A stretch of 64,000 nt of DNA from Arenimonas terrae. GTDB taxonomy: Bacteria > Pseudomonadota > Gammaproteobacteria > Xanthomonadales > Xanthomonadaceae. Positions 1-64,000 of this stretch are shown piece by piece (positions within the stretch are counted from its first letter, which is position 1; the number at the start of each line of letters is the position of its first letter). Where the stretch lies: positions 310,001 through 374,000 of the forward strand of contig NZ_SMDR01000001.1 of assembly GCF_006265115.1 (NCBI RefSeq), read 5' to 3'. The position numbers and the translations under genes were made by a program. The notes beneath the pieces were generated by a model that did no database searches, was not told the origin of the DNA, and saw only the letters and a program-made list of their open reading frames with translations.

Positions 1-1
1 G

Positions 2-3000
2 CTGCTGCGCGGCAAGGACCATCTGGTGCAGCCGCGCCCGATCACCGGGCTGGCCGCGGCCGACCTGGCCCCGGGCCAGAAGCTCGACGCCCTGATCCTG
101 ACCAAGACCAATGCCCGCGCCACGGTGCACCGTCCGGGGTACATGGACTACATCGGCGTGCTGGTGTTCGACGAAAAGGGCATCGCGGTGCGCGAACAGC
201 GCTTCCTCGGTCTCTACACTTCCAGTGCCTACAACCGCCGCCCGTGGGAAATCCCGCTGGTGCGCCAGCGCCACGAACACGTGATGGCGGCTTCGGGACT
301 GGCCCTGACCAGCCACAGCGGCAAGGCCCTGCGCCACATCCTGGAAACCCTGCCGCGCGAGGAGCTGTTCCAGTCCAGCGCCGAGGAACTGCAGCGCACC
401 GCGATGGGCATCCTGGGGTTGCAGGAGCGCGCGCGCACGCGCCTGTTCCTGCGCCGCGACCGCTACGGCCGCTTCTTCTCCGCCCTGGTGTACATCCCGC
501 GCGACCGGTTCAATACCGGCATCCGCCAGCGCATCGAAGCGCTGCTCATGCAGGAGCTCAACGGCGAGCGACTGGACCACAGCGTGCAGATCGGTGAGTC
601 GCCGCTGGCGCAGTTGCACCTGGTGATCCGCCCCAAGGCCGGCGCGCCGGTCGAATTCGACCAGGACAAACTGGAAGCGGCGCTGGCCGGCATCGTGCGC
701 GACTGGCACGACGAGCTGCGCGAGACCCTGGTCCGCCAGCACGGCGAAGAGCAGGGCCTGCGGCTGTTCCAGCGCTATGGGCGCGGACTCCCGGCCGGCT
801 ACGTCGAGGCGGTCAGCGCCGAAAACGCGGCGGCCGATGTTCTGCAGGCGTCCAAGCTGCATGGTCAGAGCGACCTGCGCATCGTGTTCTCCCGCGGTGA
901 GGGCGAGACCCTCGGCTTCAAGCTGATCCGCAAGGGCAGCGAGATCGCGCTTTCCGACGTGCTTCCGGTGATGGAGAACCTCGGCCTGCGCGTGTTGGCC
1001 GAGCATCCCTACGAACTTCTGGTCGACGAGGAGCGTATCTCGATCCAGCACTTCGAAGTGCAGTCGCTGCGTGGCGAGATCGACGTGGATGCCGCCCGCG
1101 TTCCGTTCGAGGAAGCCTTCGCCGCGGTCTGGCGCGGTGACGCCGAGAACGACGGCTTCAACCGCCTGCTGCCCAGCGCGCGCCTGGAGTGGCGCGACAT
1201 CGCCATGCTGCGCGGTTACGCCAAGTACTCGCTGCAGACCGGCGTGCCGTTCTCGCAGCCGTACATGGAAGACGCGCTGCAGCGCTATCCGGTGATCGCG
1301 CGCCTGCTGTACGAACTGTTCGCCGCCCGCTTCGAGCCGGGCCGCGAGCGGCCGCTCGACGCCGCCGGTCAGAAGGCCCTGCACGACCAGATCGCCTGGC
1401 TGCTGCCCAAGGACCGCCGCGCCGCGCTCGACACCATTCCGCAGGAAATCGCCTCGGCCCGCGCCCTGGACCGCAACGCCCAGATCGACGCCTGCACCGA
1501 CGCGCTGGAGATCCTGCTCGACAGCGTCGTCACCAGCATCGACGACGACCGCATCCTGCGTGGCTTCGAGGCCCTGATCAACGCGACCCTGCGCACCAAC
1601 TTCTACCAGAAGAAGGGCGGCGCGCACCGCGACTACATCAGCTTCAAGTTCGATCCTTCGAAGGTGCCGGACCTGCCGAAACCGCGGCCCTATCGGGAAA
1701 TCTTCGTCTACTCTCCCTTTGTCGAGGGCGTGCACCTGCGCTTCGGCCCGGTGGCGCGCGGCGGCCTGCGCTGGTCCGATCGCCGCGAGGATTTCCGCAC
1801 GGAAGTGCTGGGCCTGGTGAAGGCGCAGATGGTGAAGAACACCGTCATCGTGCCGGTCGGTTCCAAGGGCGGTTTCGTGGTCAAGCGTCCGCCGGTCGGC
1901 GGCGACCGCGACGCCCAGCTGGCCGAAGGCATCGCCTGCTACAAGCGGTTCATCAACGGCCTGCTCGACATCACCGACAACCTGGTGAATGGCGAGGTCG
2001 TTCACCCGGTCGATGTGGTTCGCCACGACGGCGACGACCCGTACCTGGTGGTCGCCGCCGACAAGGGTACCGCCACCTTCTCCGACATCGCCAACGGCAT
2101 CTCGGCCGAGCACGGCTTCTGGCTGGGCGACGCCTTCGCCTCCGGCGGTTCGGTGGGTTACGACCACAAGGGCATGGGCATCACCGCCAAGGGTGCGTGG
2201 GAGTCGGTCAAGCGCCACTTCCGCGCGCTGGGCATCGACAGCCAGTCGCAGGACTTCACCTGCGTCGGCATCGGCGACATGTCCGGCGACGTGTTCGGCA
2301 ACGGCATGCTGCTGTCCAGGCACATCCGCCTGGTCGCCGCGTTCGACCATCGCCACATCTTCCTGGACCCGAATCCGGATTCTGCGCGCAGCTTCGTCGA
2401 GCGCGAGCGCATGTTCGCGGTGCCGCGCTCGAGCTGGGAGGACTACGACAAGTCGCTGATCTCGGCCGGCGGCGGCATCTACCCGCGTTCGGTCAAGTCC
2501 ATCGCCATCACCCCGCAAGTGCGCGCGGCGCTTGACCTGCCCGAGGGCACCGAGCAGATGACGCCGATGGAGCTGATGAACGCCATCCTCAAGGCGCCGG
2601 TGGACCTGCTGTGGAACGGCGGCATCGGCACCTACGTCAAGGCCAGCAGCGAGACCCACGCCGACGCGGGCGACCGCGCCAACAACGGCCTGCGCGTCAA
2701 CGGCAACGAACTGCGCTGCAAGGCGGTGGGCGAGGGCGGCAACCTGGGCATGACCCAGCGCGGCCGCATCGAGGCCGCCATGGCCGGCGTGCTGGTCAAC
2801 ACGGACTTCATCGACAACTCCGCCGGCGTGGACACCTCCGACCACGAGGTGAACATCAAGATCCTGCTCTCGGCCCCGGTCAAGCGCGGCGAGCTCAGCC
2901 AGGAGCAGCGCAATGCACTGCTGGCGAGCATGACCGACGAGGTCGGCGAGCTCGTGCTCAACGACAACTACCGCCAGAACCAGGCCATCAGCCTGATGGA

Positions 3001-4168
3001 GCGCATGAGCGTGTCCCGCCTGGGCTCGTTCGGCCACTTCATCCGCACGCTCGAGGGCCAGGGCCTGCTCGACCGCGCCATCGAGTTCCTGCCGACCGAC
3101 GCCGAACTCAACGACCGCAAGTCGCGCGGCCAGGGCCTGACCCGCCCGGAGCTGAGCGTGCTGCTGAGTTACGACAAGATCGTCGTATTCAACCAGATGC
3201 TCGATTCGGACGTGCCGGAAGATCCCTACCTGTCCAAGGAACTGGTGCGGTATTTCCCCAACGCCCTGCAGCAGAAGTACGCCCAGGACATGGAGAACCA
3301 CCGCCTGCGCCGCGAGATCATCGCGACCGCGGTCACCAACTCCACCGTCAACCGCATGGGCTCGACCTTCATCCTGCGCATGCAGGAAGATACGGGCGAG
3401 ACGCCGGCGCAGATCGCCAAGGCCTACACCATCAGCCGCGAAGTGCTGGACGCGCGCGAACTGTGGGCCGGCATCGACGCCCTGGACCTGAAGGTGCCCG
3501 AGAGCGCCCAGCTCGAGGCCCTGATGGGCATCTGGCACCTGCAGCGCAACATGACCCGCTGGCTGCTCAACCGTCCGGGCGAGAACCTCAACATCGCCGA
3601 GAAGGTCGAGCGCTACGCCGCCGGCGTCGCCGCGATGCGTAAGGCGATGGCCGACGTGCTGCCCGCCGGCGCGCGCGCCGAACTGCTGGCCGACCAGGCC
3701 CGCTGGCGCCAGCTCGGCTTCCCGGAAGACCTGGCCGGCGCTTTCGCCAGCCTGCCGTTCCTGGCCTACGCCCTGGACATCGTCGAGGTCGCGATCGAGA
3801 AGGGCCTGTCGGTCACCGACGTGGCCGCGGCGTATTTCGGCCTGTCCGACGCGCTGCACACCAAGTGGCTGATGGACAGCGTCGAGGCGCTGCCGGTCGA
3901 GGGCCGCTGGCACGCTCAGGCCCGCGGCGTGCTGCGCGACGAGCTGCAGGCGCAGCAGCGTGCGCTGGTGGGCCAGGTGCTGGCCTCTGCCAAGCCCGGC
4001 ACGAAGCCGGAGGCGCTGGTGGAGCAGTGGCTGGGCCGCGACGACGCGACGCTCAAATACACGCTGGGCATGTTCGCCGACATGCGCAACCTGCGCGGCA
4101 TGGACTATCCGACCCTTTCGGTGGCCGTGCGCCGCCTGGCCCAGATCGCCAGCGCCGGCGGGCGCTGA
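2..4168 (+). CDS. gdhB: NAD-specific glutamate dehydrogenase (large type), 5'-truncated by window edge
   Basis: Oxidative deamination of glutamate to 2-oxoglutarate with NAD in the cytoplasm. The reading frame is open from base 2, so the gene begins outside the window; about 1388 residues are visible, and this family is usually around 1600, so part of the N-terminal regulatory region is missing. The catalytic core in the middle of the visible protein carries a GSKGGFVVK segment, a GIGDMSGDVFGNGML segment and a VGEGGNLGMTQ segment, all characteristic of the large bacterial GDH family. The long C-terminal region after about residue 1000 is typical as well. A GC-rich hairpin with a T run follows the stop codon. 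Family assignment is secure; the symbol follows Pseudomonas usage. Confidence 0.95.
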   Translation: MLRGKDHLVQPRPITGLAAADLAPGQKLDALILTKTNARATVHRPGYMDYIGVLVFDEKGIAVREQRFLGLYTSSAYNRRPWEIPLVRQRHEHVMAASGLALTSHSGKALRHILETLPREELFQSSAEELQRTAMGILGLQERARTRLFLRRDRYGRFFSALVYIPRDRFNTGIRQRIEALLMQELNGERLDHSVQIGESPLAQLHLVIRPKAGAPVEFDQDKLEAALAGIVRDWHDELRETLVRQHGEEQGLRLFQRYGRGLPAGYVEAVSAENAAADVLQASKLHGQSDLRIVFSRGEGETLGFKLIRKGSEIALSDVLPVMENLGLRVLAEHPYELLVDEERISIQHFEVQSLRGEIDVDAARVPFEEAFAAVWRGDAENDGFNRLLPSARLEWRDIAMLRGYAKYSLQTGVPFSQPYMEDALQRYPVIARLLYELFAARFEPGRERPLDAAGQKALHDQIAWLLPKDRRAALDTIPQEIASARALDRNAQIDACTDALEILLDSVVTSIDDDRILRGFEALINATLRTNFYQKKGGAHRDYISFKFDPSKVPDLPKPRPYREIFVYSPFVEGVHLRFGPVARGGLRWSDRREDFRTEVLGLVKAQMVKNTVIVPVGSKGGFVVKRPPVGGDRDAQLAEGIACYKRFINGLLDITDNLVNGEVVHPVDVVRHDGDDPYLVVAADKGTATFSDIANGISAEHGFWLGDAFASGGSVGYDHKGMGITAKGAWESVKRHFRALGIDSQSQDFTCVGIGDMSGDVFGNGMLLSRHIRLVAAFDHRHIFLDPNPDSARSFVERERMFAVPRSSWEDYDKSLISAGGGIYPRSVKSIAITPQVRAALDLPEGTEQMTPMELMNAILKAPVDLLWNGGIGTYVKASSETHADAGDRANNGLRVNGNELRCKAVGEGGNLGMTQRGRIEAAMAGVLVNTDFIDNSAGVDTSDHEVNIKILLSAPVKRGELSQEQRNALLASMTDEVGELVLNDNYRQNQAISLMERMSVSRLGSFGHFIRTLEGQGLLDRAIEFLPTDAELNDRKSRGQGLTRPELSVLLSYDKIVVFNQMLDSDVPEDPYLSKELVRYFPNALQQKYAQDMENHRLRREIIATAVTNSTVNRMGSTFILRMQEDTGETPAQIAKAYTISREVLDARELWAGIDALDLKVPESAQLEALMGIWHLQRNMTRWLLNRPGENLNIAEKVERYAAGVAAMRKAMADVLPAGARAELLADQARWRQLGFPEDLAGAFASLPFLAYALDIVEVAIEKGLSVTDVAAAYFGLSDALHTKWLMDSVEALPVEGRWHAQARGVLRDELQAQQRALVGQVLASAKPGTKPEALVEQWLGRDDATLKYTLGMFADMRNLRGMDYPTLSVAVRRLAQIASAGGR

Positions 4169-4180
4169 GTCCGCCTGGAA

Positions 4181-4215
4181 CCGCGCCCGCCCGGGACGGG
4201 TGGGCGCGGGGTTTT
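4181..4215 (+). terminator. Rho-independent terminator after glutamate dehydrogenase
   Basis: A 12-bp GC-rich stem (4181-4192 with 4198-4209, one G-T pair) and a 5-base loop are followed by GG and TTTT. It lies 12 bases after the gdhB stop codon and is on the right strand to end that transcript. Confidence 0.8.
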
Positions 4216-4279
4216 CCCTCCGCCAGTGATGGCAGGGTCGGGGAAGGCGGCCGCGATGTCGCGGCGCCCTCCGGAGCCG

Positions 4280-4304
4280 GTCGCGGCTGAAGCCGCTCCT
4301 ACAG
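4280..4304 (+). repeat. REP-like palindromic element
   Basis: The segment contains GCGGCTGAAGCCGC, a perfect 14-base palindrome, inside a sequence ending in GCTCCTACAG. I recognise this as the widespread REP motif usually read on the other strand as GTAGGAGCGGCTTCAGCCGC. It ends only 13 bases before the nadK start codon. Confidence 0.7.
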
Positions 4305-4317
4305 TAAGCTCGGCCCC

Positions 4318-5094
4318 ATGAGCCTGCCTGCCCAGCCGCGTATCGCCTTCCTCGCCAGCCCGACGCCGGAAGCACAGGCGGCGCTGGCCAAACTCACCGC
4401 CACGCACGGCCAGGCCGCGCCCGACGGAGCCGATGTCATCGTCGCGCTCGGCGGCGACGGTTTCATGCTCCAGACCCTGCACCGCCACGGCACGCTCGGC
4501 CGGCCGGTGTACGGCATGAAGCTGGGCACGGTCGGCTTCCTGATGAACCAGCACCGGCCCGAGAGCCTGATCGAGCGCCTGCATGCTGCCGAGGCGACCG
4601 TGCTGCGGCCGCTGGAGATGGTGGCCACCACCGAATCGGGCGCCACCGTGCATTCCCTGGCCTACAACGAAGTCTCGCTGCTGCGCCAGACCCGCCAGGC
4701 GGCGCACCTGCGCGTCTACCTCAACGGCCAGGTGCGGCTCGACGAACTGGTCTGCGACGGCGCCCTGGTCGCCACGCCGGCCGGCAGCACGGCCTACAAT
4801 TTCTCCGCGCACGGCCCGATCCTGCCGCTGGGCTCGCAGGTGATCGCGCTGACGCCGATCGCGGCGTTCCGGCCGCGGCGCTGGCGCGGCGCGCTGCTGC
4901 GGGCCGACACCGAGGTCAAGCTGGAGGTCCTGGGCGGCTACAAGCGCCCGGTCAGCGCCACCGCCGATTCGCACGAGGTGCGCGACGTGGCCGAGGTGGT
5001 GATCCGCGAGTCGCGCGAGCGCACCGTCACCCTGCTGTTCGACCGCGAGCACAACCTCGAGGAACGCATCCTCAACGAACAGTTCATCAGCTGA
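4318..5094 (+). CDS. nadK: NAD kinase
   Basis: Phosphorylates NAD to NADP in the cytoplasm. The 258-residue protein has the family's hallmark motifs in order: GGDG (Asp47 is the catalytic/metal residue), the Asn-Glu pair at about 117-118 in a YNEV context, and the glycine-rich TPAGSTAY segment at about 155-162. Length is close to other short proteobacterial NAD kinases. The start ATG has no obvious Shine-Dalgarno sequence and lies directly behind a REP-like palindrome, which is odd for an essential gene. A 5'-nucleotidase follows 43 bases later on the same strand. Confidence 0.95.
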
Positions 5095-5137
5095 CGCGTC
5101 GCAACCGCCGAGACCCCGTTCCGCCACACTGGACCCC

Positions 5138-6064
5138 ATGAGCCCGCTGTCCTCGCCCCCCGTCAAGCCCTCCGACCGCCTGATCGTCGCGATCACCGCA
5201 CGGGCCCTGTTCGACCTGGAGGACAGCCACGCGCTGTTCCAGTCCAGCGGCCTGGACGCCTACGCCGAGTTCCAGCGCAGCCGCGAGAAGGAAGTGCTGG
5301 GGCCCGGCATCGCCTTCCCGCTGGTGCAGAAGCTGCTGGCGCTCAACGCCGGCGCCGAGCCGGAAACGCCGCGGGTGGAAGTGGTGCTGCTTTCGCGCAA
5401 CTCCTCCGACACCGGCCTGCGCATCTTCAACTCGATCCGGCATTACGGCCTGGGCATCGTGCGAGCGGTTTTCACCAGCGGCGCCGAAACCTGGCCCTAC
5501 ATCAGGCCCTTCGGCGCGCAGCTGTTCCTGTCGGCCAACCCGGCCTCGGTGCGCAGCGCGCTCGAACACGGCTTCGCGGCCGCGACCATCCTGCCCGCCA
5601 AGGCCTACGAGCCTTCGCATCCGCAGCTGCGCATCGCCTTCGACGGCGATGCGGTGATCTTCGGCGACGAGTCCGAGCGGGTGTCGCAGGAGTCGGGTCT
5701 GGCCGCCTTCCACAGCAACGAGGCCAACCGGGTCAACGAACCGCTGTCGGGCGGGCCCTTCCGCGGCTTCCTGGCGGCCCTGCACGAACTGCAGCAGGCT
5801 TTCCCGCCAGGCGACGACTCGCCGATCCGCACGGCCCTGGTCACCGCGCGGTCGGCACCGGCGCACGAACGCGTCATCCTGACCCTGCGCGAGTGGGGCG
5901 TGCGCCTCGACGAGGCCATGTTTCTGGGCGGCCGCGACAAGGGCCCCTTCCTGCAGGCCTTCGGCGCCGACATCTTCTTCGACGACAGCCGGCACAACAT
6001 CGAGAATGCGCGTCGGCACGTCGCGACCGGGCATGTGCCGTTTGGGGTCACCAACGAACGATAG
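5138..6064 (+). CDS. 5'-nucleotidase (NT5C1-like family)
   Basis: Predicted cytosolic nucleotidase that removes phosphate from nucleoside 5'-monophosphates. The 308-residue protein opens with a LIVAITARALFDLEDS segment and continues with EFQRSREKEVLGPGIAF and LLSRNSSDTGLRIFNS, which I recognise from the PF06189 5'-nucleotidase family. A FFDDSRHNIENA segment near the C-terminus is a HAD-like metal-binding motif. It is co-directional with nadK at a 43-base distance, so the two may be co-transcribed, both acting on nucleotides. Substrate preference cannot be read from sequence. Confidence 0.88.
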   Translation: MSPLSSPPVKPSDRLIVAITARALFDLEDSHALFQSSGLDAYAEFQRSREKEVLGPGIAFPLVQKLLALNAGAEPETPRVEVVLLSRNSSDTGLRIFNSIRHYGLGIVRAVFTSGAETWPYIRPFGAQLFLSANPASVRSALEHGFAAATILPAKAYEPSHPQLRIAFDGDAVIFGDESERVSQESGLAAFHSNEANRVNEPLSGGPFRGFLAALHELQQAFPPGDDSPIRTALVTARSAPAHERVILTLREWGVRLDEAMFLGGRDKGPFLQAFGADIFFDDSRHNIENARRHVATGHVPFGVTNER

Positions 6065-6156
6065 GAAATAGTGGGGGAGGAAGTAGGAAGTAGAGATGGC
6101 AAAGGCGGGCAGGGCCGAGCTCTTCTCCACTTCCTACTTCCTTTCCACTACTTCCT
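6063..6156. repeat. Imperfect inverted repeat built on an AGGAAGT heptamer, between convergent genes
   Basis: Arms 6063-6096 and 6124-6156 match over about 33 bases with only a few differences and enclose a 27-base spacer. Each arm contains AGGAAGTAGGAAGT. The stop codons of the 5'-nucleotidase (6062-6064) and of the MFS gene (6148-6150) lie at or within the arms. The position between convergent genes fits a bidirectional transcription end, although the stem is not followed by a clear T run. Confidence 0.75.
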
Positions 6157-7284
6157 CGCTCTTGGCGCGTAAACACCCCACGCCGCCGCGGTCACCGCCG
6201 CCCCCAGCGCAAACGCCAGCTCGCCACCCCCGGCGCTCTCCCACGCCAGCGCCGCCATCGCCGCGCCCAGCACGCCGCCGACGCCCTGGCTGAAGCCGAA
6301 GAACAGGCTCTGGCCGGCGCCCGCGCGGCGGCCCGGGAAGAAGTCCGCCATCAGGCGCATGCAGCAGGCGTAGAAGGTGGCGAAGCTCAGCGCATGCGTG
6401 GCCTGGGCCAGGACCATGATCGGCAGCGAATCGGCGAAGAACGCGGTGAGCAGCCAGCGCAGCACGGTTACCGCCAGGCAGGCCAGCAGCAGGCGCGAGG
6501 CGCCGTAACGCGCGATCAGCCGCGGCGCCTGCCAGAACATCAGGATCTCGATCAGCACACCCACCGCCCACAGTCCACCGATCACCGCCCCCGAATGCCC
6601 GTTGGCCTGCAGGTGCAGGGTGTAGAACACGTAGAACGGCCCGAAGCCCATCTGCATCAGCAGCGCCACCACCAGGAAGCGGCGCACGCCCGGACGTTTC
6701 CACAGGTGGCCGGCATCGCCGCCGGCATCGGCCGGCGCCGGCGGCGTGTCGTCGCGGTGCAGCCACGCCGCCAGCACCATCGCGGCGAACAACGGCAGCG
6801 ACAGCCACGGGAACGCATCGCCGCCGAAGCGGTCGAGCAGGGCGCCATAAGTGCCGGCGACCACCAGGAAGCCGATCGAGCCCCAGACGCGCAGGCGCCC
6901 GTACAGGTCGCTGCGCGGCCCCAGCGCGGTCAGCGTCATCGCCTCGAACTGCGGCATCACCGCGTTGTAGAACAGGCCGAACACCGCCATCACCGCCAGC
7001 AGGGCCCAGGCGCTGCGGGTGAACAGGAAGCCGGCGAAACAGCCCAGGGTCAGCACGCAGCCGGCGAAGAACCAGAGCCCCGGCTGCGTGCTGCGCCCCG
7101 TCAGTGCCGCCCAGGCCGGCGGCGCCAGGATGCGCGTGCCGTACCACAGGCCCAGCATGCCGCCGACGACGTAGCCGCCATGGCCCAGCGCGTCCACCCA
7201 GCGCCCGACATAGGGCGTGTAGGCGCCCAGTGCGGCGTAGTAGCAGAAATAAAACAGGGAAAAACGCCGGAGACTCGCGTCCAT
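6148..7284 (-). CDS. MFS transporter (PPP/HcaT-like)
   Basis: Inner-membrane major facilitator with about twelve hydrophobic segments across 378 residues. The N-terminus (FSLFYFCYYAALGAYTPYV) and the following GLWYGTRIL segment resemble the 3-phenylpropionate/sugar-type MFS_1-like transporters. I start at the ATG beginning MDASLRRF (7284); an upstream in-frame ATG at 7335 would add 17 non-hydrophobic residues. The substrate is unknown. The gene converges on the 5'-nucleotidase across an inverted repeat that supplies the stop codon. Confidence 0.85.
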   Translation of the reverse strand: MDASLRRFSLFYFCYYAALGAYTPYVGRWVDALGHGGYVVGGMLGLWYGTRILAPPAWAALTGRSTQPGLWFFAGCVLTLGCFAGFLFTRSAWALLAVMAVFGLFYNAVMPQFEAMTLTALGPRSDLYGRLRVWGSIGFLVVAGTYGALLDRFGGDAFPWLSLPLFAAMVLAAWLHRDDTPPAPADAGGDAGHLWKRPGVRRFLVVALLMQMGFGPFYVFYTLHLQANGHSGAVIGGLWAVGVLIEILMFWQAPRLIARYGASRLLLACLAVTVLRWLLTAFFADSLPIMVLAQATHALSFATFYACCMRLMADFFPGRRAGAGQSLFFGFSQGVGGVLGAAMAALAWESAGGGELAFALGAAVTAAAWGVYAPRARK

Positions 7285-7359
7285 GCGGGGTGCCTGAATG
7301 AAAACGGCCGGACCCGAAGGCCCGGCCGTCATCATCGCCGGTTTGCCCGGCGCCCGGAA

Positions 7360-8604
7360 CTAGCGTTCCACCCCGCGCCCGCGCACCGGGACCACCGGAG
7401 CCACCGGCCGCACGACCGGGCTGGCGCCGCGTTCGCGCACCGCCAGCTCGCGGGTATCCAGGGTGCCCATGCGGGTCTGGTCCTTGAGCTCGAGGAAACG
7501 CAGCTCGTAGGGCGCACCGAAGCCGGTGGGCACATGCCCGCGCTGGAAGGCCAGCGACAGGTTGCGCTGGCCCGGCTGCAGCCAGGTCGCCGCCTGCGCC
7601 TGCGACACCGGCCGGCTGACGCCGTCGCGTCCGGTGGCGTAGAGCGTGCCGCGCAGCTCGTAGCGGCCCTCGGCCGCGACCTGCACCGGCAGGTCGAAGC
7701 GCAGGGCCGCCGCGTTGAAGGCCACGCTGCCGGCGAAGCGGGCCGTCGGCCGCGTGATCTCCACCGCGGTTCGGGCGTCACGCTGCACGCTGGCGCCGCC
7801 CTGCACCTGGCCGGCGAACAGCTGCACTTCCCACAGGCCCGGTTCGTGGCCGGCTTCCAGCGGCACCGTCAGGCGCGCCTTGCCGCCGCCGAAGTTCAGC
7901 GGGTAGCTGCGCCCGGAGGGCGAGACCAGCTGGCCCTCCAGTTCGCCGCCGGGCAGCGGGCTGGCGCCGCGCTGCATCACCGCCGCCACCTCGAGGGTGT
8001 CGCCGGCCAGCAGCTGGCCGCGGGCGGCCTGGGCCTTGAGCACGTAGGGGCTTTCCGGTTCGTACACATGCACCAGGTAGCGGTCACGGGCCTTGGGCAG
8101 CTGCAGCTGGAAACGGCCCTGGCCGTGCTCCTTGGCCAGCTGCACGATCGCCGAGCCCTCGGGCACGTCCATGCCCGCCTGGCGCAGCTGGGCGGCGTTG
8201 GCGGTGCGCTGGAAGCTTTGTGGCTGCGCGATCGTGCGGCCGGACTTGGAGACGCGGATCAGCGACGGATCCACCGCGGCGCGGCCGTCGACCGGGCTCA
8301 GGCGGATCACGGCGCCGGGCGCGCTGGTGTCGATGGGAATGCCGCGCTGCAGTTCGGCGGCGTCCACCTGGGTCCAGTACTCGCGGCTTTCCGCGAGGTG
8401 GGGCGCCGGGCGCGACAGCCCGGCCATCGGGTCCAGGGCCCAGGCGAAGGACACCGGCTGGCGCTCGAAGTCGCCGGGCGGCAGCGGCGCCGCCACCAGG
8501 CGCGAGGGCGAGGCATCGCCGTCGCCGGGCGGCAGCAGGTTGGCGGCCTGGGCGGTGGACGCCAGGGCGAGGCTCATCACGCAGGTCAGGAGGTTCTTGT
8601 TCAT
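7360..8604 (-). CDS. DUF4785 domain secreted protein
   Basis: The 414-residue protein begins with a clear Sec signal peptide (MNKNLLTCVMSLALASTAQA, cleavage after residue 20). The rest has an N-terminal region with YWTQVDAAEL, then two beta-rich stretches, matching what I recall of DUF4785 proteins from Xanthomonadaceae and Legionella. It ends in a proline- and arginine-rich tail (VRPVAPVVPVRGRG). No catalytic motif is visible. Its start is 3 bases after the stop of the upstream secreted hydrolase, so they form a two-gene unit and may act together outside the cytoplasm. Function is unknown. Confidence 0.82.
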   Translation of the reverse strand: MNKNLLTCVMSLALASTAQAANLLPPGDGDASPSRLVAAPLPPGDFERQPVSFAWALDPMAGLSRPAPHLAESREYWTQVDAAELQRGIPIDTSAPGAVIRLSPVDGRAAVDPSLIRVSKSGRTIAQPQSFQRTANAAQLRQAGMDVPEGSAIVQLAKEHGQGRFQLQLPKARDRYLVHVYEPESPYVLKAQAARGQLLAGDTLEVAAVMQRGASPLPGGELEGQLVSPSGRSYPLNFGGGKARLTVPLEAGHEPGLWEVQLFAGQVQGGASVQRDARTAVEITRPTARFAGSVAFNAAALRFDLPVQVAAEGRYELRGTLYATGRDGVSRPVSQAQAATWLQPGQRNLSLAFQRGHVPTGFGAPYELRFLELKDQTRMGTLDTRELAVRERGASPVVRPVAPVVPVRGRGVER

Positions 8605-8607
8605 GGC

Positions 8608-9462
8608 TCAGGACCTCATGTCGGTGCGCAGGATGGTGTCCAGGCCGAAGCAGGCGCGGCGGCTCTGGTTGTGCGACAGCGGCTCGCTGCCGGCCATGCG
8701 GCTCTTGTCCTGGAACCAGACGCTGCCGGCCGCCGACTGGCTGCTGCAGTTGAGGAAGCCGTCCGAGCAGGAGTTGAGCCACAGCTGGGTGGTTTCGAGG
8801 CCGACGTTCTCGGCGTAACCGCCGCAGTAGCTGTCGCCGTCCCAGATCGCCGAATCCACGTCGGTGCCGACCACGCTGCGGAAGGTCTTGGGCAGGGCGG
8901 GGCGGCCGCTGGTGCCGTACAGGTAGTTGGCGTTGTAGCTGGCCATCCAGCTGGTCTGCTGCATGCGCACGGCGTCGTTCTTGTAGCCCAGCAGCCAGCC
9001 CAGCGCGCTTTCAAAGACATTGCCGGCGATCACCGCATCGGCCAGCGGCGTGCCGGCCGAGGACGGCGCCAGCGCGTTCACCCGCACGGTCTTGCTGATG
9101 ATGTTCGGATAGCGGCTGTCCCAGGTCGGGTTGGACAGGATCCAGCGCATGACGTTGCCGCCGTTGCTGTGGGTGATGACGATCAGCCGGGTGATGCCGC
9201 GGTTGTTGATGAAGGTCGTCAGCTGCCCGGCCAGGCAGCCGGCCGCCGCGGTGTCCCACATGTACTTGGTGAAGTCGCAGTTGATGACGACGTAGTTGTT
9301 CGGATCCACCAGGCCGCCGCGCACGTTGTTGACGAACTCGGGCTTCCAGTAGTCCGCGGTGGCATTGGTCTGCTTGCCGGTGCCATGCACGAAGGCGACA
9401 CCGGTGTTGGCGTTGCACACGCTCGAAACGACCGCCAAGGCGGCCAAGAGTAGATAGCGCAC
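8608..9462 (-). CDS. Secreted alpha/beta hydrolase
   Basis: Predicted exported hydrolase of lipase/esterase type, 284 residues. I chose the GTG at 9462 because GGAGGG sits just upstream and it gives a signal peptide (YLLLAALAVVSSVCNA); a frame-open extension upstream lacks both. Motifs are VHGTGKQ near the mature N-terminus (likely oxyanion region) and ITHSNGGN, a nucleophile elbow with Ser. Several cysteines (C-x-G, NSCSDGFLNC) suggest disulfides. It is translationally close-coupled (3-base gap) to the DUF4785 gene. Substrate unknown. Confidence 0.82.
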   Translation of the reverse strand: MRYLLLAALAVVSSVCNANTGVAFVHGTGKQTNATADYWKPEFVNNVRGGLVDPNNYVVINCDFTKYMWDTAAAGCLAGQLTTFINNRGITRLIVITHSNGGNVMRWILSNPTWDSRYPNIISKTVRVNALAPSSAGTPLADAVIAGNVFESALGWLLGYKNDAVRMQQTSWMASYNANYLYGTSGRPALPKTFRSVVGTDVDSAIWDGDSYCGGYAENVGLETTQLWLNSCSDGFLNCSSQSAAGSVWFQDKSRMAGSEPLSHNQSRRACFGLDTILRTDMRS

Positions 9463-9771
9463 GATCCCTCCCCAGGAACTCGATGCGTAACGCGGATCCC
9501 CGTCCTTGCGTCGCCACGTCCGGGTGAAGCCGGTGCTCCCCTGCGCCGGCGTATGGCCGTTCACACTACGGCTAAATCCGTGATCGTCAACACATTTCGA
9601 TGCTGCGATGCGGCAGGGTATGGAGCCGCGCACCGTACGCGGGCGCGCCGGGTTGCGCAGTATCGCTGTCGGCGGGTGCAGCCCCGGGGGGCGGCCGGAC
9701 AGGCGGGCCGGGGCGCTGGCCGTGAAGGCGGGCGAGGCGGGGACAGCGGCTCGCAGCAGCGGGACGCGGGT
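9463..9771. other. Intergenic region upstream of the hydrolase/DUF4785 unit
   Basis: About 309 bases with no convincing gene. It holds the likely promoter of the minus-strand hydrolase unit and the downstream end of the DUF2461 gene. A weak GC-rich hairpin (9681-9687 with 9718-9724) is present but has no T run. High GC makes the open frames here uninformative. Confidence 0.5.
9563..9590 (-). promoter_or_regulatory. Candidate sigma-70 promoter for the hydrolase/DUF4785 unit
   Basis: On the minus strand TTGACG (9590-9585) is followed after 16 bases by TAGTGT (9568-9563). It is about 100 bases upstream of the GTG start at 9462. The -10 hexamer is a poor match, so this is tentative. Confidence 0.4.
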
Positions 9772-10455
9772 TCAGAACTCGAGGTCGAGCGCCGCGCAGA
9801 GGTAGTCCACCAGCGGCACCAGCCCCCTGAATCCCGCGACCACCGACTGCCGCAGGCGCGGGCCGAGCACGATGCTGTCTTCCAGCGCCATGCCGGCGGT
9901 GAAATCCTTGCGCTTGAGATCGTCGATCAGCGGATGGTCGGCGGGATAACCGCGCGGCGGCCGCACCAGGGTCTCGCCCCACATCTCGTACTTGCGCCGG
10001 AATGCCGGCGCCCGCACTGCCGCGGTCCAGCCGGCGGGGTTGTCGAGCATGAAGTTGCGGATGCGCCGCTGCGTCTCCGGCTCCGGGTGCCAGATGCCGG
10101 CGCCCAGGAAACAGTTCCCGGGCTGCACGTGCAGGTAGAAGGACGGCGCCGGCACGGTCTTGCTGCGCTCGTGGAAAAAGCGCGCGCCGGACCAGGTCTT
10201 GTAAGGGGTCTTGTCGTTCGAGAAGCGGGTGTCGCGGTGGATGCGGAACAGCGAGCCGCCGGTACCGCGCGGATCGGCGCGGTAGTGCGGGCTGATCGCC
10301 AGCAGGTCGGGCTGCAGGTCGGCGATCAGGCGCTGGAACGGCTCCTTCAGGTGCGTTTCGTAGTCGGCGCGGTGCGCGCTGAACCACTCGCGCGAGTTGT
10401 TGCGCGCCAGCGCACGCAGGAACTTGAAGCTCTTGTCGCTGAAATAGCTGCTCAT
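9772..10455 (-). CDS. DUF2461 family protein
   Basis: Conserved cytoplasmic protein of 227 residues with the family's pattern: N-terminal FKFLRALARNNSREWF, then FRIHRDTRFSNDKTPYKTW, and FYLHVQPGNCFLGAG, all typical of the TIGR02453/DUF2461 family. Biochemical function is not established. The ATG overlaps the TGA of sbcB (ATGA), so it is translationally coupled to exonuclease I. Confidence 0.88.
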   Translation of the reverse strand: MSSYFSDKSFKFLRALARNNSREWFSAHRADYETHLKEPFQRLIADLQPDLLAISPHYRADPRGTGGSLFRIHRDTRFSNDKTPYKTWSGARFFHERSKTVPAPSFYLHVQPGNCFLGAGIWHPEPETQRRIRNFMLDNPAGWTAAVRAPAFRRKYEMWGETLVRPPRGYPADHPLIDDLKRKDFTAGMALEDSIVLGPRLRQSVVAGFRGLVPLVDYLCAALDLEF

Positions 10456-11891
10456 GCCAGGGAAGACTCCAGGTCGCGGCCCCAGGCCTCCAGTGCGTCC
10501 AGCCAGGCGTGCTTGGGTCCGGGTTCGTTGCTGGCCCGAAGTGTGGCGATCTCGGTGTAATAGCCCGTGAAATCGTATTCGGTCAGCGTGCTGCCCGGCG
10601 CCAGCCGGCGGCGGCGGTAGTCGTCCCAGCGCTGGCGTTCGGCGGCATCCAGCGACTCGGGCCAGTTGCGCGCGCGGAAGCGGAACAGCAGCTCGGCGAA
10701 GCGCGGGTCGTCGAAGCGCCCGGCGAACTGCGCCAGCTCGGCCACCGGCGCGCTGCGCACGCGCGGGAAAAGGCGTTTGTCGGCGTCGGAGGGAAACCCG
10801 TCGTAGAGCGCGGCGTCGGCGTCGGCCGGCTCGCGGGCGGTCTCGGCGGCAAATACCCGGCGCACGGTTTCCGCCAGGCCGGGCGCGGCGCGCAGGCGAT
10901 CGGCGTGGGCCAGGCAGCGGGCGCGGTCGATGCCCAGGCGCTCGAAGTCGGCTTCGCGCAGGTGTTCCAGCGGCAGCAGGATCGGGCACTTGTTGGTGTG
11001 CACTTCCTTCAGCGGCACGCGCCGTTCGCCTTCGGGCAGGTCGGCCCAGGGCGTGTAGAGGCGGTCGGCGATCCCGTCGGCGTCCAGGCCCAGCCAGGCC
11101 TCCGGGTCGTCGTCGAGCCCGCAGACGATCACCCGCGAGTCGATCTTCGGGTGCCGCGCGATCGGCAGCACCAGCGCCGCGCAGTGCCGGCTGGCCGGAT
11201 AGCGCGAGGAGATGTGCAGAACCGGCGTCATGTTGACCACGTCCAGCAGCGCGGCGACCTTGCGCTTCTCGCGCAGCGCGAACGCGTAGTCCCAGAGCCG
11301 CGGCTGGGCGGCCTTGAAGCGCCGCGCCAGGCCGATCAGGGCGCGCACGTCGCTCAGGGCCTCGTGCGCCTCGCCCTCGCGCACGCCGTTGGCCTCGGCC
11401 AGGTGCTCGAGCTTGAAGCTGGGCGCGCCGTCCTCGCGCAGCGGCCAGACCAGGCCCTCGGGACGCAGGGCCTCGGCCAGGCGCAGCACGTCGAGCAGGT
11501 CCCAGCGCGAGTTGCCGTTTTTCCACTCGCGCTCGTAGGGGTCGTGGAAGTTGCGGTACAGGCCGAAGCGCACGAACTCGTCGTCGAAGCGGATCGAGTT
11601 GTAACCGACCGCGCAGGTGCCGGGCTGGCCCAGCTCCTCGGCGATGCGCGCCATGAAGTCGGCCTCGCGCAGGCCGACGCTGCGCGCGTGCTGCGGCGTG
11701 ATGCCGGTGATCAGGGTCGCCGCCGGCGAGGGCAGCAGGTCGTCGGCGGGCTGGCAGAACAGGCTGATCGGCTCGCCGACCGGGTTGAGCTCGGGGTCGG
11801 TGCGGACCGCGGCGAACTGGGCGATGCGCGTGCGCCGCGGATCGCGGCCGAAGGTTTCCAGGTCGTACCAAAGGAATTGCGGGGTCGTCAC
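10452..11891 (-). CDS. sbcB: Exodeoxyribonuclease I
   Basis: Single-strand-specific 3'-5' exonuclease used in recombination and mismatch repair. The 479-residue protein starts with the DEDD exonuclease motif FLWYDLETFG (Asp10, Glu12) and continues with AVGYNSIRFDDEFVR and HEALSDVRALIGLA, the later acidic motifs. The KCPILLPLEHL segment belongs to the C-terminal SH3-like/extension region of ExoI. Start is taken as GTG at 11891, the only initiator that places the DLE motif at the usual distance. It lies about 106 bases downstream of kmo and overlaps the DUF2461 gene by 4 bases. Confidence 0.93.
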   Translation of the reverse strand: MTTPQFLWYDLETFGRDPRRTRIAQFAAVRTDPELNPVGEPISLFCQPADDLLPSPAATLITGITPQHARSVGLREADFMARIAEELGQPGTCAVGYNSIRFDDEFVRFGLYRNFHDPYEREWKNGNSRWDLLDVLRLAEALRPEGLVWPLREDGAPSFKLEHLAEANGVREGEAHEALSDVRALIGLARRFKAAQPRLWDYAFALREKRKVAALLDVVNMTPVLHISSRYPASRHCAALVLPIARHPKIDSRVIVCGLDDDPEAWLGLDADGIADRLYTPWADLPEGERRVPLKEVHTNKCPILLPLEHLREADFERLGIDRARCLAHADRLRAAPGLAETVRRVFAAETAREPADADAALYDGFPSDADKRLFPRVRSAPVAELAQFAGRFDDPRFAELLFRFRARNWPESLDAAERQRWDDYRRRRLAPGSTLTEYDFTGYYTEIATLRASNEPGPKHAWLDALEAWGRDLESSLA

Positions 11892-11997
11892 GGACCCGCC
11901 CCACGCCAGTGCGCGCCCGGATGCCTGCCGTCGGTTCCGGCGATCGGCCGGAAGACAGCGCGCCCGCCCATGCCAGCGCGGAACCTGTGCCGGTTCG

Positions 11998-13365
11998 TCA
12001 TGCCTGGGACTCCAATGGCTCCAGCCGCTCCCGCACCAGCGCGTCCGCCGCCGACAGGTCCACGTCCTCGATCCGGGCGACGCCGCGCGTGGCCGCCACC
12101 AGGATCGCGCGCTGCACCTTGCCGCGCTCGAAGGCGGTCGCGTAGGGCGTACGCGTGAAGCTGACCATCGAATAGCGCGGCACGAAGCGGCCCGGATGGC
12201 GCTCGGCCAGCACCCGCTCCAGCGCGCGCTGCAGCAGGAAGTCGGCGTCGTCCACGCGGTCGCGCATCTCGACATAGTTCTCCAGCGCCATGGCCTGGAT
12301 GGCCTCGGCATTGGGCCGGCGCAGGGCCTCGAACGCGGCGAAGGCCGCCTCGAAATCCGCCGCCGAGGCGATGCATTCGTCCAGGGCCACGCAGTCCTCG
12401 AAGGCGCAGTTCATGCCCTGGCCGTGGAAGGGCACCATGGCGTGGGCGGCGTCGCCCAGCAGCACCGCGCGGCCGTCCAGATGCCAGCGCTGCAGGCGCA
12501 GCGTGCCCAGGCCGCCGATCGGGTTGTTGGTCCAGTCGGCGTCGAACTCCGGCAGCAGCGGCAGGGCGTCGGCGAAGTCGCGGGCGAAGAAGTCGCGCGC
12601 CGCCGCCAGGTCCGGCAGGGTGGCGAAGCTCGGGTCACCCTGGCTGGGCAGGAACAGGGTGACGGTGAAGGTCTTTTCGGTATTGGGCAGGGCGATGCAC
12701 ATGTAGCCGCCGCGCGGCCAGATGTGCAGGGCGTGGGGTTCGATGCGGAAACCACCGTCCGGCGCCGGCGGGATCTCCAGCTCCTTGTAGCCGTGGCCCA
12801 GCGGCTCGAAACTTTCGCCCAGGGCCAGGTGCGGGCGCAGCGCTTCGCGCAGGCCGGAGCCGGCGCCGTCCGCGCCGAGCAGCACGTCGAACGGGAGCTC
12901 GCGGGCGCTGCGTTCGTGGTCGTCGACGAAGCGCACCCGCCGCGCCGCGAAGTCCACCCCGTCCAGCCGCTGATTGAAATGGATGCGGGCGCCGGCGGCT
13001 TCGGCGGCGTCGAGCATGGCGATGTTCAGGCGGCCGCGGTGCACCGACCAGATCACCTCGCTGTCGTCGCGGCCGTAGCGCTGCAGCATGGTTTCGCCAC
13101 CCAGCGGATGCACCATGCGCCCGCGCATCATCACCGCCTGCGCCATCACCGCGTCCTGCAGTCCGGCCAGGCGCAGCGCATGCAGGCCGCGTTCGGCCAG
13201 GGCCAGGTTGATCGAACGGCCGCCCTCGTAGCCACGCCGGCGCGGATCGGGGCGTTTTTCGAACACGTCCACCTGCCAGCCGCGGCGGGCCAGGAGGATG
13301 GCGAGCAGGGCGCCGGCGAGGCCGGCACCCACGAGGGTGATCTTCTGTTGCGGAGTGGGCTGCAC
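11998..13365 (-). CDS. kmo: Kynurenine 3-monooxygenase
   Basis: FAD-dependent hydroxylase that converts L-kynurenine to 3-hydroxykynurenine using NADPH and oxygen. The 455-residue protein opens with the dinucleotide-binding fold GAGLAGALLAILLARRGW, then YEGGRSINLALAERG, a KMO-specific segment, and has the second FAD motif LLGDAAHAMVPFHGQGMN near residue 300. Length matches bacterial KMO. It is last of the ACMSD-kynU-GGDEF-kmo run, 21 bases after the diguanylate cyclase gene. The matching upstream enzymes for kynurenine formation (tryptophan dioxygenase, formamidase) are not in the window. Confidence 0.95.
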   Translation of the reverse strand: MQPTPQQKITLVGAGLAGALLAILLARRGWQVDVFEKRPDPRRRGYEGGRSINLALAERGLHALRLAGLQDAVMAQAVMMRGRMVHPLGGETMLQRYGRDDSEVIWSVHRGRLNIAMLDAAEAAGARIHFNQRLDGVDFAARRVRFVDDHERSARELPFDVLLGADGAGSGLREALRPHLALGESFEPLGHGYKELEIPPAPDGGFRIEPHALHIWPRGGYMCIALPNTEKTFTVTLFLPSQGDPSFATLPDLAAARDFFARDFADALPLLPEFDADWTNNPIGGLGTLRLQRWHLDGRAVLLGDAAHAMVPFHGQGMNCAFEDCVALDECIASAADFEAAFAAFEALRRPNAEAIQAMALENYVEMRDRVDDADFLLQRALERVLAERHPGRFVPRYSMVSFTRTPYATAFERGKVQRAILVAATRGVARIEDVDLSAADALVRERLEPLESQA

Positions 13366-13386
13366 GGGGTCTTGGGTCCGGAGGGG

Positions 13387-14394
13387 TCAGGCGAGCGGGG
13401 CGTCGGCGACGACGCGGTTGCGGCCGCTGCGTTTGGCTTCGTAGAGGGCGCGGTCGGCGCGGTCGAGCGTCGCGGTGATGCTGCCTTCGCCGCGGCGCCA
13501 ATGCGCCACGCCGATGCTGATGGTGACCGGCACGCCCTGGAAGTCGGCGTCGGCGATGGCGGCGCGCAGCTCTTCCGCCACGGCGCGGCCGTCGTCGAGG
13601 CCGCGGTCGAGCAGCAGCACCGAAAACTCCTCGCCACCGTAGCGGAACAGCGGCGTGCCCGGCGCCAGCGCGCGGCCCAGCTCGGCCGCGACCTGGGTGA
13701 TGATGCGGTCGCCGGCGAGGTGGCCGTGCAGATCGTTGATGGCCTTGAAGTAGTCGATGTCGATCAGCAGGAAGGTGCAGGCCTCGGCGGTGCCGCGCGG
13801 GCCGGCCAGCTGCTCGACGGCCTCGTTGAAGGTGCGGCGGTTCAGGCAGTTGCTGAGCGCGTCGTGGTCGGAGTGGTAGCGCAGCATCACCGCCGCGCGC
13901 TCCTGCAGCAGGGCATAGGTGAACATGAAGCAGACCAGCAGGCCGTAGCCGCTGGCGAAGCGGATCACGTCGATGGCCGGGATCAGGGGCGCGATCATCG
14001 CCGCGGCGTAGACGCCGAAGGCGATCATTGCGACCAGGGCGCGGTCCGAACGCACCAGGAAGACGATCACCGGCGGGAAGATGTAGGCCCAGTGCTGCAT
14101 CGGCCGGCCGTGGTGGAGCCCGAAGGCCATCACCCCGACCAGCAGCAGGGCGATGCTGACGAAGAAGATGGTGCCGCCCAGGTGCCGCGGCAGCGTCAGC
14201 AGTGCCGCGATGCAGGCGCCGGCGATGGCCAGCACGATCCAGGCCAGCTGCGCGGTGTCCGGCAGGTCCAGGCGGGTGTTGACCGTGCCCAGCACGATCA
14301 TCAGCACGAAGATCAGCACCGACAGCACCAGCGCCACCCGCCAGCGCATCAGCTCGCGCAGCAGGGTGAACGAGTCGCGGCGCAGGGTGGGCAT
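13387..14394 (-). CDS. Membrane-bound GGDEF diguanylate cyclase
   Basis: Predicted synthase of cyclic di-GMP from two GTP. About six hydrophobic helices fill residues 17-163, followed by a GGDEF domain from about 175 with an intact active-site GGEEF in RYGGEEFSVLL (near residue 250) and upstream DIDYFKAINDLHGH. The position of the usual inhibitory RxxD site reads APGT, so product inhibition at the I-site is not expected. The gene starts 2 bases after kynU and ends 21 bases before kmo, so it is almost certainly in the same transcript as kynurenine catabolism. No periplasmic sensor domain is large enough to name. Confidence 0.93.
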   Translation of the reverse strand: MPTLRRDSFTLLRELMRWRVALVLSVLIFVLMIVLGTVNTRLDLPDTAQLAWIVLAIAGACIAALLTLPRHLGGTIFFVSIALLLVGVMAFGLHHGRPMQHWAYIFPPVIVFLVRSDRALVAMIAFGVYAAAMIAPLIPAIDVIRFASGYGLLVCFMFTYALLQERAAVMLRYHSDHDALSNCLNRRTFNEAVEQLAGPRGTAEACTFLLIDIDYFKAINDLHGHLAGDRIITQVAAELGRALAPGTPLFRYGGEEFSVLLLDRGLDDGRAVAEELRAAIADADFQGVPVTISIGVAHWRRGEGSITATLDRADRALYEAKRSGRNRVVADAPLA

Positions 14395-14396
14395 GC

Positions 14397-15665
14397 TCAG
14401 CCGCCGTCGCGCCAGCGTTCGACCGCGTCGACGAAGCGGTGCAGGTCGGCGTAGCGGTTGTACAGCGGCACCGGCGAGATGCGGATGACGTCCGGTTCGC
14501 GCCAGTCGCCGACGATGCCGCGGGTTTCCAGGTACTCGAACAGCTCGCGGCCGCGGGCACGTCCGCCGGCGACGCGCAGCGACAGCTGGCAGCCGCGCCG
14601 CGCCGGGTTGGACGGCGTCACCACGTCGAGGACGTCGGCGCAGCGGGCGGCGATCAGCGCCTCGAGGTGGGCGGTGAGTTTCTCCGACTTCGCGCGCAGG
14701 CGGTCCATGCCGGCCTCGGCGAACAGCTCCAGCGACACACGCAGCGGCGCCAGCGCCAGGATCGGCGGATTGCTCAGCTGCCAGCCGTCGGCGCCGGGCG
14801 TGGGCTGGAACTGCGGGCCCATGCGGAAGCGCGTGGCCTGGTCGTGCCCCCACCAGCCGGCGAAGCGCGGCCGCTCGGTGCGGGCGTGGCGTTCGTGCAC
14901 GAAGGCACCGGCGACGGCGCCCGGGCCGGCATTGCAGTATTTGTAATGGCACCAGGCGGCGAAATCGACGCCGCTGTCGTGCAGCGCCAGGCGCAGGTTG
15001 CCGGCGCCGTGCGCCAGGTCGAATCCCACGACGCAGCCCTGCGCATGGCCCAGCCGCACGATCTCCTTCAGGTCGAAGGCCTGGCCGGTGCGGTACTGCA
15101 CACCCGGCCACAGCACCAGGGCGATGCGGTGGCCGTGTTCGGCCAGCACGCGTTCGATCGCCGCCATCGAGATCGTGCCGCCGGGTTCGTCCGCCTCGAG
15201 TTCGATCAGGTCGGTGGCCGGGTCGAAACCGTGGAAACGGATCTGCGATTCGACGCCGTAGCGGTCGGACGGGAAGGCGCCGGCTTCGATCAGGATCGCC
15301 GGGCGCTCGCGCGTGGGCCGGTAGAAGCTGACCATCAGGAAGTGCAGGTTGGCGGTGAGCGAGTTCATCGCCACCACTTCCGAGGCCTGCGCGCCGACCA
15401 GCATGGCCAGGCCCTCGCGCACTTCGTTGTGGTAGGGCATCCAGGGGTGTTTGCCGCGGAAATGCGCCTCGACGCCCAGCGCGGCCCAGTCGTCGAGCTC
15501 CTGCACCAGGGCGGCGCGCACCGCGCGCGGCTGCAGGCCCAGCGAGTTGCCGCAGAAATAGGCCTGGTCCTCGCCGTGGTGCTGCGGGATGTGGAAACGG
15601 TCGCGGAAGTCGTACAGCGGGTCGGCGGCGTCCAGCGCCAGCGCCTGGTCCAGGGTCGGGCTCAT
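14397..15665 (-). CDS. kynU: Kynureninase
   Basis: PLP enzyme that cleaves (3-hydroxy)kynurenine to (3-hydroxy)anthranilate and alanine. The 422-residue protein has YFCGNSLGLQP near the N-terminus, the phosphate-binding MNSLTANLH segment, and HYKYCNAGPG around residue 240 with the lysine that binds PLP. The start ATG at 15665 overlaps the TGA of the ACMSD gene (ATGA). An upstream in-frame start at 15695 would enlarge the overlap and is less likely. The alanine released could feed the alanine dehydrogenase elsewhere in the window. Confidence 0.95.
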   Translation of the reverse strand: MSPTLDQALALDAADPLYDFRDRFHIPQHHGEDQAYFCGNSLGLQPRAVRAALVQELDDWAALGVEAHFRGKHPWMPYHNEVREGLAMLVGAQASEVVAMNSLTANLHFLMVSFYRPTRERPAILIEAGAFPSDRYGVESQIRFHGFDPATDLIELEADEPGGTISMAAIERVLAEHGHRIALVLWPGVQYRTGQAFDLKEIVRLGHAQGCVVGFDLAHGAGNLRLALHDSGVDFAAWCHYKYCNAGPGAVAGAFVHERHARTERPRFAGWWGHDQATRFRMGPQFQPTPGADGWQLSNPPILALAPLRVSLELFAEAGMDRLRAKSEKLTAHLEALIAARCADVLDVVTPSNPARRGCQLSLRVAGGRARGRELFEYLETRGIVGDWREPDVIRISPVPLYNRYADLHRFVDAVERWRDGG

Positions 15666-16669
15666 TCGAACCTCGTGCGCGGCAGGCCCAGCCATTCCAG
15701 CGCGGTGCCGTGGTAAAGGCGGGCCTGTTCGGTTTCGGACAGCCCCATCGCGGCGATGCCGGCGCCCGGCACCTGTTCGCCCAGCGGGAAGGGATAGTCG
15801 GTGCCCAGCATCACCCGCGGCACGCCGACCGTGTCGAGCAGGTAGCGCAGGGCGCGGTTGTCGGCCACCCAGCTGTCGAAATAGAGCTGGTCGAGGTATT
15901 TGCGCGGGCTGTGCGGGTTGTCGGTGGCGACCAGGTCCGGGCGCATGTTGAAGCCGTGTTCGATGCGGCCAATGGTGTACGGGAAACTGCCGCCGCCGTG
16001 CGCCAGGCAGACCTTCAGCCGCGGGAACCGTTCCAGCACGCCGCCGAAGATCAGCGCGCAGGCCGCGCGGCTCTGTTCGGCCGGCATGCCCACCAGCCAG
16101 GGCATCCAGTACTTGGGCATGGACTCGCTGCCCATCATGTCCCAGGGGTGCACCAGGATGGCCGCGCCCAGGTCCTGCGCCGCCTCGAAGAAGGGCTGCA
16201 GTTCGGGCGCGTCCAGGTTCCAGTCGTTGATGTGCGAACCGATCTGCACGCCCTGCAGGCCCAGCTGGTCCATGCAGCGTTCGAGCTCGCGCATCGCCAG
16301 CTGCGGCGACTGCATCGGCACCGTGCCGATGCCGGCGTAATGGCGGCGGTGCTCGCGGCAGGCCTCGGCCATGTGGTCGTTCAGCGCCTCGTGCAGGGCC
16401 AGCGCCTCGTGCGCCTTGGCCCAGTAGCTGAACATGACCGGCACCGTGCTGATCACCTGCACCTGCACGCCGAACCTGGCGTAGTCGGCGATGCGTTCGG
16501 CCGGGTCCCAGGTCTTGGACCAGATCTCGCGGAAGAACTTGCCGTCCTTGTAGATGCGGGCGCGGCCGTCCTCGTGGTGGATCACCGGGAAGCGCGGGTC
16601 GCCGTACTTCTCGGCCAGGTTCGGCCAGGTCCTGGGCAGGTAATGGGCGTGGGTGTCGATCTTGAGCAT
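15662..16669 (-). CDS. nbaD: 2-amino-3-carboxymuconate-6-semialdehyde decarboxylase (ACMSD)
   Basis: Zinc amidohydrolase-fold decarboxylase that converts ACMS (the HaaO product) to 2-aminomuconate semialdehyde, releasing CO2. The 335-residue protein has the metal pair His7/His9 in DTHAHY, a VHPWDMMG histidine near residue 172 and the GTDYPFPLG aspartate near 292. An alternative ATG three codons upstream (16678) is equally possible. It is the first gene of the visible ACMSD-kynU-GGDEF-kmo run, but its substrate-producing enzyme HaaO lies about 6.7 kb away on the other side of the RHS module. Confidence 0.93.
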   Translation of the reverse strand: MLKIDTHAHYLPRTWPNLAEKYGDPRFPVIHHEDGRARIYKDGKFFREIWSKTWDPAERIADYARFGVQVQVISTVPVMFSYWAKAHEALALHEALNDHMAEACREHRRHYAGIGTVPMQSPQLAMRELERCMDQLGLQGVQIGSHINDWNLDAPELQPFFEAAQDLGAAILVHPWDMMGSESMPKYWMPWLVGMPAEQSRAACALIFGGVLERFPRLKVCLAHGGGSFPYTIGRIEHGFNMRPDLVATDNPHSPRKYLDQLYFDSWVADNRALRYLLDTVGVPRVMLGTDYPFPLGEQVPGAGIAAMGLSETEQARLYHGTALEWLGLPRTRFE

Positions 16670-16754
16670 GGGCGCCATTCTAGGCGGGATTGGCGCGGCT
16701 CGGCGCGGTCGGGTCCTATACTCGGCGCCACCCGCCCGCCCCGTGGAGCGACCC

Positions 16755-17303
16755 ATGCGCCTTGCCTCGTCCAGCCTCCTGAGCCTGCTGCTGTGGGCAT
16801 TGTCCGGCGCCGCGCTGGCGCAGGTGCCGACCCCGGCCGCACAGGCCTTCGAGCGCCTCAAGACCCTGCAGGGCGACTGGCAGGGGGCGTTCCCCGACGG
16901 CCGGCGGCACACCGTCAACTACCGGCTGTCGGCGGCGGGCACGGTGCTGGTCGAAACCTGGCAGCTCGGCCCGGGCCGGGAGTCGATGACCCTCTATCAC
17001 CTCGACGGCGACCGCCTGCTGGCGACGCACTACTGCCCGCAGGGCAACCAGCCGCGGTTGCAGTGGGTGCCGGGACCGGACCCGGATGTGCAGCGCTTCG
17101 ATTTCGTCGACGGCACCGGACTGGACCTGCCGGACCGCTCGCACCAGCACGCGTTCGTCACCCGGATAGGCGAGGGCACGTATTCGCGCAGTGAGACGTA
17201 TGTGGGCAATCAGGCCACAGCGGATGAGCGCGCCGAAGCGGCCGCCGCGGCCGGAGCTGAAGCCGCCATCGTCTATACGCGTATCGAGTCATCCGGCGGC
17301 TGA
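16755..17303 (+). CDS. Secreted lipocalin-like (DUF1579/heme-binding-like) protein of unknown function
   Basis: The 182-residue protein has a signal peptide (LLSLLLWALSGAALAQ) and a beta-rich body starting FERLKTLQGDWQGAF and containing VETWQLGPGRESMTLYHLDG, which resembles lipocalin-like or nitrobindin-like barrels. The start ATG at 16755 follows GGAG at a sensible distance, and a TATACT element lies 38 bases upstream. The C-terminal region is alanine-rich. Its last bases overlap the remnant of crcB. No ligand or enzymatic role can be named. Confidence 0.72.
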   Translation: MRLASSSLLSLLLWALSGAALAQVPTPAAQAFERLKTLQGDWQGAFPDGRRHTVNYRLSAAGTVLVETWQLGPGRESMTLYHLDGDRLLATHYCPQGNQPRLQWVPGPDPDVQRFDFVDGTGLDLPDRSHQHAFVTRIGEGTYSRSETYVGNQATADERAEAAAAAGAEAAIVYTRIESSGG

Positions 17304-17669
17304 TCGGCCTCGGGCCTGCCGGCGGTCTTGCCGGTGCGGTTGCCGGGGGCGTCATCGGCGGCTGGCTGTTGCGCCAGCTCAGCAATGGCATGCCTTGGGC
17401 ACGCCGGCGCGCTGGGCAGCTTCGCCGCGGGTTTCCTGCTGGTGTGGCTGGAAGGCCGCGGCCCCAGCGCGTTGACCCTGCGCGCCTTCCTGATCGTCGG
17501 CGTGCTCGGCGGCCTCACCACCTATTCGGCCCTGATGCTGGAGTGCCTGGTGATGGCGCGCGGGGCGAAGGCCGATGTGCTGGCGGGGTATCTCGGGCTG
17601 ACGCTGGTAGGTGGGTTCGCGATGGTTTGGGTGGGGGCGCGTTTGGCAGACGTCGCCAAGACGGTTTGA
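17291..17669 (+). pseudogene. crcB: Frameshifted remnant of fluoride exporter crcB
   Basis: Two frames together spell a CrcB-like protein. From about 17291 one frame reads LIGLGPAGGLAGAVAGG to SNGMPW; from 17415 the next frame reads GSFAAGFLLVWLEGRG, then VGVLGGLTTYSALMLE, the CrcB signature, to the stop at 17667-17669. The join around 17391-17414 lacks the conserved GTLxVN segment and is about 8 bases too short, so the shift looks like a small deletion rather than one miscalled base. No good start codon exists in the first frame, and the 5' end overlaps the lipocalin-like gene. It is probably inactive. Confidence 0.8.
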
Positions 17670-17698
17670 GGCCCCGGCGAGGTAGAACGAAAACGTGT

Positions 17699-18127
17699 TT
17701 AAGGAGTCCAGAGCGATTCAGCGGTTAAACGATGGTTGATTGCCGTCGTTTTCTTTTGCGTCCAGATGAACATCACACCTGCTGTTATGCCGAGAGCAGC
17801 GTAGAGAGCAAGCGCCATGGTGACAGCCATTCCGCCAATCCAGTAGCCGATTACAAACCCTGACCCGGCTCCATAAAGCGCGGCTGACAGGATGGAGTCC
17901 ATTCGAAACGCACGGGCAAGCATGAACCCAGGCACCCCGAGGGCAGCTACTGCGAAGAAACATCCCGGAAAGAGAGCGATCGTGTAGAGCACCACGTGCC
18001 CCAGCTTCCATGGTCCCCAGGTAGCCAACGAAAGAAGCAACGAAACCGACGATGCGGAGGCCGCTGAGGCAACTAGCGTGCTGAACACCAGCAGGCCGCA
18101 ATTAGAGACCTTACTCACTGCAACCAC
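17699..18127 (-). CDS. Four-helix membrane protein, candidate immunity partner of the RHS protein
   Basis: The 142-residue protein has about four hydrophobic helices (roughly residues 9-31, 43-65, 79-100 and 104-125) and a short polar tail. I do not recognise a family. The start is a GTG at 18127, or a second GTG at 18118; either way it overlaps the end of the RHS gene, so translation is coupled. The region is visibly richer in A and T than its surroundings. A small gene directly behind the variable tip of an RHS protein is the usual place for an immunity gene, which is the basis for the proposal; no direct evidence exists. Confidence 0.65.
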   Translation of the reverse strand: MVAVSKVSNCGLLVFSTLVASAASASSVSLLLSLATWGPWKLGHVVLYTIALFPGCFFAVAALGVPGFMLARAFRMDSILSAALYGAGSGFVIGYWIGGMAVTMALALYAALGITAGVMFIWTQKKTTAINHRLTAESLWTP

Positions 18128-21100
18128 ATCCGCTGGCGCTGGAGATGATGTCGGACATTTGTGAGCCCCATATCAACTCGTTGGCAAGGTAGTTTGGAAG
18201 CGGTCCAAACGTAAGCGCTGGACTTTGAAGCGGGTTAAGTCCCTCGCCATACGTGTGCGCGACCCCGTTCCGAACAGTCCGCGCGGCGTATCCAGGTTCA
18301 AAAAACCCGTCGCTTCCCGCCATGTTTACGACGAGCGGATCGCCTGTAATCAGATCTTCTGTCAGATAGCTCGTCACTGGATTGCTCATTAGAGGGACAA
18401 CGGCCGCATTGTTCGCCGTTCCTCCCGTGGTTGCCGGGCGGGGCCCGCCAGCATCTGGTGTGGGGCGGTTGATCAGCCCGTTCATCACCGAGGCTGGGTC
18501 TTTACATCCAATATTCCGGGTGACGTCATAACGATGATAGAGAAGAGCGTTTCGGACGCCATTCGAGTTGATGTGCTCGGGAAACCCCTTCGGAGTCGGG
18601 ACCATGAACATAGGCCCGCCCGGATAGTGGCATAAGGTGTCCCCTCGGTGAGAGACGCAGTACTGACCTCTGGGGTCGAAGTTTACAGCCGGATTTCCTC
18701 CGGCATAGCCATAGGTCGAGGCTCCCCCCGCCAACCCAATTGGATCCGACTGCACATACCGCCCGGTGCCCGGATCGTAATCCCGGAAGTAGTTGTAGTG
18801 CAGCCCGGTCTCTTCGTCGAAGTACTGCCCGGGGTAGCGCAGGTTGAACGTGTAGGCGACGGTGTCGCCGTCCGGGTCTTCGTTCGCGGCATGGTCGCCG
18901 AACGCGCTGCCCGTCAGGTCCCAGCGCCAGACGACGGCGTTGGTGCCGGGATGTACGATGGCCCGCGGCGTGCCCAGGTGGTCGGTCAGCACGTACTGGT
19001 GGCTGCTGCCGGCATGGCTGCCCAGCACCGCCACCAGGGTGTCGTCGAGCCAGACGTATTCCTGGATCCGGGCGCCGGCGTCGTCGTATTCGCCCAGCAG
19101 GCGGCCGGCTTCGTCGTAAACGAAAGTGACATCGCCGCCGGTGACGGTGGGGTTGCGTTTGACCACCCGCTCGCCGCGGGCGTTGTAGCCGTATTCCCGG
19201 GTCAGCACGCCGCCGTCGGTGAGCTGGCTCATCCGGCCGCGGTCGTCGTAGGTGAAGACGCGGCTGGCGCCGACCGTCGTGGTGTTGCCGGCGGCGTCGT
19301 AGCCGCGGGCCGTGGCGCCGGTCTGGGTCAGGCGGTGGCTGGTGGTGGGGTAGGTGTAGGCCTCGGTCGTCCCGGCGGTTTTGCTCTGGCGGTTGCCGGT
19401 GGCGTCGTAGGTGAAGGCCTGGATCGGGGTGGCGCCATTCTTCAGCGCTTCGAGCCGGTCGAGGGCGTCGTAGTCGATGCTGCGCGTGGCGGTGCCGCCC
19501 CCGGCCAGCCGCTCGTCCAGCCCGGTGACATTGCCGACGGCGTCGAGGGTGTAGTCCAGGGCCAGGCCATCCACGGCGCTGTCGGCGATGGCCGCGATGC
19601 CGTAGTTGCCGTCGTAGGTCCTGTCCAGCGTGCGGCCGTTGCCGAAGGTCACCCCCGTCGCGGGCCCGAAGGGCAGGTAGTCCACGTCCGAGACCACGGT
19701 GACGGCCGCGCTGCCCGCCGTCGGCTGGGCCATCACGCCGGTGATGCGGCCGGCGGCATCGCGCTGGTAGGTGACGACGGCGCCGCTGGGGTAAGTCATC
19801 GCCACCAACCTGTTGGCGGCGTTGTGGGTGTAGCCGACGGTGGCGTCGGGCGTGCCCGTCACCGACTGCAGCTTGCGCACCACGTTGCCGCGGCGGTCGT
19901 AGCAGTAGGCCGTGCTGCCGCTGGGGTCGGTGAAGCCGGACAGGCGGCCGCTGGCGAAGGTCTCGCCGGGGACGCAGACGGTGGGTGCGGTGTCGTAGCT
20001 GAAGCCGATGTCCTGGCCGGGCGTGGGCAGGTCGAGGGCGGTCAGGCGGTTCAGGGCGTCGTAGCCGTAGATCGTCGTAATACCGCGGGCATCGGTCTGG
20101 CTGGCGCGGTTGCCGGCGGCGTCGTAGGTGTAGGTGGTGGTGCCGGTGTCCGGGCTGGCCAGCGTCACCAGGTCGCCCAGGCCGTTGTAGCCGTAGCTGG
20201 TGGTCAGGCCCTTGGGGTCGATCACGGCGGTGAGGTTGTCGCGGGCGTCGTACTGGAACTGGGTCTCGGCGCGCTCGGGACCGGTACCGCCGACATTGGC
20301 GATGCTGCGCTTGAGGCGGCCCAGCGGGTCGTAGTCGTGGTCGGTGGTGCGGCCGAAGGCGTCGGTGACCGTGTCCACTTGGCCCACCGCGTCGTAGGTG
20401 AAGTCGGTGGGCGTGGACAGCGCGTCGGCCAGGGTCTCGAGCTGGCCGAGCTGGTCGTAGACGCGGCTGAGGCTGTGCCTGAGCACGTTGCCGGCGTCGC
20501 GGGTCTCTTCGCTGATGCGGTGGCCGGCGCCGTCGAGCGTGTAGCTGACGGTATTGCCGAAGTTGTCTTCGATGCCGGTCAGGCGATGGGCCTGGTCGTA
20601 GCTGAACTCGACGAAGGCGCCGTCGGGCTGGGTGACCTTGGTGACCTGGCCGACGTTGTCGTAGTCCAGCCGGGTGATGGCGTCGTCGGCCTCGGTGCCG
20701 TTGTCGGCGCCGCGGACCTTGCGGGCGGTGAGCCAGCCGCGGACGTTGTATTCCAGATCCGTCACGATGCCGTTGGCATCGACGACCTGGAGCGGCCGGC
20801 CGGCCAGGTCGTAGCGGCTGTAGGTCGTCACCGCGCCCGTGGCGTCGGTGACCCGGTACAGGTCGCCCTTGCGGTGGCAGGCGCCGCCGGTGCTGCAGCC
20901 TGTCAGGTCGTCCGCGCTGCGGTACTCGAAGCTGGCGGTGTCGGCCACATCGGTGCGGGGCCCATCCATCGATTTCAGCAGGCCGAGGATGGGGCAGGTG
21001 CTGTTGGGGGCGGCCACGTCGGTGGCGTCGCAGTAGGCATACAGGGTCTGTCGAACGCCGCTGGGCGCGGACGCCAAGCTTCCGCAGACGTAGCTGGCAT

Positions 21101-23087
21101 TTGCCGAGTCGGGATCAATGGCGCAGGAGGCGCGGATCTGTCCGGCAGCTTCGTAGGCCGCAGTTAGCAGGGATTCGGTGTCGAAAACTCCGGCGACCTT
21201 ACTCTGGACCTCAGTAGATATGATCCGGTGCCTGGCGTCACGCGCCATGAGCCTGCGACGCTCGCTCTCTAGGTTGACCGATTCCGTCACGGAGTTCGTG
21301 TAGGTGTCTGCGTATCCGAACGTGGTCGTTGTTCCATCCGCCTCCGTTAGCGACAACAATCTCGCCGTGCTGTCGTACGTCTTCTCCACTTCACCATCGC
21401 CATCGGTTCGTGAAAGCGTGCGTCGTGTACGGTGCGAAGAGAACGTGTAATCGACCGATTCCCCGGTCGCGCGGGTGACCGTCGCCGCGAAGCCGCCGGT
21501 ATAGGCGACGGTCGTCATATCGTGCGTCGGAGATCCAGGATTCCCGGTGTTGAGTCGACTTAGAATCGCCCGGCCACGGTTGTCGTACCCGAATGTCGCC
21601 ATTCGGTTTCCGCGTTCATCGGTGATGCCTGTCAGGTGGTGTTTGAATCCCGCCGGCGCCAGGCCGGTTTCGCCATAGTGATAAACGCGCACGCTTCCAT
21701 CGGGGCGCTCGACCGATGTCAGGTTGCCGTTGGCGTCGTAGCCATACAGCGTCTCTTCGCCCATGTCCGTACGCGTCGCGAGCAAGCGGCTTCCGGGGTC
21801 GTAAAGCAAGGTCAGCGCCCGGCCCTTCGCGTCGGTGATCGTGGTCAGGCGTCCCATGCCGTCGTAGGCCAGAGTCACCGCATTGGCCAGGTCGTCGGGA
21901 TGATAGACGCGCGTCAGATTCCCGTCGTAGTCGAACTCCTTGGTTGACCCGTCGGGTTCGATCAGGCGATAACCGCCCCCGAAGTCCCGAAGAACCTTGT
22001 CCGGATTTGTCTCGGATCGGAAGATTCCGGTCGCAACGCTCCGGAAGAAGTCGTAGTAGCCTCGGTCGCTGTACAGAGTCTTCGGGTTGCGCTCGGCATA
22101 AAGCTTGTCGGTGTAGGAGTGTTGCCATCCGGGGGCGAGCGTGCGCATCGGATCGGACGTCCCCGAGATGTCAATGGTCCGGGTCGGATCTTCCTGTTGA
22201 AGCGAGTGGTAGCTACGACCGAATTCCCTTCCAGCGAAAACGAAGTCCGTCTCGAACCGGGCTTTGTCCCCTGTGCCTGGATACACGGGGTTGCAGTTGC
22301 CGGGCTCGCAGGCCACCTGAAGAACGGTCGAGTCGATATAGGGCTTGGCAGCGGTGGACCGGCACATCTGGTGCGGCGCCACCTCGTTGTTCCCGTCGCT
22401 GTAAGCCGGGGCCTTGCCGGAGCGGGCAACCATGCCGGAAGGGCAGGTCATGCTGGCTTCCATCGACATCCAGTCTTCGTGATGATTCGGTTCGTCGTCA
22501 TCACCGCAGGTCATGTCGAACTCCATCAGTCGCTTGTGTTCAGTGCTGGGAAACGTGTATTGGATCCGCGCCGACTGAGGATGGCCGGAGTACTGGCTCA
22601 CGGTGTGATATGGGCTGGCGTACGACCCCGTTGCGTAGTAGGGGGTGATAGTGCAGGTGGGATATGCCTGCTGGTAGTGCGCAAACTTTCCAGCCATCAT
22701 TTCTGCTTCGTTGGCGCACCGGGTGGGGTCCGCCGAGCTGGGGGCGCATATTCCTTGCGCGGGCCCCCAGCCGCCAATCGTGTATGACGGCTCCGAGATG
22801 ACCTGGGGCGGCTGATACGGGACAGAGTAGGTCGTCCTCAGGACGGTTGAGGCACCGTAGTTGATCACCCGGGTGGACTCTGGCTGAAGAAGTGAGCCAT
22901 GCGGATGGCTGGCGCGCATGGCAGATACTGCTTCATCGCGACTGTCGTAAACGCCGCCATTGAAGGAATAAGACCAGATGTCCTGCGCCGCTACGGTCGG
23001 ATTCAAGAGAAGCCAGGCCGCGAGAATCTGGAAGGCGATGACGACGCTATGGGCGCCAAAACGGAAGCGTTTCGAGAGGAGGTTCAT
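18111..23087 (-). CDS. Secreted RHS/YD-repeat protein with a variable C-terminal tip
   Basis: The 1658-residue protein starts at the ATG at 23087, preceded by AGGAA, and has a signal peptide ending near residue 34 (WLLLNPTVAAQ), pointing to Sec export. Residues about 270-350 resemble the DUF6531 N-terminal RHS region (GREFGRSYHS). Dozens of YD repeats (for example YDALNRL, YDPLGRL) fill about 390-1350. The RHS core follows near 1366-1450 with GRYVQSDPIGLAGG. A roughly 180-residue tip begins after NFDPRGQ (near 1473) and ends GCGCSE. I do not recognise the tip. Both ends of the gene are lower in GC than the repeat region, which suggests transfer and tip exchange. Confidence 0.92.
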   Translation of the reverse strand: MNLLSKRFRFGAHSVVIAFQILAAWLLLNPTVAAQDIWSYSFNGGVYDSRDEAVSAMRASHPHGSLLQPESTRVINYGASTVLRTTYSVPYQPPQVISEPSYTIGGWGPAQGICAPSSADPTRCANEAEMMAGKFAHYQQAYPTCTITPYYATGSYASPYHTVSQYSGHPQSARIQYTFPSTEHKRLMEFDMTCGDDDEPNHHEDWMSMEASMTCPSGMVARSGKAPAYSDGNNEVAPHQMCRSTAAKPYIDSTVLQVACEPGNCNPVYPGTGDKARFETDFVFAGREFGRSYHSLQQEDPTRTIDISGTSDPMRTLAPGWQHSYTDKLYAERNPKTLYSDRGYYDFFRSVATGIFRSETNPDKVLRDFGGGYRLIEPDGSTKEFDYDGNLTRVYHPDDLANAVTLAYDGMGRLTTITDAKGRALTLLYDPGSRLLATRTDMGEETLYGYDANGNLTSVERPDGSVRVYHYGETGLAPAGFKHHLTGITDERGNRMATFGYDNRGRAILSRLNTGNPGSPTHDMTTVAYTGGFAATVTRATGESVDYTFSSHRTRRTLSRTDGDGEVEKTYDSTARLLSLTEADGTTTTFGYADTYTNSVTESVNLESERRRLMARDARHRIISTEVQSKVAGVFDTESLLTAAYEAAGQIRASCAIDPDSANASYVCGSLASAPSGVRQTLYAYCDATDVAAPNSTCPILGLLKSMDGPRTDVADTASFEYRSADDLTGCSTGGACHRKGDLYRVTDATGAVTTYSRYDLAGRPLQVVDANGIVTDLEYNVRGWLTARKVRGADNGTEADDAITRLDYDNVGQVTKVTQPDGAFVEFSYDQAHRLTGIEDNFGNTVSYTLDGAGHRISEETRDAGNVLRHSLSRVYDQLGQLETLADALSTPTDFTYDAVGQVDTVTDAFGRTTDHDYDPLGRLKRSIANVGGTGPERAETQFQYDARDNLTAVIDPKGLTTSYGYNGLGDLVTLASPDTGTTTYTYDAAGNRASQTDARGITTIYGYDALNRLTALDLPTPGQDIGFSYDTAPTVCVPGETFASGRLSGFTDPSGSTAYCYDRRGNVVRKLQSVTGTPDATVGYTHNAANRLVAMTYPSGAVVTYQRDAAGRITGVMAQPTAGSAAVTVVSDVDYLPFGPATGVTFGNGRTLDRTYDGNYGIAAIADSAVDGLALDYTLDAVGNVTGLDERLAGGGTATRSIDYDALDRLEALKNGATPIQAFTYDATGNRQSKTAGTTEAYTYPTTSHRLTQTGATARGYDAAGNTTTVGASRVFTYDDRGRMSQLTDGGVLTREYGYNARGERVVKRNPTVTGGDVTFVYDEAGRLLGEYDDAGARIQEYVWLDDTLVAVLGSHAGSSHQYVLTDHLGTPRAIVHPGTNAVVWRWDLTGSAFGDHAANEDPDGDTVAYTFNLRYPGQYFDEETGLHYNYFRDYDPGTGRYVQSDPIGLAGGASTYGYAGGNPAVNFDPRGQYCVSHRGDTLCHYPGGPMFMVPTPKGFPEHINSNGVRNALLYHRYDVTRNIGCKDPASVMNGLINRPTPDAGGPRPATTGGTANNAAVVPLMSNPVTSYLTEDLITGDPLVVNMAGSDGFFEPGYAARTVRNGVAHTYGEGLNPLQSPALTFGPLPNYLANELIWGSQMSDIISSASGCGCSE

Positions 23088-23298
23088 CGGATTCCTGGTT
23101 CCGGGGCTCAATACAAGCAAGTATGTCGGGCGACGGATAAAACTGGGGCATAGCGTTCCGCAATCGCGCGAGCTCAGCTGCGCGACTTCCGGGTAACGGA
23201 CGTGTCCCCAGATACCGGACAGCGGATCAGGCCCCTGGCTCGCGGTTTTGTGACCGTGTTCTCAGATGTTCAGTCCGCCTTCTTTGCTGGGGCGGAAC

Positions 23299-23334
23299 GC
23301 CGACGAAGTGGAGGGCGACTGCGGCTTCGTCAGC
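23299..23334 (-). terminator. Possible hairpin at the end of haaO
   Basis: GCCGACGAAG (23299-23308) pairs with CTTCGTCAGC (23325-23334) with one mismatch. It spans the haaO stop codon on the minus strand and has no strong T run, so it may be a weak terminator or an mRNA end structure. Confidence 0.35.
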
Positions 23335-23851
23335 CCTGGAACTTCGCCGGCGCCGGGTTCAGGTGGCCGCAGGCGGTGCAGGTGCGGAGTTCGGCGGAGC
23401 GGTAGAAGCGCTCGAAGACCGCCGGGAACTGGGTCTCGATGTCCTCGAGGGCGAAGAACTCCGAGTACAGCGGGTGGTTGCACTTCTCGCAGTACCACAG
23501 CAGCCCGTCCTTCTCGTGCGGCAGGCGCTTGCGTTCGATCACCAGGCCGATGCCGCCGGCCAGACGCTGCGGCGAGTGCGGCACGCGCGGTGGCAGGTAG
23601 AAGACCTCGCCGGCCCTGATCGGGATGTCGCGCACGGCGCCGTCCTCCTGGATCTTCAGCACCATCTCGCCCTCGAGCTGGTAGAAGAATTCCGGGCCTT
23701 CGTCGTGGTGGTAGTCGGTGCGGGCGTTCGGGCCGCCGACGATCATCACGATGAAATCGCCGTCGACGATGCACTTGTTGGCCACCGGCGGCTTGAGCAG
23801 GTGCCGGTGCTCGTCGATCCACTGCTGCAGGTTGAAGGCGGGGGTGAGCAT
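23330..23851 (-). CDS. haaO: 3-hydroxyanthranilate 3,4-dioxygenase
   Basis: Fe(II) cupin dioxygenase that opens 3-hydroxyanthranilate to 2-amino-3-carboxymuconate semialdehyde. In the 173-residue protein the iron ligands are His48, Glu54 and His92, with substrate-binding Arg44 and Arg96. The C-terminus has two Cys-x-x-Cys pairs (YCEKC and CTAC), the rubredoxin-like second metal site of the bacterial type. It starts 1 base after the stop of the deaminase gene. It supplies the substrate of ACMSD, which is now separated from it by the RHS module. Confidence 0.95.
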
Positions 23852-23852
23852 G

Positions 23853-24284
23853 TCAGCGTGACTCCGGGAAGGCCGCCACGCATTTGAGCTCGATCGCGAT
23901 CGGCGTGGGCAGGGCGGTGATGCCCAGCGTGGTGCGGCAGGGCGCCTTGTTGACGTCGGGGAAATATTCGGCCCAGACGCCGTTGTAGGCGTGGAAATCG
24001 CTCTGCATGTCGGTCAGGTAGACGGTGACGTCCACCAGCCAGTCCCAGCGGCAGTGGCTGGCCTCGAGCACGGCGCGCACGTTGGCGAACACCGAATGGC
24101 ACTGGGTCACGATGTCGTAGTCCACAAGCCGGCCGGCGGCGTTGTAGACGTTGCCGGGAATCTCGTTGGTGCCGGGCGTGCGCGGCCCGATGCCGGAGAG
24201 GAACAGCAGGTTGCCGACCCGGCGCGCGTGCGGATAGCGCCCGACGGGAAGCGGCGCACCGCTGGCGTGGATGATCTCGCTCAC
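23853..24284 (-). CDS. nbaF: RidA-family protein, probable 2-aminomuconate deaminase
   Basis: The 143-residue protein belongs to the RidA/YjgF fold ([20 protein letters not shown], then [20 protein letters not shown]). In 2-nitrobenzoate and tryptophan catabolic clusters the homologue deaminates 2-aminomuconate to 4-oxalocrotonate. That role is inferred here from its position between haaO and the semialdehyde dehydrogenase. The start is a GTG at 24284 overlapping the TGA of the carbonic anhydrase gene (GTGA). A general enamine/imine deaminase role is the alternative. Confidence 0.88.
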
Positions 24285-24943
24285 CGGTCGTCCTTGAGTT
24301 TGCCGCGGATGTGGTCCATCGCCATGCCGTAGGCGACCGGCAGCTCGTCGTTGGAATCCACGCCCATGCCCAGCTCGCGGACGCGGCCGTCGAGCAGGGA
24401 ATAGACCCATGCGTGCACGCTCAGTTTCTGGCCGCGGGCCCAGGCGTCCTGGACGATGGTCGTCTGGCAGACGTTGACGACCTGCTCGACCACGTTCAGC
24501 TCGCACAGGCGCGCATGCCGCAGCGATTCGAGCTCGACTTCCGCCAGCAGGGCTGCGTGCTTGTGGCCGACGTCGGCGACGTGGCGCAGCCAGTTGTCGG
24601 CCAGGCCGACGCGGGTGCCGGTCAGGGCCGCATGCACGCCGCCGCAGCCGTAGTGGCCGACCACCAGGATGTGTTCGACCTTGAGCACGTCCACCGCGAA
24701 CTGGATCGTGCTCAGGCAATTGAGGTCGGTGTGCACGACCACGTTGGCGACGTTGCGGTGCACGAACACTTCGCCCGGCTGCAGGCCGGTGATCTGGTTG
24801 GCCGGCACGCGCGAGTCCGAACAGCCGATCCACAGGTACTTCGGCGCCTGCAGCTGCGAGAGGCGCTTGAAGAACTGCGGGTCCTCGGCGCGCACCCTGG
24901 CGGCCCATTCGCGGTTCCTGTCGAGCAGTTCCTTCAGTGGCAT
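24281..24943 (-). CDS. can: Beta-class carbonic anhydrase
   Basis: Zinc enzyme that interconverts CO2 and bicarbonate. The 220-residue protein has the beta-class motifs CSDSRVPANQI (first zinc cysteine with the Asp-Arg dyad) and VGHYGCGGV (His and Cys zinc ligands). It matches the Can type in length. The start is 4 bases after the ALDH stop and its end overlaps the deaminase start, so it is embedded in the kynurenine degradation operon. A role in handling the CO2 released by ACMSD is a reasonable inference. Confidence 0.95.
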   Translation of the reverse strand: MPLKELLDRNREWAARVRAEDPQFFKRLSQLQAPKYLWIGCSDSRVPANQITGLQPGEVFVHRNVANVVVHTDLNCLSTIQFAVDVLKVEHILVVGHYGCGGVHAALTGTRVGLADNWLRHVADVGHKHAALLAEVELESLRHARLCELNVVEQVVNVCQTTIVQDAWARGQKLSVHAWVYSLLDGRVRELGMGVDSNDELPVAYGMAMDHIRGKLKDDR

Positions 24944-24947
24944 CGGA

Positions 24948-26393
24948 TCATCCCAGGTCGATGGTGACGTTCTTGGCTTCGGTGAAGAAGCGCAGGGCTT
25001 CCCAGCCGCCTTCGCGGCCCAGTCCCGACTGCTTCACGCCGCCGAAGGGCGTGCGCAGGTCGCGGTTCATCCAGGTGTTGACCCAGACCACGCCGGCTTC
25101 GATGCGGTCGGCGAGGCGGTGCGCGCGGCCCAGGTCCGAGGTCCAGAGGCTGGCGGCCAGGCCGTAGGGCACGGCATTGGCCAGGGCCAGCGCTTCGTCC
25201 TCGGTGTCGAAGGCCTGCAGCGTGACGACGGGGCCGAAGATCTCTTCGGTATTGGTGCGGCAATCCGGGCCCAGCCCCTCGATCACGGTCGGGGCGATGA
25301 ACCAGCCGTCGGCGCAGCGGCCGGCGGGTTGCACCGCGTCGCCGCCGCAGAGCACCCGGCCGCCTTCGGCCTTCGCCAGCGCGATGCAGGCCATCACCTT
25401 GTCGAAGTGCGGTTTCGAGACGACGGGGCCGGTGGTGGTGGCGGGGTCCTGCGGATCGCCGACCACCAGCGCCTTGGCTCGCGCCACCAGCGCGTCGCGG
25501 AACTCGCCGTAATAACCGCGCTCGACCAGGAGGCGCGAGCCGCACAGGCAGATCTGCCCGGAGTTGAGGAAGGCCGAGCGCACGACGGTGTCGAGCAGCT
25601 TCGCCTTCGGCGCGTCGGCGAACACCAGGGTCGGGTTCTTGCCGCCCAGTTCGAGCGAGGTTTTCTTCAGCGAACGCGCGCAGCTCTCCGCGATGCGCGT
25701 GCCCACCGCCGTGCTGCCGGTGAAGCTGATCGCCTTGACCTGGGGGTGGTCCACCAGCGCCTGGCCGACGGCGGCGCCGCGGCCCTGCACGATGTTGAAC
25801 ACGCCGGGCGGAAAACCGATCTCGCGCGCGACTTCGCCCAGCATCCACGCCGTCACCGGCGTCACTTCCGAGGGTTTGCCGACCACGCAGTTGCCCGCGG
25901 CCAGGGCCGGCGCGAACTTCCAGGTGAACAGGTACAGCGGCAGGTTCCAGGGGCTGATCACGCCGACCACGCCCAGCGGCTGGCGCAGGGTGTAGTTGAC
26001 GATGCCCGGCGCCGAATGCGATTCGCTGGCGAACTGGGTGGCGGCGGCGGCGAAGAAGCGCAGGTTGCTGACCGCGCGCGGGATGTCGAGGTTGCGCGCC
26101 AGCGCCAGCGGCTTGCCCACGTCCCGCGATTCGGCGGCGGCGAACTCATCCAGGCGCGCCTCCAGCGCATCGGCCAGGCGTTCGATCCAGGCGGCGCGGT
26201 CGCTGGCGGGCAGGGCCGACCAGGCCGGGAAGGCCTGCCGCGCGGCTGCGACGGCGGCCGCCACGTCGTCGGCGTCGCCGTCCGGGCACTGCGCGTAAGC
26301 CTGGCCGGTGGCCGGTTCGAAGACATCGAGCCAGGCGCCGCGTGTAGCGGTCACCGCTTGGCCGCCGATCAGATGGGATAGCCGCAGGCTCAT
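24948..26393 (-). CDS. nbaE: Probable 2-aminomuconic semialdehyde dehydrogenase (ALDH family)
   Basis: NAD-dependent aldehyde dehydrogenase, 481 residues. Visible ALDH motifs are SPWNLPLYLFTWK (cofactor region), SFTGSTAVG, ELGGKNP with the general base Glu, and GQICLCGSR with catalytic Cys282. Its best-fitting substrate is 2-aminomuconate semialdehyde, the ACMSD product, judged from the neighbouring deaminase and haaO genes and resemblance to hydroxymuconic semialdehyde dehydrogenases. The ATG at 26393 is chosen because it gives the usual ALDH N-terminus; upstream open frame is the nei gene in another phase. It leads the ALDH-can-deaminase-haaO run. Confidence 0.9.
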   Translation of the reverse strand: MSLRLSHLIGGQAVTATRGAWLDVFEPATGQAYAQCPDGDADDVAAAVAAARQAFPAWSALPASDRAAWIERLADALEARLDEFAAAESRDVGKPLALARNLDIPRAVSNLRFFAAAATQFASESHSAPGIVNYTLRQPLGVVGVISPWNLPLYLFTWKFAPALAAGNCVVGKPSEVTPVTAWMLGEVAREIGFPPGVFNIVQGRGAAVGQALVDHPQVKAISFTGSTAVGTRIAESCARSLKKTSLELGGKNPTLVFADAPKAKLLDTVVRSAFLNSGQICLCGSRLLVERGYYGEFRDALVARAKALVVGDPQDPATTTGPVVSKPHFDKVMACIALAKAEGGRVLCGGDAVQPAGRCADGWFIAPTVIEGLGPDCRTNTEEIFGPVVTLQAFDTEDEALALANAVPYGLAASLWTSDLGRAHRLADRIEAGVVWVNTWMNRDLRTPFGGVKQSGLGREGGWEALRFFTEAKNVTIDLG

Positions 26394-26446
26394 GCCGCCA
26401 AGCTTAACCGCCGTCGCGCCCGTACGGACAGGTTCGGCCTGGCCAT

Positions 26447-27259
26447 TCAGCGCTGGCAGAGCGGGCACCAGTAGAGCCGCCGGCCACCGAGTTCGTGCCG
26501 CACAACCAGGTCGCCGCAGCGCGGGCAGGGCTGGCCTTCGCGGTCGAAGACCTGGAAGCGGAAACCGGCCGGCGTGTCGGTGAGGTAGTCGCTGCGCATG
26601 CCCGCCGCCGGTTCGATGCCGCGGGTTCGGTAGCTGGCGCGCGGCACGTCGAGCAGGGCCTTGGCCAGGCGCTGGCGTTCGACCGCCGACAGGTCGGCCG
26701 GGCGCCGCTGCGGCGCGATACCGGCGGTGAACAGCACCTCCGAGCGCAGGTAGTTGCCCATGCCGGCCAGGAAGGCCTGGTCCAGCAGCAGGGCGACCAG
26801 CGAGCGGCCGGCGAAACGCGGCTCCTGCAGCCGCTTGGCCACGGCCGCGGGTTTGAGCGCCGGGTCGAGCACGTCGGGGCCGAGCTTCGAGAGGAAGGGA
26901 TGACGTTCGAGCTCGGCGGTTTTCCACATCTGCACCTCGGACGCGGAATACAGCAGGATCGCGCTGGCCTCGGTCTCGAGCGCCACGCGCAGCGAGCGGC
27001 CGCTGTCGGGCCGCGGCCCGGCCGGCGCGATGGTCCAGACGCCGTAGAGCTGGTTGTGCGAATACAGCGTCAGCCCGTGCTCGAAATGGGTCAGCAGGGC
27101 CTTGCCGTGCGGCGCGATCGCGGTGATGCGGCGCCCGACCAGGTCGCGCTGGTAGCGCTTGAGTTCGGGGAAGTGGAACCAGGCGGCGGTGAGCGGCCGG
27201 CCGACCACGGCGGCCGCCAGCTGGTCGGCGGTGCGGCGGATTTCAGGACCTTCGGGCAT
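26447..27259 (-). CDS. nei: Endonuclease VIII (DNA glycosylase/AP lyase)
   Basis: Base-excision repair enzyme for oxidised pyrimidines. The 270-residue protein begins MPEGPEIRR, with Pro2 and Glu3 as the catalytic N-terminus of the Fpg/Nei family. It has GMGNYLRSEVLF (H2TH region) and a C-terminal zinc finger with CPRCG and WCPLCQ. The IRR after MPEGPE points to Nei rather than MutM. It is 53 bases upstream of the ALDH gene on the same strand. Confidence 0.93.
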   Translation of the reverse strand: MPEGPEIRRTADQLAAAVVGRPLTAAWFHFPELKRYQRDLVGRRITAIAPHGKALLTHFEHGLTLYSHNQLYGVWTIAPAGPRPDSGRSLRVALETEASAILLYSASEVQMWKTAELERHPFLSKLGPDVLDPALKPAAVAKRLQEPRFAGRSLVALLLDQAFLAGMGNYLRSEVLFTAGIAPQRRPADLSAVERQRLAKALLDVPRASYRTRGIEPAAGMRSDYLTDTPAGFRFQVFDREGQPCPRCGDLVVRHELGGRRLYWCPLCQR

Positions 27260-27299
27260 GGCGACAGGATGACGGCGGCTGCGTGCAGGCCGCGTGCAG

Positions 27300-27590
27300 T
27301 CAGCCGCGGATGGGCGGCACGGCCTGCGGTTCGTGGTACTCGAAACCCAGGGATCCGTTTTCGACCCGGGCGACCCGCGCGTCCACGACCACCGCCGGGC
27401 CGGGCTCCTCGAAGAACACCAGCTGCACGATCTCGGCGACGTCCAGCACGCAGTCGGCGGGCCGGAACAGCCCGCAGCCGCCTTCGGACAGGTCCTTGAC
27501 CTCGCCCAGCCAGGCCTGCGGCCCGCGGATGACCATGACCCGGGCCGCGTAGGGCACGCGGTCGGAAAAACGATGATCGCTGGCGGCCAT
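27300..27590 (-). CDS. PilZ domain protein
   Basis: A single-domain c-di-GMP receptor candidate of 96 residues. It has both parts of the ligand motif: RFSDR (Arg7 and Arg11, the RxxxR part) and DLSEGG (Asp33, Ser35, Gly38, the D/NxSxxG part). No other domain is present. It is 9 bases downstream of the SDR gene. Its target is unknown; the diguanylate cyclase at 13.4 kb is a possible but unproven partner. Confidence 0.88.
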   Translation of the reverse strand: MAASDHRFSDRVPYAARVMVIRGPQAWLGEVKDLSEGGCGLFRPADCVLDVAEIVQLVFFEEPGPAVVVDARVARVENGSLGFEYHEPQAVPPIRG

Positions 27591-27599
27591 GTCCGGACC

Positions 27600-28388
27600 T
27601 CAGAGCGAGCGGGTGCGGCCGCCGTCGACCGGCAGGTTGATGCCGTTGACGTAGCCGGCGGCCGGCGAGGCGAGGAACGCCACCGCGGCGGCGATCTCCG
27701 CGGGTTCCGCGAAGCGGCCGGCCGGCACGGTGGCCAGCATGCCCCTGGCGACGTCGTCGGCGGACTTGCCGGTGGCCGCCGCGCGTTCGGCCAGGATCTG
27801 GTCCAGGCGCTGGGTGCGGGTGTAGCCGGGCAGCACGTTGTTGACGGTGATGCCGTAGGGCGCGAGCTCGCTCGACAGCGTCTTGGCCCAGCCGGCGACC
27901 GCGCCGCGGATCGTGTTGGACACGCCCAGGTTGGCGATCGGCTCCTTCACCGAGGTCGAGATGATGTTGACGATGCGGCCCCAGCCGGCGGCCTTCATGC
28001 CCGGCAGCACCGCCTGCACCAGCACCTGGCCGGCGACCAGGTGCTGGCGGAACACGTTGACGTAGTCCTCGGGCGCGGCGGCATGCGCCGGGCCGCCGGG
28101 CGGGCCGGCGGTGTTGTTCACCAGGATGTGCACCGGGTACTTGGCGCACAGCGCCGTCACCGCGTTGGCCAGGGCAGCGGCGTCGGAAACATCGGCGGCG
28201 ACGTGGCGGTGCTGCTGGTCCGGATGCGGGCGGGGCAGGGCGGCGGCCACTTCGGCCAGGCGCTCGGCGCGGCGGGCCAGCACGGTGACGTCGGCGCCCA
28301 GGGCGGCCAGCGCTTCGGCCGAGGCGCGGCCGATGCCTTCCGAGCCGCCGCAGACCAGGGCGTGTTTTCCGCGCAGATCGGCAGTCAT
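27600..28388 (-). CDS. SDR family oxidoreductase with an altered active site
   Basis: Rossmann-fold short-chain dehydrogenase/reductase of 262 residues. The cofactor motif GGSEGIGRA and the NNTAG segment are intact. At the place of the catalytic YxxxK the sequence reads SNTIR, so Tyr is replaced by Ser and Lys by Arg. A catalytic-type Ser is still present in NIISTS. The C-terminal LPVDGGRTRSL is a normal SDR ending. This substitution occurs in a subset of SDRs annotated as 3-oxoacyl-ACP reductase-like, so classical hydride-transfer chemistry is doubtful. It starts 4 bases after the PaiB-like gene ends. Confidence 0.85.
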   Translation of the reverse strand: MTADLRGKHALVCGGSEGIGRASAEALAALGADVTVLARRAERLAEVAAALPRPHPDQQHRHVAADVSDAAALANAVTALCAKYPVHILVNNTAGPPGGPAHAAAPEDYVNVFRQHLVAGQVLVQAVLPGMKAAGWGRIVNIISTSVKEPIANLGVSNTIRGAVAGWAKTLSSELAPYGITVNNVLPGYTRTQRLDQILAERAAATGKSADDVARGMLATVPAGRFAEPAEIAAAVAFLASPAAGYVNGINLPVDGGRTRSL

Positions 28389-28392
28389 GGTC

Positions 28393-29028
28393 TCAGCTTC
28401 CTTGTTCGCGCCGGTGCAGGCGCTCGGTCATCAGGGTGGCGATCTCGCGGTCGGCCTCGCGCGGGCTGGCCGCCAGCGCGGCGGCGGCCTTGCGCACGTT
28501 CGCTTCGGGGTGGTTCTGGCTGAGCTTGAACTTCAGTTCCACCGCCGTCACCGCCAGGCGGAAACCGACGATGCCCCGGAGCTGGGTGACGTGCGCGGCG
28601 TTGTCGGGTTCGTAGCGCCAGTCGCTGCCGACCGCCGCTTCGTGCCGTTCGCTCAGGTCGGCGACGACGGCGGCCAGGAAATCCGGTTCCTCATGGACCT
28701 CCAGCGTGCCCGAAAGGTGGGCGACGGCGTAGTTCCAGGTCGGCACGCGCGCCTGCGCGACCTTGTCGGTGTACCAGCCGGGCGACACATAGGCGTGCGG
28801 CCCATGCACGATCGCCAGCGCCGGGCCCGTATGCCGCCACTGCGGGTTGGCGCGCGACCAGTGGCCCCGCAGCTCGATCGTGTCGCCATCGCGCCGGTAC
28901 AGCACCGGCAGGTGACTGACGAAGGGCAGGCCGTCGGCGACCGTGACCAGGGTGGCGAAGGCGTCGCGCGCCATCAGCCGGTCCAGTCCGGCGAGTTCGG
29001 TCTCGGCGAAATGGCGGGGCGTGTACAT
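28393..29028 (-). CDS. PaiB-like FMN-binding protein
   Basis: The 211-residue protein has the features of the PaiB/FMN-binding split-barrel family: MYTPRHFAE at the N-terminus, FVSHLPVLY, HGPHAYVSPGWY, and GIVGFRLAV followed by KFKLSQNHP near the C-terminus. In Bacillus PaiB is a transcriptional repressor of sporulation and protease genes; here it may instead be a flavin or heme-binding enzyme. It starts 1 base after the stop of the small acidic protein gene and continues into the SDR gene. Confidence 0.88.
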   Translation of the reverse strand: MYTPRHFAETELAGLDRLMARDAFATLVTVADGLPFVSHLPVLYRRDGDTIELRGHWSRANPQWRHTGPALAIVHGPHAYVSPGWYTDKVAQARVPTWNYAVAHLSGTLEVHEEPDFLAAVVADLSERHEAAVGSDWRYEPDNAAHVTQLRGIVGFRLAVTAVELKFKLSQNHPEANVRKAAAALAASPREADREIATLMTERLHRREQGS

Positions 29029-29029
29029 C

Positions 29030-29374
29030 TCAGTCGCGGCCGGTCAGCGGGTTCTTGAGCGGCTGGATCATGTGCTCGCGCAGTTCCTCGTCGTCCTCGC
29101 CGCGCGGCGGCTCGATCTCCTCGAGGTCCAGGCCCCAGGCCTCGGCGTCGTCCGCGTCCATGCCCTCCAGCGCGCGGAAATCGGCGTCCAGCAGCTGGGC
29201 GCGGGCGATGTCCTCGCTTTCGTAGATGTTGATGCGGCCGTCGCAGTCGAAGACCTCGGCCACGCCGCTGTCGAGCACGCGCAGGCGCGACCAGACCAGC
29301 ATGCGCGGCAGCACCGCCAGCCACCATTGTTCGCGGCGGCCTTCGCCGGGATTCGTTTCGTCGTGTTCGCTCAT
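29030..29374 (-). CDS. Small acidic protein of unknown function
   Basis: A 114-residue protein I do not recognise. It is rich in Asp and Glu, especially in the C-terminal half (GMDADDAEAWGLDLEEIEPP), and has WWLAVLPRMLVWSRLRV in the N-terminal part. No signal peptide or clear membrane helix. The 1-base gap to the PaiB-like gene and the 10-base gap from the small membrane protein gene indicate membership of the same transcript. Confidence 0.7.
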   Translation of the reverse strand: MSEHDETNPGEGRREQWWLAVLPRMLVWSRLRVLDSGVAEVFDCDGRINIYESEDIARAQLLDADFRALEGMDADDAEAWGLDLEEIEPPRGEDDEELREHMIQPLKNPLTGRD

Positions 29375-29384
29375 CGGGTGATCC

Positions 29385-29681
29385 TTACTGCAGTGCGATC
29401 AGGGCGATCACGCCGGCCGCGCCGGCCAGGGTGAGCCAGCCGCTGCCGGCGGTGATGCCGCCGAAAAAATCCAGGTTCTTGTCGCCGGCCGCGCGGTGCC
29501 GCCACCGCATCAGCCACCAGCTGTAGCCCCAGCCGCCGTCCTCGGTGCCCGGGGCGAAGTTGATGCCCCGGTCCAGCTGGTGCCGGTAGGCCAGCACGCG
29601 GAAACCGAAATGCGCCGGCCCCGCCGAACCGGCCAGGCCCAGGAACAGGAACAGCAGCAGCGAGCCGGCGCCGGTGCCCAC
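29385..29681 (-). CDS. Small membrane protein downstream of asnS
   Basis: A 98-residue protein with hydrophobic segments at both ends (GSLLLFLFLGLAGSAG near the N-terminus and GWLTLAGAAGVIALIAL at the C-terminus) and a polar middle with several tryptophans (GGWGYSWWLMRW). It starts with GTG 4 bases after the asnS stop, which suggests translational coupling. No family is recognised; coding status rests on position, start and membrane pattern. Confidence 0.6.
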   Translation of the reverse strand: MGTGAGSLLLFLFLGLAGSAGPAHFGFRVLAYRHQLDRGINFAPGTEDGGWGYSWWLMRWRHRAAGDKNLDFFGGITAGSGWLTLAGAAGVIALIALQ

Positions 29682-29685
29682 GGCC

Positions 29686-31083
<1,398 letters not shown>

Positions 31084-31161
31084 GCCTTGAATCCCTGCCC
31101 GGACGGGCCTATCTGGTGAAGAGCGCAAGGATAACCCAGGCTCGCATTCACGCAGCGCCGG

Positions 31162-31167
31162 TATACT
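31162..31167 (+). promoter_or_regulatory. Candidate -10 element for the IscA-family gene
   Basis: TATACT lies 38 bases before the ATG at 31205 in the asnS divergent gap. No good -35 hexamer is seen at the right distance, so confidence is modest. Confidence 0.45.
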
Positions 31168-31204
31168 GCAGCCGTCCCGATCCGAAGCCCGAGACCCGAA
31201 ACCC

Positions 31205-31534
31205 ATGGCCGTCACCCTGACCCCCGCCGCCGCCGACCGCATCCGCAGCTACCTGGCCGAAACGCCGGGCGGCATCGGCCTGCGCTTCGGGGTCCGCAAG
31301 TCCGGCTGCACGGGCTTTGCCTACGTGGTGGACATCGCCAAGGCCCCGGGGCCGGACGACACCGTGTTCGAGACCGACGGCGTGGCCGTCCGGGTCGACG
31401 CCGACAGCCTGCCCCAGGTGGACGGCACCGAGATAGACTTCGTGGCCCAGGGCCTGAACCAGCAGTTCGTGTTCCGCAACCCCCGCGTGGCGGCCGAATG
31501 CGGCTGCGGCGAATCCTTCACGACCACGACCTGA
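31205..31534 (+). CDS. IscA/SufA/ErpA-family iron-sulfur carrier
   Basis: Predicted A-type scaffold/carrier for Fe-S clusters, 109 residues. The three conserved cysteines are Cys35 (VRKSGCTGF), Cys99 and Cys101 (ECGCGESF). The spacing matches the family. Which paralogue (IscA, SufA or ErpA) it corresponds to cannot be settled here because no isc or suf genes are nearby. It stands alone between asnS and the ribosomal protein operon and is followed by a long perfect hairpin. Confidence 0.93.
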
Positions 31535-31542
31535 GGCATCAG

Positions 31543-31607
31543 ATCCGGGGTCAGAGTGCATTTATCTTCAGGCCCGGCCAGAAGATAAATGCACTCTGAC
31601 CCCGGAT
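31543..31607. repeat. Perfect 27-bp palindromic hairpin (REP/MITE-like)
   Basis: Bases 31543-31569 are exactly complementary to 31581-31607 with an 11-base loop. The arm contains GGGGTCAGAGTGCATTTATC, a motif I associate with repeats near REP-associated tyrosine transposases in Proteobacteria. It sits 8 bases after the IscA-family stop. It could double as a terminator for that gene, but there is no T run after it. Confidence 0.85.
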
Positions 31608-31686
31608 TTCCCGCGCCTGTCGGCGCGCCCCCTTGCCACGGGGGCTTTCCCTGCCCGGGGCGTCCGGCCGGGGGTAAGTCCTTGAG

Positions 31687-31716
31687 TTGCGCGGGAAAGG
31701 GGGGCTCGGGCATAAT
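31687..31716 (+). promoter_or_regulatory. Likely promoter of the rpsF-rpsR-rplI operon
   Basis: TTGCGC (31687-31692), an 18-base spacer and CATAAT (31711-31716) lie about 95 bases upstream of rpsF. The spacing suits a sigma-70 promoter, and the location before a ribosomal operon supports it. Confidence 0.6.
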
Positions 31717-31810
31717 GCGCGGCTCCCGATCCCCGGGAGACCTTGCTCCACGGCCTCGCGCCGGGGGCTGCCAGGCCGAATCACCGGCCGCATCCACAAG
31801 GAACAAACCC

Positions 31811-32206
31811 ATGCGTCACTATGAAATCGTGTTCATGGTCCATCCGGACCAGAGCGAGCAGGTGCCGGCCATGATCGAGCGCTACAAGGCGCTGATCGAA
31901 GGCGACAACGGCAAGATCCACCGTCTGGAAGACTGGGGCCGCCGCCAGCTGGCCTATTCCATCGACAACCTGGTCAAGGCCCACTACGTGCTGCTGAACG
32001 TCGAGTGCGGCCAGAAGACCCTGACCGAGCTGGTCGACGGCTTCCGCTTCAACGACGCCGTGCTGCGCCACATGGTCATCGCCCGCGAAGAGGCCGTCAC
32101 CGAGCAGTCCCTGATCATGAAGAGCAAGGACGAGAAGGGCGAGCGCCGCCCGCGCCGCGACGATGACGAAAACAGCGTCGGCATCGCCGCCGACGACGCC
32201 GCCTGA
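31811..32206 (+). CDS. rpsF: 30S ribosomal protein S6
   Basis: Component of the small subunit platform, pairing with S18. The 131-residue protein begins [18 protein letters not shown] and has [20 protein letters not shown], both typical of S6. The C-terminus carries a charged tail ([13 protein letters not shown]), as in other Gammaproteobacteria. rpsR follows after 14 bases. No priB gene is present between rpsF and rpsR. Confidence 0.98.
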
Positions 32207-32220
32207 GACCGGAGACCGAC

Positions 32221-32451
32221 ATGAGCAAGTTTTTCCGCCGCCGCAAGTTCTGCAAGTTCACGGCCGAGGGCGTCAAGGAGATCGACTACAAGGATCTCAA
32301 CACCCTGCGCCAGTACCTGACCGAGAACGGCAAGATCGTTCCGAGCCGCATCACCGGCACCAAGTCCAAGTACCAGCGCCAGCTGCAGACCGCGATCAAG
32401 CGCGCCCGCGAACTGGCCCTGATCCCGTACACCGACAACCACCAGAACTGA
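32221..32451 (+). CDS. rpsR: 30S ribosomal protein S18
   Basis: The 76-residue protein has the S18 pattern [20 protein letters not shown] and ends [16 protein letters not shown]. It binds S6 on the 30S platform. It lies between rpsF and rplI in the standard order. Confidence 0.98.
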
Positions 32452-32512
32452 TCCTTACGGACAGCCACCGTTGCGGGGCCGCGCGCCCCGCTAACGTAAA
32501 GGAGCTACAAGC

Positions 32513-32962
32513 ATGCAACTGATCCTCCTGCAGAAGGTCGTCAACCTCGGCGGCCTGGGCGACAAGGTCAACGTGAAGCCGGGCTACGGCCGCAACTTCC
32601 TGATCCCCTACGGCAAGGCCGTGCCGGCCACCCAGGCCAACATCGCGGCCTTCGAAGCCAAGCGCGCCGAGTACGAAGCCAAGGCCAACCAGGTCCTGGC
32701 CGATGCCGAAGCCCGCAAGGCCAAGCTGGAAGGCGCCACCGTCACGATCCCGGCCAATGCCTCGACCGAAGGCAAGCTGTTCGGTTCGGTCGGCCCGCGC
32801 GACATCGCCGAGGCCTTCACCGCCGCCGGCTTCCCGCTCGAGAAGGGCGAGGTGGTCATGGGCGAAGGCCCGCTGCGCCGCACCGGCGAGTTCGACATCG
32901 AAGTGCGCCTGCACGCCGACGTCCACACCACCGTCAAGGTGCTGGTCGAAGCCGAAGCCTGA
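32513..32962 (+). CDS. rplI: 50S ribosomal protein L9
   Basis: The 149-residue protein has the N-terminal L9 domain ([19 protein letters not shown], then [16 protein letters not shown]), the long connecting helix and the C-terminal domain with [17 protein letters not shown] lies before the start. It closes the ribosomal operon and is followed by an intrinsic terminator. Confidence 0.98.
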
Positions 32963-32988
32963 TCCGTCAGGTTCCCGGCAAGACCCAG

Positions 32989-33017
32989 ACGGGCGCCTTC
33001 GGGCGCCCGTTTCGTTT
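32989..33017 (+). terminator. Rho-independent terminator of the rpsF-rpsR-rplI operon
   Basis: A 9-bp stem ACGGGCGCC/GGCGCCCGT (32989-33010) with a TTCG tetraloop is followed by TTCGTTTC. It lies 27 bases after the rplI stop. Confidence 0.9.
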
Positions 33018-33063
33018 CAGGGTTCTAGCGCCCAAATGCTCGTAAGGCGGTGCATTCTGGCGC

Positions 33064-33173
33064 AGAGGCGACGTGCATCCCCCTCGGCCGACACGCCGTG
33101 AATCCATCCCTGGAGGCTCATCGGCGACGTCCGTGTCGCCGATGGTCGGCCGAGGGGGATACACGTCACCTCT
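33064..33173 (+). repeat. Palindromic repeat, copy A
   Basis: Arms of 29 bases (33064-33092 and 33145-33173) are complementary apart from two positions and enclose a core with CCGTGAATCCATCCCTGGAG and a nested hairpin ATCGGCGAC...GTCGCCGAT. The core, bounded by CCGAC and GTCGG, recurs inverted at 33355-33460 with a few changes. The outer arms do not match that copy. Confidence 0.85.
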
Positions 33174-33354
33174 CCGAAAGGTCCCGGGGTACCGATAGAG
33201 AAGTCAAAGGCACAAGCGGCTTGAAGCCGGGTACGGGCGGCGTCCTTTTTGTTTGGTTGCGAAGTGGGGTGCCGTGGTGCAGTCACCAAAGGCGATTTCT
33301 GAAGGACCGTCGCGGCATCCTTGCTTATGGATCGCGCGCCAAGAGACCTGCAAG

Positions 33355-33460
33355 CGGCGAAGGCCAGGGACCATGACCGACCATCGGCGACAGGGACGTC
33401 GCCGATGAGCCTCCATGGATGGATTCACGGAGTGTCGGGCATGGTCCCTGACCTTTGCCG
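33355..33460 (-). repeat. Palindromic repeat, copy B (inverted relative to copy A)
   Basis: Arms of 27 bases (33355-33381 and 33434-33460) pair with about three mismatches. Read on the minus strand, the core is nearly identical to copy A, with CTCCGTGAATCCATCCATGG in place of the corresponding bases of A. The arms carry CAGGGACCATG, unrelated to the arms of copy A. Confidence 0.85.
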
Positions 33461-33551
33461 CCCCTCGCCAGGACTCATCCCGCGCGATCTGCTCTCCAAC
33501 GTGACCGATCTCAATCCATGAGACAGGGCCGGGGTAAGAGATCTCCACCGG

Positions 33552-33572
33552 TTATGCACAGGGTTATGCCTG
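33552..33572 (+). promoter_or_regulatory. DnaA-box-like sites in the dnaB leader
   Basis: TTATGCACA at 33552-33560 matches the DnaA box consensus TTATNCACA exactly. A partial second copy, TTATGCCTG, follows at 33564-33572 after three bases. They lie 26-46 bases upstream of the dnaB start. DnaA control of dnaB is inference. Confidence 0.5.
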
Positions 33573-33597
33573 TCGCACCGTCCGAGGGATCGTTACG

Positions 33598-35043
33598 ATG
33601 ACCGACCCGGCTTACCGTCCGCCCACACCGCTGCGCCCCATCGACAAGGCGACCATGCCCGCTCGTTCCGAATCCTTCCGCACCGAAGCCAAGATCGATG
33701 CCCTGCGCGTCCCGCCCCAGTCGGTCGAAGCCGAGCAGGCGGTGATCGGCGGCCTGATGCTGGCCCCGGACTCGCTCGACCGCGTCGGCGACTTCCTGAC
33801 CGAACACGACTTCTACCGCCGCGACCACCGGCTGATCTACCGCGCCATCCGCGACCTGAGCGAGAAGAACCGCCCCTTCGACGCCGTCACGCTGGGCGAG
33901 TGGTTCGAGGCCAACAGCCTGTCCGAACAGATCGGCGGCACCGGCTACCTGATCGAACTGGCCTCGACCACGCCCTCGGCCGCCAACATCAAGGCCTATG
34001 CCGAGATCGTGCGCGAGAAGGCGGTGATGCGGCAGCTGATCGAGGCCGGCACCGAGATCGTCAACGACGGCTTCCAGCCCGAGGGACGCGACAGCCAGGA
34101 AGTGCTGTCGGCGGCCGAGATGAAGGTCTTCAAGATCGCCGAGCAGGGCCGCCGCGGCCGCGCCGACTTCGTGCCCCTGCGCGAGGCGATGAAGGACGCG
34201 TTCCAGATCCTGCAGGAGCGCTACGAGAACCAGGGCAGCGTCACCGGCCTGCCGACCGGTTTCCACGACCTCGACGAGATGACCGCCGGCCTGCAGCCGT
34301 CCGACCTGATCATCCTGGCGGCGCGTCCGGCCATGGGCAAGACCACGCTGGCGCTGAACATCGCCGAATACGGCGCGCTCAAGACCAAAAAATCGGTCGC
34401 GGTGTTCTCGATGGAAATGTCGGCCTCGCAGCTGGCCTTCCGCCTGCTGTCGTCGATCGGCCGCATCAACGCCACCCGCCTGCGCACCGGCCAGCTCGAG
34501 GACGAGGACTGGTCGCGCGTGAATATGGCGATCAAGATGCTGTCGGACGTGAAGGTCTTCATTGACGACACGCCGGCGCTGTCGCCCGACGTGCTGCGCT
34601 CCAAGGCGCGCCGCATCAAGCGCGAACACGACCTGGGCCTGATCGTGGTCGACTACCTGCAGCTGATGCAGGTGCCGGGCTCGGCCGAGAACCGCACCAA
34701 CGAGATCTCCGAGATCTCGCGCTCGCTCAAGGCCCTGGCCATGGAGCTGAAGGTTCCGGTGATCGCGCTGTCCCAGCTCAACCGCGGCCTGGAATCGCGC
34801 ACCGACAAGCGCCCGGTCATGTCCGACCTGCGCGAATCGGGCGCCATCGAGCAGGACGCCGACATCATCATGTTCATCTACCGCGACGAGTACTACCACA
34901 AGGACTCGGCGGACAAGGGCCTGGCCGAGGTCATCATCAGCAAGCAGCGTAACGGCCCGACCGGCACGGTGAAGCTGAAGTTCTTCGGCGAATACACCCG
35001 CTTCGACAATCTCGCCCGCGACAGCGTCGGCAGCTTCGAATAA
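33598..35043 (+). CDS. dnaB: Replicative DNA helicase
   Basis: Hexameric helicase of the replisome. The 481-residue protein has the N-terminal DnaB domain (PPQSVEAEQAVIGGLML, residues about 40-140) and the RecA-like C-terminal domain with Walker A ARPAMGKTTLA (Lys248), Walker B LIVVDYLQLM, and SDLRESGAIEQDAD. The extra N-terminal segment before PPQSVEAEQ is somewhat long but common in the order. alr follows 131 bases later. Confidence 0.98.
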   Translation: MTDPAYRPPTPLRPIDKATMPARSESFRTEAKIDALRVPPQSVEAEQAVIGGLMLAPDSLDRVGDFLTEHDFYRRDHRLIYRAIRDLSEKNRPFDAVTLGEWFEANSLSEQIGGTGYLIELASTTPSAANIKAYAEIVREKAVMRQLIEAGTEIVNDGFQPEGRDSQEVLSAAEMKVFKIAEQGRRGRADFVPLREAMKDAFQILQERYENQGSVTGLPTGFHDLDEMTAGLQPSDLIILAARPAMGKTTLALNIAEYGALKTKKSVAVFSMEMSASQLAFRLLSSIGRINATRLRTGQLEDEDWSRVNMAIKMLSDVKVFIDDTPALSPDVLRSKARRIKREHDLGLIVVDYLQLMQVPGSAENRTNEISEISRSLKALAMELKVPVIALSQLNRGLESRTDKRPVMSDLRESGAIEQDADIIMFIYRDEYYHKDSADKGLAEVIISKQRNGPTGTVKLKFFGEYTRFDNLARDSVGSFE

Positions 35044-35174
35044 GCCCGGCCGCCGGGCCGGGCCACGGTCCGGGGCGGCGGCGGAATTGCCCGCGAATTG
35101 CCACATTCCGGGGCTGGCCGGCCCGGAAGGGCGGGCTACAATCGCGCCATGCCCAAGGCTTGGCCCGCCCAATC

Positions 35175-36350
35175 ATGACGACGCTTCCCGACGCCGCGGT
35201 CCGCGCGGACGAGGTCGGCCAGCGCCCGACCCGGATCGTCGTCGACCTCGACGCGCTCAGCCACAACCTGCACGCGCTGCGGATCCACGCCGGCGTGCCG
35301 GTGATGGGCATCGTCAAGGCCAATGCCTACGGGCACGGCCTGGTGCCGGTCGCGCGGCACCTGCAGGCGCAGGGCGCCGAACAGCTGGGCGTGGCCTTCC
35401 TCGAGGAAGGCGTGGCGCTGCGCCGGGCCGGTATCACCCTGCCGATCCTGGTGATGGGCGGCATCTTCGGTCCCCAGGCTGCGCAGCTGATCGCCGAAGA
35501 CCTCGAGATCACCGTGTCCTCGATCGACAAGCTGCGCCAGGTCGAGGCGGCGGCGCAGGCGCTGGGCCGCCAGGCCACGATCCACCTCAAGATCGACACC
35601 GGCATGGAGCGCATCGGCGTGCACAGCTACCACGCCGGCCCCTTCATCGAGGCCGCGGTCGCCTCGCGCTGGTGCCGGGTGAAGGGCGTGTATTCGCACC
35701 TGGCCTGCGCCGACGATCCCGCCTCGCCGATGACGCGGCAGCAGCTCGGACGCTTCCTGGAGGCCTGCGCGCACTTCGAGCGCATCGGTGCGCCGATGCC
35801 GCTCCGCCACCTGGCCAATTCCGGCGGCCTGCTGCATTTCCCCGAGACGCACCTGGACATGGTGCGGCCCGGCATCGCGCTTTACGGCGTGCTGCCCGAT
35901 CCGGCGGCGCAGCCCACGGTGGCCCTGCGCCCGGTGATGTCCCTGGTCTCGCAGGTCGTCTACTTCAAGGTGGTGCCGGCAGGGCACCCGGTCAGCTACG
36001 GCGCGACCTGGGCGCCGAAGGCCGACACCCGCGTGGTCACGGTCCCGATCGGCTACGGCGACGGCTTCCCGCGCGCGCTGTCCTCGCGCGGCGAGGTGCT
36101 GATCCGCGGCCGGCGCCACCCCATCGTCGGGCGCATCTGCATGGACCAGTTCATGGTCGACATCGGCCCGCAGGGCACCGCCTACAACGAGGACGCGGTG
36201 GTGCTGATCGGGCGCCAGGGCGACCAGGCGATCGGCTGCGAGGCGGTGGCTCAGGCGGCGGGAACCATTCCCTACGAGATCCTGGTGGGCCTCAACGGCC
36301 GCATCCCGCGTGAATACGTGGGCGGGGCGCAGGAACCCGGGTCCCGGTAA
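35175..36350 (+). CDS. alr: Alanine racemase
   Basis: PLP enzyme providing D-alanine for peptidoglycan. The 391-residue protein has the PLP lysine in GIVKANAYGHG (Lys48), HLKIDTGMERIGV, and VSYGATW with the opposite catalytic Tyr. I use the ATG at 35175; a TTG five codons upstream is possible. Length is a little above the usual 355-370 because of extensions at both ends. The dnaB-alr order is standard in this group. Confidence 0.95.
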   Translation: MTTLPDAAVRADEVGQRPTRIVVDLDALSHNLHALRIHAGVPVMGIVKANAYGHGLVPVARHLQAQGAEQLGVAFLEEGVALRRAGITLPILVMGGIFGPQAAQLIAEDLEITVSSIDKLRQVEAAAQALGRQATIHLKIDTGMERIGVHSYHAGPFIEAAVASRWCRVKGVYSHLACADDPASPMTRQQLGRFLEACAHFERIGAPMPLRHLANSGGLLHFPETHLDMVRPGIALYGVLPDPAAQPTVALRPVMSLVSQVVYFKVVPAGHPVSYGATWAPKADTRVVTVPIGYGDGFPRALSSRGEVLIRGRRHPIVGRICMDQFMVDIGPQGTAYNEDAVVLIGRQGDQAIGCEAVAQAAGTIPYEILVGLNGRIPREYVGGAQEPGSR

Positions 36351-36427
36351 GACCTGCCGCCCGCCGGTGCGGCGGCCGCCCTTCCGCGTTTCCATTCCCT
36401 GCACGGGCGCCGCGCCAGACTCGGCGC

Positions 36428-37999
36428 ATGCCTTCCACCCTCCGACATCTGGTCCTCGTCCTCGGCGACCAGCTGGACGCCGAATCGGCGGTCTTCGACG
36501 ACTTCGATCCCGGCCGCGACGCCGTCTGGATGGCCGAGGTCGCGCACGAGGCCACCCAGGTCTGGAGCACGCAGCCGCGCATCGCGATCTTCCTGGCCGC
36601 GATGCGCCGTTTCCGCGACCGCCTGCGCGCGCGCGGCTGGACGGTGCACTACCGCGCGCTGGACGAACACGATTTCCCGACCCTGGAAGCGGCGCTCGCC
36701 GCCGACCTCGTGGCGCTGACGCCGGCCAAGCTCCTCGCCGTCAAACCCGGCGAATGGCGCCTGGCGCAGTCGCTGCCGGCCACCTGCGCCGCCGCCGGCC
36801 TGCTTTGGATCGAGTATCCCGACCGACACTTCTACTGCGATGCCGACGATTTCGCCGACTGGACCGGCAACCGGAAGGACTATCGCCTGGAGTTCTTCTA
36901 CCGCTGGCTGCGCAAGCGCGAGGGCGTGCTGATGGACGCTGGGAAGCCGGTCGGTGGGCAGTGGAACTTTGACGCCGACAACCGCGGCAGCTTCGACCGT
37001 CGCGGTCCCGGCCTGCTGCCGGCCCCGCGCGCCTTCGCGCCCGACGCGGGCACGCGCGAGGTGCTCGCCCTGGTGCGCGAGCGCTTCGCCGCGCATCCCG
37101 GTCGCCTCGATGCGTTCGACTGGCCTTTGGACGCGGACCAGGCGCGCGAAGCCCTCGACGATTTCATCGCGCACCGGCTGCCGCTGTTCGGCCGCTACCA
37201 GGACGCGATCTGGCAGGGCGAGCCCTGGCTCTACCATTCGCGGCTGTCGGCGGCGATGAACCTCAAGCTCCTGTCGCCGCGCGTGGTGGTGGCCGCCGCC
37301 GTGCGCGAATGGCGCGAGGGCAGGGCGCCGATCGAGGCCGTGGAGGGTTTCGTGCGGCAGATCCTGGGCTGGCGCGAGTTCGTGCGCGGCGTCTACTGGC
37401 AGCGCATGCCGGGCTTCCTGGACGAGAACGCGCTCGATGCCCAGGCGTCGCTGCCCGCGTTCTACTGGACCGGCGACACCGACATGGCCTGCCTTCGCGA
37501 CGCGCTGCGGCAGACCCTGGACCTGGGCTACGCCCACCACATCCAGCGCCTGATGGTGACCGGGCTGTTCGCCCTGCTGCTCGGCGTTCGCCCGCGCGAG
37601 GTGCATGCCTGGTACCTGGCGGTCTACGTGGACGCGGTGGAATGGGTGGAGCTGCCGAACGTGCTGGGCATGAGCCAGTACGCCGACGGTGGGCGCATGA
37701 CCAGCAAGCCTTACGCGGCCTCGGGCGCATATATCCAGAAGATGTCGAACCACTGCGCCGGCTGCCGCTTCCGGCCCGGCGAGTCCACCGGTGAAAGGGC
37801 CTGTCCGTTCACCACCCTGTACTGGGACTTCCTGGCGCGGCACGAGGCGCGCTTCGCGCGGCTTCCGCGCACCGCCCTGCAGTGGAAGAACCTGGGCCGC
37901 AAGCCGGCCCATGAGCTCGCCGCGATCCGCGCGCAGGCCGAAACGCTGCGCGCGGCGCTGGCGCCGGATTCACGGTCTTCACACGCCGGCGGTGGCTAA
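36428..37999 (+). CDS. Iron-sulfur bacterial cryptochrome/(6-4) photolyase (FeS-BCP)
   Basis: Flavoprotein of the FeS-BCP family (PF04244), 523 residues. It begins LVLVLGDQLDAES, the family signature, and has the C-terminal FAD domain with YASGAYIQKMSNHC-type sequence (here AASGAYIQKMSNHC). Cysteines 355, 443, 446 and 459 have exactly the spacing of the [4Fe-4S] ligands of Agrobacterium PhrB (350, 438, 441, 454). PhrB repairs (6-4) photoproducts; cryptochrome-like signalling is the alternative. It leads a plus-strand run with an SDR and a CPD photolyase. Confidence 0.93.
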   Translation: MPSTLRHLVLVLGDQLDAESAVFDDFDPGRDAVWMAEVAHEATQVWSTQPRIAIFLAAMRRFRDRLRARGWTVHYRALDEHDFPTLEAALAADLVALTPAKLLAVKPGEWRLAQSLPATCAAAGLLWIEYPDRHFYCDADDFADWTGNRKDYRLEFFYRWLRKREGVLMDAGKPVGGQWNFDADNRGSFDRRGPGLLPAPRAFAPDAGTREVLALVRERFAAHPGRLDAFDWPLDADQAREALDDFIAHRLPLFGRYQDAIWQGEPWLYHSRLSAAMNLKLLSPRVVVAAAVREWREGRAPIEAVEGFVRQILGWREFVRGVYWQRMPGFLDENALDAQASLPAFYWTGDTDMACLRDALRQTLDLGYAHHIQRLMVTGLFALLLGVRPREVHAWYLAVYVDAVEWVELPNVLGMSQYADGGRMTSKPYAASGAYIQKMSNHCAGCRFRPGESTGERACPFTTLYWDFLARHEARFARLPRTALQWKNLGRKPAHELAAIRAQAETLRAALAPDSRSSHAGGG

Positions 38000-38031
38000 G
38001 TGGCGCCCTGTCTCCGGATCCGAGCCCCCGC

Positions 38032-38772
38032 ATGAAGACCTGCCTGATCACCGGCGCCTCCGGCGGCGTCGCCCGCGCCCTGGCCGATGTGCTGCGCCAG
38101 GCCGGCTGGCGCCTGGCCCTGGTGACGCGGGAAGGTGCGCGCGTGACGGCCGCGCCCGGCGAGCCGGTGATCGAAGCCGACGTCGCTACCGAAGCCGGTG
38201 CGGAAGCGGCGGTGGCCGCGGCGGTCACCGCCTTCGGCCAGCCTCCCGATGCCGTCGCCCACTGCGCCGGCGCCATCCTGATCTCGCCGATCGGCCGCAC
38301 CACCGAAGCCCAGTACCGCGAATGCCTGGCGGCCAACCTCGACAGCGCCTTTTTCATCGCCAAGGCCTACGCGCCGCGGATGCAGGCCGCGAAGCAGCCG
38401 GGATCGCTGCTGTTCTTCAGCTCGGTCGCGGCCGGCATCGGCGTCGCCAACCATGCCGCGATCGCCGTGGCCAAGGGCGGCATCGAAGGCCTGGTACGTT
38501 CGCTGGCCGCCGATTTTTCCGCGGGCGGCCTGCGGGTGAACGCGATCGCGCCCGGGCTGATGCGCACGCCGGCGACCGAGCGCCTGCTGTCGAATCCCAG
38601 CGCCGCCAAGGCCATCGCCGCCCAGTATCCGGTCGGCCGCCACGGCGAGGCCGCCGATGCGGCGGCGCTGGCGGCCCTGCTGCTGTCGGACGCGGCGGGC
38701 TGGATCAACGGCCAGGTCATCGGCCTCGACGGCGGCTTCGGTGCGGTGCGACCCTACGTCAAATCCGCCTGA
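38032..38772 (+). CDS. SDR family protein lacking the catalytic Tyr, between two photolyase genes
   Basis: Rossmann-fold protein of 246 residues with cofactor motif TGASGGVARAL and an SDR ending VIGLDGGFGAVRP. The Ser of the active site is present (FFSSVAAG) and Lys is present in AKGG, but the catalytic Tyr position reads Ile in HAAIAVAKGG. This variant occurs in a recognisable SDR subgroup, so it is unlikely to be a sequencing error. The gene lies 32 bases after the FeS photolyase and 7 bases before phr. Its role in this pairing is unknown. Confidence 0.85.
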   Translation: MKTCLITGASGGVARALADVLRQAGWRLALVTREGARVTAAPGEPVIEADVATEAGAEAAVAAAVTAFGQPPDAVAHCAGAILISPIGRTTEAQYRECLAANLDSAFFIAKAYAPRMQAAKQPGSLLFFSSVAAGIGVANHAAIAVAKGGIEGLVRSLAADFSAGGLRVNAIAPGLMRTPATERLLSNPSAAKAIAAQYPVGRHGEAADAAALAALLLSDAAGWINGQVIGLDGGFGAVRPYVKSA

Positions 38773-38779
38773 GCCGCGC

Positions 38780-40228
38780 ATGTCCCACGCCCTGATCTGG
38801 TTCCGCCGCGACCTGCGCCTGGACGACAACCCGGCGCTCGAGGCCGCGTTGCGCGCCGGCCACGCGCCGATCCCGGTCTACATCCACGCGCCGGACGAAG
38901 AGGCGCCCTGGGCGCCGGGCGCGGCCACGAACGCCTGGCTGCACCGCTCGCTGCAGGCCCTGGACGCGGACCTGCGCGCCCGCGGCTCGCGCCTGATCGT
39001 CCGCCGCGGCGACAGCCTGTCCGAGCTGGAAAAACTCATCGCCGAGACCCGGGCGGAAGCGCTGCACTGGAACCGCCTGTACGAACCGGCGTCCATCGCC
39101 CGCGACACCCGCATCAAGCAGGGCCTGAAATCGCGGGGCCTGACCGTGGAGAGCCACAACGCCGCCCTGCTGGTCGAACCCTGGACGGTGCAGACCGGCA
39201 GCGGCGATCCCTATCGGGTATTCACCCCCTTCTGGAAAAACGCCCGCACGCGCCTGGTGGCCGCCGCGCCGCCGACCGCGCCGGCGCGCCTGCCCGAGCC
39301 GCCGGTGCTGCTCGCCGGCCTGGGCATCGAAGACCTGAAGCTGGAGCCCGCGCCGCCCGAGCCGCGCTGGGACGCGGGTTTCTGGCAGCACTGGCAGCCC
39401 GGCGAAGCCGGCGCGCGCGAGATGCTCGACGCCTTCCTCGACGGCGCCGCGCACGGCTACAAGGAGCAGCGCAACTACCCCGACCGCATCGCCACCTCGA
39501 AGCTGTCGCCGCACCTGCACTTCGGCGAGATCTCGCCGCGCCAGGTCGTGGCGCGGGTGCTGGGGCAGGTCTGGCCGGCGGCGGTGCAGGGCGACATCGA
39601 CCATTTCCTGAGCGAGCTGGGCTGGCGCGAGTTCAGCCACCACCTGCTGTTCCACTTACCGCACACCGCGCAGGAGAACCTCAACCCGAAGTTCAGCGAA
39701 TTCCGCTGGGCCAAGCCCGACCCGGCGCACCTGGCCGCCTGGCAGCGCGGCCGCACCGGCGTGCCGATCGTCGACGCCGGCATGCGCGAACTCTGGCACA
39801 CCGGCTGGATGCACAACCGCGTGCGCATGGTCGTGGCCAGCTTCCTGACCAAGAACCTGCGCTACCACTGGAAACACGGCGCCGACTGGTTCTGGGACAC
39901 CCTGGTGGACGCCGACCTGGCCAACAACACCCAGGGCTGGCAGTGGACCGCCGGCACCGGCGCCGACGCCGCGCCGTATTTCCGCATCTTCAGCCCCATC
40001 GCCCAAGCGCAGAAGTTCGACCCGGCGGGCAAGTACATCCGGCGCTGGCTGCCGGAACTGGCGACGCTGCCGGAATCGGCGCTGGCTGCGCCCTGGGAGC
40101 AGCCCGACCTGGTCCGCCGCCTCGCGCCTGGCTACCCGTCGCGGCCCATCGTCGACCTCAAGGCCAGCCGCGAGGCGGCGCTGGCCGCCTACTCGGGGCC
40201 CAAGAGCAAGCCGCCGCCCGAGCGTTGA
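38780..40228 (+). CDS. phr: Deoxyribodipyrimidine photolyase (CPD, class I type)
   Basis: Light-driven repair of cyclobutane pyrimidine dimers. The 482-residue protein starts ALIWFRRDLRLDDNPAL (antenna domain) and has YKEQRNYPDRIATSKLSPHLHFGEISPRQV and WTAGTGADAAPYFRIFSP, split here as separate FAD- and lesion-binding segments. The tryptophan electron-transfer region (HTGWMHNRVRMV) is present. Start at 38780 is 7 bases after the SDR stop; longer in-frame starts would overlap that gene. Confidence 0.95.
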   Translation: MSHALIWFRRDLRLDDNPALEAALRAGHAPIPVYIHAPDEEAPWAPGAATNAWLHRSLQALDADLRARGSRLIVRRGDSLSELEKLIAETRAEALHWNRLYEPASIARDTRIKQGLKSRGLTVESHNAALLVEPWTVQTGSGDPYRVFTPFWKNARTRLVAAAPPTAPARLPEPPVLLAGLGIEDLKLEPAPPEPRWDAGFWQHWQPGEAGAREMLDAFLDGAAHGYKEQRNYPDRIATSKLSPHLHFGEISPRQVVARVLGQVWPAAVQGDIDHFLSELGWREFSHHLLFHLPHTAQENLNPKFSEFRWAKPDPAHLAAWQRGRTGVPIVDAGMRELWHTGWMHNRVRMVVASFLTKNLRYHWKHGADWFWDTLVDADLANNTQGWQWTAGTGADAAPYFRIFSPIAQAQKFDPAGKYIRRWLPELATLPESALAAPWEQPDLVRRLAPGYPSRPIVDLKASREAALAAYSGPKSKPPPER

Positions 40229-40276
40229 CGCCCCCGCGCCGCAGGCGGCATCCTGCGTGAAGACCGGGGAGGGGAC

Positions 40277-41734
40277 ATGGCCGAGGCGCGCACCAGGATC
40301 CGCAAGTCGCCGATGTCGCGCGTGGACACGGCGTGGCTGCGCATGGAGCGGCCCACCAACCTGATGATGATCACCGGCGTGATGATGTTCGAGACGCCGC
40401 TCGACATCAAAACCCTGCGCAAGGTGATCGAGACCAAGTTCCTGTCCTATCCGCGCTTCCGCCAGAAGGCGGTGGACACGCCGACCGGCGCGTTCTGGCA
40501 GGACGACGCCGACTTCGACCTCGACTGGCACGTGCGCCTGACGGCGCTGCCGGGCCGCGGCGGCAAGAAGGAGCTGGAGCGGCTGACGAGCCAGATGGCG
40601 TCGACGCCCCTGGACAAGACCAAGCCCCTGTGGCAATTCCATCTCGTCGAGAAGTTCGGCGGCGGCTCCGCGCTGATCTCGCGCATCCACCACTGCTACG
40701 CCGACGGCATCGCCCTGGTGCAGGTGCTGCTCTCGCTCACCGAGATGGGCATCGACGACAAGCGCAAGGCGGCGCTGGCCAAGCGCTGGCTGAAGAAGGA
40801 AGAGCACGCCCCCGTCGCCAAGCGCGTCGGCGCTATCGACCGCTACATGCAGCTCGGCGGGAAGCTCGTCGAAAAGGGCATGGACATCTACCGCGACCCG
40901 ACCCTGGCCGCGGTGCTGGCCAGCGAGGGCGTGGACATCGCGAAAGAAGTCGGCCTGGCGCTGGCGCTTTCCGACGATCCCGAAACCGTGCTCAAGGGCC
41001 GGCTGGGCGTCAGCAAGCGCGTCGCCTGGGCCGAGCCGCTGGCGCTGGATGAAGTGAAGTCGGTCAGCCGCGCCCTGCGCTGCACCGTCAACGACATCCT
41101 GCTGGCCTCGGCCAGCGGCGCGCTGCGCAGTTACATGATCGAGCGCGGCGAGCAGCTCGACGGCATCACCATCCGCGCGACGGTGCCGGTGAACCTGCGG
41201 CCGCTGGAACATGCCAAACAACTGGGCAATCACTTCGGCCTGGTCTTCCTCGACCTGCCGGTGGGCGAACCCAATCCGATGCGCCGGCTCGAGCGTGTTG
41301 CCGCCTCGATGAAGGTGCTGCGCAAGTCGCGCCAGGCCGTGGCGACCTTCGGCGCGCTGGCGGCGGTGGGCATGGCGCCGCCGGCGGTGCAGGCTTTCGC
41401 GTTGGAGATGTTCAGCCGCAAGGCCTCGGCCGTGGCCACCAATGTGCCGGGCCCGCAGATGCCGCTTTTTTTCGGCGGCAGCAAGATCAAGGACCTGATG
41501 TTCTGGGTGCCGCAGACCGGCTCGATCGGCCTGGGCATCTCGATCCTGAGCTACAACGGCGCCGTGCATTTCGGCCTGATCGCCGACGCCAAGCTGATGC
41601 CGGACCCGGATTCGGTGATCCGGCGCTTCCGCCCCGAGTTCGAGAAGCTGCTTTACCTGGCCCTGATGGCCAAGTGGGAGGGCGAGTTCTGCGCCGAAGC
41701 GGCCGAAGCGCTGATGCAGGAAGCGGACGCCTGA
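40277..41734 (+). CDS. Wax ester synthase/diacylglycerol acyltransferase (WS/DGAT)
   Basis: Membrane-associated acyltransferase that can esterify fatty alcohols or diacylglycerol with acyl-CoA. The 485-residue protein has the catalytic HHxxxDG motif as HHCYADG (His138-His139 to Asp143-Gly144), PLWQFHLVE upstream, and the later conserved segments VPVNLR and TNVPGP, with GISILSYNG near the C-terminus. Length matches the family. It follows phr by 48 bases. Whether the strain stores wax esters or triacylglycerol is not shown by the sequence. Confidence 0.93.
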   Translation: MAEARTRIRKSPMSRVDTAWLRMERPTNLMMITGVMMFETPLDIKTLRKVIETKFLSYPRFRQKAVDTPTGAFWQDDADFDLDWHVRLTALPGRGGKKELERLTSQMASTPLDKTKPLWQFHLVEKFGGGSALISRIHHCYADGIALVQVLLSLTEMGIDDKRKAALAKRWLKKEEHAPVAKRVGAIDRYMQLGGKLVEKGMDIYRDPTLAAVLASEGVDIAKEVGLALALSDDPETVLKGRLGVSKRVAWAEPLALDEVKSVSRALRCTVNDILLASASGALRSYMIERGEQLDGITIRATVPVNLRPLEHAKQLGNHFGLVFLDLPVGEPNPMRRLERVAASMKVLRKSRQAVATFGALAAVGMAPPAVQAFALEMFSRKASAVATNVPGPQMPLFFGGSKIKDLMFWVPQTGSIGLGISILSYNGAVHFGLIADAKLMPDPDSVIRRFRPEFEKLLYLALMAKWEGEFCAEAAEALMQEADA

Positions 41735-41750
41735 TCCGGCGGGGGCGGCG

Positions 41751-42074
41751 GTGAACATCCTGTTCGTCTGCGGCAAGAACCGGCTGCGCAGTCCGACCGC
41801 GGAGCAGGTGTTCGCGGGCCGGCCCGGCGTCGCCACGGCCTCTGCGGGCGTCAGCCACGACGCCGACGAACCGGTGACCCCGGAGCTCCTGGGCTGGGCG
41901 GACCTGGTGGTGGTGATGGAGCGCGCCCATCGCGGCAAGCTGTCGGCGCGGTTCGCGGCCGCGCTGCGCGACAAACGCGTCGTCAGCCTGGACATCCCGG
42001 ACGAGTACGACTTCATGGCTCCCGAACTGGTGCGCCTGCTCGAGGCCCGGATGGCGCGGCACCTGCCCGGTTGA
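41751..42074 (+). CDS. Small protein tyrosine phosphatase-like protein
   Basis: The 107-residue protein resembles low-molecular-weight tyrosine phosphatases but is shorter. The phosphate loop is CGKNRLRS, with Cys7 and Arg13 in a C-x5-R arrangement. The general-acid loop usually reading DPY is not present in standard form; DIPDEYDFM may take its place. This pattern fits the short COG4551-type proteins. Start is GTG at 41751, 16 bases after the WS/DGAT stop. Confidence 0.82.
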   Translation: MNILFVCGKNRLRSPTAEQVFAGRPGVATASAGVSHDADEPVTPELLGWADLVVVMERAHRGKLSARFAAALRDKRVVSLDIPDEYDFMAPELVRLLEARMARHLPG

Positions 42075-42170
42075 ACCGCGGGTGCGGCACCGCCAACACA
42101 TCGTTCCCGCCGTGCCGCCGCCCGCGGACGCGGCTTGATCTAAGCTGGCGTCCGCCTCCGGGATCCCGCC

Positions 42171-43088
42171 ATGGAAACGCTGCTCGCCCTGATCGCCACC
42201 TATGGCCTGCTGGTCGTCTTCGTGGCCGTGTTCCTCGACCAGGGCGGCTTGCCGGTGCCGGCCTACCCGCCGGTGATCGTCACCGCCGCGCTGGCGGTGG
42301 ACCGCGGCGAATCGGTGCTGGCCATTCTCGCCGTCGCGACCGTGGCGGCGGTCCTGGCGGACATCCTGTGGTTCTTCGGCGGCCGGCGTTTCGGCGTGGC
42401 CCTGCTGCGGCTGATGTGCAAGCTGTCGCTGTCGCCGGACTCCTGCGTGACGATGACCCGCGACATCTACACGCGCTGGGGCGCGCCCTCGCTGATCGGC
42501 GCTAAGTTCGTGCCGGGGTTCGCGGCCGTCGCGACCACGCTGGCCGGCGAGAACCGCACGAAGTTCGGCAGCTTCCTGTTCTTCGACGCCCTGGGCGCGC
42601 TGCTCTGGGCCGGCGGTGCGGTGCTGCTGGGCGCGGTCTTCCACGAGGCAGTGAACGAGGTGCTGCTGCGCCTGGAAGAGTTCGGGCGCTGGGGCCTGCC
42701 GATCCTGGTCGGGCTCATCGCCGCCTTCGTCGCCTGGAAGTGGTGGCAGCGCCGGCGTTTCCTGAAAGAGATCGAAATGGCGCGCATCTCGGTGCCCGAA
42801 CTGCACCAGCTGATCAGCGAGGGCCGGGGGCCGCTCATCCTCGACGTGCGTTCGGCCAAGCAGCGCGCCGAAGGCTGGATTCCCGGCGCACGTTTCGTGG
42901 CCAACCTGGCCGAGGCCGACCTCGAGCCGCACGACGAGGTCATCGTCTACTGCGACTGCCCGAACGAGGCGTCGGCGGCGATCCTGGCCAAGCAGCTGCG
43001 CAGCCGCGGCTTCGGCCGCGTGCGGCCGCTGGCCGGCGGTTTCCACGCCTGGATGACCGAAGGCCACGAGGTCGCGCGCGAGGCCTGA
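42171..43088 (+). CDS. DedA-family membrane protein fused to a rhodanese domain
   Basis: The 305-residue protein has an N-terminal DedA/VTT membrane domain (residues about 1-200; DQGGLPVPAYPPVIV and KFVPGFAAVATTLAG are the family's re-entrant motifs). A cytoplasmic rhodanese domain follows from about residue 205 (LILDVRSAKQRAEGWIPGA), with the sulfur-carrying Cys261 in YCDCPNEAS and a second Cys263. DedA proteins act in lipid flipping and membrane homeostasis; rhodaneses transfer sulfur. How the two cooperate is unknown. The fusion is seen in other Proteobacteria. Confidence 0.92.
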   Translation: METLLALIATYGLLVVFVAVFLDQGGLPVPAYPPVIVTAALAVDRGESVLAILAVATVAAVLADILWFFGGRRFGVALLRLMCKLSLSPDSCVTMTRDIYTRWGAPSLIGAKFVPGFAAVATTLAGENRTKFGSFLFFDALGALLWAGGAVLLGAVFHEAVNEVLLRLEEFGRWGLPILVGLIAAFVAWKWWQRRRFLKEIEMARISVPELHQLISEGRGPLILDVRSAKQRAEGWIPGARFVANLAEADLEPHDEVIVYCDCPNEASAAILAKQLRSRGFGRVRPLAGGFHAWMTEGHEVAREA

Positions 43089-43185
43089 AACCGGCCCGCC
43101 GCTGAACGCCGGCTTGGCTTCGCGCACCTTCGCGCCCATTTAGCGCCTCTGCGGGGATAGTCCATCCCCGAACCGGAGAACCCCC

Positions 43186-43812
43186 ATGTCCAACCCCGTC
43201 TGCGAACTGCCCGGCCTGGGCCTGCGCGTTTCCCCCGGCCAGGTGCCCGATCCCGCCCTCGACATCGCCGCCGCCGACGATCGCGGCGAAGCGGTGCTGG
43301 CCGGGGGCTGCTTCTGGTGCACCGAGGCCGTGTTCCGCCGCCTCGACGGCGTGGACGAGGTCCAGCCCGGATACGCCGGCGGCAGCGCCGACACCGCCGA
43401 CTACAAGAAGGTCTGCAGCGGCGAGACCGGCCATGCCGAAGTGATCCGCATCACCTACGACCCCGCCCGTATCAGCTACGGGCAACTGCTGAAGGTGTTC
43501 TTCGCGGTCGCGCACGACCCGACCCAGAAGGACCGCCAGGGCAACGATGTCGGCACGCAGTACCGCTCCGCCGTGTTCCCGGTGGACGAGGCGCAGCGCC
43601 GCGTCGCGCGCGCCTACATGGACCAGCTGGCCGCCGAGGGCGTGTTCGGGTCGCCGCTGGCAACGACGATCGAACCGCTGGAGGCCTTCTTCGTCGCCGA
43701 GGCCTACCACCACGACTACGCGGCGAAAAATCCCGGCCAGCCCTACATCCGCTTCGTGTCCCTGCCCAAGGTCGAGAAGCTCGAGCACGCGTTCCCGGAC
43801 AAGCTGCGATAA
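43186..43812 (+). CDS. msrA: Peptide methionine-S-sulfoxide reductase
   Basis: Repairs oxidised methionine in proteins. The 208-residue protein has the catalytic motif GCFWCTE (Cys42), then GYAGGSADTADYKKVCSGETGHAEV, split here as GYAGGS and SGETGHAEV, and DVGTQYRSAVF. No signal peptide, so it is cytoplasmic. GGAG lies upstream of the start. No msrB is adjacent. A GC-rich hairpin follows. Confidence 0.96.
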   Translation: MSNPVCELPGLGLRVSPGQVPDPALDIAAADDRGEAVLAGGCFWCTEAVFRRLDGVDEVQPGYAGGSADTADYKKVCSGETGHAEVIRITYDPARISYGQLLKVFFAVAHDPTQKDRQGNDVGTQYRSAVFPVDEAQRRVARAYMDQLAAEGVFGSPLATTIEPLEAFFVAEAYHHDYAAKNPGQPYIRFVSLPKVEKLEHAFPDKLR

Positions 43813-43825
43813 CGCTACGTTGCAC

Positions 43826-43847
43826 CCGCGGGGCTTGGGCCCCGCGG
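43826..43847 (+). terminator. GC-rich hairpin after msrA
   Basis: CCGCGGGGC (43826-43834) pairs perfectly with GCCCCGCGG (43839-43847) around a TTGG loop, 13 bases after the msrA stop. No T run follows, so it may be only a weak terminator. Confidence 0.45.
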
Positions 43848-43893
43848 CGCGGGCGCCCATTGTTGCAGGACCCCTTTGCCACTGGAGTCAACC

Positions 43894-44508
43894 ATGAAGC
43901 TCTACTACATGCCCGGCGCATGCTCGCTGTCCCCGCATATCGCCCTGCGCGAGGCGGGCCTGGACTTCGACCTGGTCAAGGTCGGCCGCGACAAGAAGAC
44001 CGAAGACGGGCAGGACTTCCTGGCCATCAATCCCTACGGTTACGTGCCGGTGCTGCAGCTCGACGACGGCACCGTGCTGCTCGAGGGCCCGGCGATCGTG
44101 CAGTACATCGCCGACCTCAAGCCCGAAGCGGGCCTGGCGCCGGCCAACGGCAGCCTCGACCGCTACCGCCTGCAGTCCACGCTGACCTTCATCAACGGCG
44201 AGCTGCACAAGCTGATCAGCAACCTGTTCAACCCGGCGCTGGCCGACGACGCGCGCGAGGCGGTGCTCGCCAAGCTCGACCTGCGCCTGAAACAGTTCAG
44301 CGCCCAGCTCGGCGACCGCGAGTGGCTGGTGGGCGACAAGTTCACCGTCGCCGACGCCTACCTCTACGTCGTGCTGAGCTGGCTCGCCGGCTTCAAGATC
44401 GACCTCGCGCAGTGGCCGGCGATGGCCGCTCACAACGCCCGCGTCGCCGCGCGCCCCGCGGTGCAGGCGGCGCGCCAGGCCGAGAAGGGCACGGGCAAGA
44501 ACGCCTGA
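43894..44508 (+). CDS. gst: Glutathione S-transferase, beta class
   Basis: Conjugates glutathione to electrophiles. The 204-residue protein begins MKLYYMPGACSLSPHIALRE, with Cys10 as the beta-class catalytic residue, and has LLEGPAIVQYIAD in the glutathione-binding domain. It closely resembles E. coli GstA in layout. The ATG at 43894 is preceded by GGAG; an upstream TTG in frame is less likely. It is followed by a strong terminator. Confidence 0.94.
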   Translation: MKLYYMPGACSLSPHIALREAGLDFDLVKVGRDKKTEDGQDFLAINPYGYVPVLQLDDGTVLLEGPAIVQYIADLKPEAGLAPANGSLDRYRLQSTLTFINGELHKLISNLFNPALADDAREAVLAKLDLRLKQFSAQLGDREWLVGDKFTVADAYLYVVLSWLAGFKIDLAQWPAMAAHNARVAARPAVQAARQAEKGTGKNA

Positions 44509-44531
44509 GTTCCGGCCGCAGGGAAGCGGGA

Positions 44532-44562
44532 GGGGCCGCCTTCGGGCGGCCCCGTCATTTTG
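44532..44562 (+). terminator. Rho-independent terminator after gst
   Basis: GGGGCCGCC (44532-44540), a TTCG loop and GGCGGCCCC (44545-44553) form a perfect 9-bp stem followed by GTCATTTT. It separates gst from the convergent agmatinase gene and may act on both strands. Confidence 0.88.
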
Positions 44563-44577
44563 GGCGGACGGTTCCGG

Positions 44578-45552
44578 TCACTCCGCCGCGGCGCGGGTCG
44601 ACGCGATCGCGGCCAGCAGTTCCTGCGCCACCGAGGCGCCGGCCAGCGCGGTGAGTTCGGCGTGGTCGTAGGGCGGGCTGACCTCGACCACGTCCGCGCC
44701 GACGATGCGCAGTCCGGCCAGGCCGCGCACCAGCCGCAGGGCCTCGTGCGTGCTGAAGCCGCCCACCACCGGCGTGCCGGTGCCGGGCGCGAAGGCCGGG
44801 TCGAGGAAGTCGACGTCGAAGCTGACGTAGCACTTGCGTGCGCCGACGCGCGCGCGGATCTCGGCGATGGCCGCGTCCAGTCCGGCGCCGTGCAGCTCGC
44901 GGGCGTCGATGACGCGGTAGCCGTGGGTCTCGGCGTTGAAGGTGCGCATGCCCAGCTGCACCGAAATCGCCGGATCGACATACCCCAGGCGCGCGGCGTG
45001 GAAGAACATCGTGCCGTGGTCGATGCGCCCGTCCTCGTCGCGCCAGGTGTCGCTGTGCGCGTCGAAGTGCACCAGGGCCAGCGGCCCGTGGATCGCATGC
45101 AGGGCGCGCAGGATCGGGAAACTGACGAAGTGGTCGCCGCCGAGGGTGAGCGGGGTGGCGCCGCTGGCGAGGATGCCGGCGTAGGCGGCCGTGATCGCCT
45201 CGGGGGCTTCGTGCGGGCGGCCCGGGTCGAAATAGACGTCGCCCCAGTCCACCACGTGCAGGCGATCCAGCGGATCGAAGTCCCAGGCATAGGGCGGGCA
45301 CCAGGCCAGCGACGCCGAAGCCGCGCGGATCGCCCGCGGGCCCAGGCGCGTGCCGGGCCGATTGGTCGTGGCCAGGTCGAAGGGCACGCCGACCACGGCG
45401 ACGTCCACGCCGGCGAGGTCCTTGCTGTAGCGGCGGCGCAGGAAACTCAGCGCGCCCGAATAGGTCGGCTCGGACTGGCTGCCGTAGGGCGTGCTGCGGG
45501 TGAAGGCGAGGTCGGTGGTGCTGGCGGTGGCGGGCGATTTTTCCGTGGCCAT
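44578..45552 (-). CDS. speB: Agmatinase (ureohydrolase family)
   Basis: Mn enzyme that hydrolyses agmatine to putrescine and urea. The 324-residue protein has all ureohydrolase metal motifs: GGDHFVSFP, HFDAHSDTW and SFDVDFLDPAFAPGTGTP. The N-terminal PYSGALSFLRR-like segment (TYSGALSFLRR) is typical of agmatinase rather than arginase. I use the ATG at 45552; a GTG at 45579 is an alternative. It would supply putrescine to the polyamine genes further right. Confidence 0.9.
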   Translation of the reverse strand: MATEKSPATASTTDLAFTRSTPYGSQSEPTYSGALSFLRRRYSKDLAGVDVAVVGVPFDLATTNRPGTRLGPRAIRAASASLAWCPPYAWDFDPLDRLHVVDWGDVYFDPGRPHEAPEAITAAYAGILASGATPLTLGGDHFVSFPILRALHAIHGPLALVHFDAHSDTWRDEDGRIDHGTMFFHAARLGYVDPAISVQLGMRTFNAETHGYRVIDARELHGAGLDAAIAEIRARVGARKCYVSFDVDFLDPAFAPGTGTPVVGGFSTHEALRLVRGLAGLRIVGADVVEVSPPYDHAELTALAGASVAQELLAAIASTRAAAE

Positions 45553-45636
45553 GGACGAGGGCTCCCAAGGGAAGTCCACTCGTCGTTCCTGCCCTGGGGC
45601 ATCGCCGGGACGAGGGTCACCGGTCTGGCGGGACGG

Positions 45637-46161
45637 TCATTCGGCCGGGTCGGCCTCCAGGTTTCCGCGCAGCGTGCCCTGGTTGCCGAAAGCGAAGCCG
45701 GCGCGGTAGTTCACGTCGTCGACGCGCCAGCCGCCGTCTTCCTTCACCACGACGAACTCGTCGTACCAGAGCACGTCGGGGCTGGCGACGGTGTCGACCA
45801 TGTCGACGCGGATCACGCAGCGCGCCTCCGGGCAGCCGCCGAGCGGCAGCACGATCGCGTAGGCGGTGAAGGGCTCGGCGCCGGACGAGTGGAAGAGCGG
45901 GCCTTCGATCCACGGCGGCTTCTCGTCCGGGTGGCGGGCGATGAAGTCTTCCTGCTCCTGGCGGGCGCGGGCCATCGCGTCGTTCAGGGCCTGGCTGAGA
46001 TAGGGCGCGATCGCCGCGGCCTTGTCGCCGGTCGGCAGGCCCGACTGGTTGCCGTGGGTGTCGAGGAACGTCCGCAGCAGCTTGGCGGGGTTTCCGGCGG
46101 CCGCGGCGGGCAGCGTCGAAGCCAGCAGCAGGGCGAACAGCAGGGTACGGGGGGGCGACAT
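45637..46161 (-). CDS. Secreted DUF3828-like protein
   Basis: The 174-residue protein has a signal peptide (TLLFALLLASTLPAAAA). The mature part starts with a helical region and has IEGPLFHSSGAEPFTAYAIV and VLWYDEFVVVKEDGGWRVDDV, which resemble DUF3828 domains. Two cysteines in GGCPEARCV may pair. It starts 8 bases after mmsA and is probably co-transcribed. Function unknown. Confidence 0.7.
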   Translation of the reverse strand: MSPPRTLLFALLLASTLPAAAAGNPAKLLRTFLDTHGNQSGLPTGDKAAAIAPYLSQALNDAMARARQEQEDFIARHPDEKPPWIEGPLFHSSGAEPFTAYAIVLPLGGCPEARCVIRVDMVDTVASPDVLWYDEFVVVKEDGGWRVDDVNYRAGFAFGNQGTLRGNLEADPAE

Positions 46162-46169
46162 GCAGGTCC

Positions 46170-47681
46170 TCACTTCATCGTGGGCATCACGAATTCGGGG
46201 TCGCGCACGCCGGTGGGCCAGCGTGCGGTGATGGTCTTGAGGCGGGTGTAGAAGCGCACGCCGTCCGGGCCGTGCATGTGCAGCGGGCCGAACAGGCTGC
46301 GCTTCCAGCCGCCGAAGCTGTGGAAGGCCATCGGCACCGGGATCGGCACGTTGATGCCGACCATGCCGGCCTGCACCCGGTGCGCGAACTGGCGCGCGGC
46401 ATCGCCGTCGCGGGTGAAGACCGCGGTGCCGTTGCCGTACTCGTGCTCGTTGACGAGCCTGAGCGCCGCCTCGAAGTCCGGCACGCGCACCACGCACAGC
46501 ACCGGCCCGAAGATCTCCTCGCGGTAGATGCGCATGTCGGCGGTGACGTGGTCGAACAGGCAGCCGCCGAGGAAGAAGCCGGCCTCGGCGCCGGGCACCT
46601 CCAGGCCGCGGCCGTCGACCACCAGGCGCGCCCCTTCGGCGACACCGGCATCCACGTAGCCGCGAACCTTGTCGCGGTGCGCCCCAGTCACCAGCGGGCC
46701 CATGTCGGGATCGCCCTGGCAGCCCGGGCCGATCTTCAGGGTTTCGACCATGGGCTTGAGGCGCGACACCAGCGCATCGGCCGTGGCCTCGCCCACGCAG
46801 ACCGCCACCGAGATCGCCATGCAGCGTTCGCCGGCCGAGCCGTAGCCCGCGCCGAGCAGGGCGCCGGCGGCCTGGTCCAGGTCGGCGTCGGGCAGCACCA
46901 CCATGTGGTTCTTGGCGCCGCCCAGGGCCTGCACGCGCTTGCCGTTGGCGGAACCGCGGGAATAGATGTACTCGGCGATCGGCGTCGAGCCGACGAAGCT
47001 CAAGGCCTGCACACGCGGATCGTCCAGCAGCGCGTCCACGGCCTCCTTGTCGCCATGCACGACGTTGAACACGCCGTCGGGCAGGCCGGCCTCCTTCAGC
47101 AGCCGGGCCAGGATCATCGGCGTGCCGGGATCTCGTTCCGAAGGCTTCAGCACGAAGGTGTTGCCGCAGGCCAGGGCCACCGGGAACATCCACATCGGCA
47201 CCATGCAGGGGAAGTTGAACGGCGTGATGCCGGCCACCACGCCCAGTGGCGCGTATTCGGTGTAGGAGTCGACGTCGCGGCCGACGTTGATCGAGTGTTC
47301 GCCCTTGAGCAGGTGCGGCGCGCCGCAGGCGAACTCCACCACTTCCAGGCCGCGGGTCAGTTCGCCGCGGGCGTCGGCCAGTACCTTGCCGTGTTCGGAG
47401 GTGATGCAGGCGGCGATCTCGTCGGCGTGCCGCTCCAGCAGTTCCTTGAACTTGAACAGGATGCGCGCGCGGTTGAGCGGCGTGGTCGCGGCCCAGGCGG
47501 GAAAGGCGGCCTGCGCCGCATCCACGGCGGCGGTGACGTCGGCGGTCGAGGCCAGCGCGACCTGGGCCTGCACCTGGCCGGTGGCCGGGTCGAACACGTC
47601 GCCGTACCGTCCGCTGCCGCCGTCGCGGGCCTGGCCCTGGATGAAGTGCAGGATGCGGGCGGTGCGGAGCGCGTGATTCAT
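46170..47681 (-). CDS. mmsA: Methylmalonate-semialdehyde/malonate-semialdehyde dehydrogenase (CoA-acylating)
   Basis: Oxidises malonate or methylmalonate semialdehyde to acetyl- or propionyl-CoA with NAD. The 503-residue protein has [19 protein letters not shown], a hallmark of MMSDH, and catalytic Cys287 in [14 protein letters not shown]; the general-base Glu of ordinary ALDHs is replaced in the ALGGAKNH segment, as expected for this acylating type. Start ATG at 47681. It neighbours ald and a beta-alanine-type aminotransferase, so malonate semialdehyde from beta-alanine is a likely substrate. Valine catabolism is the alternative. Confidence 0.93.
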
Positions 47682-47690
47682 GGATACCCC

Positions 47691-47721
47691 AAAAGAAAAC
47701 CCCGGCGCTCGCGCGCCGGGG
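47691..47721 (-). terminator. Rho-independent terminator of ald
   Basis: On the minus strand a perfect 9-bp stem (47721-47713 with 47708-47700) and 4-base loop are followed by TTTTCTTTT. It lies just after the ald stop and before the mmsA start, so the two genes probably have separate transcripts or partial readthrough. Confidence 0.85.
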
Positions 47722-47733
47722 CCGGGAAACAAC

Positions 47734-48849
47734 TCAGGACTGCAGGGCCTGGGCCGCGGGTACGTAGTCGTAACCCAGGTCCTTGGCGACCGCTTCGTAG
47801 GTGATCTTGCCGGCGTGCACGTTCAGGCCGTTGAGCAGGTGGACATCGTCCAGCATTGCCTGCTTGCCCTTGTTCGCCAGCTGCAGCGCATAGGGCAGGG
47901 TGGCATTGGTGAGCGCGAAGGTGGAGGTGCGCGCCACGCCGCCGGGCATGTTCGCCACGCAGTAGTGGATGATGCCGTCGACTTCGTAGGTCGGCACCTG
48001 GTGGGTGGTGGCCTTCGAGGTCTCGAAGCAGCCGCCCTGGTCGATGGCGACGTCCACCAGCACCGAGCCGGGCTTCATCAGGCCCAGCTGCTTGCGCGAG
48101 ACGAGCTTGGGCGCGGCGGCGCCCGGGATCAGCACGGCGCCGATCACCAGGTCCGACTGCGGCAGCAGCTCTTCGATCGCGTCGATCGTGGAGTACAGCG
48201 TGGTGATCTTGTCGCCGTAGAGCTCGTCCAGGTACTTCAGGCGATCGAGCGAGCGGTCGAGGATGGTGACGCGGGCGTTCATGCCCATGGCCATGCGCGC
48301 GGCGTTGATGCCGACCACGCCGCCGCCGATCACCAGCACTTCCGCCGGCTTCACGCCCGGCACGCCGCCCAGCAGCACGCCGGAGCCGCCCTGGGCCTTC
48401 TCCAGCGCGTGCGCACCGGCCTGGATGGACATGCGGCCGGCGACTTCGCTCATCGGCGCCAGCAGCGGCAGGCCGCCCTTGCGGTCGGTGACGGTTTCAT
48501 AGGCGATGCAGGTGGCGCCCGACTTCACCAGGGCCTTGGTCTGCTCCGGATCCGGCGCCAGGTGCAGGTAGGTGTAGAGCAGCTGGCCCGGGCGCAGCAT
48601 CGCGCACTCGACGGGCTGGGGCTCTTTCACCTTGATGATCATGTCGGCCTTGGCGAAGATCTCCGCCGCCGTGTCCACGATCTTGGCGCCGGCCTTCTCG
48701 TACATCTCGTTGGTCAGGCCGATCGCCTTGCCGCCGTCGCGCTGCACCCAGACCTGGTGCCCGTGCGAGGTCAGCTCGCGGGCGCCGGCCGGGGTCAGGC
48801 CGATGCGGTATTCGTGGTTCTTGATCTCTTTGGGGACGCCGATAAGCAT
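47734..48849 (-). CDS. ald: Alanine dehydrogenase
   Basis: Reversible NAD-dependent deamination of L-alanine to pyruvate and ammonia. The 371-residue protein starts [20 protein letters not shown], typical of Ald, and has the lysine in MIIKVKEP, the catalytic His in YLHLA, and the Rossmann motif [18 protein letters not shown]. The alanine produced by the pyruvate-dependent aminotransferases nearby would be recycled by this enzyme. It lies 51 bases downstream of the aminotransferase gene. Confidence 0.96.
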
Positions 48850-48900
48850 GGAACTGCCCTCCCGGGGCGGATTTCTGTTCTTGTGGGGTCGGCCGCCCGG

Positions 48901-50268
48901 TCAGGCGGTGGCGCGTATGGTAGCGGCCAGCCGGTCGAAAATCCGGTCGATGTGCTCCCTGTTCAGGATCAGGGGGGGCGAGAGCGCGATGACGTCGCCG
49001 GTGCAGCGCACCATCAGGTTCTGCTCGTGGAAGGCGCGGCTGAAGACCTCGTAGCCGCGGCTGCCCGGGGCGTCCGGCCGGGCCGCCAGCTCGACCGCGC
49101 CGATCAGGCCGAAATTGCGGATGTCGATGACATTGGGCAGGCCCTTGAGGGCATGGATCGCGTCCTCCCAGTAGCCGCCCAGCTCGATCGCCTTCTGGAA
49201 CAGGTTCTCCTCGGCATAGGTGTCGAGCGTGGCCAGGGCCGCGGCGCAGGCCAGCGGGTGGCCGGAATAGGTGTAGCCGTGGAAGAGCTCGATCGCGCCC
49301 TCGGGGCCGTGCATGAAGGCGTCGTGGATCTTGCCCGAGGCGAACACCGCGCCCATCGGCACGGCGCCGTTGGTGAGGCCCTTGGCGGTGGTGATCAGGT
49401 CCGGCGTGACGCCGAAACGCTGCGCCGCGAAGGCCTGGCCGACGCGCCCGAAGCCGGTGATGACCTCGTCGAAGATCAGCAGGATGCCGTGCTTGTCGCA
49501 GATCTCGCGGATGCGCTTGAGGTAGCCCTCGGGCGGCAGCACCACGCCGGCGCTGCCGGAGATCGGTTCGATGATGACGGCGGCGATCGTGCTGGCGTCG
49601 TGCAGCTGCACCAGCCGCTCGAGATCCTCGGCGAGCTCGACGCCGTGTTTGGGCAGGCCGCGGTTGAAGGCATTGCGCTGCAGGTCCAGCGTGTGGCGCA
49701 GGTGGTCCACGCCCGGCAGCATCGGCCCGAAGAACTTGCGGTTGTTGACCATGCCGCCGACCGCGATGCCGCCGAAGCCGACGCCGTGGTAGCCCTTCTC
49801 GCGGCCGATCAGGCGGGTGCGCTGGCCTTCGCCGCGCACGCGGTGGTAGGCCAGGGCGATCTTCAGCGCGGTATCGACCGACTCCGATCCGGAGTTGGTG
49901 AAAAAGACATGGTCCAGCCCGGCCGGGGCGATTCCCGCCAGGCGCTCGGCCAGCACAAAGGGCAGGGGATGGCCCATCTGGAAGGTCGGGGCGAAATCGA
50001 GCGTCGCCGCCTGCTGCTGGATCGCCTGCACGATGCGCGGCCGGGCATGGCCGGCGTTGACGCACCACAGGCCGCCGGTGCCGTCGAGGATCTCGCGGCC
50101 GTCGGTGCTGCGGTAATACATGCCCTCGGCGCTGGCGAGCAGGCGCGGGGTCTTCTTGAACTGCCGGTTCGCGGTGAACGGCATCCAGAAGGCGTCGGTC
50201 TGCTCCGGCGCCGCGGTCGCCTGGGCCGCATAGGATTCGAGGCTGGCGTGCGGGTCGGAAACGGACAT
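48901..50268 (-). CDS. bauA: Class III omega-amino acid:pyruvate aminotransferase (BauA-like)
   Basis: PLP enzyme of 455 residues resembling Pseudomonas BauA: WMPFTANRQFKKTPRLLASA at the N-terminus, GGLWCVNAGHARP, FFTNSGSESVDTALKIA (PLP phosphate), IFDEVITGFGR, and the PLP lysine in TTAKGLTNGAVPMGAV. The expected reaction is beta-alanine plus pyruvate to malonate semialdehyde plus alanine, which MmsA and Ald could then use. GABA or other omega-amines are possible substrates. Start ATG at 50268 faces the divergent puuR gene. Confidence 0.87.
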   Translation of the reverse strand: MSVSDPHASLESYAAQATAAPEQTDAFWMPFTANRQFKKTPRLLASAEGMYYRSTDGREILDGTGGLWCVNAGHARPRIVQAIQQQAATLDFAPTFQMGHPLPFVLAERLAGIAPAGLDHVFFTNSGSESVDTALKIALAYHRVRGEGQRTRLIGREKGYHGVGFGGIAVGGMVNNRKFFGPMLPGVDHLRHTLDLQRNAFNRGLPKHGVELAEDLERLVQLHDASTIAAVIIEPISGSAGVVLPPEGYLKRIREICDKHGILLIFDEVITGFGRVGQAFAAQRFGVTPDLITTAKGLTNGAVPMGAVFASGKIHDAFMHGPEGAIELFHGYTYSGHPLACAAALATLDTYAEENLFQKAIELGGYWEDAIHALKGLPNVIDIRNFGLIGAVELAARPDAPGSRGYEVFSRAFHEQNLMVRCTGDVIALSPPLILNREHIDRIFDRLAATIRATA

Positions 50269-50305
50269 GGCGGCGGCTCGCAAGGGGATGGCCGGAACGC
50301 TATCA

Positions 50306-50358
50306 GCGTTGAATAAAATTTACAATCGGCCCGGAATGCCCGGTTTAATTGACCGGGC
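50306..50358. promoter_or_regulatory. Candidate operators in the bauA/puuR divergent region
   Basis: Two elements lie between the divergent starts. GCGTTGAATAAAATTT (50306-50321) resembles the GCGTTGATAAAATC site in the spuI/spuA gap. GCCCGGT and ACCGGGC (50338-50344, 50352-50358) form a 7-bp inverted repeat around TTAATTG. Binding by the adjacent PuuR-like protein is inferred from position and recurrence only. Confidence 0.5.
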
Positions 50359-50405
50359 TGGGGTGCGGTGTTAAATATCCCGCATCATTTTGTTGAGGTA
50401 GGCGC

Positions 50406-50951
50406 TTGGACATCGGAGTCAGGCTGCAGGCGGTGCGCAAGAGCAAGGGCCTGAGCCAGCGCGAGCTGGCCAAACGCGTGGGCGTGACCAACTCCACCAT
50501 CTCCCTGATCGAGCAGAACAAGGTCAGCCCCTCGATCTCGTCGCTGAAGAAGGTGCTCGACGGCATCCCGATCTCGCTGGCCGACTTCTTCACCATGGAC
50601 CTGGCCGACACCGGCGACAGTCCCTTCTATCCGTCCGGCGAACAGCCCGACGTCGGCAACAACGACATCCACTACTTCCTGGTCGGCCAGCACCGGCGCA
50701 ACCGGCAGATGTGCATCCTGCGCGAGGTGATGCCGCCCGGCAGCGACACCGGCGAGACCATGCTCAGCCACGACGGCGAAGAGGGCGGGGTGATCGTGCA
50801 GGGCCGGGTCGAGATCACCGTCGGCGACCAGGTGCGTGTGCTGGGCCCCGGCGAGGCCTACTACTTCGAAAGCCGCCAGCCGCACCGCTTCCGCAACGTC
50901 GGCAGCGACGAGGCCATCCTCGTCAGCGCCAATACGCCGCCCACCTTCTGA
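50406..50951 (+). CDS. puuR: PuuR-like regulator (XRE helix-turn-helix plus cupin)
   Basis: Predicted repressor of putrescine/polyamine catabolism, 181 residues. The N-terminal HTH (residues about 5-60; LSQRELAKRVGVTNSTISLI) is followed by a cupin domain (about 105-180; EEGGVIVQGRVEITVGD and FESRQPHRFRN). Overall layout and length match PuuR of E. coli. The start is a TTG at 50406, supported by GAGGTAG 6 bases upstream; this should keep its level low. puuC follows 10 bases later, and bauA is divergent. Confidence 0.9.
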   Translation: MDIGVRLQAVRKSKGLSQRELAKRVGVTNSTISLIEQNKVSPSISSLKKVLDGIPISLADFFTMDLADTGDSPFYPSGEQPDVGNNDIHYFLVGQHRRNRQMCILREVMPPGSDTGETMLSHDGEEGGVIVQGRVEITVGDQVRVLGPGEAYYFESRQPHRFRNVGSDEAILVSANTPPTF

Positions 50952-50961
50952 GTTCCCTGCC

Positions 50962-52464
50962 ATGACCAAGCCCAAGACCCGCGAAGACTGGCTGCAGCGT
51001 GCCGCCGCCCTGACCATCCGCCGCCAGGCCTTCATCGACGGCAGGTACGTCGACGCCGCCAGCGGCAAGACCTTCGACTGCCTCAGCCCGATCGACGGCC
51101 GCGTGCTGGCGAAAGTGGCCGAATGCGGCGCCGAGGACGTGGACCGCGCGGTGAAAGCGGCGCGCCAGGCCTTCGACGCCGGCAAGTGGTCGAACGCGCG
51201 GCCGACGCACCGCAAGAAGGTGCTGGTGAAACTGGCCCAGCTGATCCACGAGCACGGCGAGGAGCTCGCCCTGCTCGAATCGCTGGACATGGGCAAGCCG
51301 GTCAGCGACGCGCTGAACGTGGACGTGGCCGCCTCGGTGCGCTGCATGTCCTGGACCGGCGAGGCCATCGACAAGGTCTACGGCGAAGTCGCCTCCACCG
51401 GCCCGGACGAACTGGGCCTGGTGACGCGCGAGCCCCTGGGCGTGGTCGCGGCGATCGTGCCCTGGAACTTCCCGCTGCTGATGGCGGTGTGGAAGCTGGC
51501 GCCGGCGCTGGCGATGGGCAACTCGGTGGTGCTCAAGCCTTCGGAAAAATCCCCGTTGACGGCGCTGCGCCTGGCCGAGCTGGCGATCGAGGCCGGCATG
51601 CCGGCCGGCGTGTTCAACGTGCTGCCCGGCTTCGGCAAGGACGCCGGCGAACCGCTGGCCCTGCACATGGACGTGGACGGCCTGGTCTTCACCGGTTCGA
51701 CCGCGGTCGGCAAGCACCTGCTGGTCTGCGCCGGCAAATCGAACATGAAACGCGCCTACATGGAGTGCGGCGGCAAGAGCCCGAACCTGGTCTTCGCCGA
51801 CGCGCCCAGCCTGGACCGCGCCGCGCAGGCCGCGGCCAGCGGCATCTTCTACAACCAGGGCGAGGTCTGCACTGCGGCCTCGCGCCTGTTCGTGCAGCGC
51901 GGGATCAAGGACCAGTTCGTGGCCAGGGTCGCGGAGTTCGGAAAGAAGATGCAACCGAAACATCCGCTGGAGCCCGGCGCGCCGATGGGCGCGATGGTGG
52001 ACGAGTCGCAGACCGTGCGCGTGCTCGACTACATCGCCAAGGGCCGGGCCGAAGGCGGCCGGGTGGTGATCGGCGGCGAGCGCCTGCAGACCGTGGAGGG
52101 CGGCTGCTACATCGCGCCGACCATCTTCGACGGCGTCGAACACGGCCACACGATCGCCCGCGAGGAGATCTTCGGGCCGGTGCTGAGCGTGATCGCCTTC
52201 GATTCCGAGGAAGAGGCCCTGCGCATGGCCAACGATTCCGACTATGGCCTGGCCGCCGGCGTGTTCACCTCGGACATCAGCCGTGCCCACCGCGTGGCGC
52301 GCAAACTGCGGGCCGGCAGCGTCTGGGTCAACTACTGGGACGGCGGCGACATGACCGCGCCCTTCGGCGGCTACAAGCAGAGCGGCAACGGCCGCGACAA
52401 GTCCCTGCACGCCTTCGAGAAATACACCGAGGTCAAGGCGACCTGGATCAACCTCGATCCCTGA
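50962..52464 (+). CDS. puuC: Gamma-glutamyl-gamma-aminobutyraldehyde dehydrogenase
   Basis: ALDH family enzyme of 500 residues. Motifs: VPWNFPLLMAVWKLAPALA, FTGSTAVGK, ECGGKSPN with the general-base Glu, and NQGEVCTAASR with catalytic Cys303. Strong resemblance to PuuC and its co-transcription with a PuuR-like regulator point to gamma-glutamyl-GABA-aldehyde oxidation, the step after PuuB; broad aldehyde use is likely as well. The gene ends 16 bases before the convergent GFA-family gene. Confidence 0.92.
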   Translation: MTKPKTREDWLQRAAALTIRRQAFIDGRYVDAASGKTFDCLSPIDGRVLAKVAECGAEDVDRAVKAARQAFDAGKWSNARPTHRKKVLVKLAQLIHEHGEELALLESLDMGKPVSDALNVDVAASVRCMSWTGEAIDKVYGEVASTGPDELGLVTREPLGVVAAIVPWNFPLLMAVWKLAPALAMGNSVVLKPSEKSPLTALRLAELAIEAGMPAGVFNVLPGFGKDAGEPLALHMDVDGLVFTGSTAVGKHLLVCAGKSNMKRAYMECGGKSPNLVFADAPSLDRAAQAAASGIFYNQGEVCTAASRLFVQRGIKDQFVARVAEFGKKMQPKHPLEPGAPMGAMVDESQTVRVLDYIAKGRAEGGRVVIGGERLQTVEGGCYIAPTIFDGVEHGHTIAREEIFGPVLSVIAFDSEEEALRMANDSDYGLAAGVFTSDISRAHRVARKLRAGSVWVNYWDGGDMTAPFGGYKQSGNGRDKSLHAFEKYTEVKATWINLDP

Positions 52465-52480
52465 GCCGGCGACGGCTAGG

Positions 52481-52900
52481 TCAAAGGAAGGACGTGATCG
52501 CCGGCCGGCGCTCCTGCGCGTCGCAGCGGCCGTCCTCGTACTGGATCGGCGTGGCCGCCAGCTCTTCGTCGCTGGCGTCATCCAGCGTGCACAGGTTGAT
52601 GCAGTGGAAGTCGCCGCCGAATTCCACCAGGAACCCGTCGGTGAAACAGCGCACGCCGCAGCGCCGGCAGAACCAGTGGTGCACGTGACCCTCGGGCCAC
52701 TGGCTTTCCGGCCCGCGGTAGTCGGTGCGCCGGTCGGCGCCCTGCAGCAGCTCCAGGTCGGCCGGCATCACGAAGGCCTTCCAGAAATGCGTCTTCAGGC
52801 AGAAGCGGCAGTTGCAGCGGCGGCTCCCGGCCGCCAGGTCCAGCTGCACGCGGTAGCGCACATCGCCGCAGTGGCAGCTGCCGTGGTAGGTCTTCTTCAT
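52481..52900 (-). CDS. GFA/CENP-V family zinc-binding protein
   Basis: The 139-residue protein has the zinc-binding cysteines of the glutathione-dependent formaldehyde-activating family: GSCHCGDVRY, CNCRFCLK and FCRRCGVRCF. True members of this fold bind zinc; actual formaldehyde activation is often not shown. Its ATG overlaps the MFS stop (ATGA), so it is the last gene of the ArsR-led operon. Confidence 0.88.
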   Translation of the reverse strand: MKKTYHGSCHCGDVRYRVQLDLAAGSRRCNCRFCLKTHFWKAFVMPADLELLQGADRRTDYRGPESQWPEGHVHHWFCRRCGVRCFTDGFLVEFGGDFHCINLCTLDDASDEELAATPIQYEDGRCDAQERRPAITSFL

Positions 52901-54435
52901 GCGGCGGGCTCCGGTTGCAGCGTGTCGGACAGGCGCTTTTCCAGGGCGAGGATCAGGAAGGTGGCGAACAGGCTGAGGCCCGCGCATATCCAGGCGGCTT
53001 TTTCCAGCGTGGCGACGTAGACGTCGCGGGCGGCCAGCAGCAATGCGTCGCCGTTCGGTCCCAGGGCGCGGGCCGCATCCACCGCGCCGCCCAGGGTGTC
53101 GCGCGCCGCGGCGACGGCGTCGGCCGGCAGCCCGGGCGGCACGGCGTCGACGATGCCGCTGCGGTACATGGCCATCACGACGCTTCCCAGCACCGCGATG
53201 CCCAGCGCGCCGCCGAACTCGAAGCTGGTCTCGGAGATGCCCGAAGCCGCGCCGGCGCGTTCGGGCGGCGCGGAATTCATCACCAGGTCGGTGGTCAGCG
53301 CGCCGATCGGCGCCAGGCCGGCGCAGAACAGCGTGTAGCCCAGCATCAGCAGCGGGAAGGGCAGGGAGCCGAGCTGGGTGAGCAGGCCGAAACCGAGCGT
53401 CGACACCGCCATGCCGCCGGCGACGACGCGCGCGACCGGCCAGCGCTGCGCCAGTTTCGGCGCCAGCATCGATCCCACCACGAAGACGACGCCGGACGGC
53501 GCGGTCCACAGCCCGGCCTCCAGCGGCGTCATGCCCAGCACCAGCTGGAAATACTGGGCGATGAACAGGAAGAAGCCGAAGGCGATGAAGATGGTGAGGA
53601 CGTTGCAGCCCAGCGCGGTGCCGAAGGCCGGGGCGCGGAACAGCGACAGGTCGATCATGGGGTCGGCCAGGCGCCGCTGCCGGCGCACGAACAGCCCGCC
53701 GATGGCCAGGCCGGCCGCGATGATCACGAACGGCGCCGCCGTGAAGCCGTGTTCGGCCAGGCGCTTCATGCCGTAGATGACGGCTAGTACGGCAGCCACC
53801 GACAGCAGGGCGCTGGCGAAGTCGATGCGTCCGGCGCTCTCGTCGCGGAACTCCGGCAGCAGCTTGGGGCCGACAATCAGCAGCAACAGCATCACCGGCA
53901 CCGCCAGCAGGAACACCGACCCCCACCAGAACCACTGCAGCAGCACGCCGCCGATCACCGGGCCCAGGATGCCGCCGGCGGAAAAGGCGGCGATCCAGAT
54001 GCCGATCGCCTGCATGCGCTCCCTGTCGTCCAGGAACATGTTGCGGATCAGCGACAGCGTGGACGGCGACAGCGTGGCGGCGGTGATGCCCAGCAGGGCG
54101 CGGCTGGCGATCAGCATCTCGGCGCTGGTGGAGAAGGCCGCCAGCACCGAGGCGCCGCCGAAGCAGGCGGCGCCGATCAGCAGCAGCTTGCGGCGGCCGA
54201 TGCGGTCGCCCAGGGTGCCCATCGTGATCAGGAAGCCGGCGAGCAGGAAACCGTAGATGTCGACGATCCAGAGCATCTGCCCGGCGCTGGGCCGCAGCTC
54301 GGCGGCGATGGACGGAATGGCCAGGTAGAGAACCGTCAGGTCCATCGAATAGATCAGGCAGGGCAGGGCCAGCACGCCCAGGCCGATCCATTCGCGACGG
54401 GTGGCCTTGGGGCCGACAACGTGGGGTTCAGTCAT
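52897..54435 (-). CDS. MFS drug exporter, 14-helix (EmrB/QacA-like)
   Basis: Inner-membrane efflux pump candidate of 512 residues with about fourteen hydrophobic helices. It has WIVDIYGFLLAGFLITMGTL and GDRIGRRKLLLIG (motif A) and SRALLGITAATLSPSTLSLI (motif C region), as in QacA/SmvA-type multidrug exporters of the DHA2 family. Start at 54435 overlaps the end of the upstream SRPBCC gene by 8 bases. Its place in an ArsR-SRPBCC operon suggests export of a toxic organic compound. Confidence 0.92.
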   Translation of the reverse strand: MTEPHVVGPKATRREWIGLGVLALPCLIYSMDLTVLYLAIPSIAAELRPSAGQMLWIVDIYGFLLAGFLITMGTLGDRIGRRKLLLIGAACFGGASVLAAFSTSAEMLIASRALLGITAATLSPSTLSLIRNMFLDDRERMQAIGIWIAAFSAGGILGPVIGGVLLQWFWWGSVFLLAVPVMLLLLIVGPKLLPEFRDESAGRIDFASALLSVAAVLAVIYGMKRLAEHGFTAAPFVIIAAGLAIGGLFVRRQRRLADPMIDLSLFRAPAFGTALGCNVLTIFIAFGFFLFIAQYFQLVLGMTPLEAGLWTAPSGVVFVVGSMLAPKLAQRWPVARVVAGGMAVSTLGFGLLTQLGSLPFPLLMLGYTLFCAGLAPIGALTTDLVMNSAPPERAGAASGISETSFEFGGALGIAVLGSVVMAMYRSGIVDAVPPGLPADAVAAARDTLGGAVDAARALGPNGDALLLAARDVYVATLEKAAWICAGLSLFATFLILALEKRLSDTLQPEPAA

Positions 54436-54901
54436 GGTCGAGCAGTCCCTGCAGACGGTTGAAGCAGCTGTTCCAGCCGCCGCGATGGTCGTCGCGTTCG
54501 GCCACGGATACAAAGCGAACCTGGTGGAAATGCATGCGCGTGCGCCCGCCCAGGTCTTCGAAGCGCACGGTGATCACGGAATCCTCGTCCGGGCGACGGG
54601 CGACATCGTCCCAGACGTGGGTCAGCACGATGCGCTCGGGCGGCACGATCTCCAGGAATTCGCCCTGCATCCACCACTCGGTGCCGCTTTCCTTGCCGCG
54701 CAGGCAGACCCGGTAGCTGCCGCCCACGCGGGGGTCGAAACGCTGGAACGGCGCGTCGCAGCCTTCGGGGCAGAACCACAGCGCCAGCGCCGCCGGATCG
54801 GTCCAGGCCTTGAACACCGCCGCGCGCGGGGCGTCGAACTCGCGTTCGATGATGAGTTCATCGTCGTGCGCGAGCGCCGGGGGCTTGAGGCTGGCGGACA
54901 T
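54428..54901 (-). CDS. SRPBCC (AHSA1-like) domain protein 1
   Basis: The 157-residue protein has the START/Bet v1-like pattern IEREFDAPRAAVFKAWTDPA, LALWFCPEG and GGSYRVCLRGKE, ending GGWNSCFNRLQGLL. Such domains bind hydrophobic ligands. It is one of three SRPBCC genes in this operon. It overlaps the MFS gene by 8 bases. Confidence 0.88.
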   Translation of the reverse strand: MSASLKPPALAHDDELIIEREFDAPRAAVFKAWTDPAALALWFCPEGCDAPFQRFDPRVGGSYRVCLRGKESGTEWWMQGEFLEIVPPERIVLTHVWDDVARRPDEDSVITVRFEDLGGRTRMHFHQVRFVSVAERDDHRGGWNSCFNRLQGLLDHD

Positions 54902-54922
54902 GCCATTGTCTCCGTGTTTTGT

Positions 54923-55444
54923 TCAGTGCGCGGCCAACAGCCGGTCGAGCTTCTCGAAACATTCGCCCCAGCCTTCGACCATGCCGATCTCCACCAGGCT
55001 GTCGCGCATCGCGGCGGTCGGGCAGGAGAAGTCGAGCAGCAGTCGGGTGCGGCCGCCGAGGTCCTGGAAATCGACGGTCCACACGCATTCGACCCGGCCG
55101 CCGGCCGCGACGATGCCGGGCGCGACCTGCCGCGTCCATTCCTCGCCCATGCTGGCGCAGTCCTCGATGATCACCAGCCGGTGCGGCGGCGATACTTCGG
55201 CGAACGTGGCGACCACCGGGTACTGCCGGCCTTCGCCGTCGACCATCACCACGTGGAAGGCCCCGCCCGGGCGCACGTCGCAGGCGCGCACCTCCGTGCG
55301 GAAACCGTGCGGGCCCCACCAGGCGGCAAGCGCCGCCGGGTCGGTCCAGGCCGCGAAAACCGCGGCGGGCGGCGCGTCGAAATCGCGGCTCAGGGTCAGC
55401 CGCTTCTCGGCAAGGTCGACCTGAAGGGCAGTGTGCTTGTTCAT
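54923..55444 (-). CDS. SRPBCC (AHSA1-like) domain protein 2
   Basis: The 173-residue protein has the AHSA1 pattern LSRDFDAPPAAVFAAWTDPA, AAWWGPHGF and GGAFHVVMVDGEG, with a C-terminal EGWGECFEKLDRLL. Start ATG at 55444 is chosen because it gives the normal N-terminus; an open frame upstream lies within the VOC gene region. It lies 21 bases before SRPBCC 1. Confidence 0.88.
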   Translation of the reverse strand: MNKHTALQVDLAEKRLTLSRDFDAPPAAVFAAWTDPAALAAWWGPHGFRTEVRACDVRPGGAFHVVMVDGEGRQYPVVATFAEVSPPHRLVIIEDCASMGEEWTRQVAPGIVAAGGRVECVWTVDFQDLGGRTRLLLDFSCPTAAMRDSLVEIGMVEGWGECFEKLDRLLAAH

Positions 55445-55542
55445 CGGGGAAATCTCCGGGGCGGTTTCCGTCGGTCGGCGGGCGGGATTCGCCAGCCCGC
55501 GTCGCCGCGGGGTCGGGCCGACCCCGCGTCCTGCCCAGTGGC

Positions 55543-56010
55543 TCAGCCCATGTCGCGGCTGCAGTTGACCATCCACGGCGTGCCGAAACGGTCCACGCCC
55601 ATGCCGAAACGCTTGGCCCAGAAGGTTTCGCCCATCGGCATCTGGATCTGGCTGGCGCCTTCCATCAGGCCGGCGAACAGGCGCTCGGCTTCGGCTTCGT
55701 CCGTGACCTGCAGCGACACGGTGTGGTTCTGTCCGCCATCCTTCCACATCGACGGCGGACAGTCGCTGCCCATGATCAACATTTCGCCGAGCTGGAGCGC
55801 GGTGTTCATTACCTTGTTCTCGAAACCGGGCGGCAGCTGCGGATTACAGCCCTCGGGCGAGGAATGCGACTGCTCGTTGGGCTCCGGCGGCGCGTCGCCG
55901 TAGCGGAAGATGCCGGTGTTGGTCGCGCCGAGCACCTTGGCGTAGTGCGCGAAGGCTTCTTCGCAGTTGCCGTTGAAGTTCAGGTAGGGGTGGATCGCGG
56001 TGATGGCCAT
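55543..56010 (-). CDS. VOC family (PhnB-like glyoxalase fold) protein
   Basis: The 155-residue protein begins HPYLNFNGNCEEAFAHYAKV and has MNTALQLGEMLIMGSDCPP and DRFGTPWMVNCSRD, the layout of PhnB-like (3-demethylubiquinone methyltransferase-type) VOC proteins. Metal-dependent chemistry on small ligands is the general role. It sits between SRPBCC genes in the ArsR-led operon. Confidence 0.9.
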   Translation of the reverse strand: MAITAIHPYLNFNGNCEEAFAHYAKVLGATNTGIFRYGDAPPEPNEQSHSSPEGCNPQLPPGFENKVMNTALQLGEMLIMGSDCPPSMWKDGGQNHTVSLQVTDEAEAERLFAGLMEGASQIQMPMGETFWAKRFGMGVDRFGTPWMVNCSRDMG

Positions 56011-56022
56011 CGTTCGTTCCTT

Positions 56023-56508
56023 TCAGGCGGGGTCGGTGCGGAAAAGGGATTCCAGGCGCTCCAGGCTCTGGCGCCAGCCGATGCTTTCGCCCTGGTCCGA
56101 GCTCAGGCCGGTGTGGCGGATGCGCATTTCGGTGCCGGCGGCGTGGTCGCTCAGCACGACCTCGATGCGGCTTTGTGCGGCGAAGTTGTCGCGGGGGCGC
56201 GGCTGGCCGTCCGGATCGGCGAACCCGACCGTGAAGACCAGGCGCTCCATCGGAACCACCTCGGTGTATTCGCCGAGCACCCAGACGTCGGGGTAGTCCA
56301 GATGGCGGTGGCAGAAGAACAGCCGGCCGCCCACCCGCGCATCCACTTCGCAGGGGTCGACCCGCGAGCCGTGCGGGCCGAACCACTGCGCGAACCGCGC
56401 CGCTTCCGTCCAGGCCGCCCAGACCCGGGCGCGCGGGGCCGGCAGCAGGCGCCGGAAGCTGAGGTCGACGACGCCGGGCGTCGCAATCAGGTCAGGGGCG
56501 ATCGCCAT
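56023..56508 (-). CDS. SRPBCC (AHSA1-like) domain protein 3
   Basis: The 161-residue protein has LSFRRLLPAPRARVWAAWTE, AQWFGPHGSRVD and GGRLFFCHRHLD, ending IGWRQSLERLESLF. Its start overlaps the end of the arsR gene by 17 bases, a common arrangement for ArsR-SRPBCC pairs in bacteria. Confidence 0.88.
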   Translation of the reverse strand: MAIAPDLIATPGVVDLSFRRLLPAPRARVWAAWTEAARFAQWFGPHGSRVDPCEVDARVGGRLFFCHRHLDYPDVWVLGEYTEVVPMERLVFTVGFADPDGQPRPRDNFAAQSRIEVVLSDHAAGTEMRIRHTGLSSDQGESIGWRQSLERLESLFRTDPA

Positions 56509-56866
56509 CGGGCTTCTCCTTCGGGTTGGGGATGGCGGATTCTTCCGCCTGGACTTTCTGCAGATAGGCCTCGAGCCGGTCGAAGCGGGCTTCCCAGAGC
56601 TTCCGGTAGGGCTCGAGCCAGTCGGTGACGTCCTTCAGCGGGCCGGCATCGAGCTTGCACGGGCGCCACTGGGCCTCGCGGCCTCGGCTGACCAGGCCGG
56701 CCTTTTCCAGCACCTTCAGGTGCTTGGACACGGCCGGCAGGCTCATGTGGAAGGGCTGGGCGAGCTCGGTCACCGAGGTCTCGCCCTGGATCAGACGCGC
56801 CAGGATGGCCCGGCGGGTCGGGTCGGCCAGGGCGGCGAAGGTGTCGCTGAGGCGGTCGGCGGGCAT
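56492..56866 (-). CDS. ArsR-family transcriptional regulator
   Basis: Winged-helix repressor candidate of 124 residues. The N-terminal ALADPTRRAILARLIQGETS and the recognition region FHMSLPAVSKHLKVLEKAGL are typical. It lacks the metal-binding ELCVCDL motif of arsenic sensors, so the signal is probably an organic compound. It heads the arsR-SRPBCC-VOC-SRPBCC-SRPBCC-MFS-GFA operon and has a strong palindrome just upstream of its start. Confidence 0.9.
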   Translation of the reverse strand: MPADRLSDTFAALADPTRRAILARLIQGETSVTELAQPFHMSLPAVSKHLKVLEKAGLVSRGREAQWRPCKLDAGPLKDVTDWLEPYRKLWEARFDRLEAYLQKVQAEESAIPNPKEKPDGDRP

Positions 56867-56873
56867 GGAGCTT

Positions 56874-56901
56874 AACCAGTCAGCTAATTAACTGATTGGT
56901 T
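56874..56901. promoter_or_regulatory. 28-bp palindrome, probable ArsR operator
   Basis: AACCAGTCAGCTAA and TTAACTGATTGGTT form an inverted repeat with two mismatches, centred 21 bases before the arsR start codon. The position fits autorepression by the ArsR-family protein. AT content here is visibly higher than around it. Confidence 0.75.
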
Positions 56902-56976
56902 TTGTACGCCGGTCGAACCCGCGGGTCAAGCGGGTCGAAGTTATCGATTCAATTCAGCGGCGTCGGCCTTGCCGGC

Positions 56977-58266
56977 CTACCAGAGCGCATCGCGCAGCTT
57001 GAACCAGGCCATCGCCGCGACCAGCAGCGGGGTGCGCAGGGCGCGGCCGCCGGGGAAGGGGCGGTGCGGGATCTTCGCGTAGGCGTCCAGGCGGCCGGCC
57101 TGGCCGCGGATGGCCTCGGCGATCACGCGGCCGGCCAGTCCGGTGGCGGCGACGCCGTGGCCGCTGAAACCCTGCGCAAAGTAGACGTTGTCGCCGAGGC
57201 GTCCCCAGTGCGGGGCCCGGTTGAGGCTGATGTCGACGTATCCGCCCCAGACGTCCTCGAACTTCACGCCCCTGAGCTGCGGGAAGACGCGGGTCATGCG
57301 CCGCGTCATCGTGCCGGGCAGGTCGGGCGGGGGCAGGGTGGAATAACTCGCGCGGCCGCCGAACAGCAGGCGGTGGTCGGCGCTGAGTCGGAAATAATCG
57401 AGCGCCCAGTTGATGTCGGCCACGGCCATGCCGTTGCGGATCAGGTCCCGGGCGCGGGTTTCGCCCAGCGGTTCGGTGGCGCCGACATAGGTGCCGACCG
57501 GCATGATCCGGCTGTCGAGTTCGGGCGCGATGCCATGCACCAGGGCGTTGCCGGCCAGCACGACGAAATCGGCCTGCACTTCGCCCTGCGCGCAACGCAG
57601 CATGGGCTTGGCGCCACGATCGAGCCGGGTGACTTCGGTGTTCTCGAAGATGCGCACGCCGGCGGCGACCGCGGCGCGGGCCAGGCCCAGCGTGTAGTTC
57701 AGCGGATGCAGGTGGCCCGACTGCGGGTCGTACAGGGCGCCGATATAGCGCGGGCTGGGCAGCTCGGCCTGCAGGCGCTCGCGGTCCCACCAGGCGACGT
57801 CGTAGCCGTAGTTTTCCGCGAGGTCCCGCTGCCAGGCCCGGAGTTCGTCGATGTGCCGCGGCTTGATCGCCGCGTGCGCGTGGCCGTCGCGCCAGTGCGC
57901 GTCGATGCCGTGGGCGGCGATGCGCTCGCGCACCAGGCGCACGCCCTCCAGCGACCAGTCGAACAGGCGGCGCGAATCCTCGATGCCGACGAGGGCGGCG
58001 ATCTTCGACTGGTCGCAGCCGTAGCCGAAGATCACCTGGCCGCCGTTGCGGCCCGAGGCGCCCCAGCCGACGCGGCGGGCCTCGAGCACGATCACCTTCA
58101 GGCCGGCCTGCGCCAGTTCCAGCGCGGCCGACAGGCCGGTCAGTCCGGCGCCGAGAACGACCACGTCCGCAGTCTCGCGGCCTTGCAGGCGCGGATGTTC
58201 CGGCGCCGGCGCGGCGGTGCGCGAGTACCAGGAGTCGACGTGCGCGGACGGGTTGCGCACGCTCAT
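56977..58266 (-). CDS. puuB: Gamma-glutamylputrescine oxidase
   Basis: FAD-dependent amine oxidase (DAO family) of 429 residues. It has the FAD motif VVLGAGLTGLSAALELAQAG, then GWGASGRNGGQVIFGY, and a C-terminal FAQGFSGHGVAATGLAG. PuuB oxidises gamma-glutamylputrescine to the aldehyde with H2O2 release. It starts 1 base after the glutamine synthetase-like gene spuI, which makes its substrate, so the two are co-transcribed. The aldehyde would be used by PuuC at 51-52.5 kb. Confidence 0.9.
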   Translation of the reverse strand: MSVRNPSAHVDSWYSRTAAPAPEHPRLQGRETADVVVLGAGLTGLSAALELAQAGLKVIVLEARRVGWGASGRNGGQVIFGYGCDQSKIAALVGIEDSRRLFDWSLEGVRLVRERIAAHGIDAHWRDGHAHAAIKPRHIDELRAWQRDLAENYGYDVAWWDRERLQAELPSPRYIGALYDPQSGHLHPLNYTLGLARAAVAAGVRIFENTEVTRLDRGAKPMLRCAQGEVQADFVVLAGNALVHGIAPELDSRIMPVGTYVGATEPLGETRARDLIRNGMAVADINWALDYFRLSADHRLLFGGRASYSTLPPPDLPGTMTRRMTRVFPQLRGVKFEDVWGGYVDISLNRAPHWGRLGDNVYFAQGFSGHGVAATGLAGRVIAEAIRGQAGRLDAYAKIPHRPFPGGRALRTPLLVAAMAWFKLRDALW

Positions 58267-58267
58267 G

Positions 58268-59635
58268 TCAGACCTGCCGCAGGTACCAGGCGTATTCCAG
58301 CGTGGTCACTTCGCGGCTGAAGCTGCGCAGCTCCTTGAGCTTCTGCTGGCCGTAGATGTGGCGGAACGACTCGCCGAAGTGCCGGGCGACGAAATCGCTG
58401 GCCTGGAAATCGCGGATGGTGTCGCGCCAGTAGAGTTCGCGGTGTTCGGTCTGTTCGTAGGCGTTGCCGGTGATCGGCGCGCCCGGGTCGCCCTTGTCCT
58501 CCAGCCCCTGCAGGATGCCGGCCAGCACCGCGGCCGTGACCAGGTAGGGGTTGGCGTCGGCGCCGGCGATGCGGTGCTCGATGCGGATGTTCTCCGGGTC
58601 GCTGTGCGGAATGCGCATGGCCACGGTGCGGTTGTTGAAGCCCCAGGCGTCGTTGAGCGGCACGAAGGCATTGAGCACGAAGCGCCGGTAGCTGTTGGCG
58701 TGCGGCGCGAACATCAGCATGCAGTCGCGGCTGGCCCGCTGCAGGCCGGACACGGCGTGGCGCAGGGTTTCCGAAGGCGTTTCCGGCGTGCAGGCGAAGA
58801 TGTTCTTCCCCTTCTTGTCGAGCACGCTGACGTGGATGTGGGTGCCGCTGCCGGCCTGGTCGACGAAGGGCTTGGCCATGAAGCTGGCGATCATGCCCTG
58901 GTCCTCGGCCGTGGCCTTGATCACGCGGCGCAGCAGCAGGGCGTCGTCGCAGGCGGCCACCGCGTCGGCGCGGTGCTTGAGATTGATCTCGAACTGGCCC
59001 GGCGCGTATTCGGCCACCGCCGTGTCGGCGGGGATCTGCTGGGCGGCACAGGCGTCGGCGACCGCGTCGGTGAAGGGCTGGTAGTCGTTCAGGTCCTGCA
59101 TGTAGTAGACCTGCGTATTGGTGTTGCGCTCGCCGGTGCTCGGGTTGACCGAGGTCTGCGGGCGGCCGTCGTGGGTGAGTTCGGCGTCGAGCAGGTAGAA
59201 CTCCAGTTCGACCGCCACCACGGGCGTCAGGCCGCGTTCGGCGAAGCGCGCGACGATGCGCTTGAGCACCTCGCGCGGATTGGCGGCGAACAGGCCGCCC
59301 TTGCCGTCCTCCATCTGCAGCAGCAGCTGGGCCATCGGCCTGTGCTGCCAGGGGATGGGGCGCAGGCTGCCCGGCACCGGGCGGCAGATGCGGTCCTCGT
59401 CGCCGATGTCGTAACCCAGGCCGGTCTCTTCCACGGTATTGCCGGTGATGTCGGTGGCGATCAGGGACATCGGCAGGCAGACACCGTTCTTGTAGACCTT
59501 CTCCAGCGCGTCGCGGGTGATGCGCTTGCCGCGCAGCAGGCCGTTCATGTCCGGCAGCAGCAGGTCGATCTGTTCGCAGCCGTGGAGCTGTTCGAGCACG
59601 GCGGCGTCGGCAGCCGGAAGGGAAGACGAGGTCAT
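58268..59635 (-). CDS. spuI: Gamma-glutamylpolyamine synthetase (glutamine synthetase family)
   Basis: ATP-dependent ligase joining glutamate to putrescine or related amines. The 455-residue protein has IDLLLPDMNGLLRGKRI at the N-terminus, EFYLLDAEL, GSGTHIHVSVLD and the ANSYRRF segment, all of GS fold; it lacks the typical GlnA N-terminal features. The synteny (spuI divergent from spuA-spuB-spuC-binding protein) matches Pseudomonas. I start at ATG 59635. Confidence 0.9.
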   Translation of the reverse strand: MTSSSLPAADAAVLEQLHGCEQIDLLLPDMNGLLRGKRITRDALEKVYKNGVCLPMSLIATDITGNTVEETGLGYDIGDEDRICRPVPGSLRPIPWQHRPMAQLLLQMEDGKGGLFAANPREVLKRIVARFAERGLTPVVAVELEFYLLDAELTHDGRPQTSVNPSTGERNTNTQVYYMQDLNDYQPFTDAVADACAAQQIPADTAVAEYAPGQFEINLKHRADAVAACDDALLLRRVIKATAEDQGMIASFMAKPFVDQAGSGTHIHVSVLDKKGKNIFACTPETPSETLRHAVSGLQRASRDCMLMFAPHANSYRRFVLNAFVPLNDAWGFNNRTVAMRIPHSDPENIRIEHRIAGADANPYLVTAAVLAGILQGLEDKGDPGAPITGNAYEQTEHRELYWRDTIRDFQASDFVARHFGESFRHIYGQQKLKELRSFSREVTTLEYAWYLRQV

Positions 59636-59816
59636 GATGGACGGGCATCCGCTGGGGTCGCCGGATACTAGCACTGGCCGCAAGAGGCTGTAAAAAATCC
59701 TCATCATCGAAAGTCGCCGGCGTTCCGGGGTCCCGGCCGGGTGCGGCCGGAAAGGGCTCCAAAGCGCCCTGTGGGCCCCGCGGGTGGCCAGCGACCCGTG
59801 CGAGAAACCGCAAACC

Positions 59817-59836
59817 GCGTTGATAAAATCAAACGC
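59817..59836. promoter_or_regulatory. Candidate polyamine-regulator operator in the spuI/spuA divergent region
   Basis: GCGTTGATAAAATCAAACGC contains TTGAT and ATCAA as a perfect inverted repeat around AAA, extended by GCG and CGC. It resembles GCGTTGAATAAAATTT in the bauA/puuR gap. It lies 37 bases before the spuA start. Confidence 0.55.
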
Positions 59837-59872
59837 CCGGAGTAAGGTCGGGCATCTCCTCGCGAGGCGCCT

Positions 59873-60643
59873 ATGCGTCGAACCCCGCTGGTCGGTCTGC
59901 CTTCGGATCGCAAACAGATCGGGCATCACCCCTTCCAGGCGGTGGGCGAGAAATACATACGCGCGGTGGTGGACGGGGCCGGCTGCCTGCCGGTCCTGAT
60001 CCCTTCGCTGGCGCCGCCGCTGGACCTGCGCGCGCTGCTGCAATCCCTCGACGGCCTGCTGCTCACCGGCGCCTACAGCAATATCGAACCGCATCACTAC
60101 GGCAGCGACCCCAGCTATGCCGGCAACCTGCACGACCCGGCGCGCGACGCGACCACCCTGGGCATCGTGCCGCTGGCGATCGAGATGCGCGTGCCGGTGC
60201 TGGCGATCTGCCGCGGCCTGCAGGAGGTCAATGTCGCGCTCGGCGGCAGCCTGCACCAGAAGGTGCACGACATTCCCGGCTTCGACGACCACCGCGAGAA
60301 CACCGACGACCCGCTGGGCGTGCAGTACGCGCCCTCGCACCCGGTCGAACTGGCCGAAGGCGGCGTGCTCGCCCGCATCGCCGGGGCGCGGCAGGCAATG
60401 GTCAATTCGCTGCACGGGCAGGGGCTCAAGAAGCTCGGCCGCAACCTGATGGTGGAGGCGACCGCGCCCGACGGCCTGGTCGAGGCCGTGCGCTACGAAT
60501 CGGCGCGCGACGAGGATCCCGGGCCCTTCCTGGTGGCGGTGCAGTGGCACCCGGAGTGGAGGGTCACCGAAAATCCCTTCTACCTGGGCCTCTTCCAGGC
60601 CTTCGCGGCCGCCTGCCGCGAACGCGCCCACCAGCGAGCCTGA
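59873..60643 (+). CDS. spuA: Gamma-glutamyl-GABA hydrolase (class I glutamine amidotransferase-like)
   Basis: Peptidase C26-type hydrolase that releases GABA and glutamate from gamma-glutamyl-GABA (PuuD/SpuA). The 256-residue protein has the nucleophile Cys113 in AICRGLQE and His226 in QWHPEW. VNSLHGQGLKKL is another PuuD-type segment. GAGG lies before the ATG. spuB follows after 1 base, so the two are co-translated. Confidence 0.93.
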   Translation: MRRTPLVGLPSDRKQIGHHPFQAVGEKYIRAVVDGAGCLPVLIPSLAPPLDLRALLQSLDGLLLTGAYSNIEPHHYGSDPSYAGNLHDPARDATTLGIVPLAIEMRVPVLAICRGLQEVNVALGGSLHQKVHDIPGFDDHRENTDDPLGVQYAPSHPVELAEGGVLARIAGARQAMVNSLHGQGLKKLGRNLMVEATAPDGLVEAVRYESARDEDPGPFLVAVQWHPEWRVTENPFYLGLFQAFAAACRERAHQRA

Positions 60644-60644
60644 C

Positions 60645-62030
60645 ATGTCCAAGAAGAAAGAACCGAAACAGACGCCGGAAGAACAGCAGGAGAGCACGCT
60701 CAAACGCTGGCTCAAGGACCGTCGCATCACCGAGGTCGAGTGCCTGGTGCCCGACATCACCGGCAACGCCCGCGGCAAGATCATCCCGGCCGCGAAGTTC
60801 TCGCACGACTACGGCACGCGGCTGCCCGAAGGCATCTTCGCCACCACGGTCACCGGCGATTACCCCGACAACTACGACGACCTGGTCTCGCCCTCGGATT
60901 CGGACATGCTGCTGCGGCCCGACGCCGACACCGTGCGCATGGTGCCCTGGGCCACCGACCCGACCGCGCAGATCATCCACGACTGCTTCACCAAGTCCGG
61001 CGAACGCCACGAACTGGCGCCGCGCAACGTGCTGCACCGCGTGCTGGCGCTGTATGCCGACATGGGCCTGAACCCGGTGATCGCGCCGGAGCTGGAATTC
61101 TTCCTGGTCCAGCGCAACACCGACCCGGACTTCCCGCTGCAGCCGCCGGCCGGCCGCAACGGCCGCCCGGAAACCGCGCGCCAGTCGTATTCGATCGACG
61201 CGGTGAACGAGTTCGACCCCATCCTCGACCTGATGTACGACTACTGCGAGGCGATGGAGCTGGACGTGGACACCCTGATCCACGAGTCCGGCGCCGCCCA
61301 GCTGGAAGTGAACTTCGAGCACGCCGACCCGATGTCGCGCGCCGACCAGGTTTTCCTGTTCAAGCGCACGATGCGCGAGGCGGCGATGCGCCACGGCATC
61401 TACGCCACCTTCCTGGCCAAGCCGATGGAGAACGAACCGGGCAGCTCGATGCACATCCACCAGAGCCTGGTGGACGCGGAGACCGGCCGGAACGTCTTCG
61501 CCGGCGCCCGCAAGGGCCAGCACAGCCAGACCTTCATGCATTACCTGGGCGGCCTGCAGAAGTACGTGCCGGCGGCGATGGCGATCTTCGGGCCGAACGT
61601 GAACTCCTACCGGCGCCTGGCCTTCGGCGAGGTCTCGCCCAAGAACGTGCAGTGGGGCTACGACAACCGCACCTGCGGCCTGCGCGTGCCGCTGGACACG
61701 CCGGAGAACACCCGCGTCGAGAGCCGCTTCGCCGGCTCCGACGTCAATCCCTACCTGGCCCTGGCGGCGACCCTGGCCTGCGGCTACCTGGGTATCAAGG
61801 AAAAGCTCGAGCCCACCCAGCCGCTGGCCGGCAGCGCCCACGCCAAGGGCTACGACCTGCCGCGCTCGCTGGAAGAGGCCATCGTCCTGCTGCGCAAGTG
61901 CAAGCCGCTGCGCCAGCTGCTGGGCGAGCGCTTCGTGAAGGCCTACACCTCGGTGAAGGAAAAGGAACACCAGACCTACCTGCGGGTGATCAGCAGCTGG
62001 GAGCGCGAGTTCCTGCTGCTCAACGTCTGA
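60645..62030 (+). CDS. spuB: Second gamma-glutamylpolyamine synthetase (glutamine synthetase family)
   Basis: The 461-residue GS-fold protein has a charged N-terminal extension (MSKKKEPKQTPEEQQES), VECLVPDITGNARGKIIP, the ELEFFLVQ and PGSSMHIHQSL segments, and NSYRRLAFGEVSP. It is clearly different from the divergent spuI product and may use other amines. It lies 1 base after spuA and 36 bases before spuC, as in the Pseudomonas spu operon. Confidence 0.92.
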   Translation: MSKKKEPKQTPEEQQESTLKRWLKDRRITEVECLVPDITGNARGKIIPAAKFSHDYGTRLPEGIFATTVTGDYPDNYDDLVSPSDSDMLLRPDADTVRMVPWATDPTAQIIHDCFTKSGERHELAPRNVLHRVLALYADMGLNPVIAPELEFFLVQRNTDPDFPLQPPAGRNGRPETARQSYSIDAVNEFDPILDLMYDYCEAMELDVDTLIHESGAAQLEVNFEHADPMSRADQVFLFKRTMREAAMRHGIYATFLAKPMENEPGSSMHIHQSLVDAETGRNVFAGARKGQHSQTFMHYLGGLQKYVPAAMAIFGPNVNSYRRLAFGEVSPKNVQWGYDNRTCGLRVPLDTPENTRVESRFAGSDVNPYLALAATLACGYLGIKEKLEPTQPLAGSAHAKGYDLPRSLEEAIVLLRKCKPLRQLLGERFVKAYTSVKEKEHQTYLRVISSWEREFLLLNV

Positions 62031-62066
62031 CCCCCGACCTTGCCAACGTCTACTACGGAACTCTCC

Positions 62067-63437
62067 ATGGACAGCACCCACACCACGCTCCAGCAGCTCG
62101 ACGCCGCCCACCACCTGCACCCGTTCAACGACAACGCCGCCCTGGCCAGGAAGGGCACCCGCATCCTGACCCGGGGCGAGGGCTGCTACGTCTGGGACGC
62201 CGAGGGCAACAAGCTGCTCGACGCCTTCGCCGGCCTGTGGTGCGTGAACATCGGCTACGGCCGCAAGGAGCTGGGCGAGGCGGCCTCGAAGCAGATGACG
62301 CAGCTGGCCTATTACAACTCCTTCTTCGGCTGCACCACCGAGCCGACCGTGCACCTGGCGGCCAAGCTGGCCGAGCTGTGCCCGGGCGACCTCGACCACG
62401 CCTTCTTCTCCAACTCCGGCTCCGAGGCCAACGACACCATCCTGCGCATGGTGCGGCACTTCTGGGCGGTGCAGGACAAGCCGCAGAAGAACATCTTCAT
62501 CGGCCGCCACAACGGCTACCACGGCTCCACCGTGGCCGGCGCCAGCCTGGGCGGCATGAAGGGCATGCACAAGCAGGGCGGGCTGCCGATCCCCGACATC
62601 GCCCACATCGACCCGCCGTTCTGGTTCGGCGACGGTGGCGAGATGGGCGAGGAGGAGTACGGCCTGCTCTGCGCCAAGCGGCTCGAGGACAAGATCCTGG
62701 AGCTGGGCCCGGACCGCGTCGCCGCCTTCATCGGCGAACCGATCATGGGCGCGATCGGCGTCTACATCCCGCCGAAGAACTACTGGAAGGAGATCGAGCG
62801 CATCTGCCGCAAGTACGACGTGCTGCTGGTCGCCGACGAGGTGATCTGCGGTTTCGGCCGCACCGGCGAGTGGTTCGCCAGCCAGTACTTCGGCTTCCAG
62901 CCCGACATCATGACCCTGGCCAAGGGCATCACCAGCGGCTACATCCCGCTGGGCGCGGTGATGTTCAACAACCGCGTGGCCAAGGTGCTGGCCGAGAAGG
63001 GTGGCGAACTCGCGCACGGCTACACCTATTCCGGCCACCCGGTCTGCGCGGCGGTGGCGCTGGAGAACATCCGCATCCTGCAGGACGAGAAGATCGTCGA
63101 CACCTGCCGCGACGATACCGGCCCCTATCTCGCGGCGAAATGGAAAGCGCTGGGCGAGCACCCTTTGGTGGGCGAGGCCCGCATCGCCGGCATGGTCGGT
63201 GCGCTGGAGCTGGTGCCCCGGAAGCCGTCGCGGGAGTTCTTCCCGGAGCGGGGCAGGGTGGGGCAGCTGTGCCGTGACATCGCCCTGAAGAACGGTTTGA
63301 TCCTGCGCGCCACCAACGACTCGATGCTGCTGTCGCCGCCGCTGGTGATCAGCCGCGCCCAGGTCGACGAACTGGCCGAAAAGGCCTGGAAGTCGCTGGA
63401 CCAGACCGCGAAGGAGCTGGGCATCGCCACCGGCTGA
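62067..63437 (+). CDS. spuC: Putrescine/polyamine:pyruvate aminotransferase
   Basis: Class III PLP aminotransferase of 456 residues. It closely resembles Pseudomonas SpuC in [56 protein letters not shown] and the PLP lysine segment [15 protein letters not shown]. It moves an amino group from putrescine or spermidine-derived amines to pyruvate, making alanine. Start ATG at 62067; an in-frame TTG at 62040 is less likely. It offers a route parallel to the gamma-glutamyl pathway. Confidence 0.94.
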
Positions 63438-63555
63438 GCAACGGCTCGGGAATCCGGGCGCAGGCTGGCCCGAGCGGGCTCGTCAGAGCAGGTCCGCTGT
63501 GTATGATGGAAACCGCAGGTTCACACTGATCCATCCACCTCGAAGGGGAAGTTCG

Positions 63556-64000
63556 ATGAAGCTCAGGATGTCTGCCTTGCTACTCGCCCTGCTGGCCGCG
63601 GGCTGCGGCCGCGAACAGGCCGCCGATCCGGCCGCCACCGCCGACCCCGCGCCGGCCGCGGAAGCCTCGAAGGTGCTCAACGTCTACAACTGGTCCGACT
63701 ACATCGCCGAGGACACGATCGCGAACTTCGAGAAGGAGACCGGCATCAAGGTCACCTACGACGTGTTCGACTCCAACGAAGTCCTCGAGGCCAAGCTCAT
63801 GGCCGGCAACACCGGCTACGACATCGTCGTGCCCTCGCTGACCTTCCTCTCGCGCCAGATCCAGGCCGGCGTGTTCCTGCCGCTGGACAAGGCCCGCTTC
63901 AAGAACTACGGCAACCTCGACCCGGCCTTCATGGCCCTGCTGGCCCAGAACGACACCGACAACGCGCACTCCATCCCCTACCTCTGGGGCACCACCGGCA
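63556..64000 (+). CDS. Polyamine ABC transporter substrate-binding lipoprotein, 3'-truncated by window edge
   Basis: The visible 148 residues start with a lipoprotein signal ([10 protein letters not shown], lipid-modified Cys17), then an Ala/Pro-rich linker and [20 protein letters not shown], characteristic of PotF/SpuD/SpuE polyamine-binding proteins. GAAGGGGAAG precedes the ATG. Most such proteins are around 360-370 residues, so more than half lies outside the window. It follows spuC, as spuD does in Pseudomonas. Confidence 0.93.

Follow-up and report, generated by a model that had tools for sequence, protein, structure and literature searches.

The nba/kyn-type clusters for 3-hydroxyanthranilate/kynurenine meta-cleavage encode HaaO, ACMSD, a semialdehyde dehydrogenase, a deaminase, KynU and Kmo. 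The operon described here, which lies in a stretch of 64,000 nucleotides of Arenimonas terrae DNA (the whole of which is called the window), has the same enzyme set but differs from those clusters in that it includes a carbonic anhydrase, in that a bicarbonate-transporter-family gene accompanies it in 17 of 27 Arenimonas genomes, and in that it is physically split. In leaderless promoters, known for example from mycobacteria, 6-7 nt separate the -10 hexamer from the start codon, which leaves no room for a ribosome-binding site; the motif found at ACMSD shares this geometry, but occurs in Lysobacteraceae and is predicted only; no map of transcription starts was recognisable by title in the literature search. 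The RHS gene that lies in the split shares with Rhs elements its YD repeats, its RHS-associated core and a small ORF directly downstream, and is unlike them in that neither its tip region nor the partner ORF matches a family in Pfam or NCBIfam.

Horizontal-transfer hotspots, many of them without mobile elements, have also been described (Oliveira et al. 2017, PMC5635113). They resemble the haaO-ACMSD site in being one interval between conserved genes with different cargo by lineage, and are unlike it in that the present site is internal to a co-directional operon for catabolism, is compared across genera where theirs are compared within species, and has a promoter-like motif at the gene that follows. 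The haaO-ACMSD junction is a transfer hotspot of this known kind, unusual in lying inside an operon; no report of insertions there was found in the titles and abstract openings searched, which cover subscription journals thinly.

Layout of the split operon and its insert

The preliminary description of this DNA placed two same-strand blocks of kynurenine genes about 6.7 kb apart, and all of the genes were found at the places and on the strands given, the distance from the haaO stop to the ACMSD ATG being 6,660 bp. In operon order, the genes of the two halves and of the insert are:

24948..26393, minus strand, ALDH, with which the upstream half begins, a putative 2-aminomuconate semialdehyde dehydrogenase (Aldedh 566.5 bits)
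24281..24943, minus strand, carbonic anhydrase (carbonate dehydratase; NF007756 282.8 bits, cut-off 251)
23853..24305, minus strand, ridA, RidA-family protein, putative 2-aminomuconate deaminase (TIGR00004 87.2 bits, under the cut-off of 106)
23330..23851, minus strand, haaO, 3-hydroxyanthranilate 3,4-dioxygenase, with which the upstream half ends (NF009763 259.7 bits, cut-off 220)
18111..23120, minus strand, RHS protein of 1669 aa, encoded between the two halves (RHS_repeat 230.9 bits in 13 stretches; Rhs_assc_core 71.6 bits, cut-off 32.5)
17699..18127, minus strand, small ORF, 142 aa, which overlaps the end of the RHS gene and may be its partner (immunity) gene (GC 0.559)
17328..17669, plus strand, crcB remnant that lacks its 5' part or has it out of frame (PRK14218 from model position 48, under cut-off; PF02537 from position 33)
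16755..17303, plus strand, unclassified gene, divergent from ACMSD across an 85-bp spacer (second copy, 59% identical, on contig C3)
15662..16669, minus strand, ACMSD, with which the downstream half begins, a putative aminocarboxymuconate-semialdehyde decarboxylase (Amidohydro_2 PF04909 143.4 bits)
14397..15695, minus strand, kynU, kynureninase (TIGR01814 481.9 bits, cut-off 246.4)
13387..14445, minus strand, GGDEF protein gene, putative start, intruder between kynU and kmo (PF00990 118.3 bits)
11998..13365, minus strand, kmo, putative kynurenine 3-monooxygenase (FAD-monooxygenase-type matches; conserved place after kynU)

The tight packing that had been claimed within the halves is confirmed by the distances between the genes (ALDH-carbonic anhydrase 7 bp, carbonic anhydrase-ridA -22 bp, ridA-haaO 4 bp, ACMSD-kynU -31 bp), and the ALDH start is the ATG at 26391-26393, as originally given. 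Identification as a kynurenine/3-hydroxyanthranilate operon is based on haaO and kynU, both of which pass curated cut-offs; ACMSD, the AMS dehydrogenase, the deaminase and kmo have the expected order and superfamilies, at the level of Pfam superfamilies and with no listed NCBIfam model over its cut-off, the best NCBIfam match of ALDH being 2-hydroxymuconic semialdehyde dehydrogenase (TIGR03216, 541.8 bits, under the cut-off of 693). The name kmo rests on context, because no family exceeds its cut-off among the 25 of 67 listed. The GGDEF gene was listed in the preliminary description, which did not foresee that it is itself an intruder, the second one, within the distal half; of 114 genomes, only 7, each an Arenimonas, have a kynU-kmo interval longer than 600 bp, and in 6 of the 7 it holds the GGDEF gene.

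Within the gap, the RHS gene encodes a putative Rhs polymorphic protein, as judged by its YD repeats and RHS-associated core, and is the sole match of its kind in the genome at E<=1e-30, while the role proposed for the small ORF as its partner is suggested by position. The crcB remnant and the unclassified gene are both divergent from ACMSD. The word “broken” applied earlier to crcB is correct, since the CrcB model matches begin only at model positions 33-48; the “lipocalin-like” label of the unclassified gene is dropped, because that gene has no Pfam or NCBIfam match. The notion that RHS is a regular occupant of the haaO-ACMSD site was rejected, since relatives of the four insert genes (RHS, small ORF, crcB, divergent gene) are absent, among the matches listed, both from 48 gap stretches of other genomes (tblastn, 1e-6) and from 25 Arenimonas loci; RHS matches do occur in 7 of the other 26 Arenimonas genomes (E<=1e-30), all elsewhere than at this site.

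The haaO-ACMSD junction as a recurrent insertion site

The preliminary description proposed that a single ancestral operon had been interrupted, and suggested comparing gene order in relatives that lack the RHS gene. This comparison, when carried out, showed an unbroken haaO-ACMSD junction in relatives with no RHS gene at this place, including the sister species and nearest relative, Arenimonas daejeonensis, in which the site is empty: haaO and ACMSD are 1 bp apart, the DNA is 85-96% identical to that of the window over 3 kb on each side of the junction, and the last residues of haaO differ between the two at the breakpoint. ACMSD is present in all 27 Arenimonas genomes, and among the 102 ACMSD-bearing genomes of the family 93 keep the order haaO-ACMSD on a single contig and strand, with a gap of less than 150 bp in 43 of the 93; this short-gap order is seen in 20 genera of the family. 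Outside the family, the genes are contiguous in 20 of 59 genomes, which are spread over six other families of the order. These observations support an ancestral arrangement of one operon, presumably read as a single transcript, that was later interrupted.

The junction is a general insertion hotspot, and the acquisition of RHS is one instance among many. The interval, which lies between the same conserved flanks (haaO and ACMSD) in the 93 linked genomes, exceeds 600 bp in 57 of 112 genomes, with at least 29 state changes on a tree of the operon proteins, compared with 1-8 changes at the five other internal junctions: ALDH-carbonic anhydrase (3/115 genomes, 3 changes), carbonic anhydrase-ridA (1/115, 1 change), ridA-haaO (9/117, 8 changes), ACMSD-kynU (1/117, 1 change) and kynU-kmo (4 changes), for which 114-117 of 119 genomes were kept, those broken by more than about 6 kb dropping from the denominators. 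Without 5 “short” and 7 “unlinked” genomes, the haaO-ACMSD count is 28. Nine family genomes are unlinked, of which six were fetched on both sides, one (G033) on the haaO side only, and two (G014, G007) were left out; G075, with a 47 kb gap, was classed as unlinked, and it and the six stand outside the 57/112. Since the tree was built from the operon's own proteins, recombination within the operon might make the changes seem more numerous than they were. This contrast between one junction and its five neighbours provides a natural experiment on why operon joints break, and bears also on whether promoter or insert comes before the other and on how a split half becomes independent.

Cargo turnover at the junction is high: there are about 20 types of cargo, including FUSC, cytochrome bd, nucleotidyltransferase/HEPN-like pairs and sbtA, and 23 cargo states in 59 genomes, with 38 changes when the contiguous state is counted. 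Of the 141 cargo ORFs called outside the window, 39 were searched for protein families, and neither an integrase nor a transposase was seen in that set. Five kinds of cargo are each shared by 2-5 genera, so some of the repeated occurrence may be due to inserts that passed from one lineage to another.

Promoter-like motifs at the two halves

The following elements were found upstream of ALDH and ACMSD:

26420..26432, minus strand, CCTGTCCGTACGG, candidate operator that contains a palindrome and lies upstream of the -10 at ALDH (core TCCGTACGG)
26401..26406, minus strand, TAAGCT, leaderless-type -10 at the head of the operon, with 7 nt between it and the ALDH ATG (motif type at ALDH in 98/115 genomes)
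16677..16682, minus strand, TAGAAT, candidate leaderless promoter for the ACMSD half, with 7 nt between it and the start codon (TAGAAT-N7-ATG)

The distal half had been expected to need its own promoter, and this agrees with the predicted leaderless-type -10 at ACMSD, where TAGAAT-N7-ATG falls within the spacing of 5-8 nt between hexamer and start codon. The motif occurs at ACMSD, with this spacing, in 42 of 112 genomes, compared with about 1.0 expected from shuffling, and at the other internal starts in 1 of 586 cases (carbonic anhydrase 0/117, ridA 0/118, haaO 0/120, kynU 1/117, kmo 0/114). By gap length it is present in 1/31 genomes (<20 bp), 6/17 (20-150 bp), 4/7 (150-600 bp), 28/51 (>=600 bp) and 3/6 (unlinked), a contrast which is in part geometric, because a gap of less than 20 bp leaves little free room for a motif, and for which a test on independent pairs gives a modest result (median p 0.039, range 0.006-0.34). 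The main count lacked upstream sequence for seven long-gap genomes; six of these were read separately, with the motif in 4, and G075 was left out.

No clear excess of a -35 was detected at ACMSD (mean best match 2.31 vs 2.07 in shuffled sequence; four or more matches in 2% vs 4%), and no sigma-70 site was found in the scan of the window, where shuffles average 1.2. A -35 element is dispensable in some GC-rich bacteria. The palindrome core of the ALDH promoter (<=1 mismatch) is present at 15 of 98 ALDH promoters and in 3 of 980 shuffles but is absent from all 42 ACMSD promoters, so that the two halves are probably regulated separately.

Alternative readings of the split

The evidence is best accounted for by one ancestral operon whose haaO-ACMSD junction is a recurrent site of acquisition and whose split ACMSD half has its own leaderless-type promoter, a reading to which we assign a probability of roughly 0.8. 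The ancestral order would have been ALDH-carbonic anhydrase-ridA-haaO-ACMSD-kynU-kmo, read from the leaderless-type promoter at ALDH; the junction would then have acquired genes repeatedly in the family, the window lineage holding RHS, the small ORF, the crcB remnant and the unclassified gene. Transcripts begun at ALDH are unlikely to read through to ACMSD, because its two nearest neighbours in the insert point the opposite way, and transcription of the ACMSD half most likely starts at a predicted promoter of its own.

The opposite history, in which the halves were ancestrally separate and were joined several times, with RHS sitting in an old gap, would suit the genomes outside the family, where 30 of 59 have the genes unlinked (on different contigs or strands, or more than 10 kb apart) and 9 more have them split by less than 10 kb. 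It is nevertheless very improbable, as the contiguous sister species opposes it, and an identical order with short gaps in 20 genera and six other families is more readily explained by insertions that recurred than by the same fusion having happened several times. A different question is whether RHS entered an intact operon at all. In 17 of 27 Arenimonas genomes, sbtA (PF05982, the bicarbonate-transporter-family gene) lies at the junction beside ACMSD, as in A. malthae, and RHS may therefore have replaced sbtA instead of splitting an intact operon. On balance we lean towards such a replacement, at a junction already split and already supplied with the ACMSD promoter, A. daejeonensis having separately lost both sbtA and promoter. 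In Arenimonas the junction was probably already occupied by sbtA before RHS arrived: in the seven-member clade of the window, sbtA is present in all five members besides the window-A. daejeonensis pair, and in 5 of 6 members of the neighbouring clade. In addition, the CTAGAATGGCGCC-C-ATG of the window nearly equals the CTAGAATGGCGCC-ATG of the sbtA-bearing genomes G150 and G156, although this 13-nt GC-rich match may be convergent. A likely precedent for return to contiguity is G158, which lacks sbtA and has flanks 93-99% identical to those of G150, and a sortilin-like gene is found together with sbtA in A. caeni (G128) and G153, so layered insertion does occur. The contiguity of A. daejeonensis counts against replacement, as does the lack of any sbtA match in the gap or the genome of the window (E<=1e-10).

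The TAGAAT motif might itself be a chance occurrence or a translational feature, with ACMSD reached by read-through from upstream genes. The lack of a clear -35 is compatible with this, as are the absence of the motif from 23 of 51 interrupted genomes (four of which, G003, G055, G099 and G129, have divergent cargo, where it would be needed), its more frequent absence with packed co-directional cargo (16/24) than with loose or divergent cargo (9/26; p 0.046), and the ability of a stop codon in packed cargo to supply the first bases of the motif. This reading is quite unlikely given the enrichment at ACMSD, the near-absence from the other internal genes and the frequency at the operon head, and two genes lie antisense ahead of ACMSD in the window. 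It could also be supposed that the split was selected, since the HaaO-ACMSD step, with which the interrupted junction coincides, is the branch point between NAD synthesis and catabolism and ACMSD would need separate control. For most genomes of the family, the hits to the nadB model are, among the matches listed, only of about 340-355 bits, under the cut-off and taken for SdhA, so that HaaO may feed NAD there; but NadB is present in the genome of the window (454.9 bits, over the cut-off), and matches of at least 400 bits occur, among those listed, in 12 of the 43 genomes whose junction is contiguous (<150 bp) and in 9 of the 43 in which it is interrupted (>600 bp). As nadB presence shows no association with interruption, selection at this branch point was set aside, and a split favoured for the control of ACMSD is unlikely.

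Under the preferred reading of recurrent acquisition, the turnover of cargo would proceed by recombination in the conserved flanking genes. One tentative form of this, which we hold at somewhat less than even odds, is that the junction serves as a docking site throughout the family: a leaderless promoter arising at the ATG of the next gene would make it neutral, after which cargo would be gained, swapped and lost time and again by flank recombination. In eight genomes of seven genera, which make up 8 of the 14 packed genomes with a cargo stop 8-11 nt before the ATG, the cargo stop codon (TAA/TAG) appears to form the first bases of the -10 box and would itself supply the promoter. Naming cargo genes such as FUSC, cytochrome bd or the nucleotidyltransferase/HEPN-like pairs as kynurenine genes by neighbourhood would be unsafe; sbtA might be exempt from this, given the carbonic anhydrase in the operon.

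The divided kynurenine locus and its probable ancestral gene order

Annotation of the window confirms the preliminary description of two same-strand blocks separated by an RHS gene, a small ORF, a crcB remnant and a further gene, with 6,660 bp from haaO to ACMSD; neither Pfam nor NCBIfam supports the name "lipocalin" given to the last of these genes.

Features of the locus in the window
26420-26432, CCTGTCCGTACGG, containing a palindrome, upstream of the ALDH motif
26401-26406, TAAGCT, ALDH motif
24948-26393, minus strand, ALDH, upstream half, followed by carbonic anhydrase (CA) and RidA
23330-23851, minus strand, haaO, end of the upstream half, GC 0.667
18111-23120, minus strand, RHS gene between the halves, GC 0.645
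between the halves, minus strand as RHS, 142-aa ORF, GC 0.559
between the halves, plus strand, crcB remnant, GC 0.70
between the halves, plus strand, unclassified gene neighbouring the crcB remnant, divergent from ACMSD, GC 0.70
16677-16682, TAGAAT, ACMSD motif
15662-16669, minus strand, ACMSD, downstream half, followed by kynU and a GGDEF gene, GC 0.680
11998-13365, minus strand, kmo, last of the downstream half

The downstream half has an intruder of its own, the GGDEF gene at 13387-14445 between kynU and kmo: these two genes are more than 600 bp apart in 7/114 genomes, all Arenimonas, and this GGDEF gene is found there in six of the seven.

Among 149 family genomes haaO is present in 139 and ACMSD in 102, and in 93 of the latter the two genes lie on one contig and one strand in unchanged order. 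The gap is below 150 bp in 43 of these 93 genomes, spanning 20 genera, and is otherwise 150-600 bp (7), 600-2000 bp (16), 2-5 kb (18), 5-10 kb (4), 10-20 kb (4) or 47 kb (1); the context loci repeatedly show the order SDR-ALDH-CA-ridA-haaO-ACMSD-kynU-kmo-exoI. Beyond the family, both genes occur in 59 genomes of the order, of which 20 are contiguous (six families), 9 are split by less than 10 kb, and 30 are unlinked (different contig or strand, or more than 10 kb), some perhaps through assembly breaks. Because contiguity and the shared order are widespread in the family and extend to six other families, contiguous haaO-ACMSD is concluded from gene order to be the probable ancestral state. The lower frequency of ACMSD than of haaO, together with nadB model matches that, among those listed, are in most family genomes only below cut-off and are taken for SdhA, suggests that part of the family makes its NAD from kynurenine.

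Insertion into an intact operon or replacement of sbtA

ACMSD is present in all 27 Arenimonas genomes, whose junctions comprise 7 that are contiguous, 15 with the bicarbonate-transporter-family gene sbtA alone, 2 with a sortilin-like gene and sbtA, 1 with another 1.5-kb insert, the window, and 1 contig starting inside ACMSD. The sister of the window's species in the operon-protein tree is G149, which over 300 nt at the junction is identical to L230, a record of A. daejeonensis. It has an uninterrupted junction with one base between the end of haaO and the ACMSD ATG, and its flanking DNA is 85-96% identical to that of the window. Neither an RHS match at E<=1e-30 nor a match to the divergent gene was found in the G149 genome, which is rated 86% complete and in whose fetched stretch several genes are in two pieces. 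A relative without the RHS gene at this place thus has the uninterrupted junction that the preliminary description had named as support for insertion.

The ancestral single operon of that description is supported, as far as contiguity is judged ancestral, but entry of the RHS module into an intact operon is not favoured over replacement of sbtA. In the window's clade, each of the five species besides the window's own and A. daejeonensis carries sbtA at the junction, as do 5/6 species of the neighbouring clade, and the -10 region of the window is a near match to that of the sbtA-bearing G150 and G156; replacement would for these reasons be at least as likely. G158, whose flanks are 93-99% identical to those of sbtA-bearing G150, shows that sbtA and the candidate ACMSD promoter can be missing even where closely related genomes carry sbtA.

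The Sbt_1 gene (L025:1130-2089 in G147, and in 16 other Arenimonas) lies within a kynurenine operon carrying carbonic anhydrase. Since the ACMSD reaction releases CO2, a functional link is possible.

The junction as a recurrent site of interruption

Across the 49 genomes, the window's among them, in which haaO and ACMSD stand 150 bp to 20 kb apart, the genes in between (cargo) include Sbt_1 transporters, FUSC proteins, amidohydrolases, nucleotidyltransferase/HEPN-like pairs, cytochrome bd, PIN, HepT-like and AbiJ-like proteins, a hybrid kinase, a molybdopterin enzyme, YadA-like and subtilase proteins, a radical-SAM protein and type IV secretion genes. Five types are each found in at least two genera: FUSC (5 genera), sbtA (4), amidohydrolase (4), the nucleotidyltransferase pair (3) and cytochrome bd (2).

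On a FastTree tree of nine concatenated proteins from 119 genomes, the contiguous or interrupted state requires at least 28 changes (107 genomes, 59 interrupted) and the cargo state 38, counts weakened by the construction of the tree from the operon's own proteins. With a 600-bp cut-off, haaO-ACMSD requires 29 changes and the other internal junctions 3 (ALDH-CA), 1 (CA-ridA), 8 (ridA-haaO), 1 (ACMSD-kynU) and 4 (kynU-kmo); outside the operon the counts are 1 (FMNbd-SDR), 2 (kmo-exoI), 0 (orf29-FMNbd) and 0 (exoI-DUF2461), with 12 at the SDR-ALDH boundary ahead of the operon head. ridA-haaO is a second, weaker interruption site, exceeding 600 bp in 9/117 genomes of 8 genera. At SDR-ALDH the window carries an Fpg/Nei-like glycosylase gene (26447-27259), which is also found there in 10/25 other Arenimonas loci but in 1/7 context loci of other genera.

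The haaO-ACMSD junction fits the transfer hotspots described by Oliveira et al. 2017 (PMC5635113), half of which have no evidence of mobile elements and for which recombination at flanking core genes is proposed, but here the site lies inside an operon.

Promoter-like motifs at ALDH and ACMSD

A leaderless-type -10 motif was scored wherever TANNNT ended 5-8 nt ahead of an in-frame start. The motif is present at ALDH in 98/115 genomes (TAAGCT in 80 of the 98) and at ACMSD in 42/112, where mononucleotide shuffles predict about 1.0; at the other starts the counts are 0/117 (CA), 0/118 (ridA), 0/120 (haaO), 1/117 (kynU), 0/114 (kmo) and 2/102 (SDR). No clear -35 element was seen near the motif. 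On the plus strand of the window, TATACT (16717-16722) lies 32 bp before the ATG of the divergent gene and shares an 85-bp spacer with the ACMSD -10.

The ACMSD motif varies with the gap, occurring in 1/31 genomes below 20 bp, 6/17 at 20-150 bp, 4/7 at 150-600 bp, 28/51 at 600 bp or more and 3/6 unlinked, and in 4/6 additional long-gap genomes; this dependence is partly geometric, because a gap below 20 bp offers little free room. Among 23 independent pairs, motif and interruption differ in the same direction in an average of 8.9, in opposite directions in 1.6, and show no difference in 12.4 (median p 0.039, range 0.006-0.34). Since 10/24 junctions of 20-600 bp have the motif, it can exist without large cargo. 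It is absent behind 16/24 tightly packed co-directional cargoes as against 9/26 loose or divergent ones (p 0.046), a scarcity consistent with read-through from the former. In the eight packed genomes that do have the motif (G072, G002, G108, G037, G070, G141, G012, G160), the ACMSD -10 box apparently begins with the three bases of the cargo stop codon, so that a few of these motifs may be due to chance.

Upstream of ALDH, CCTGTCCGTACGG is a candidate operator for some regulator. In Arenimonas and in genera g10, g12 and g28, a motif of this type precedes the ALDH -10 by a fixed distance. Its core TCCGTACGG, with at most one mismatch, occurs in 0/42 ACMSD promoters and in 15/98 ALDH promoters, 13 of these at one fixed position, compared with 3/980 shuffles. 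From these sequence patterns we infer that the two halves are probably regulated separately.
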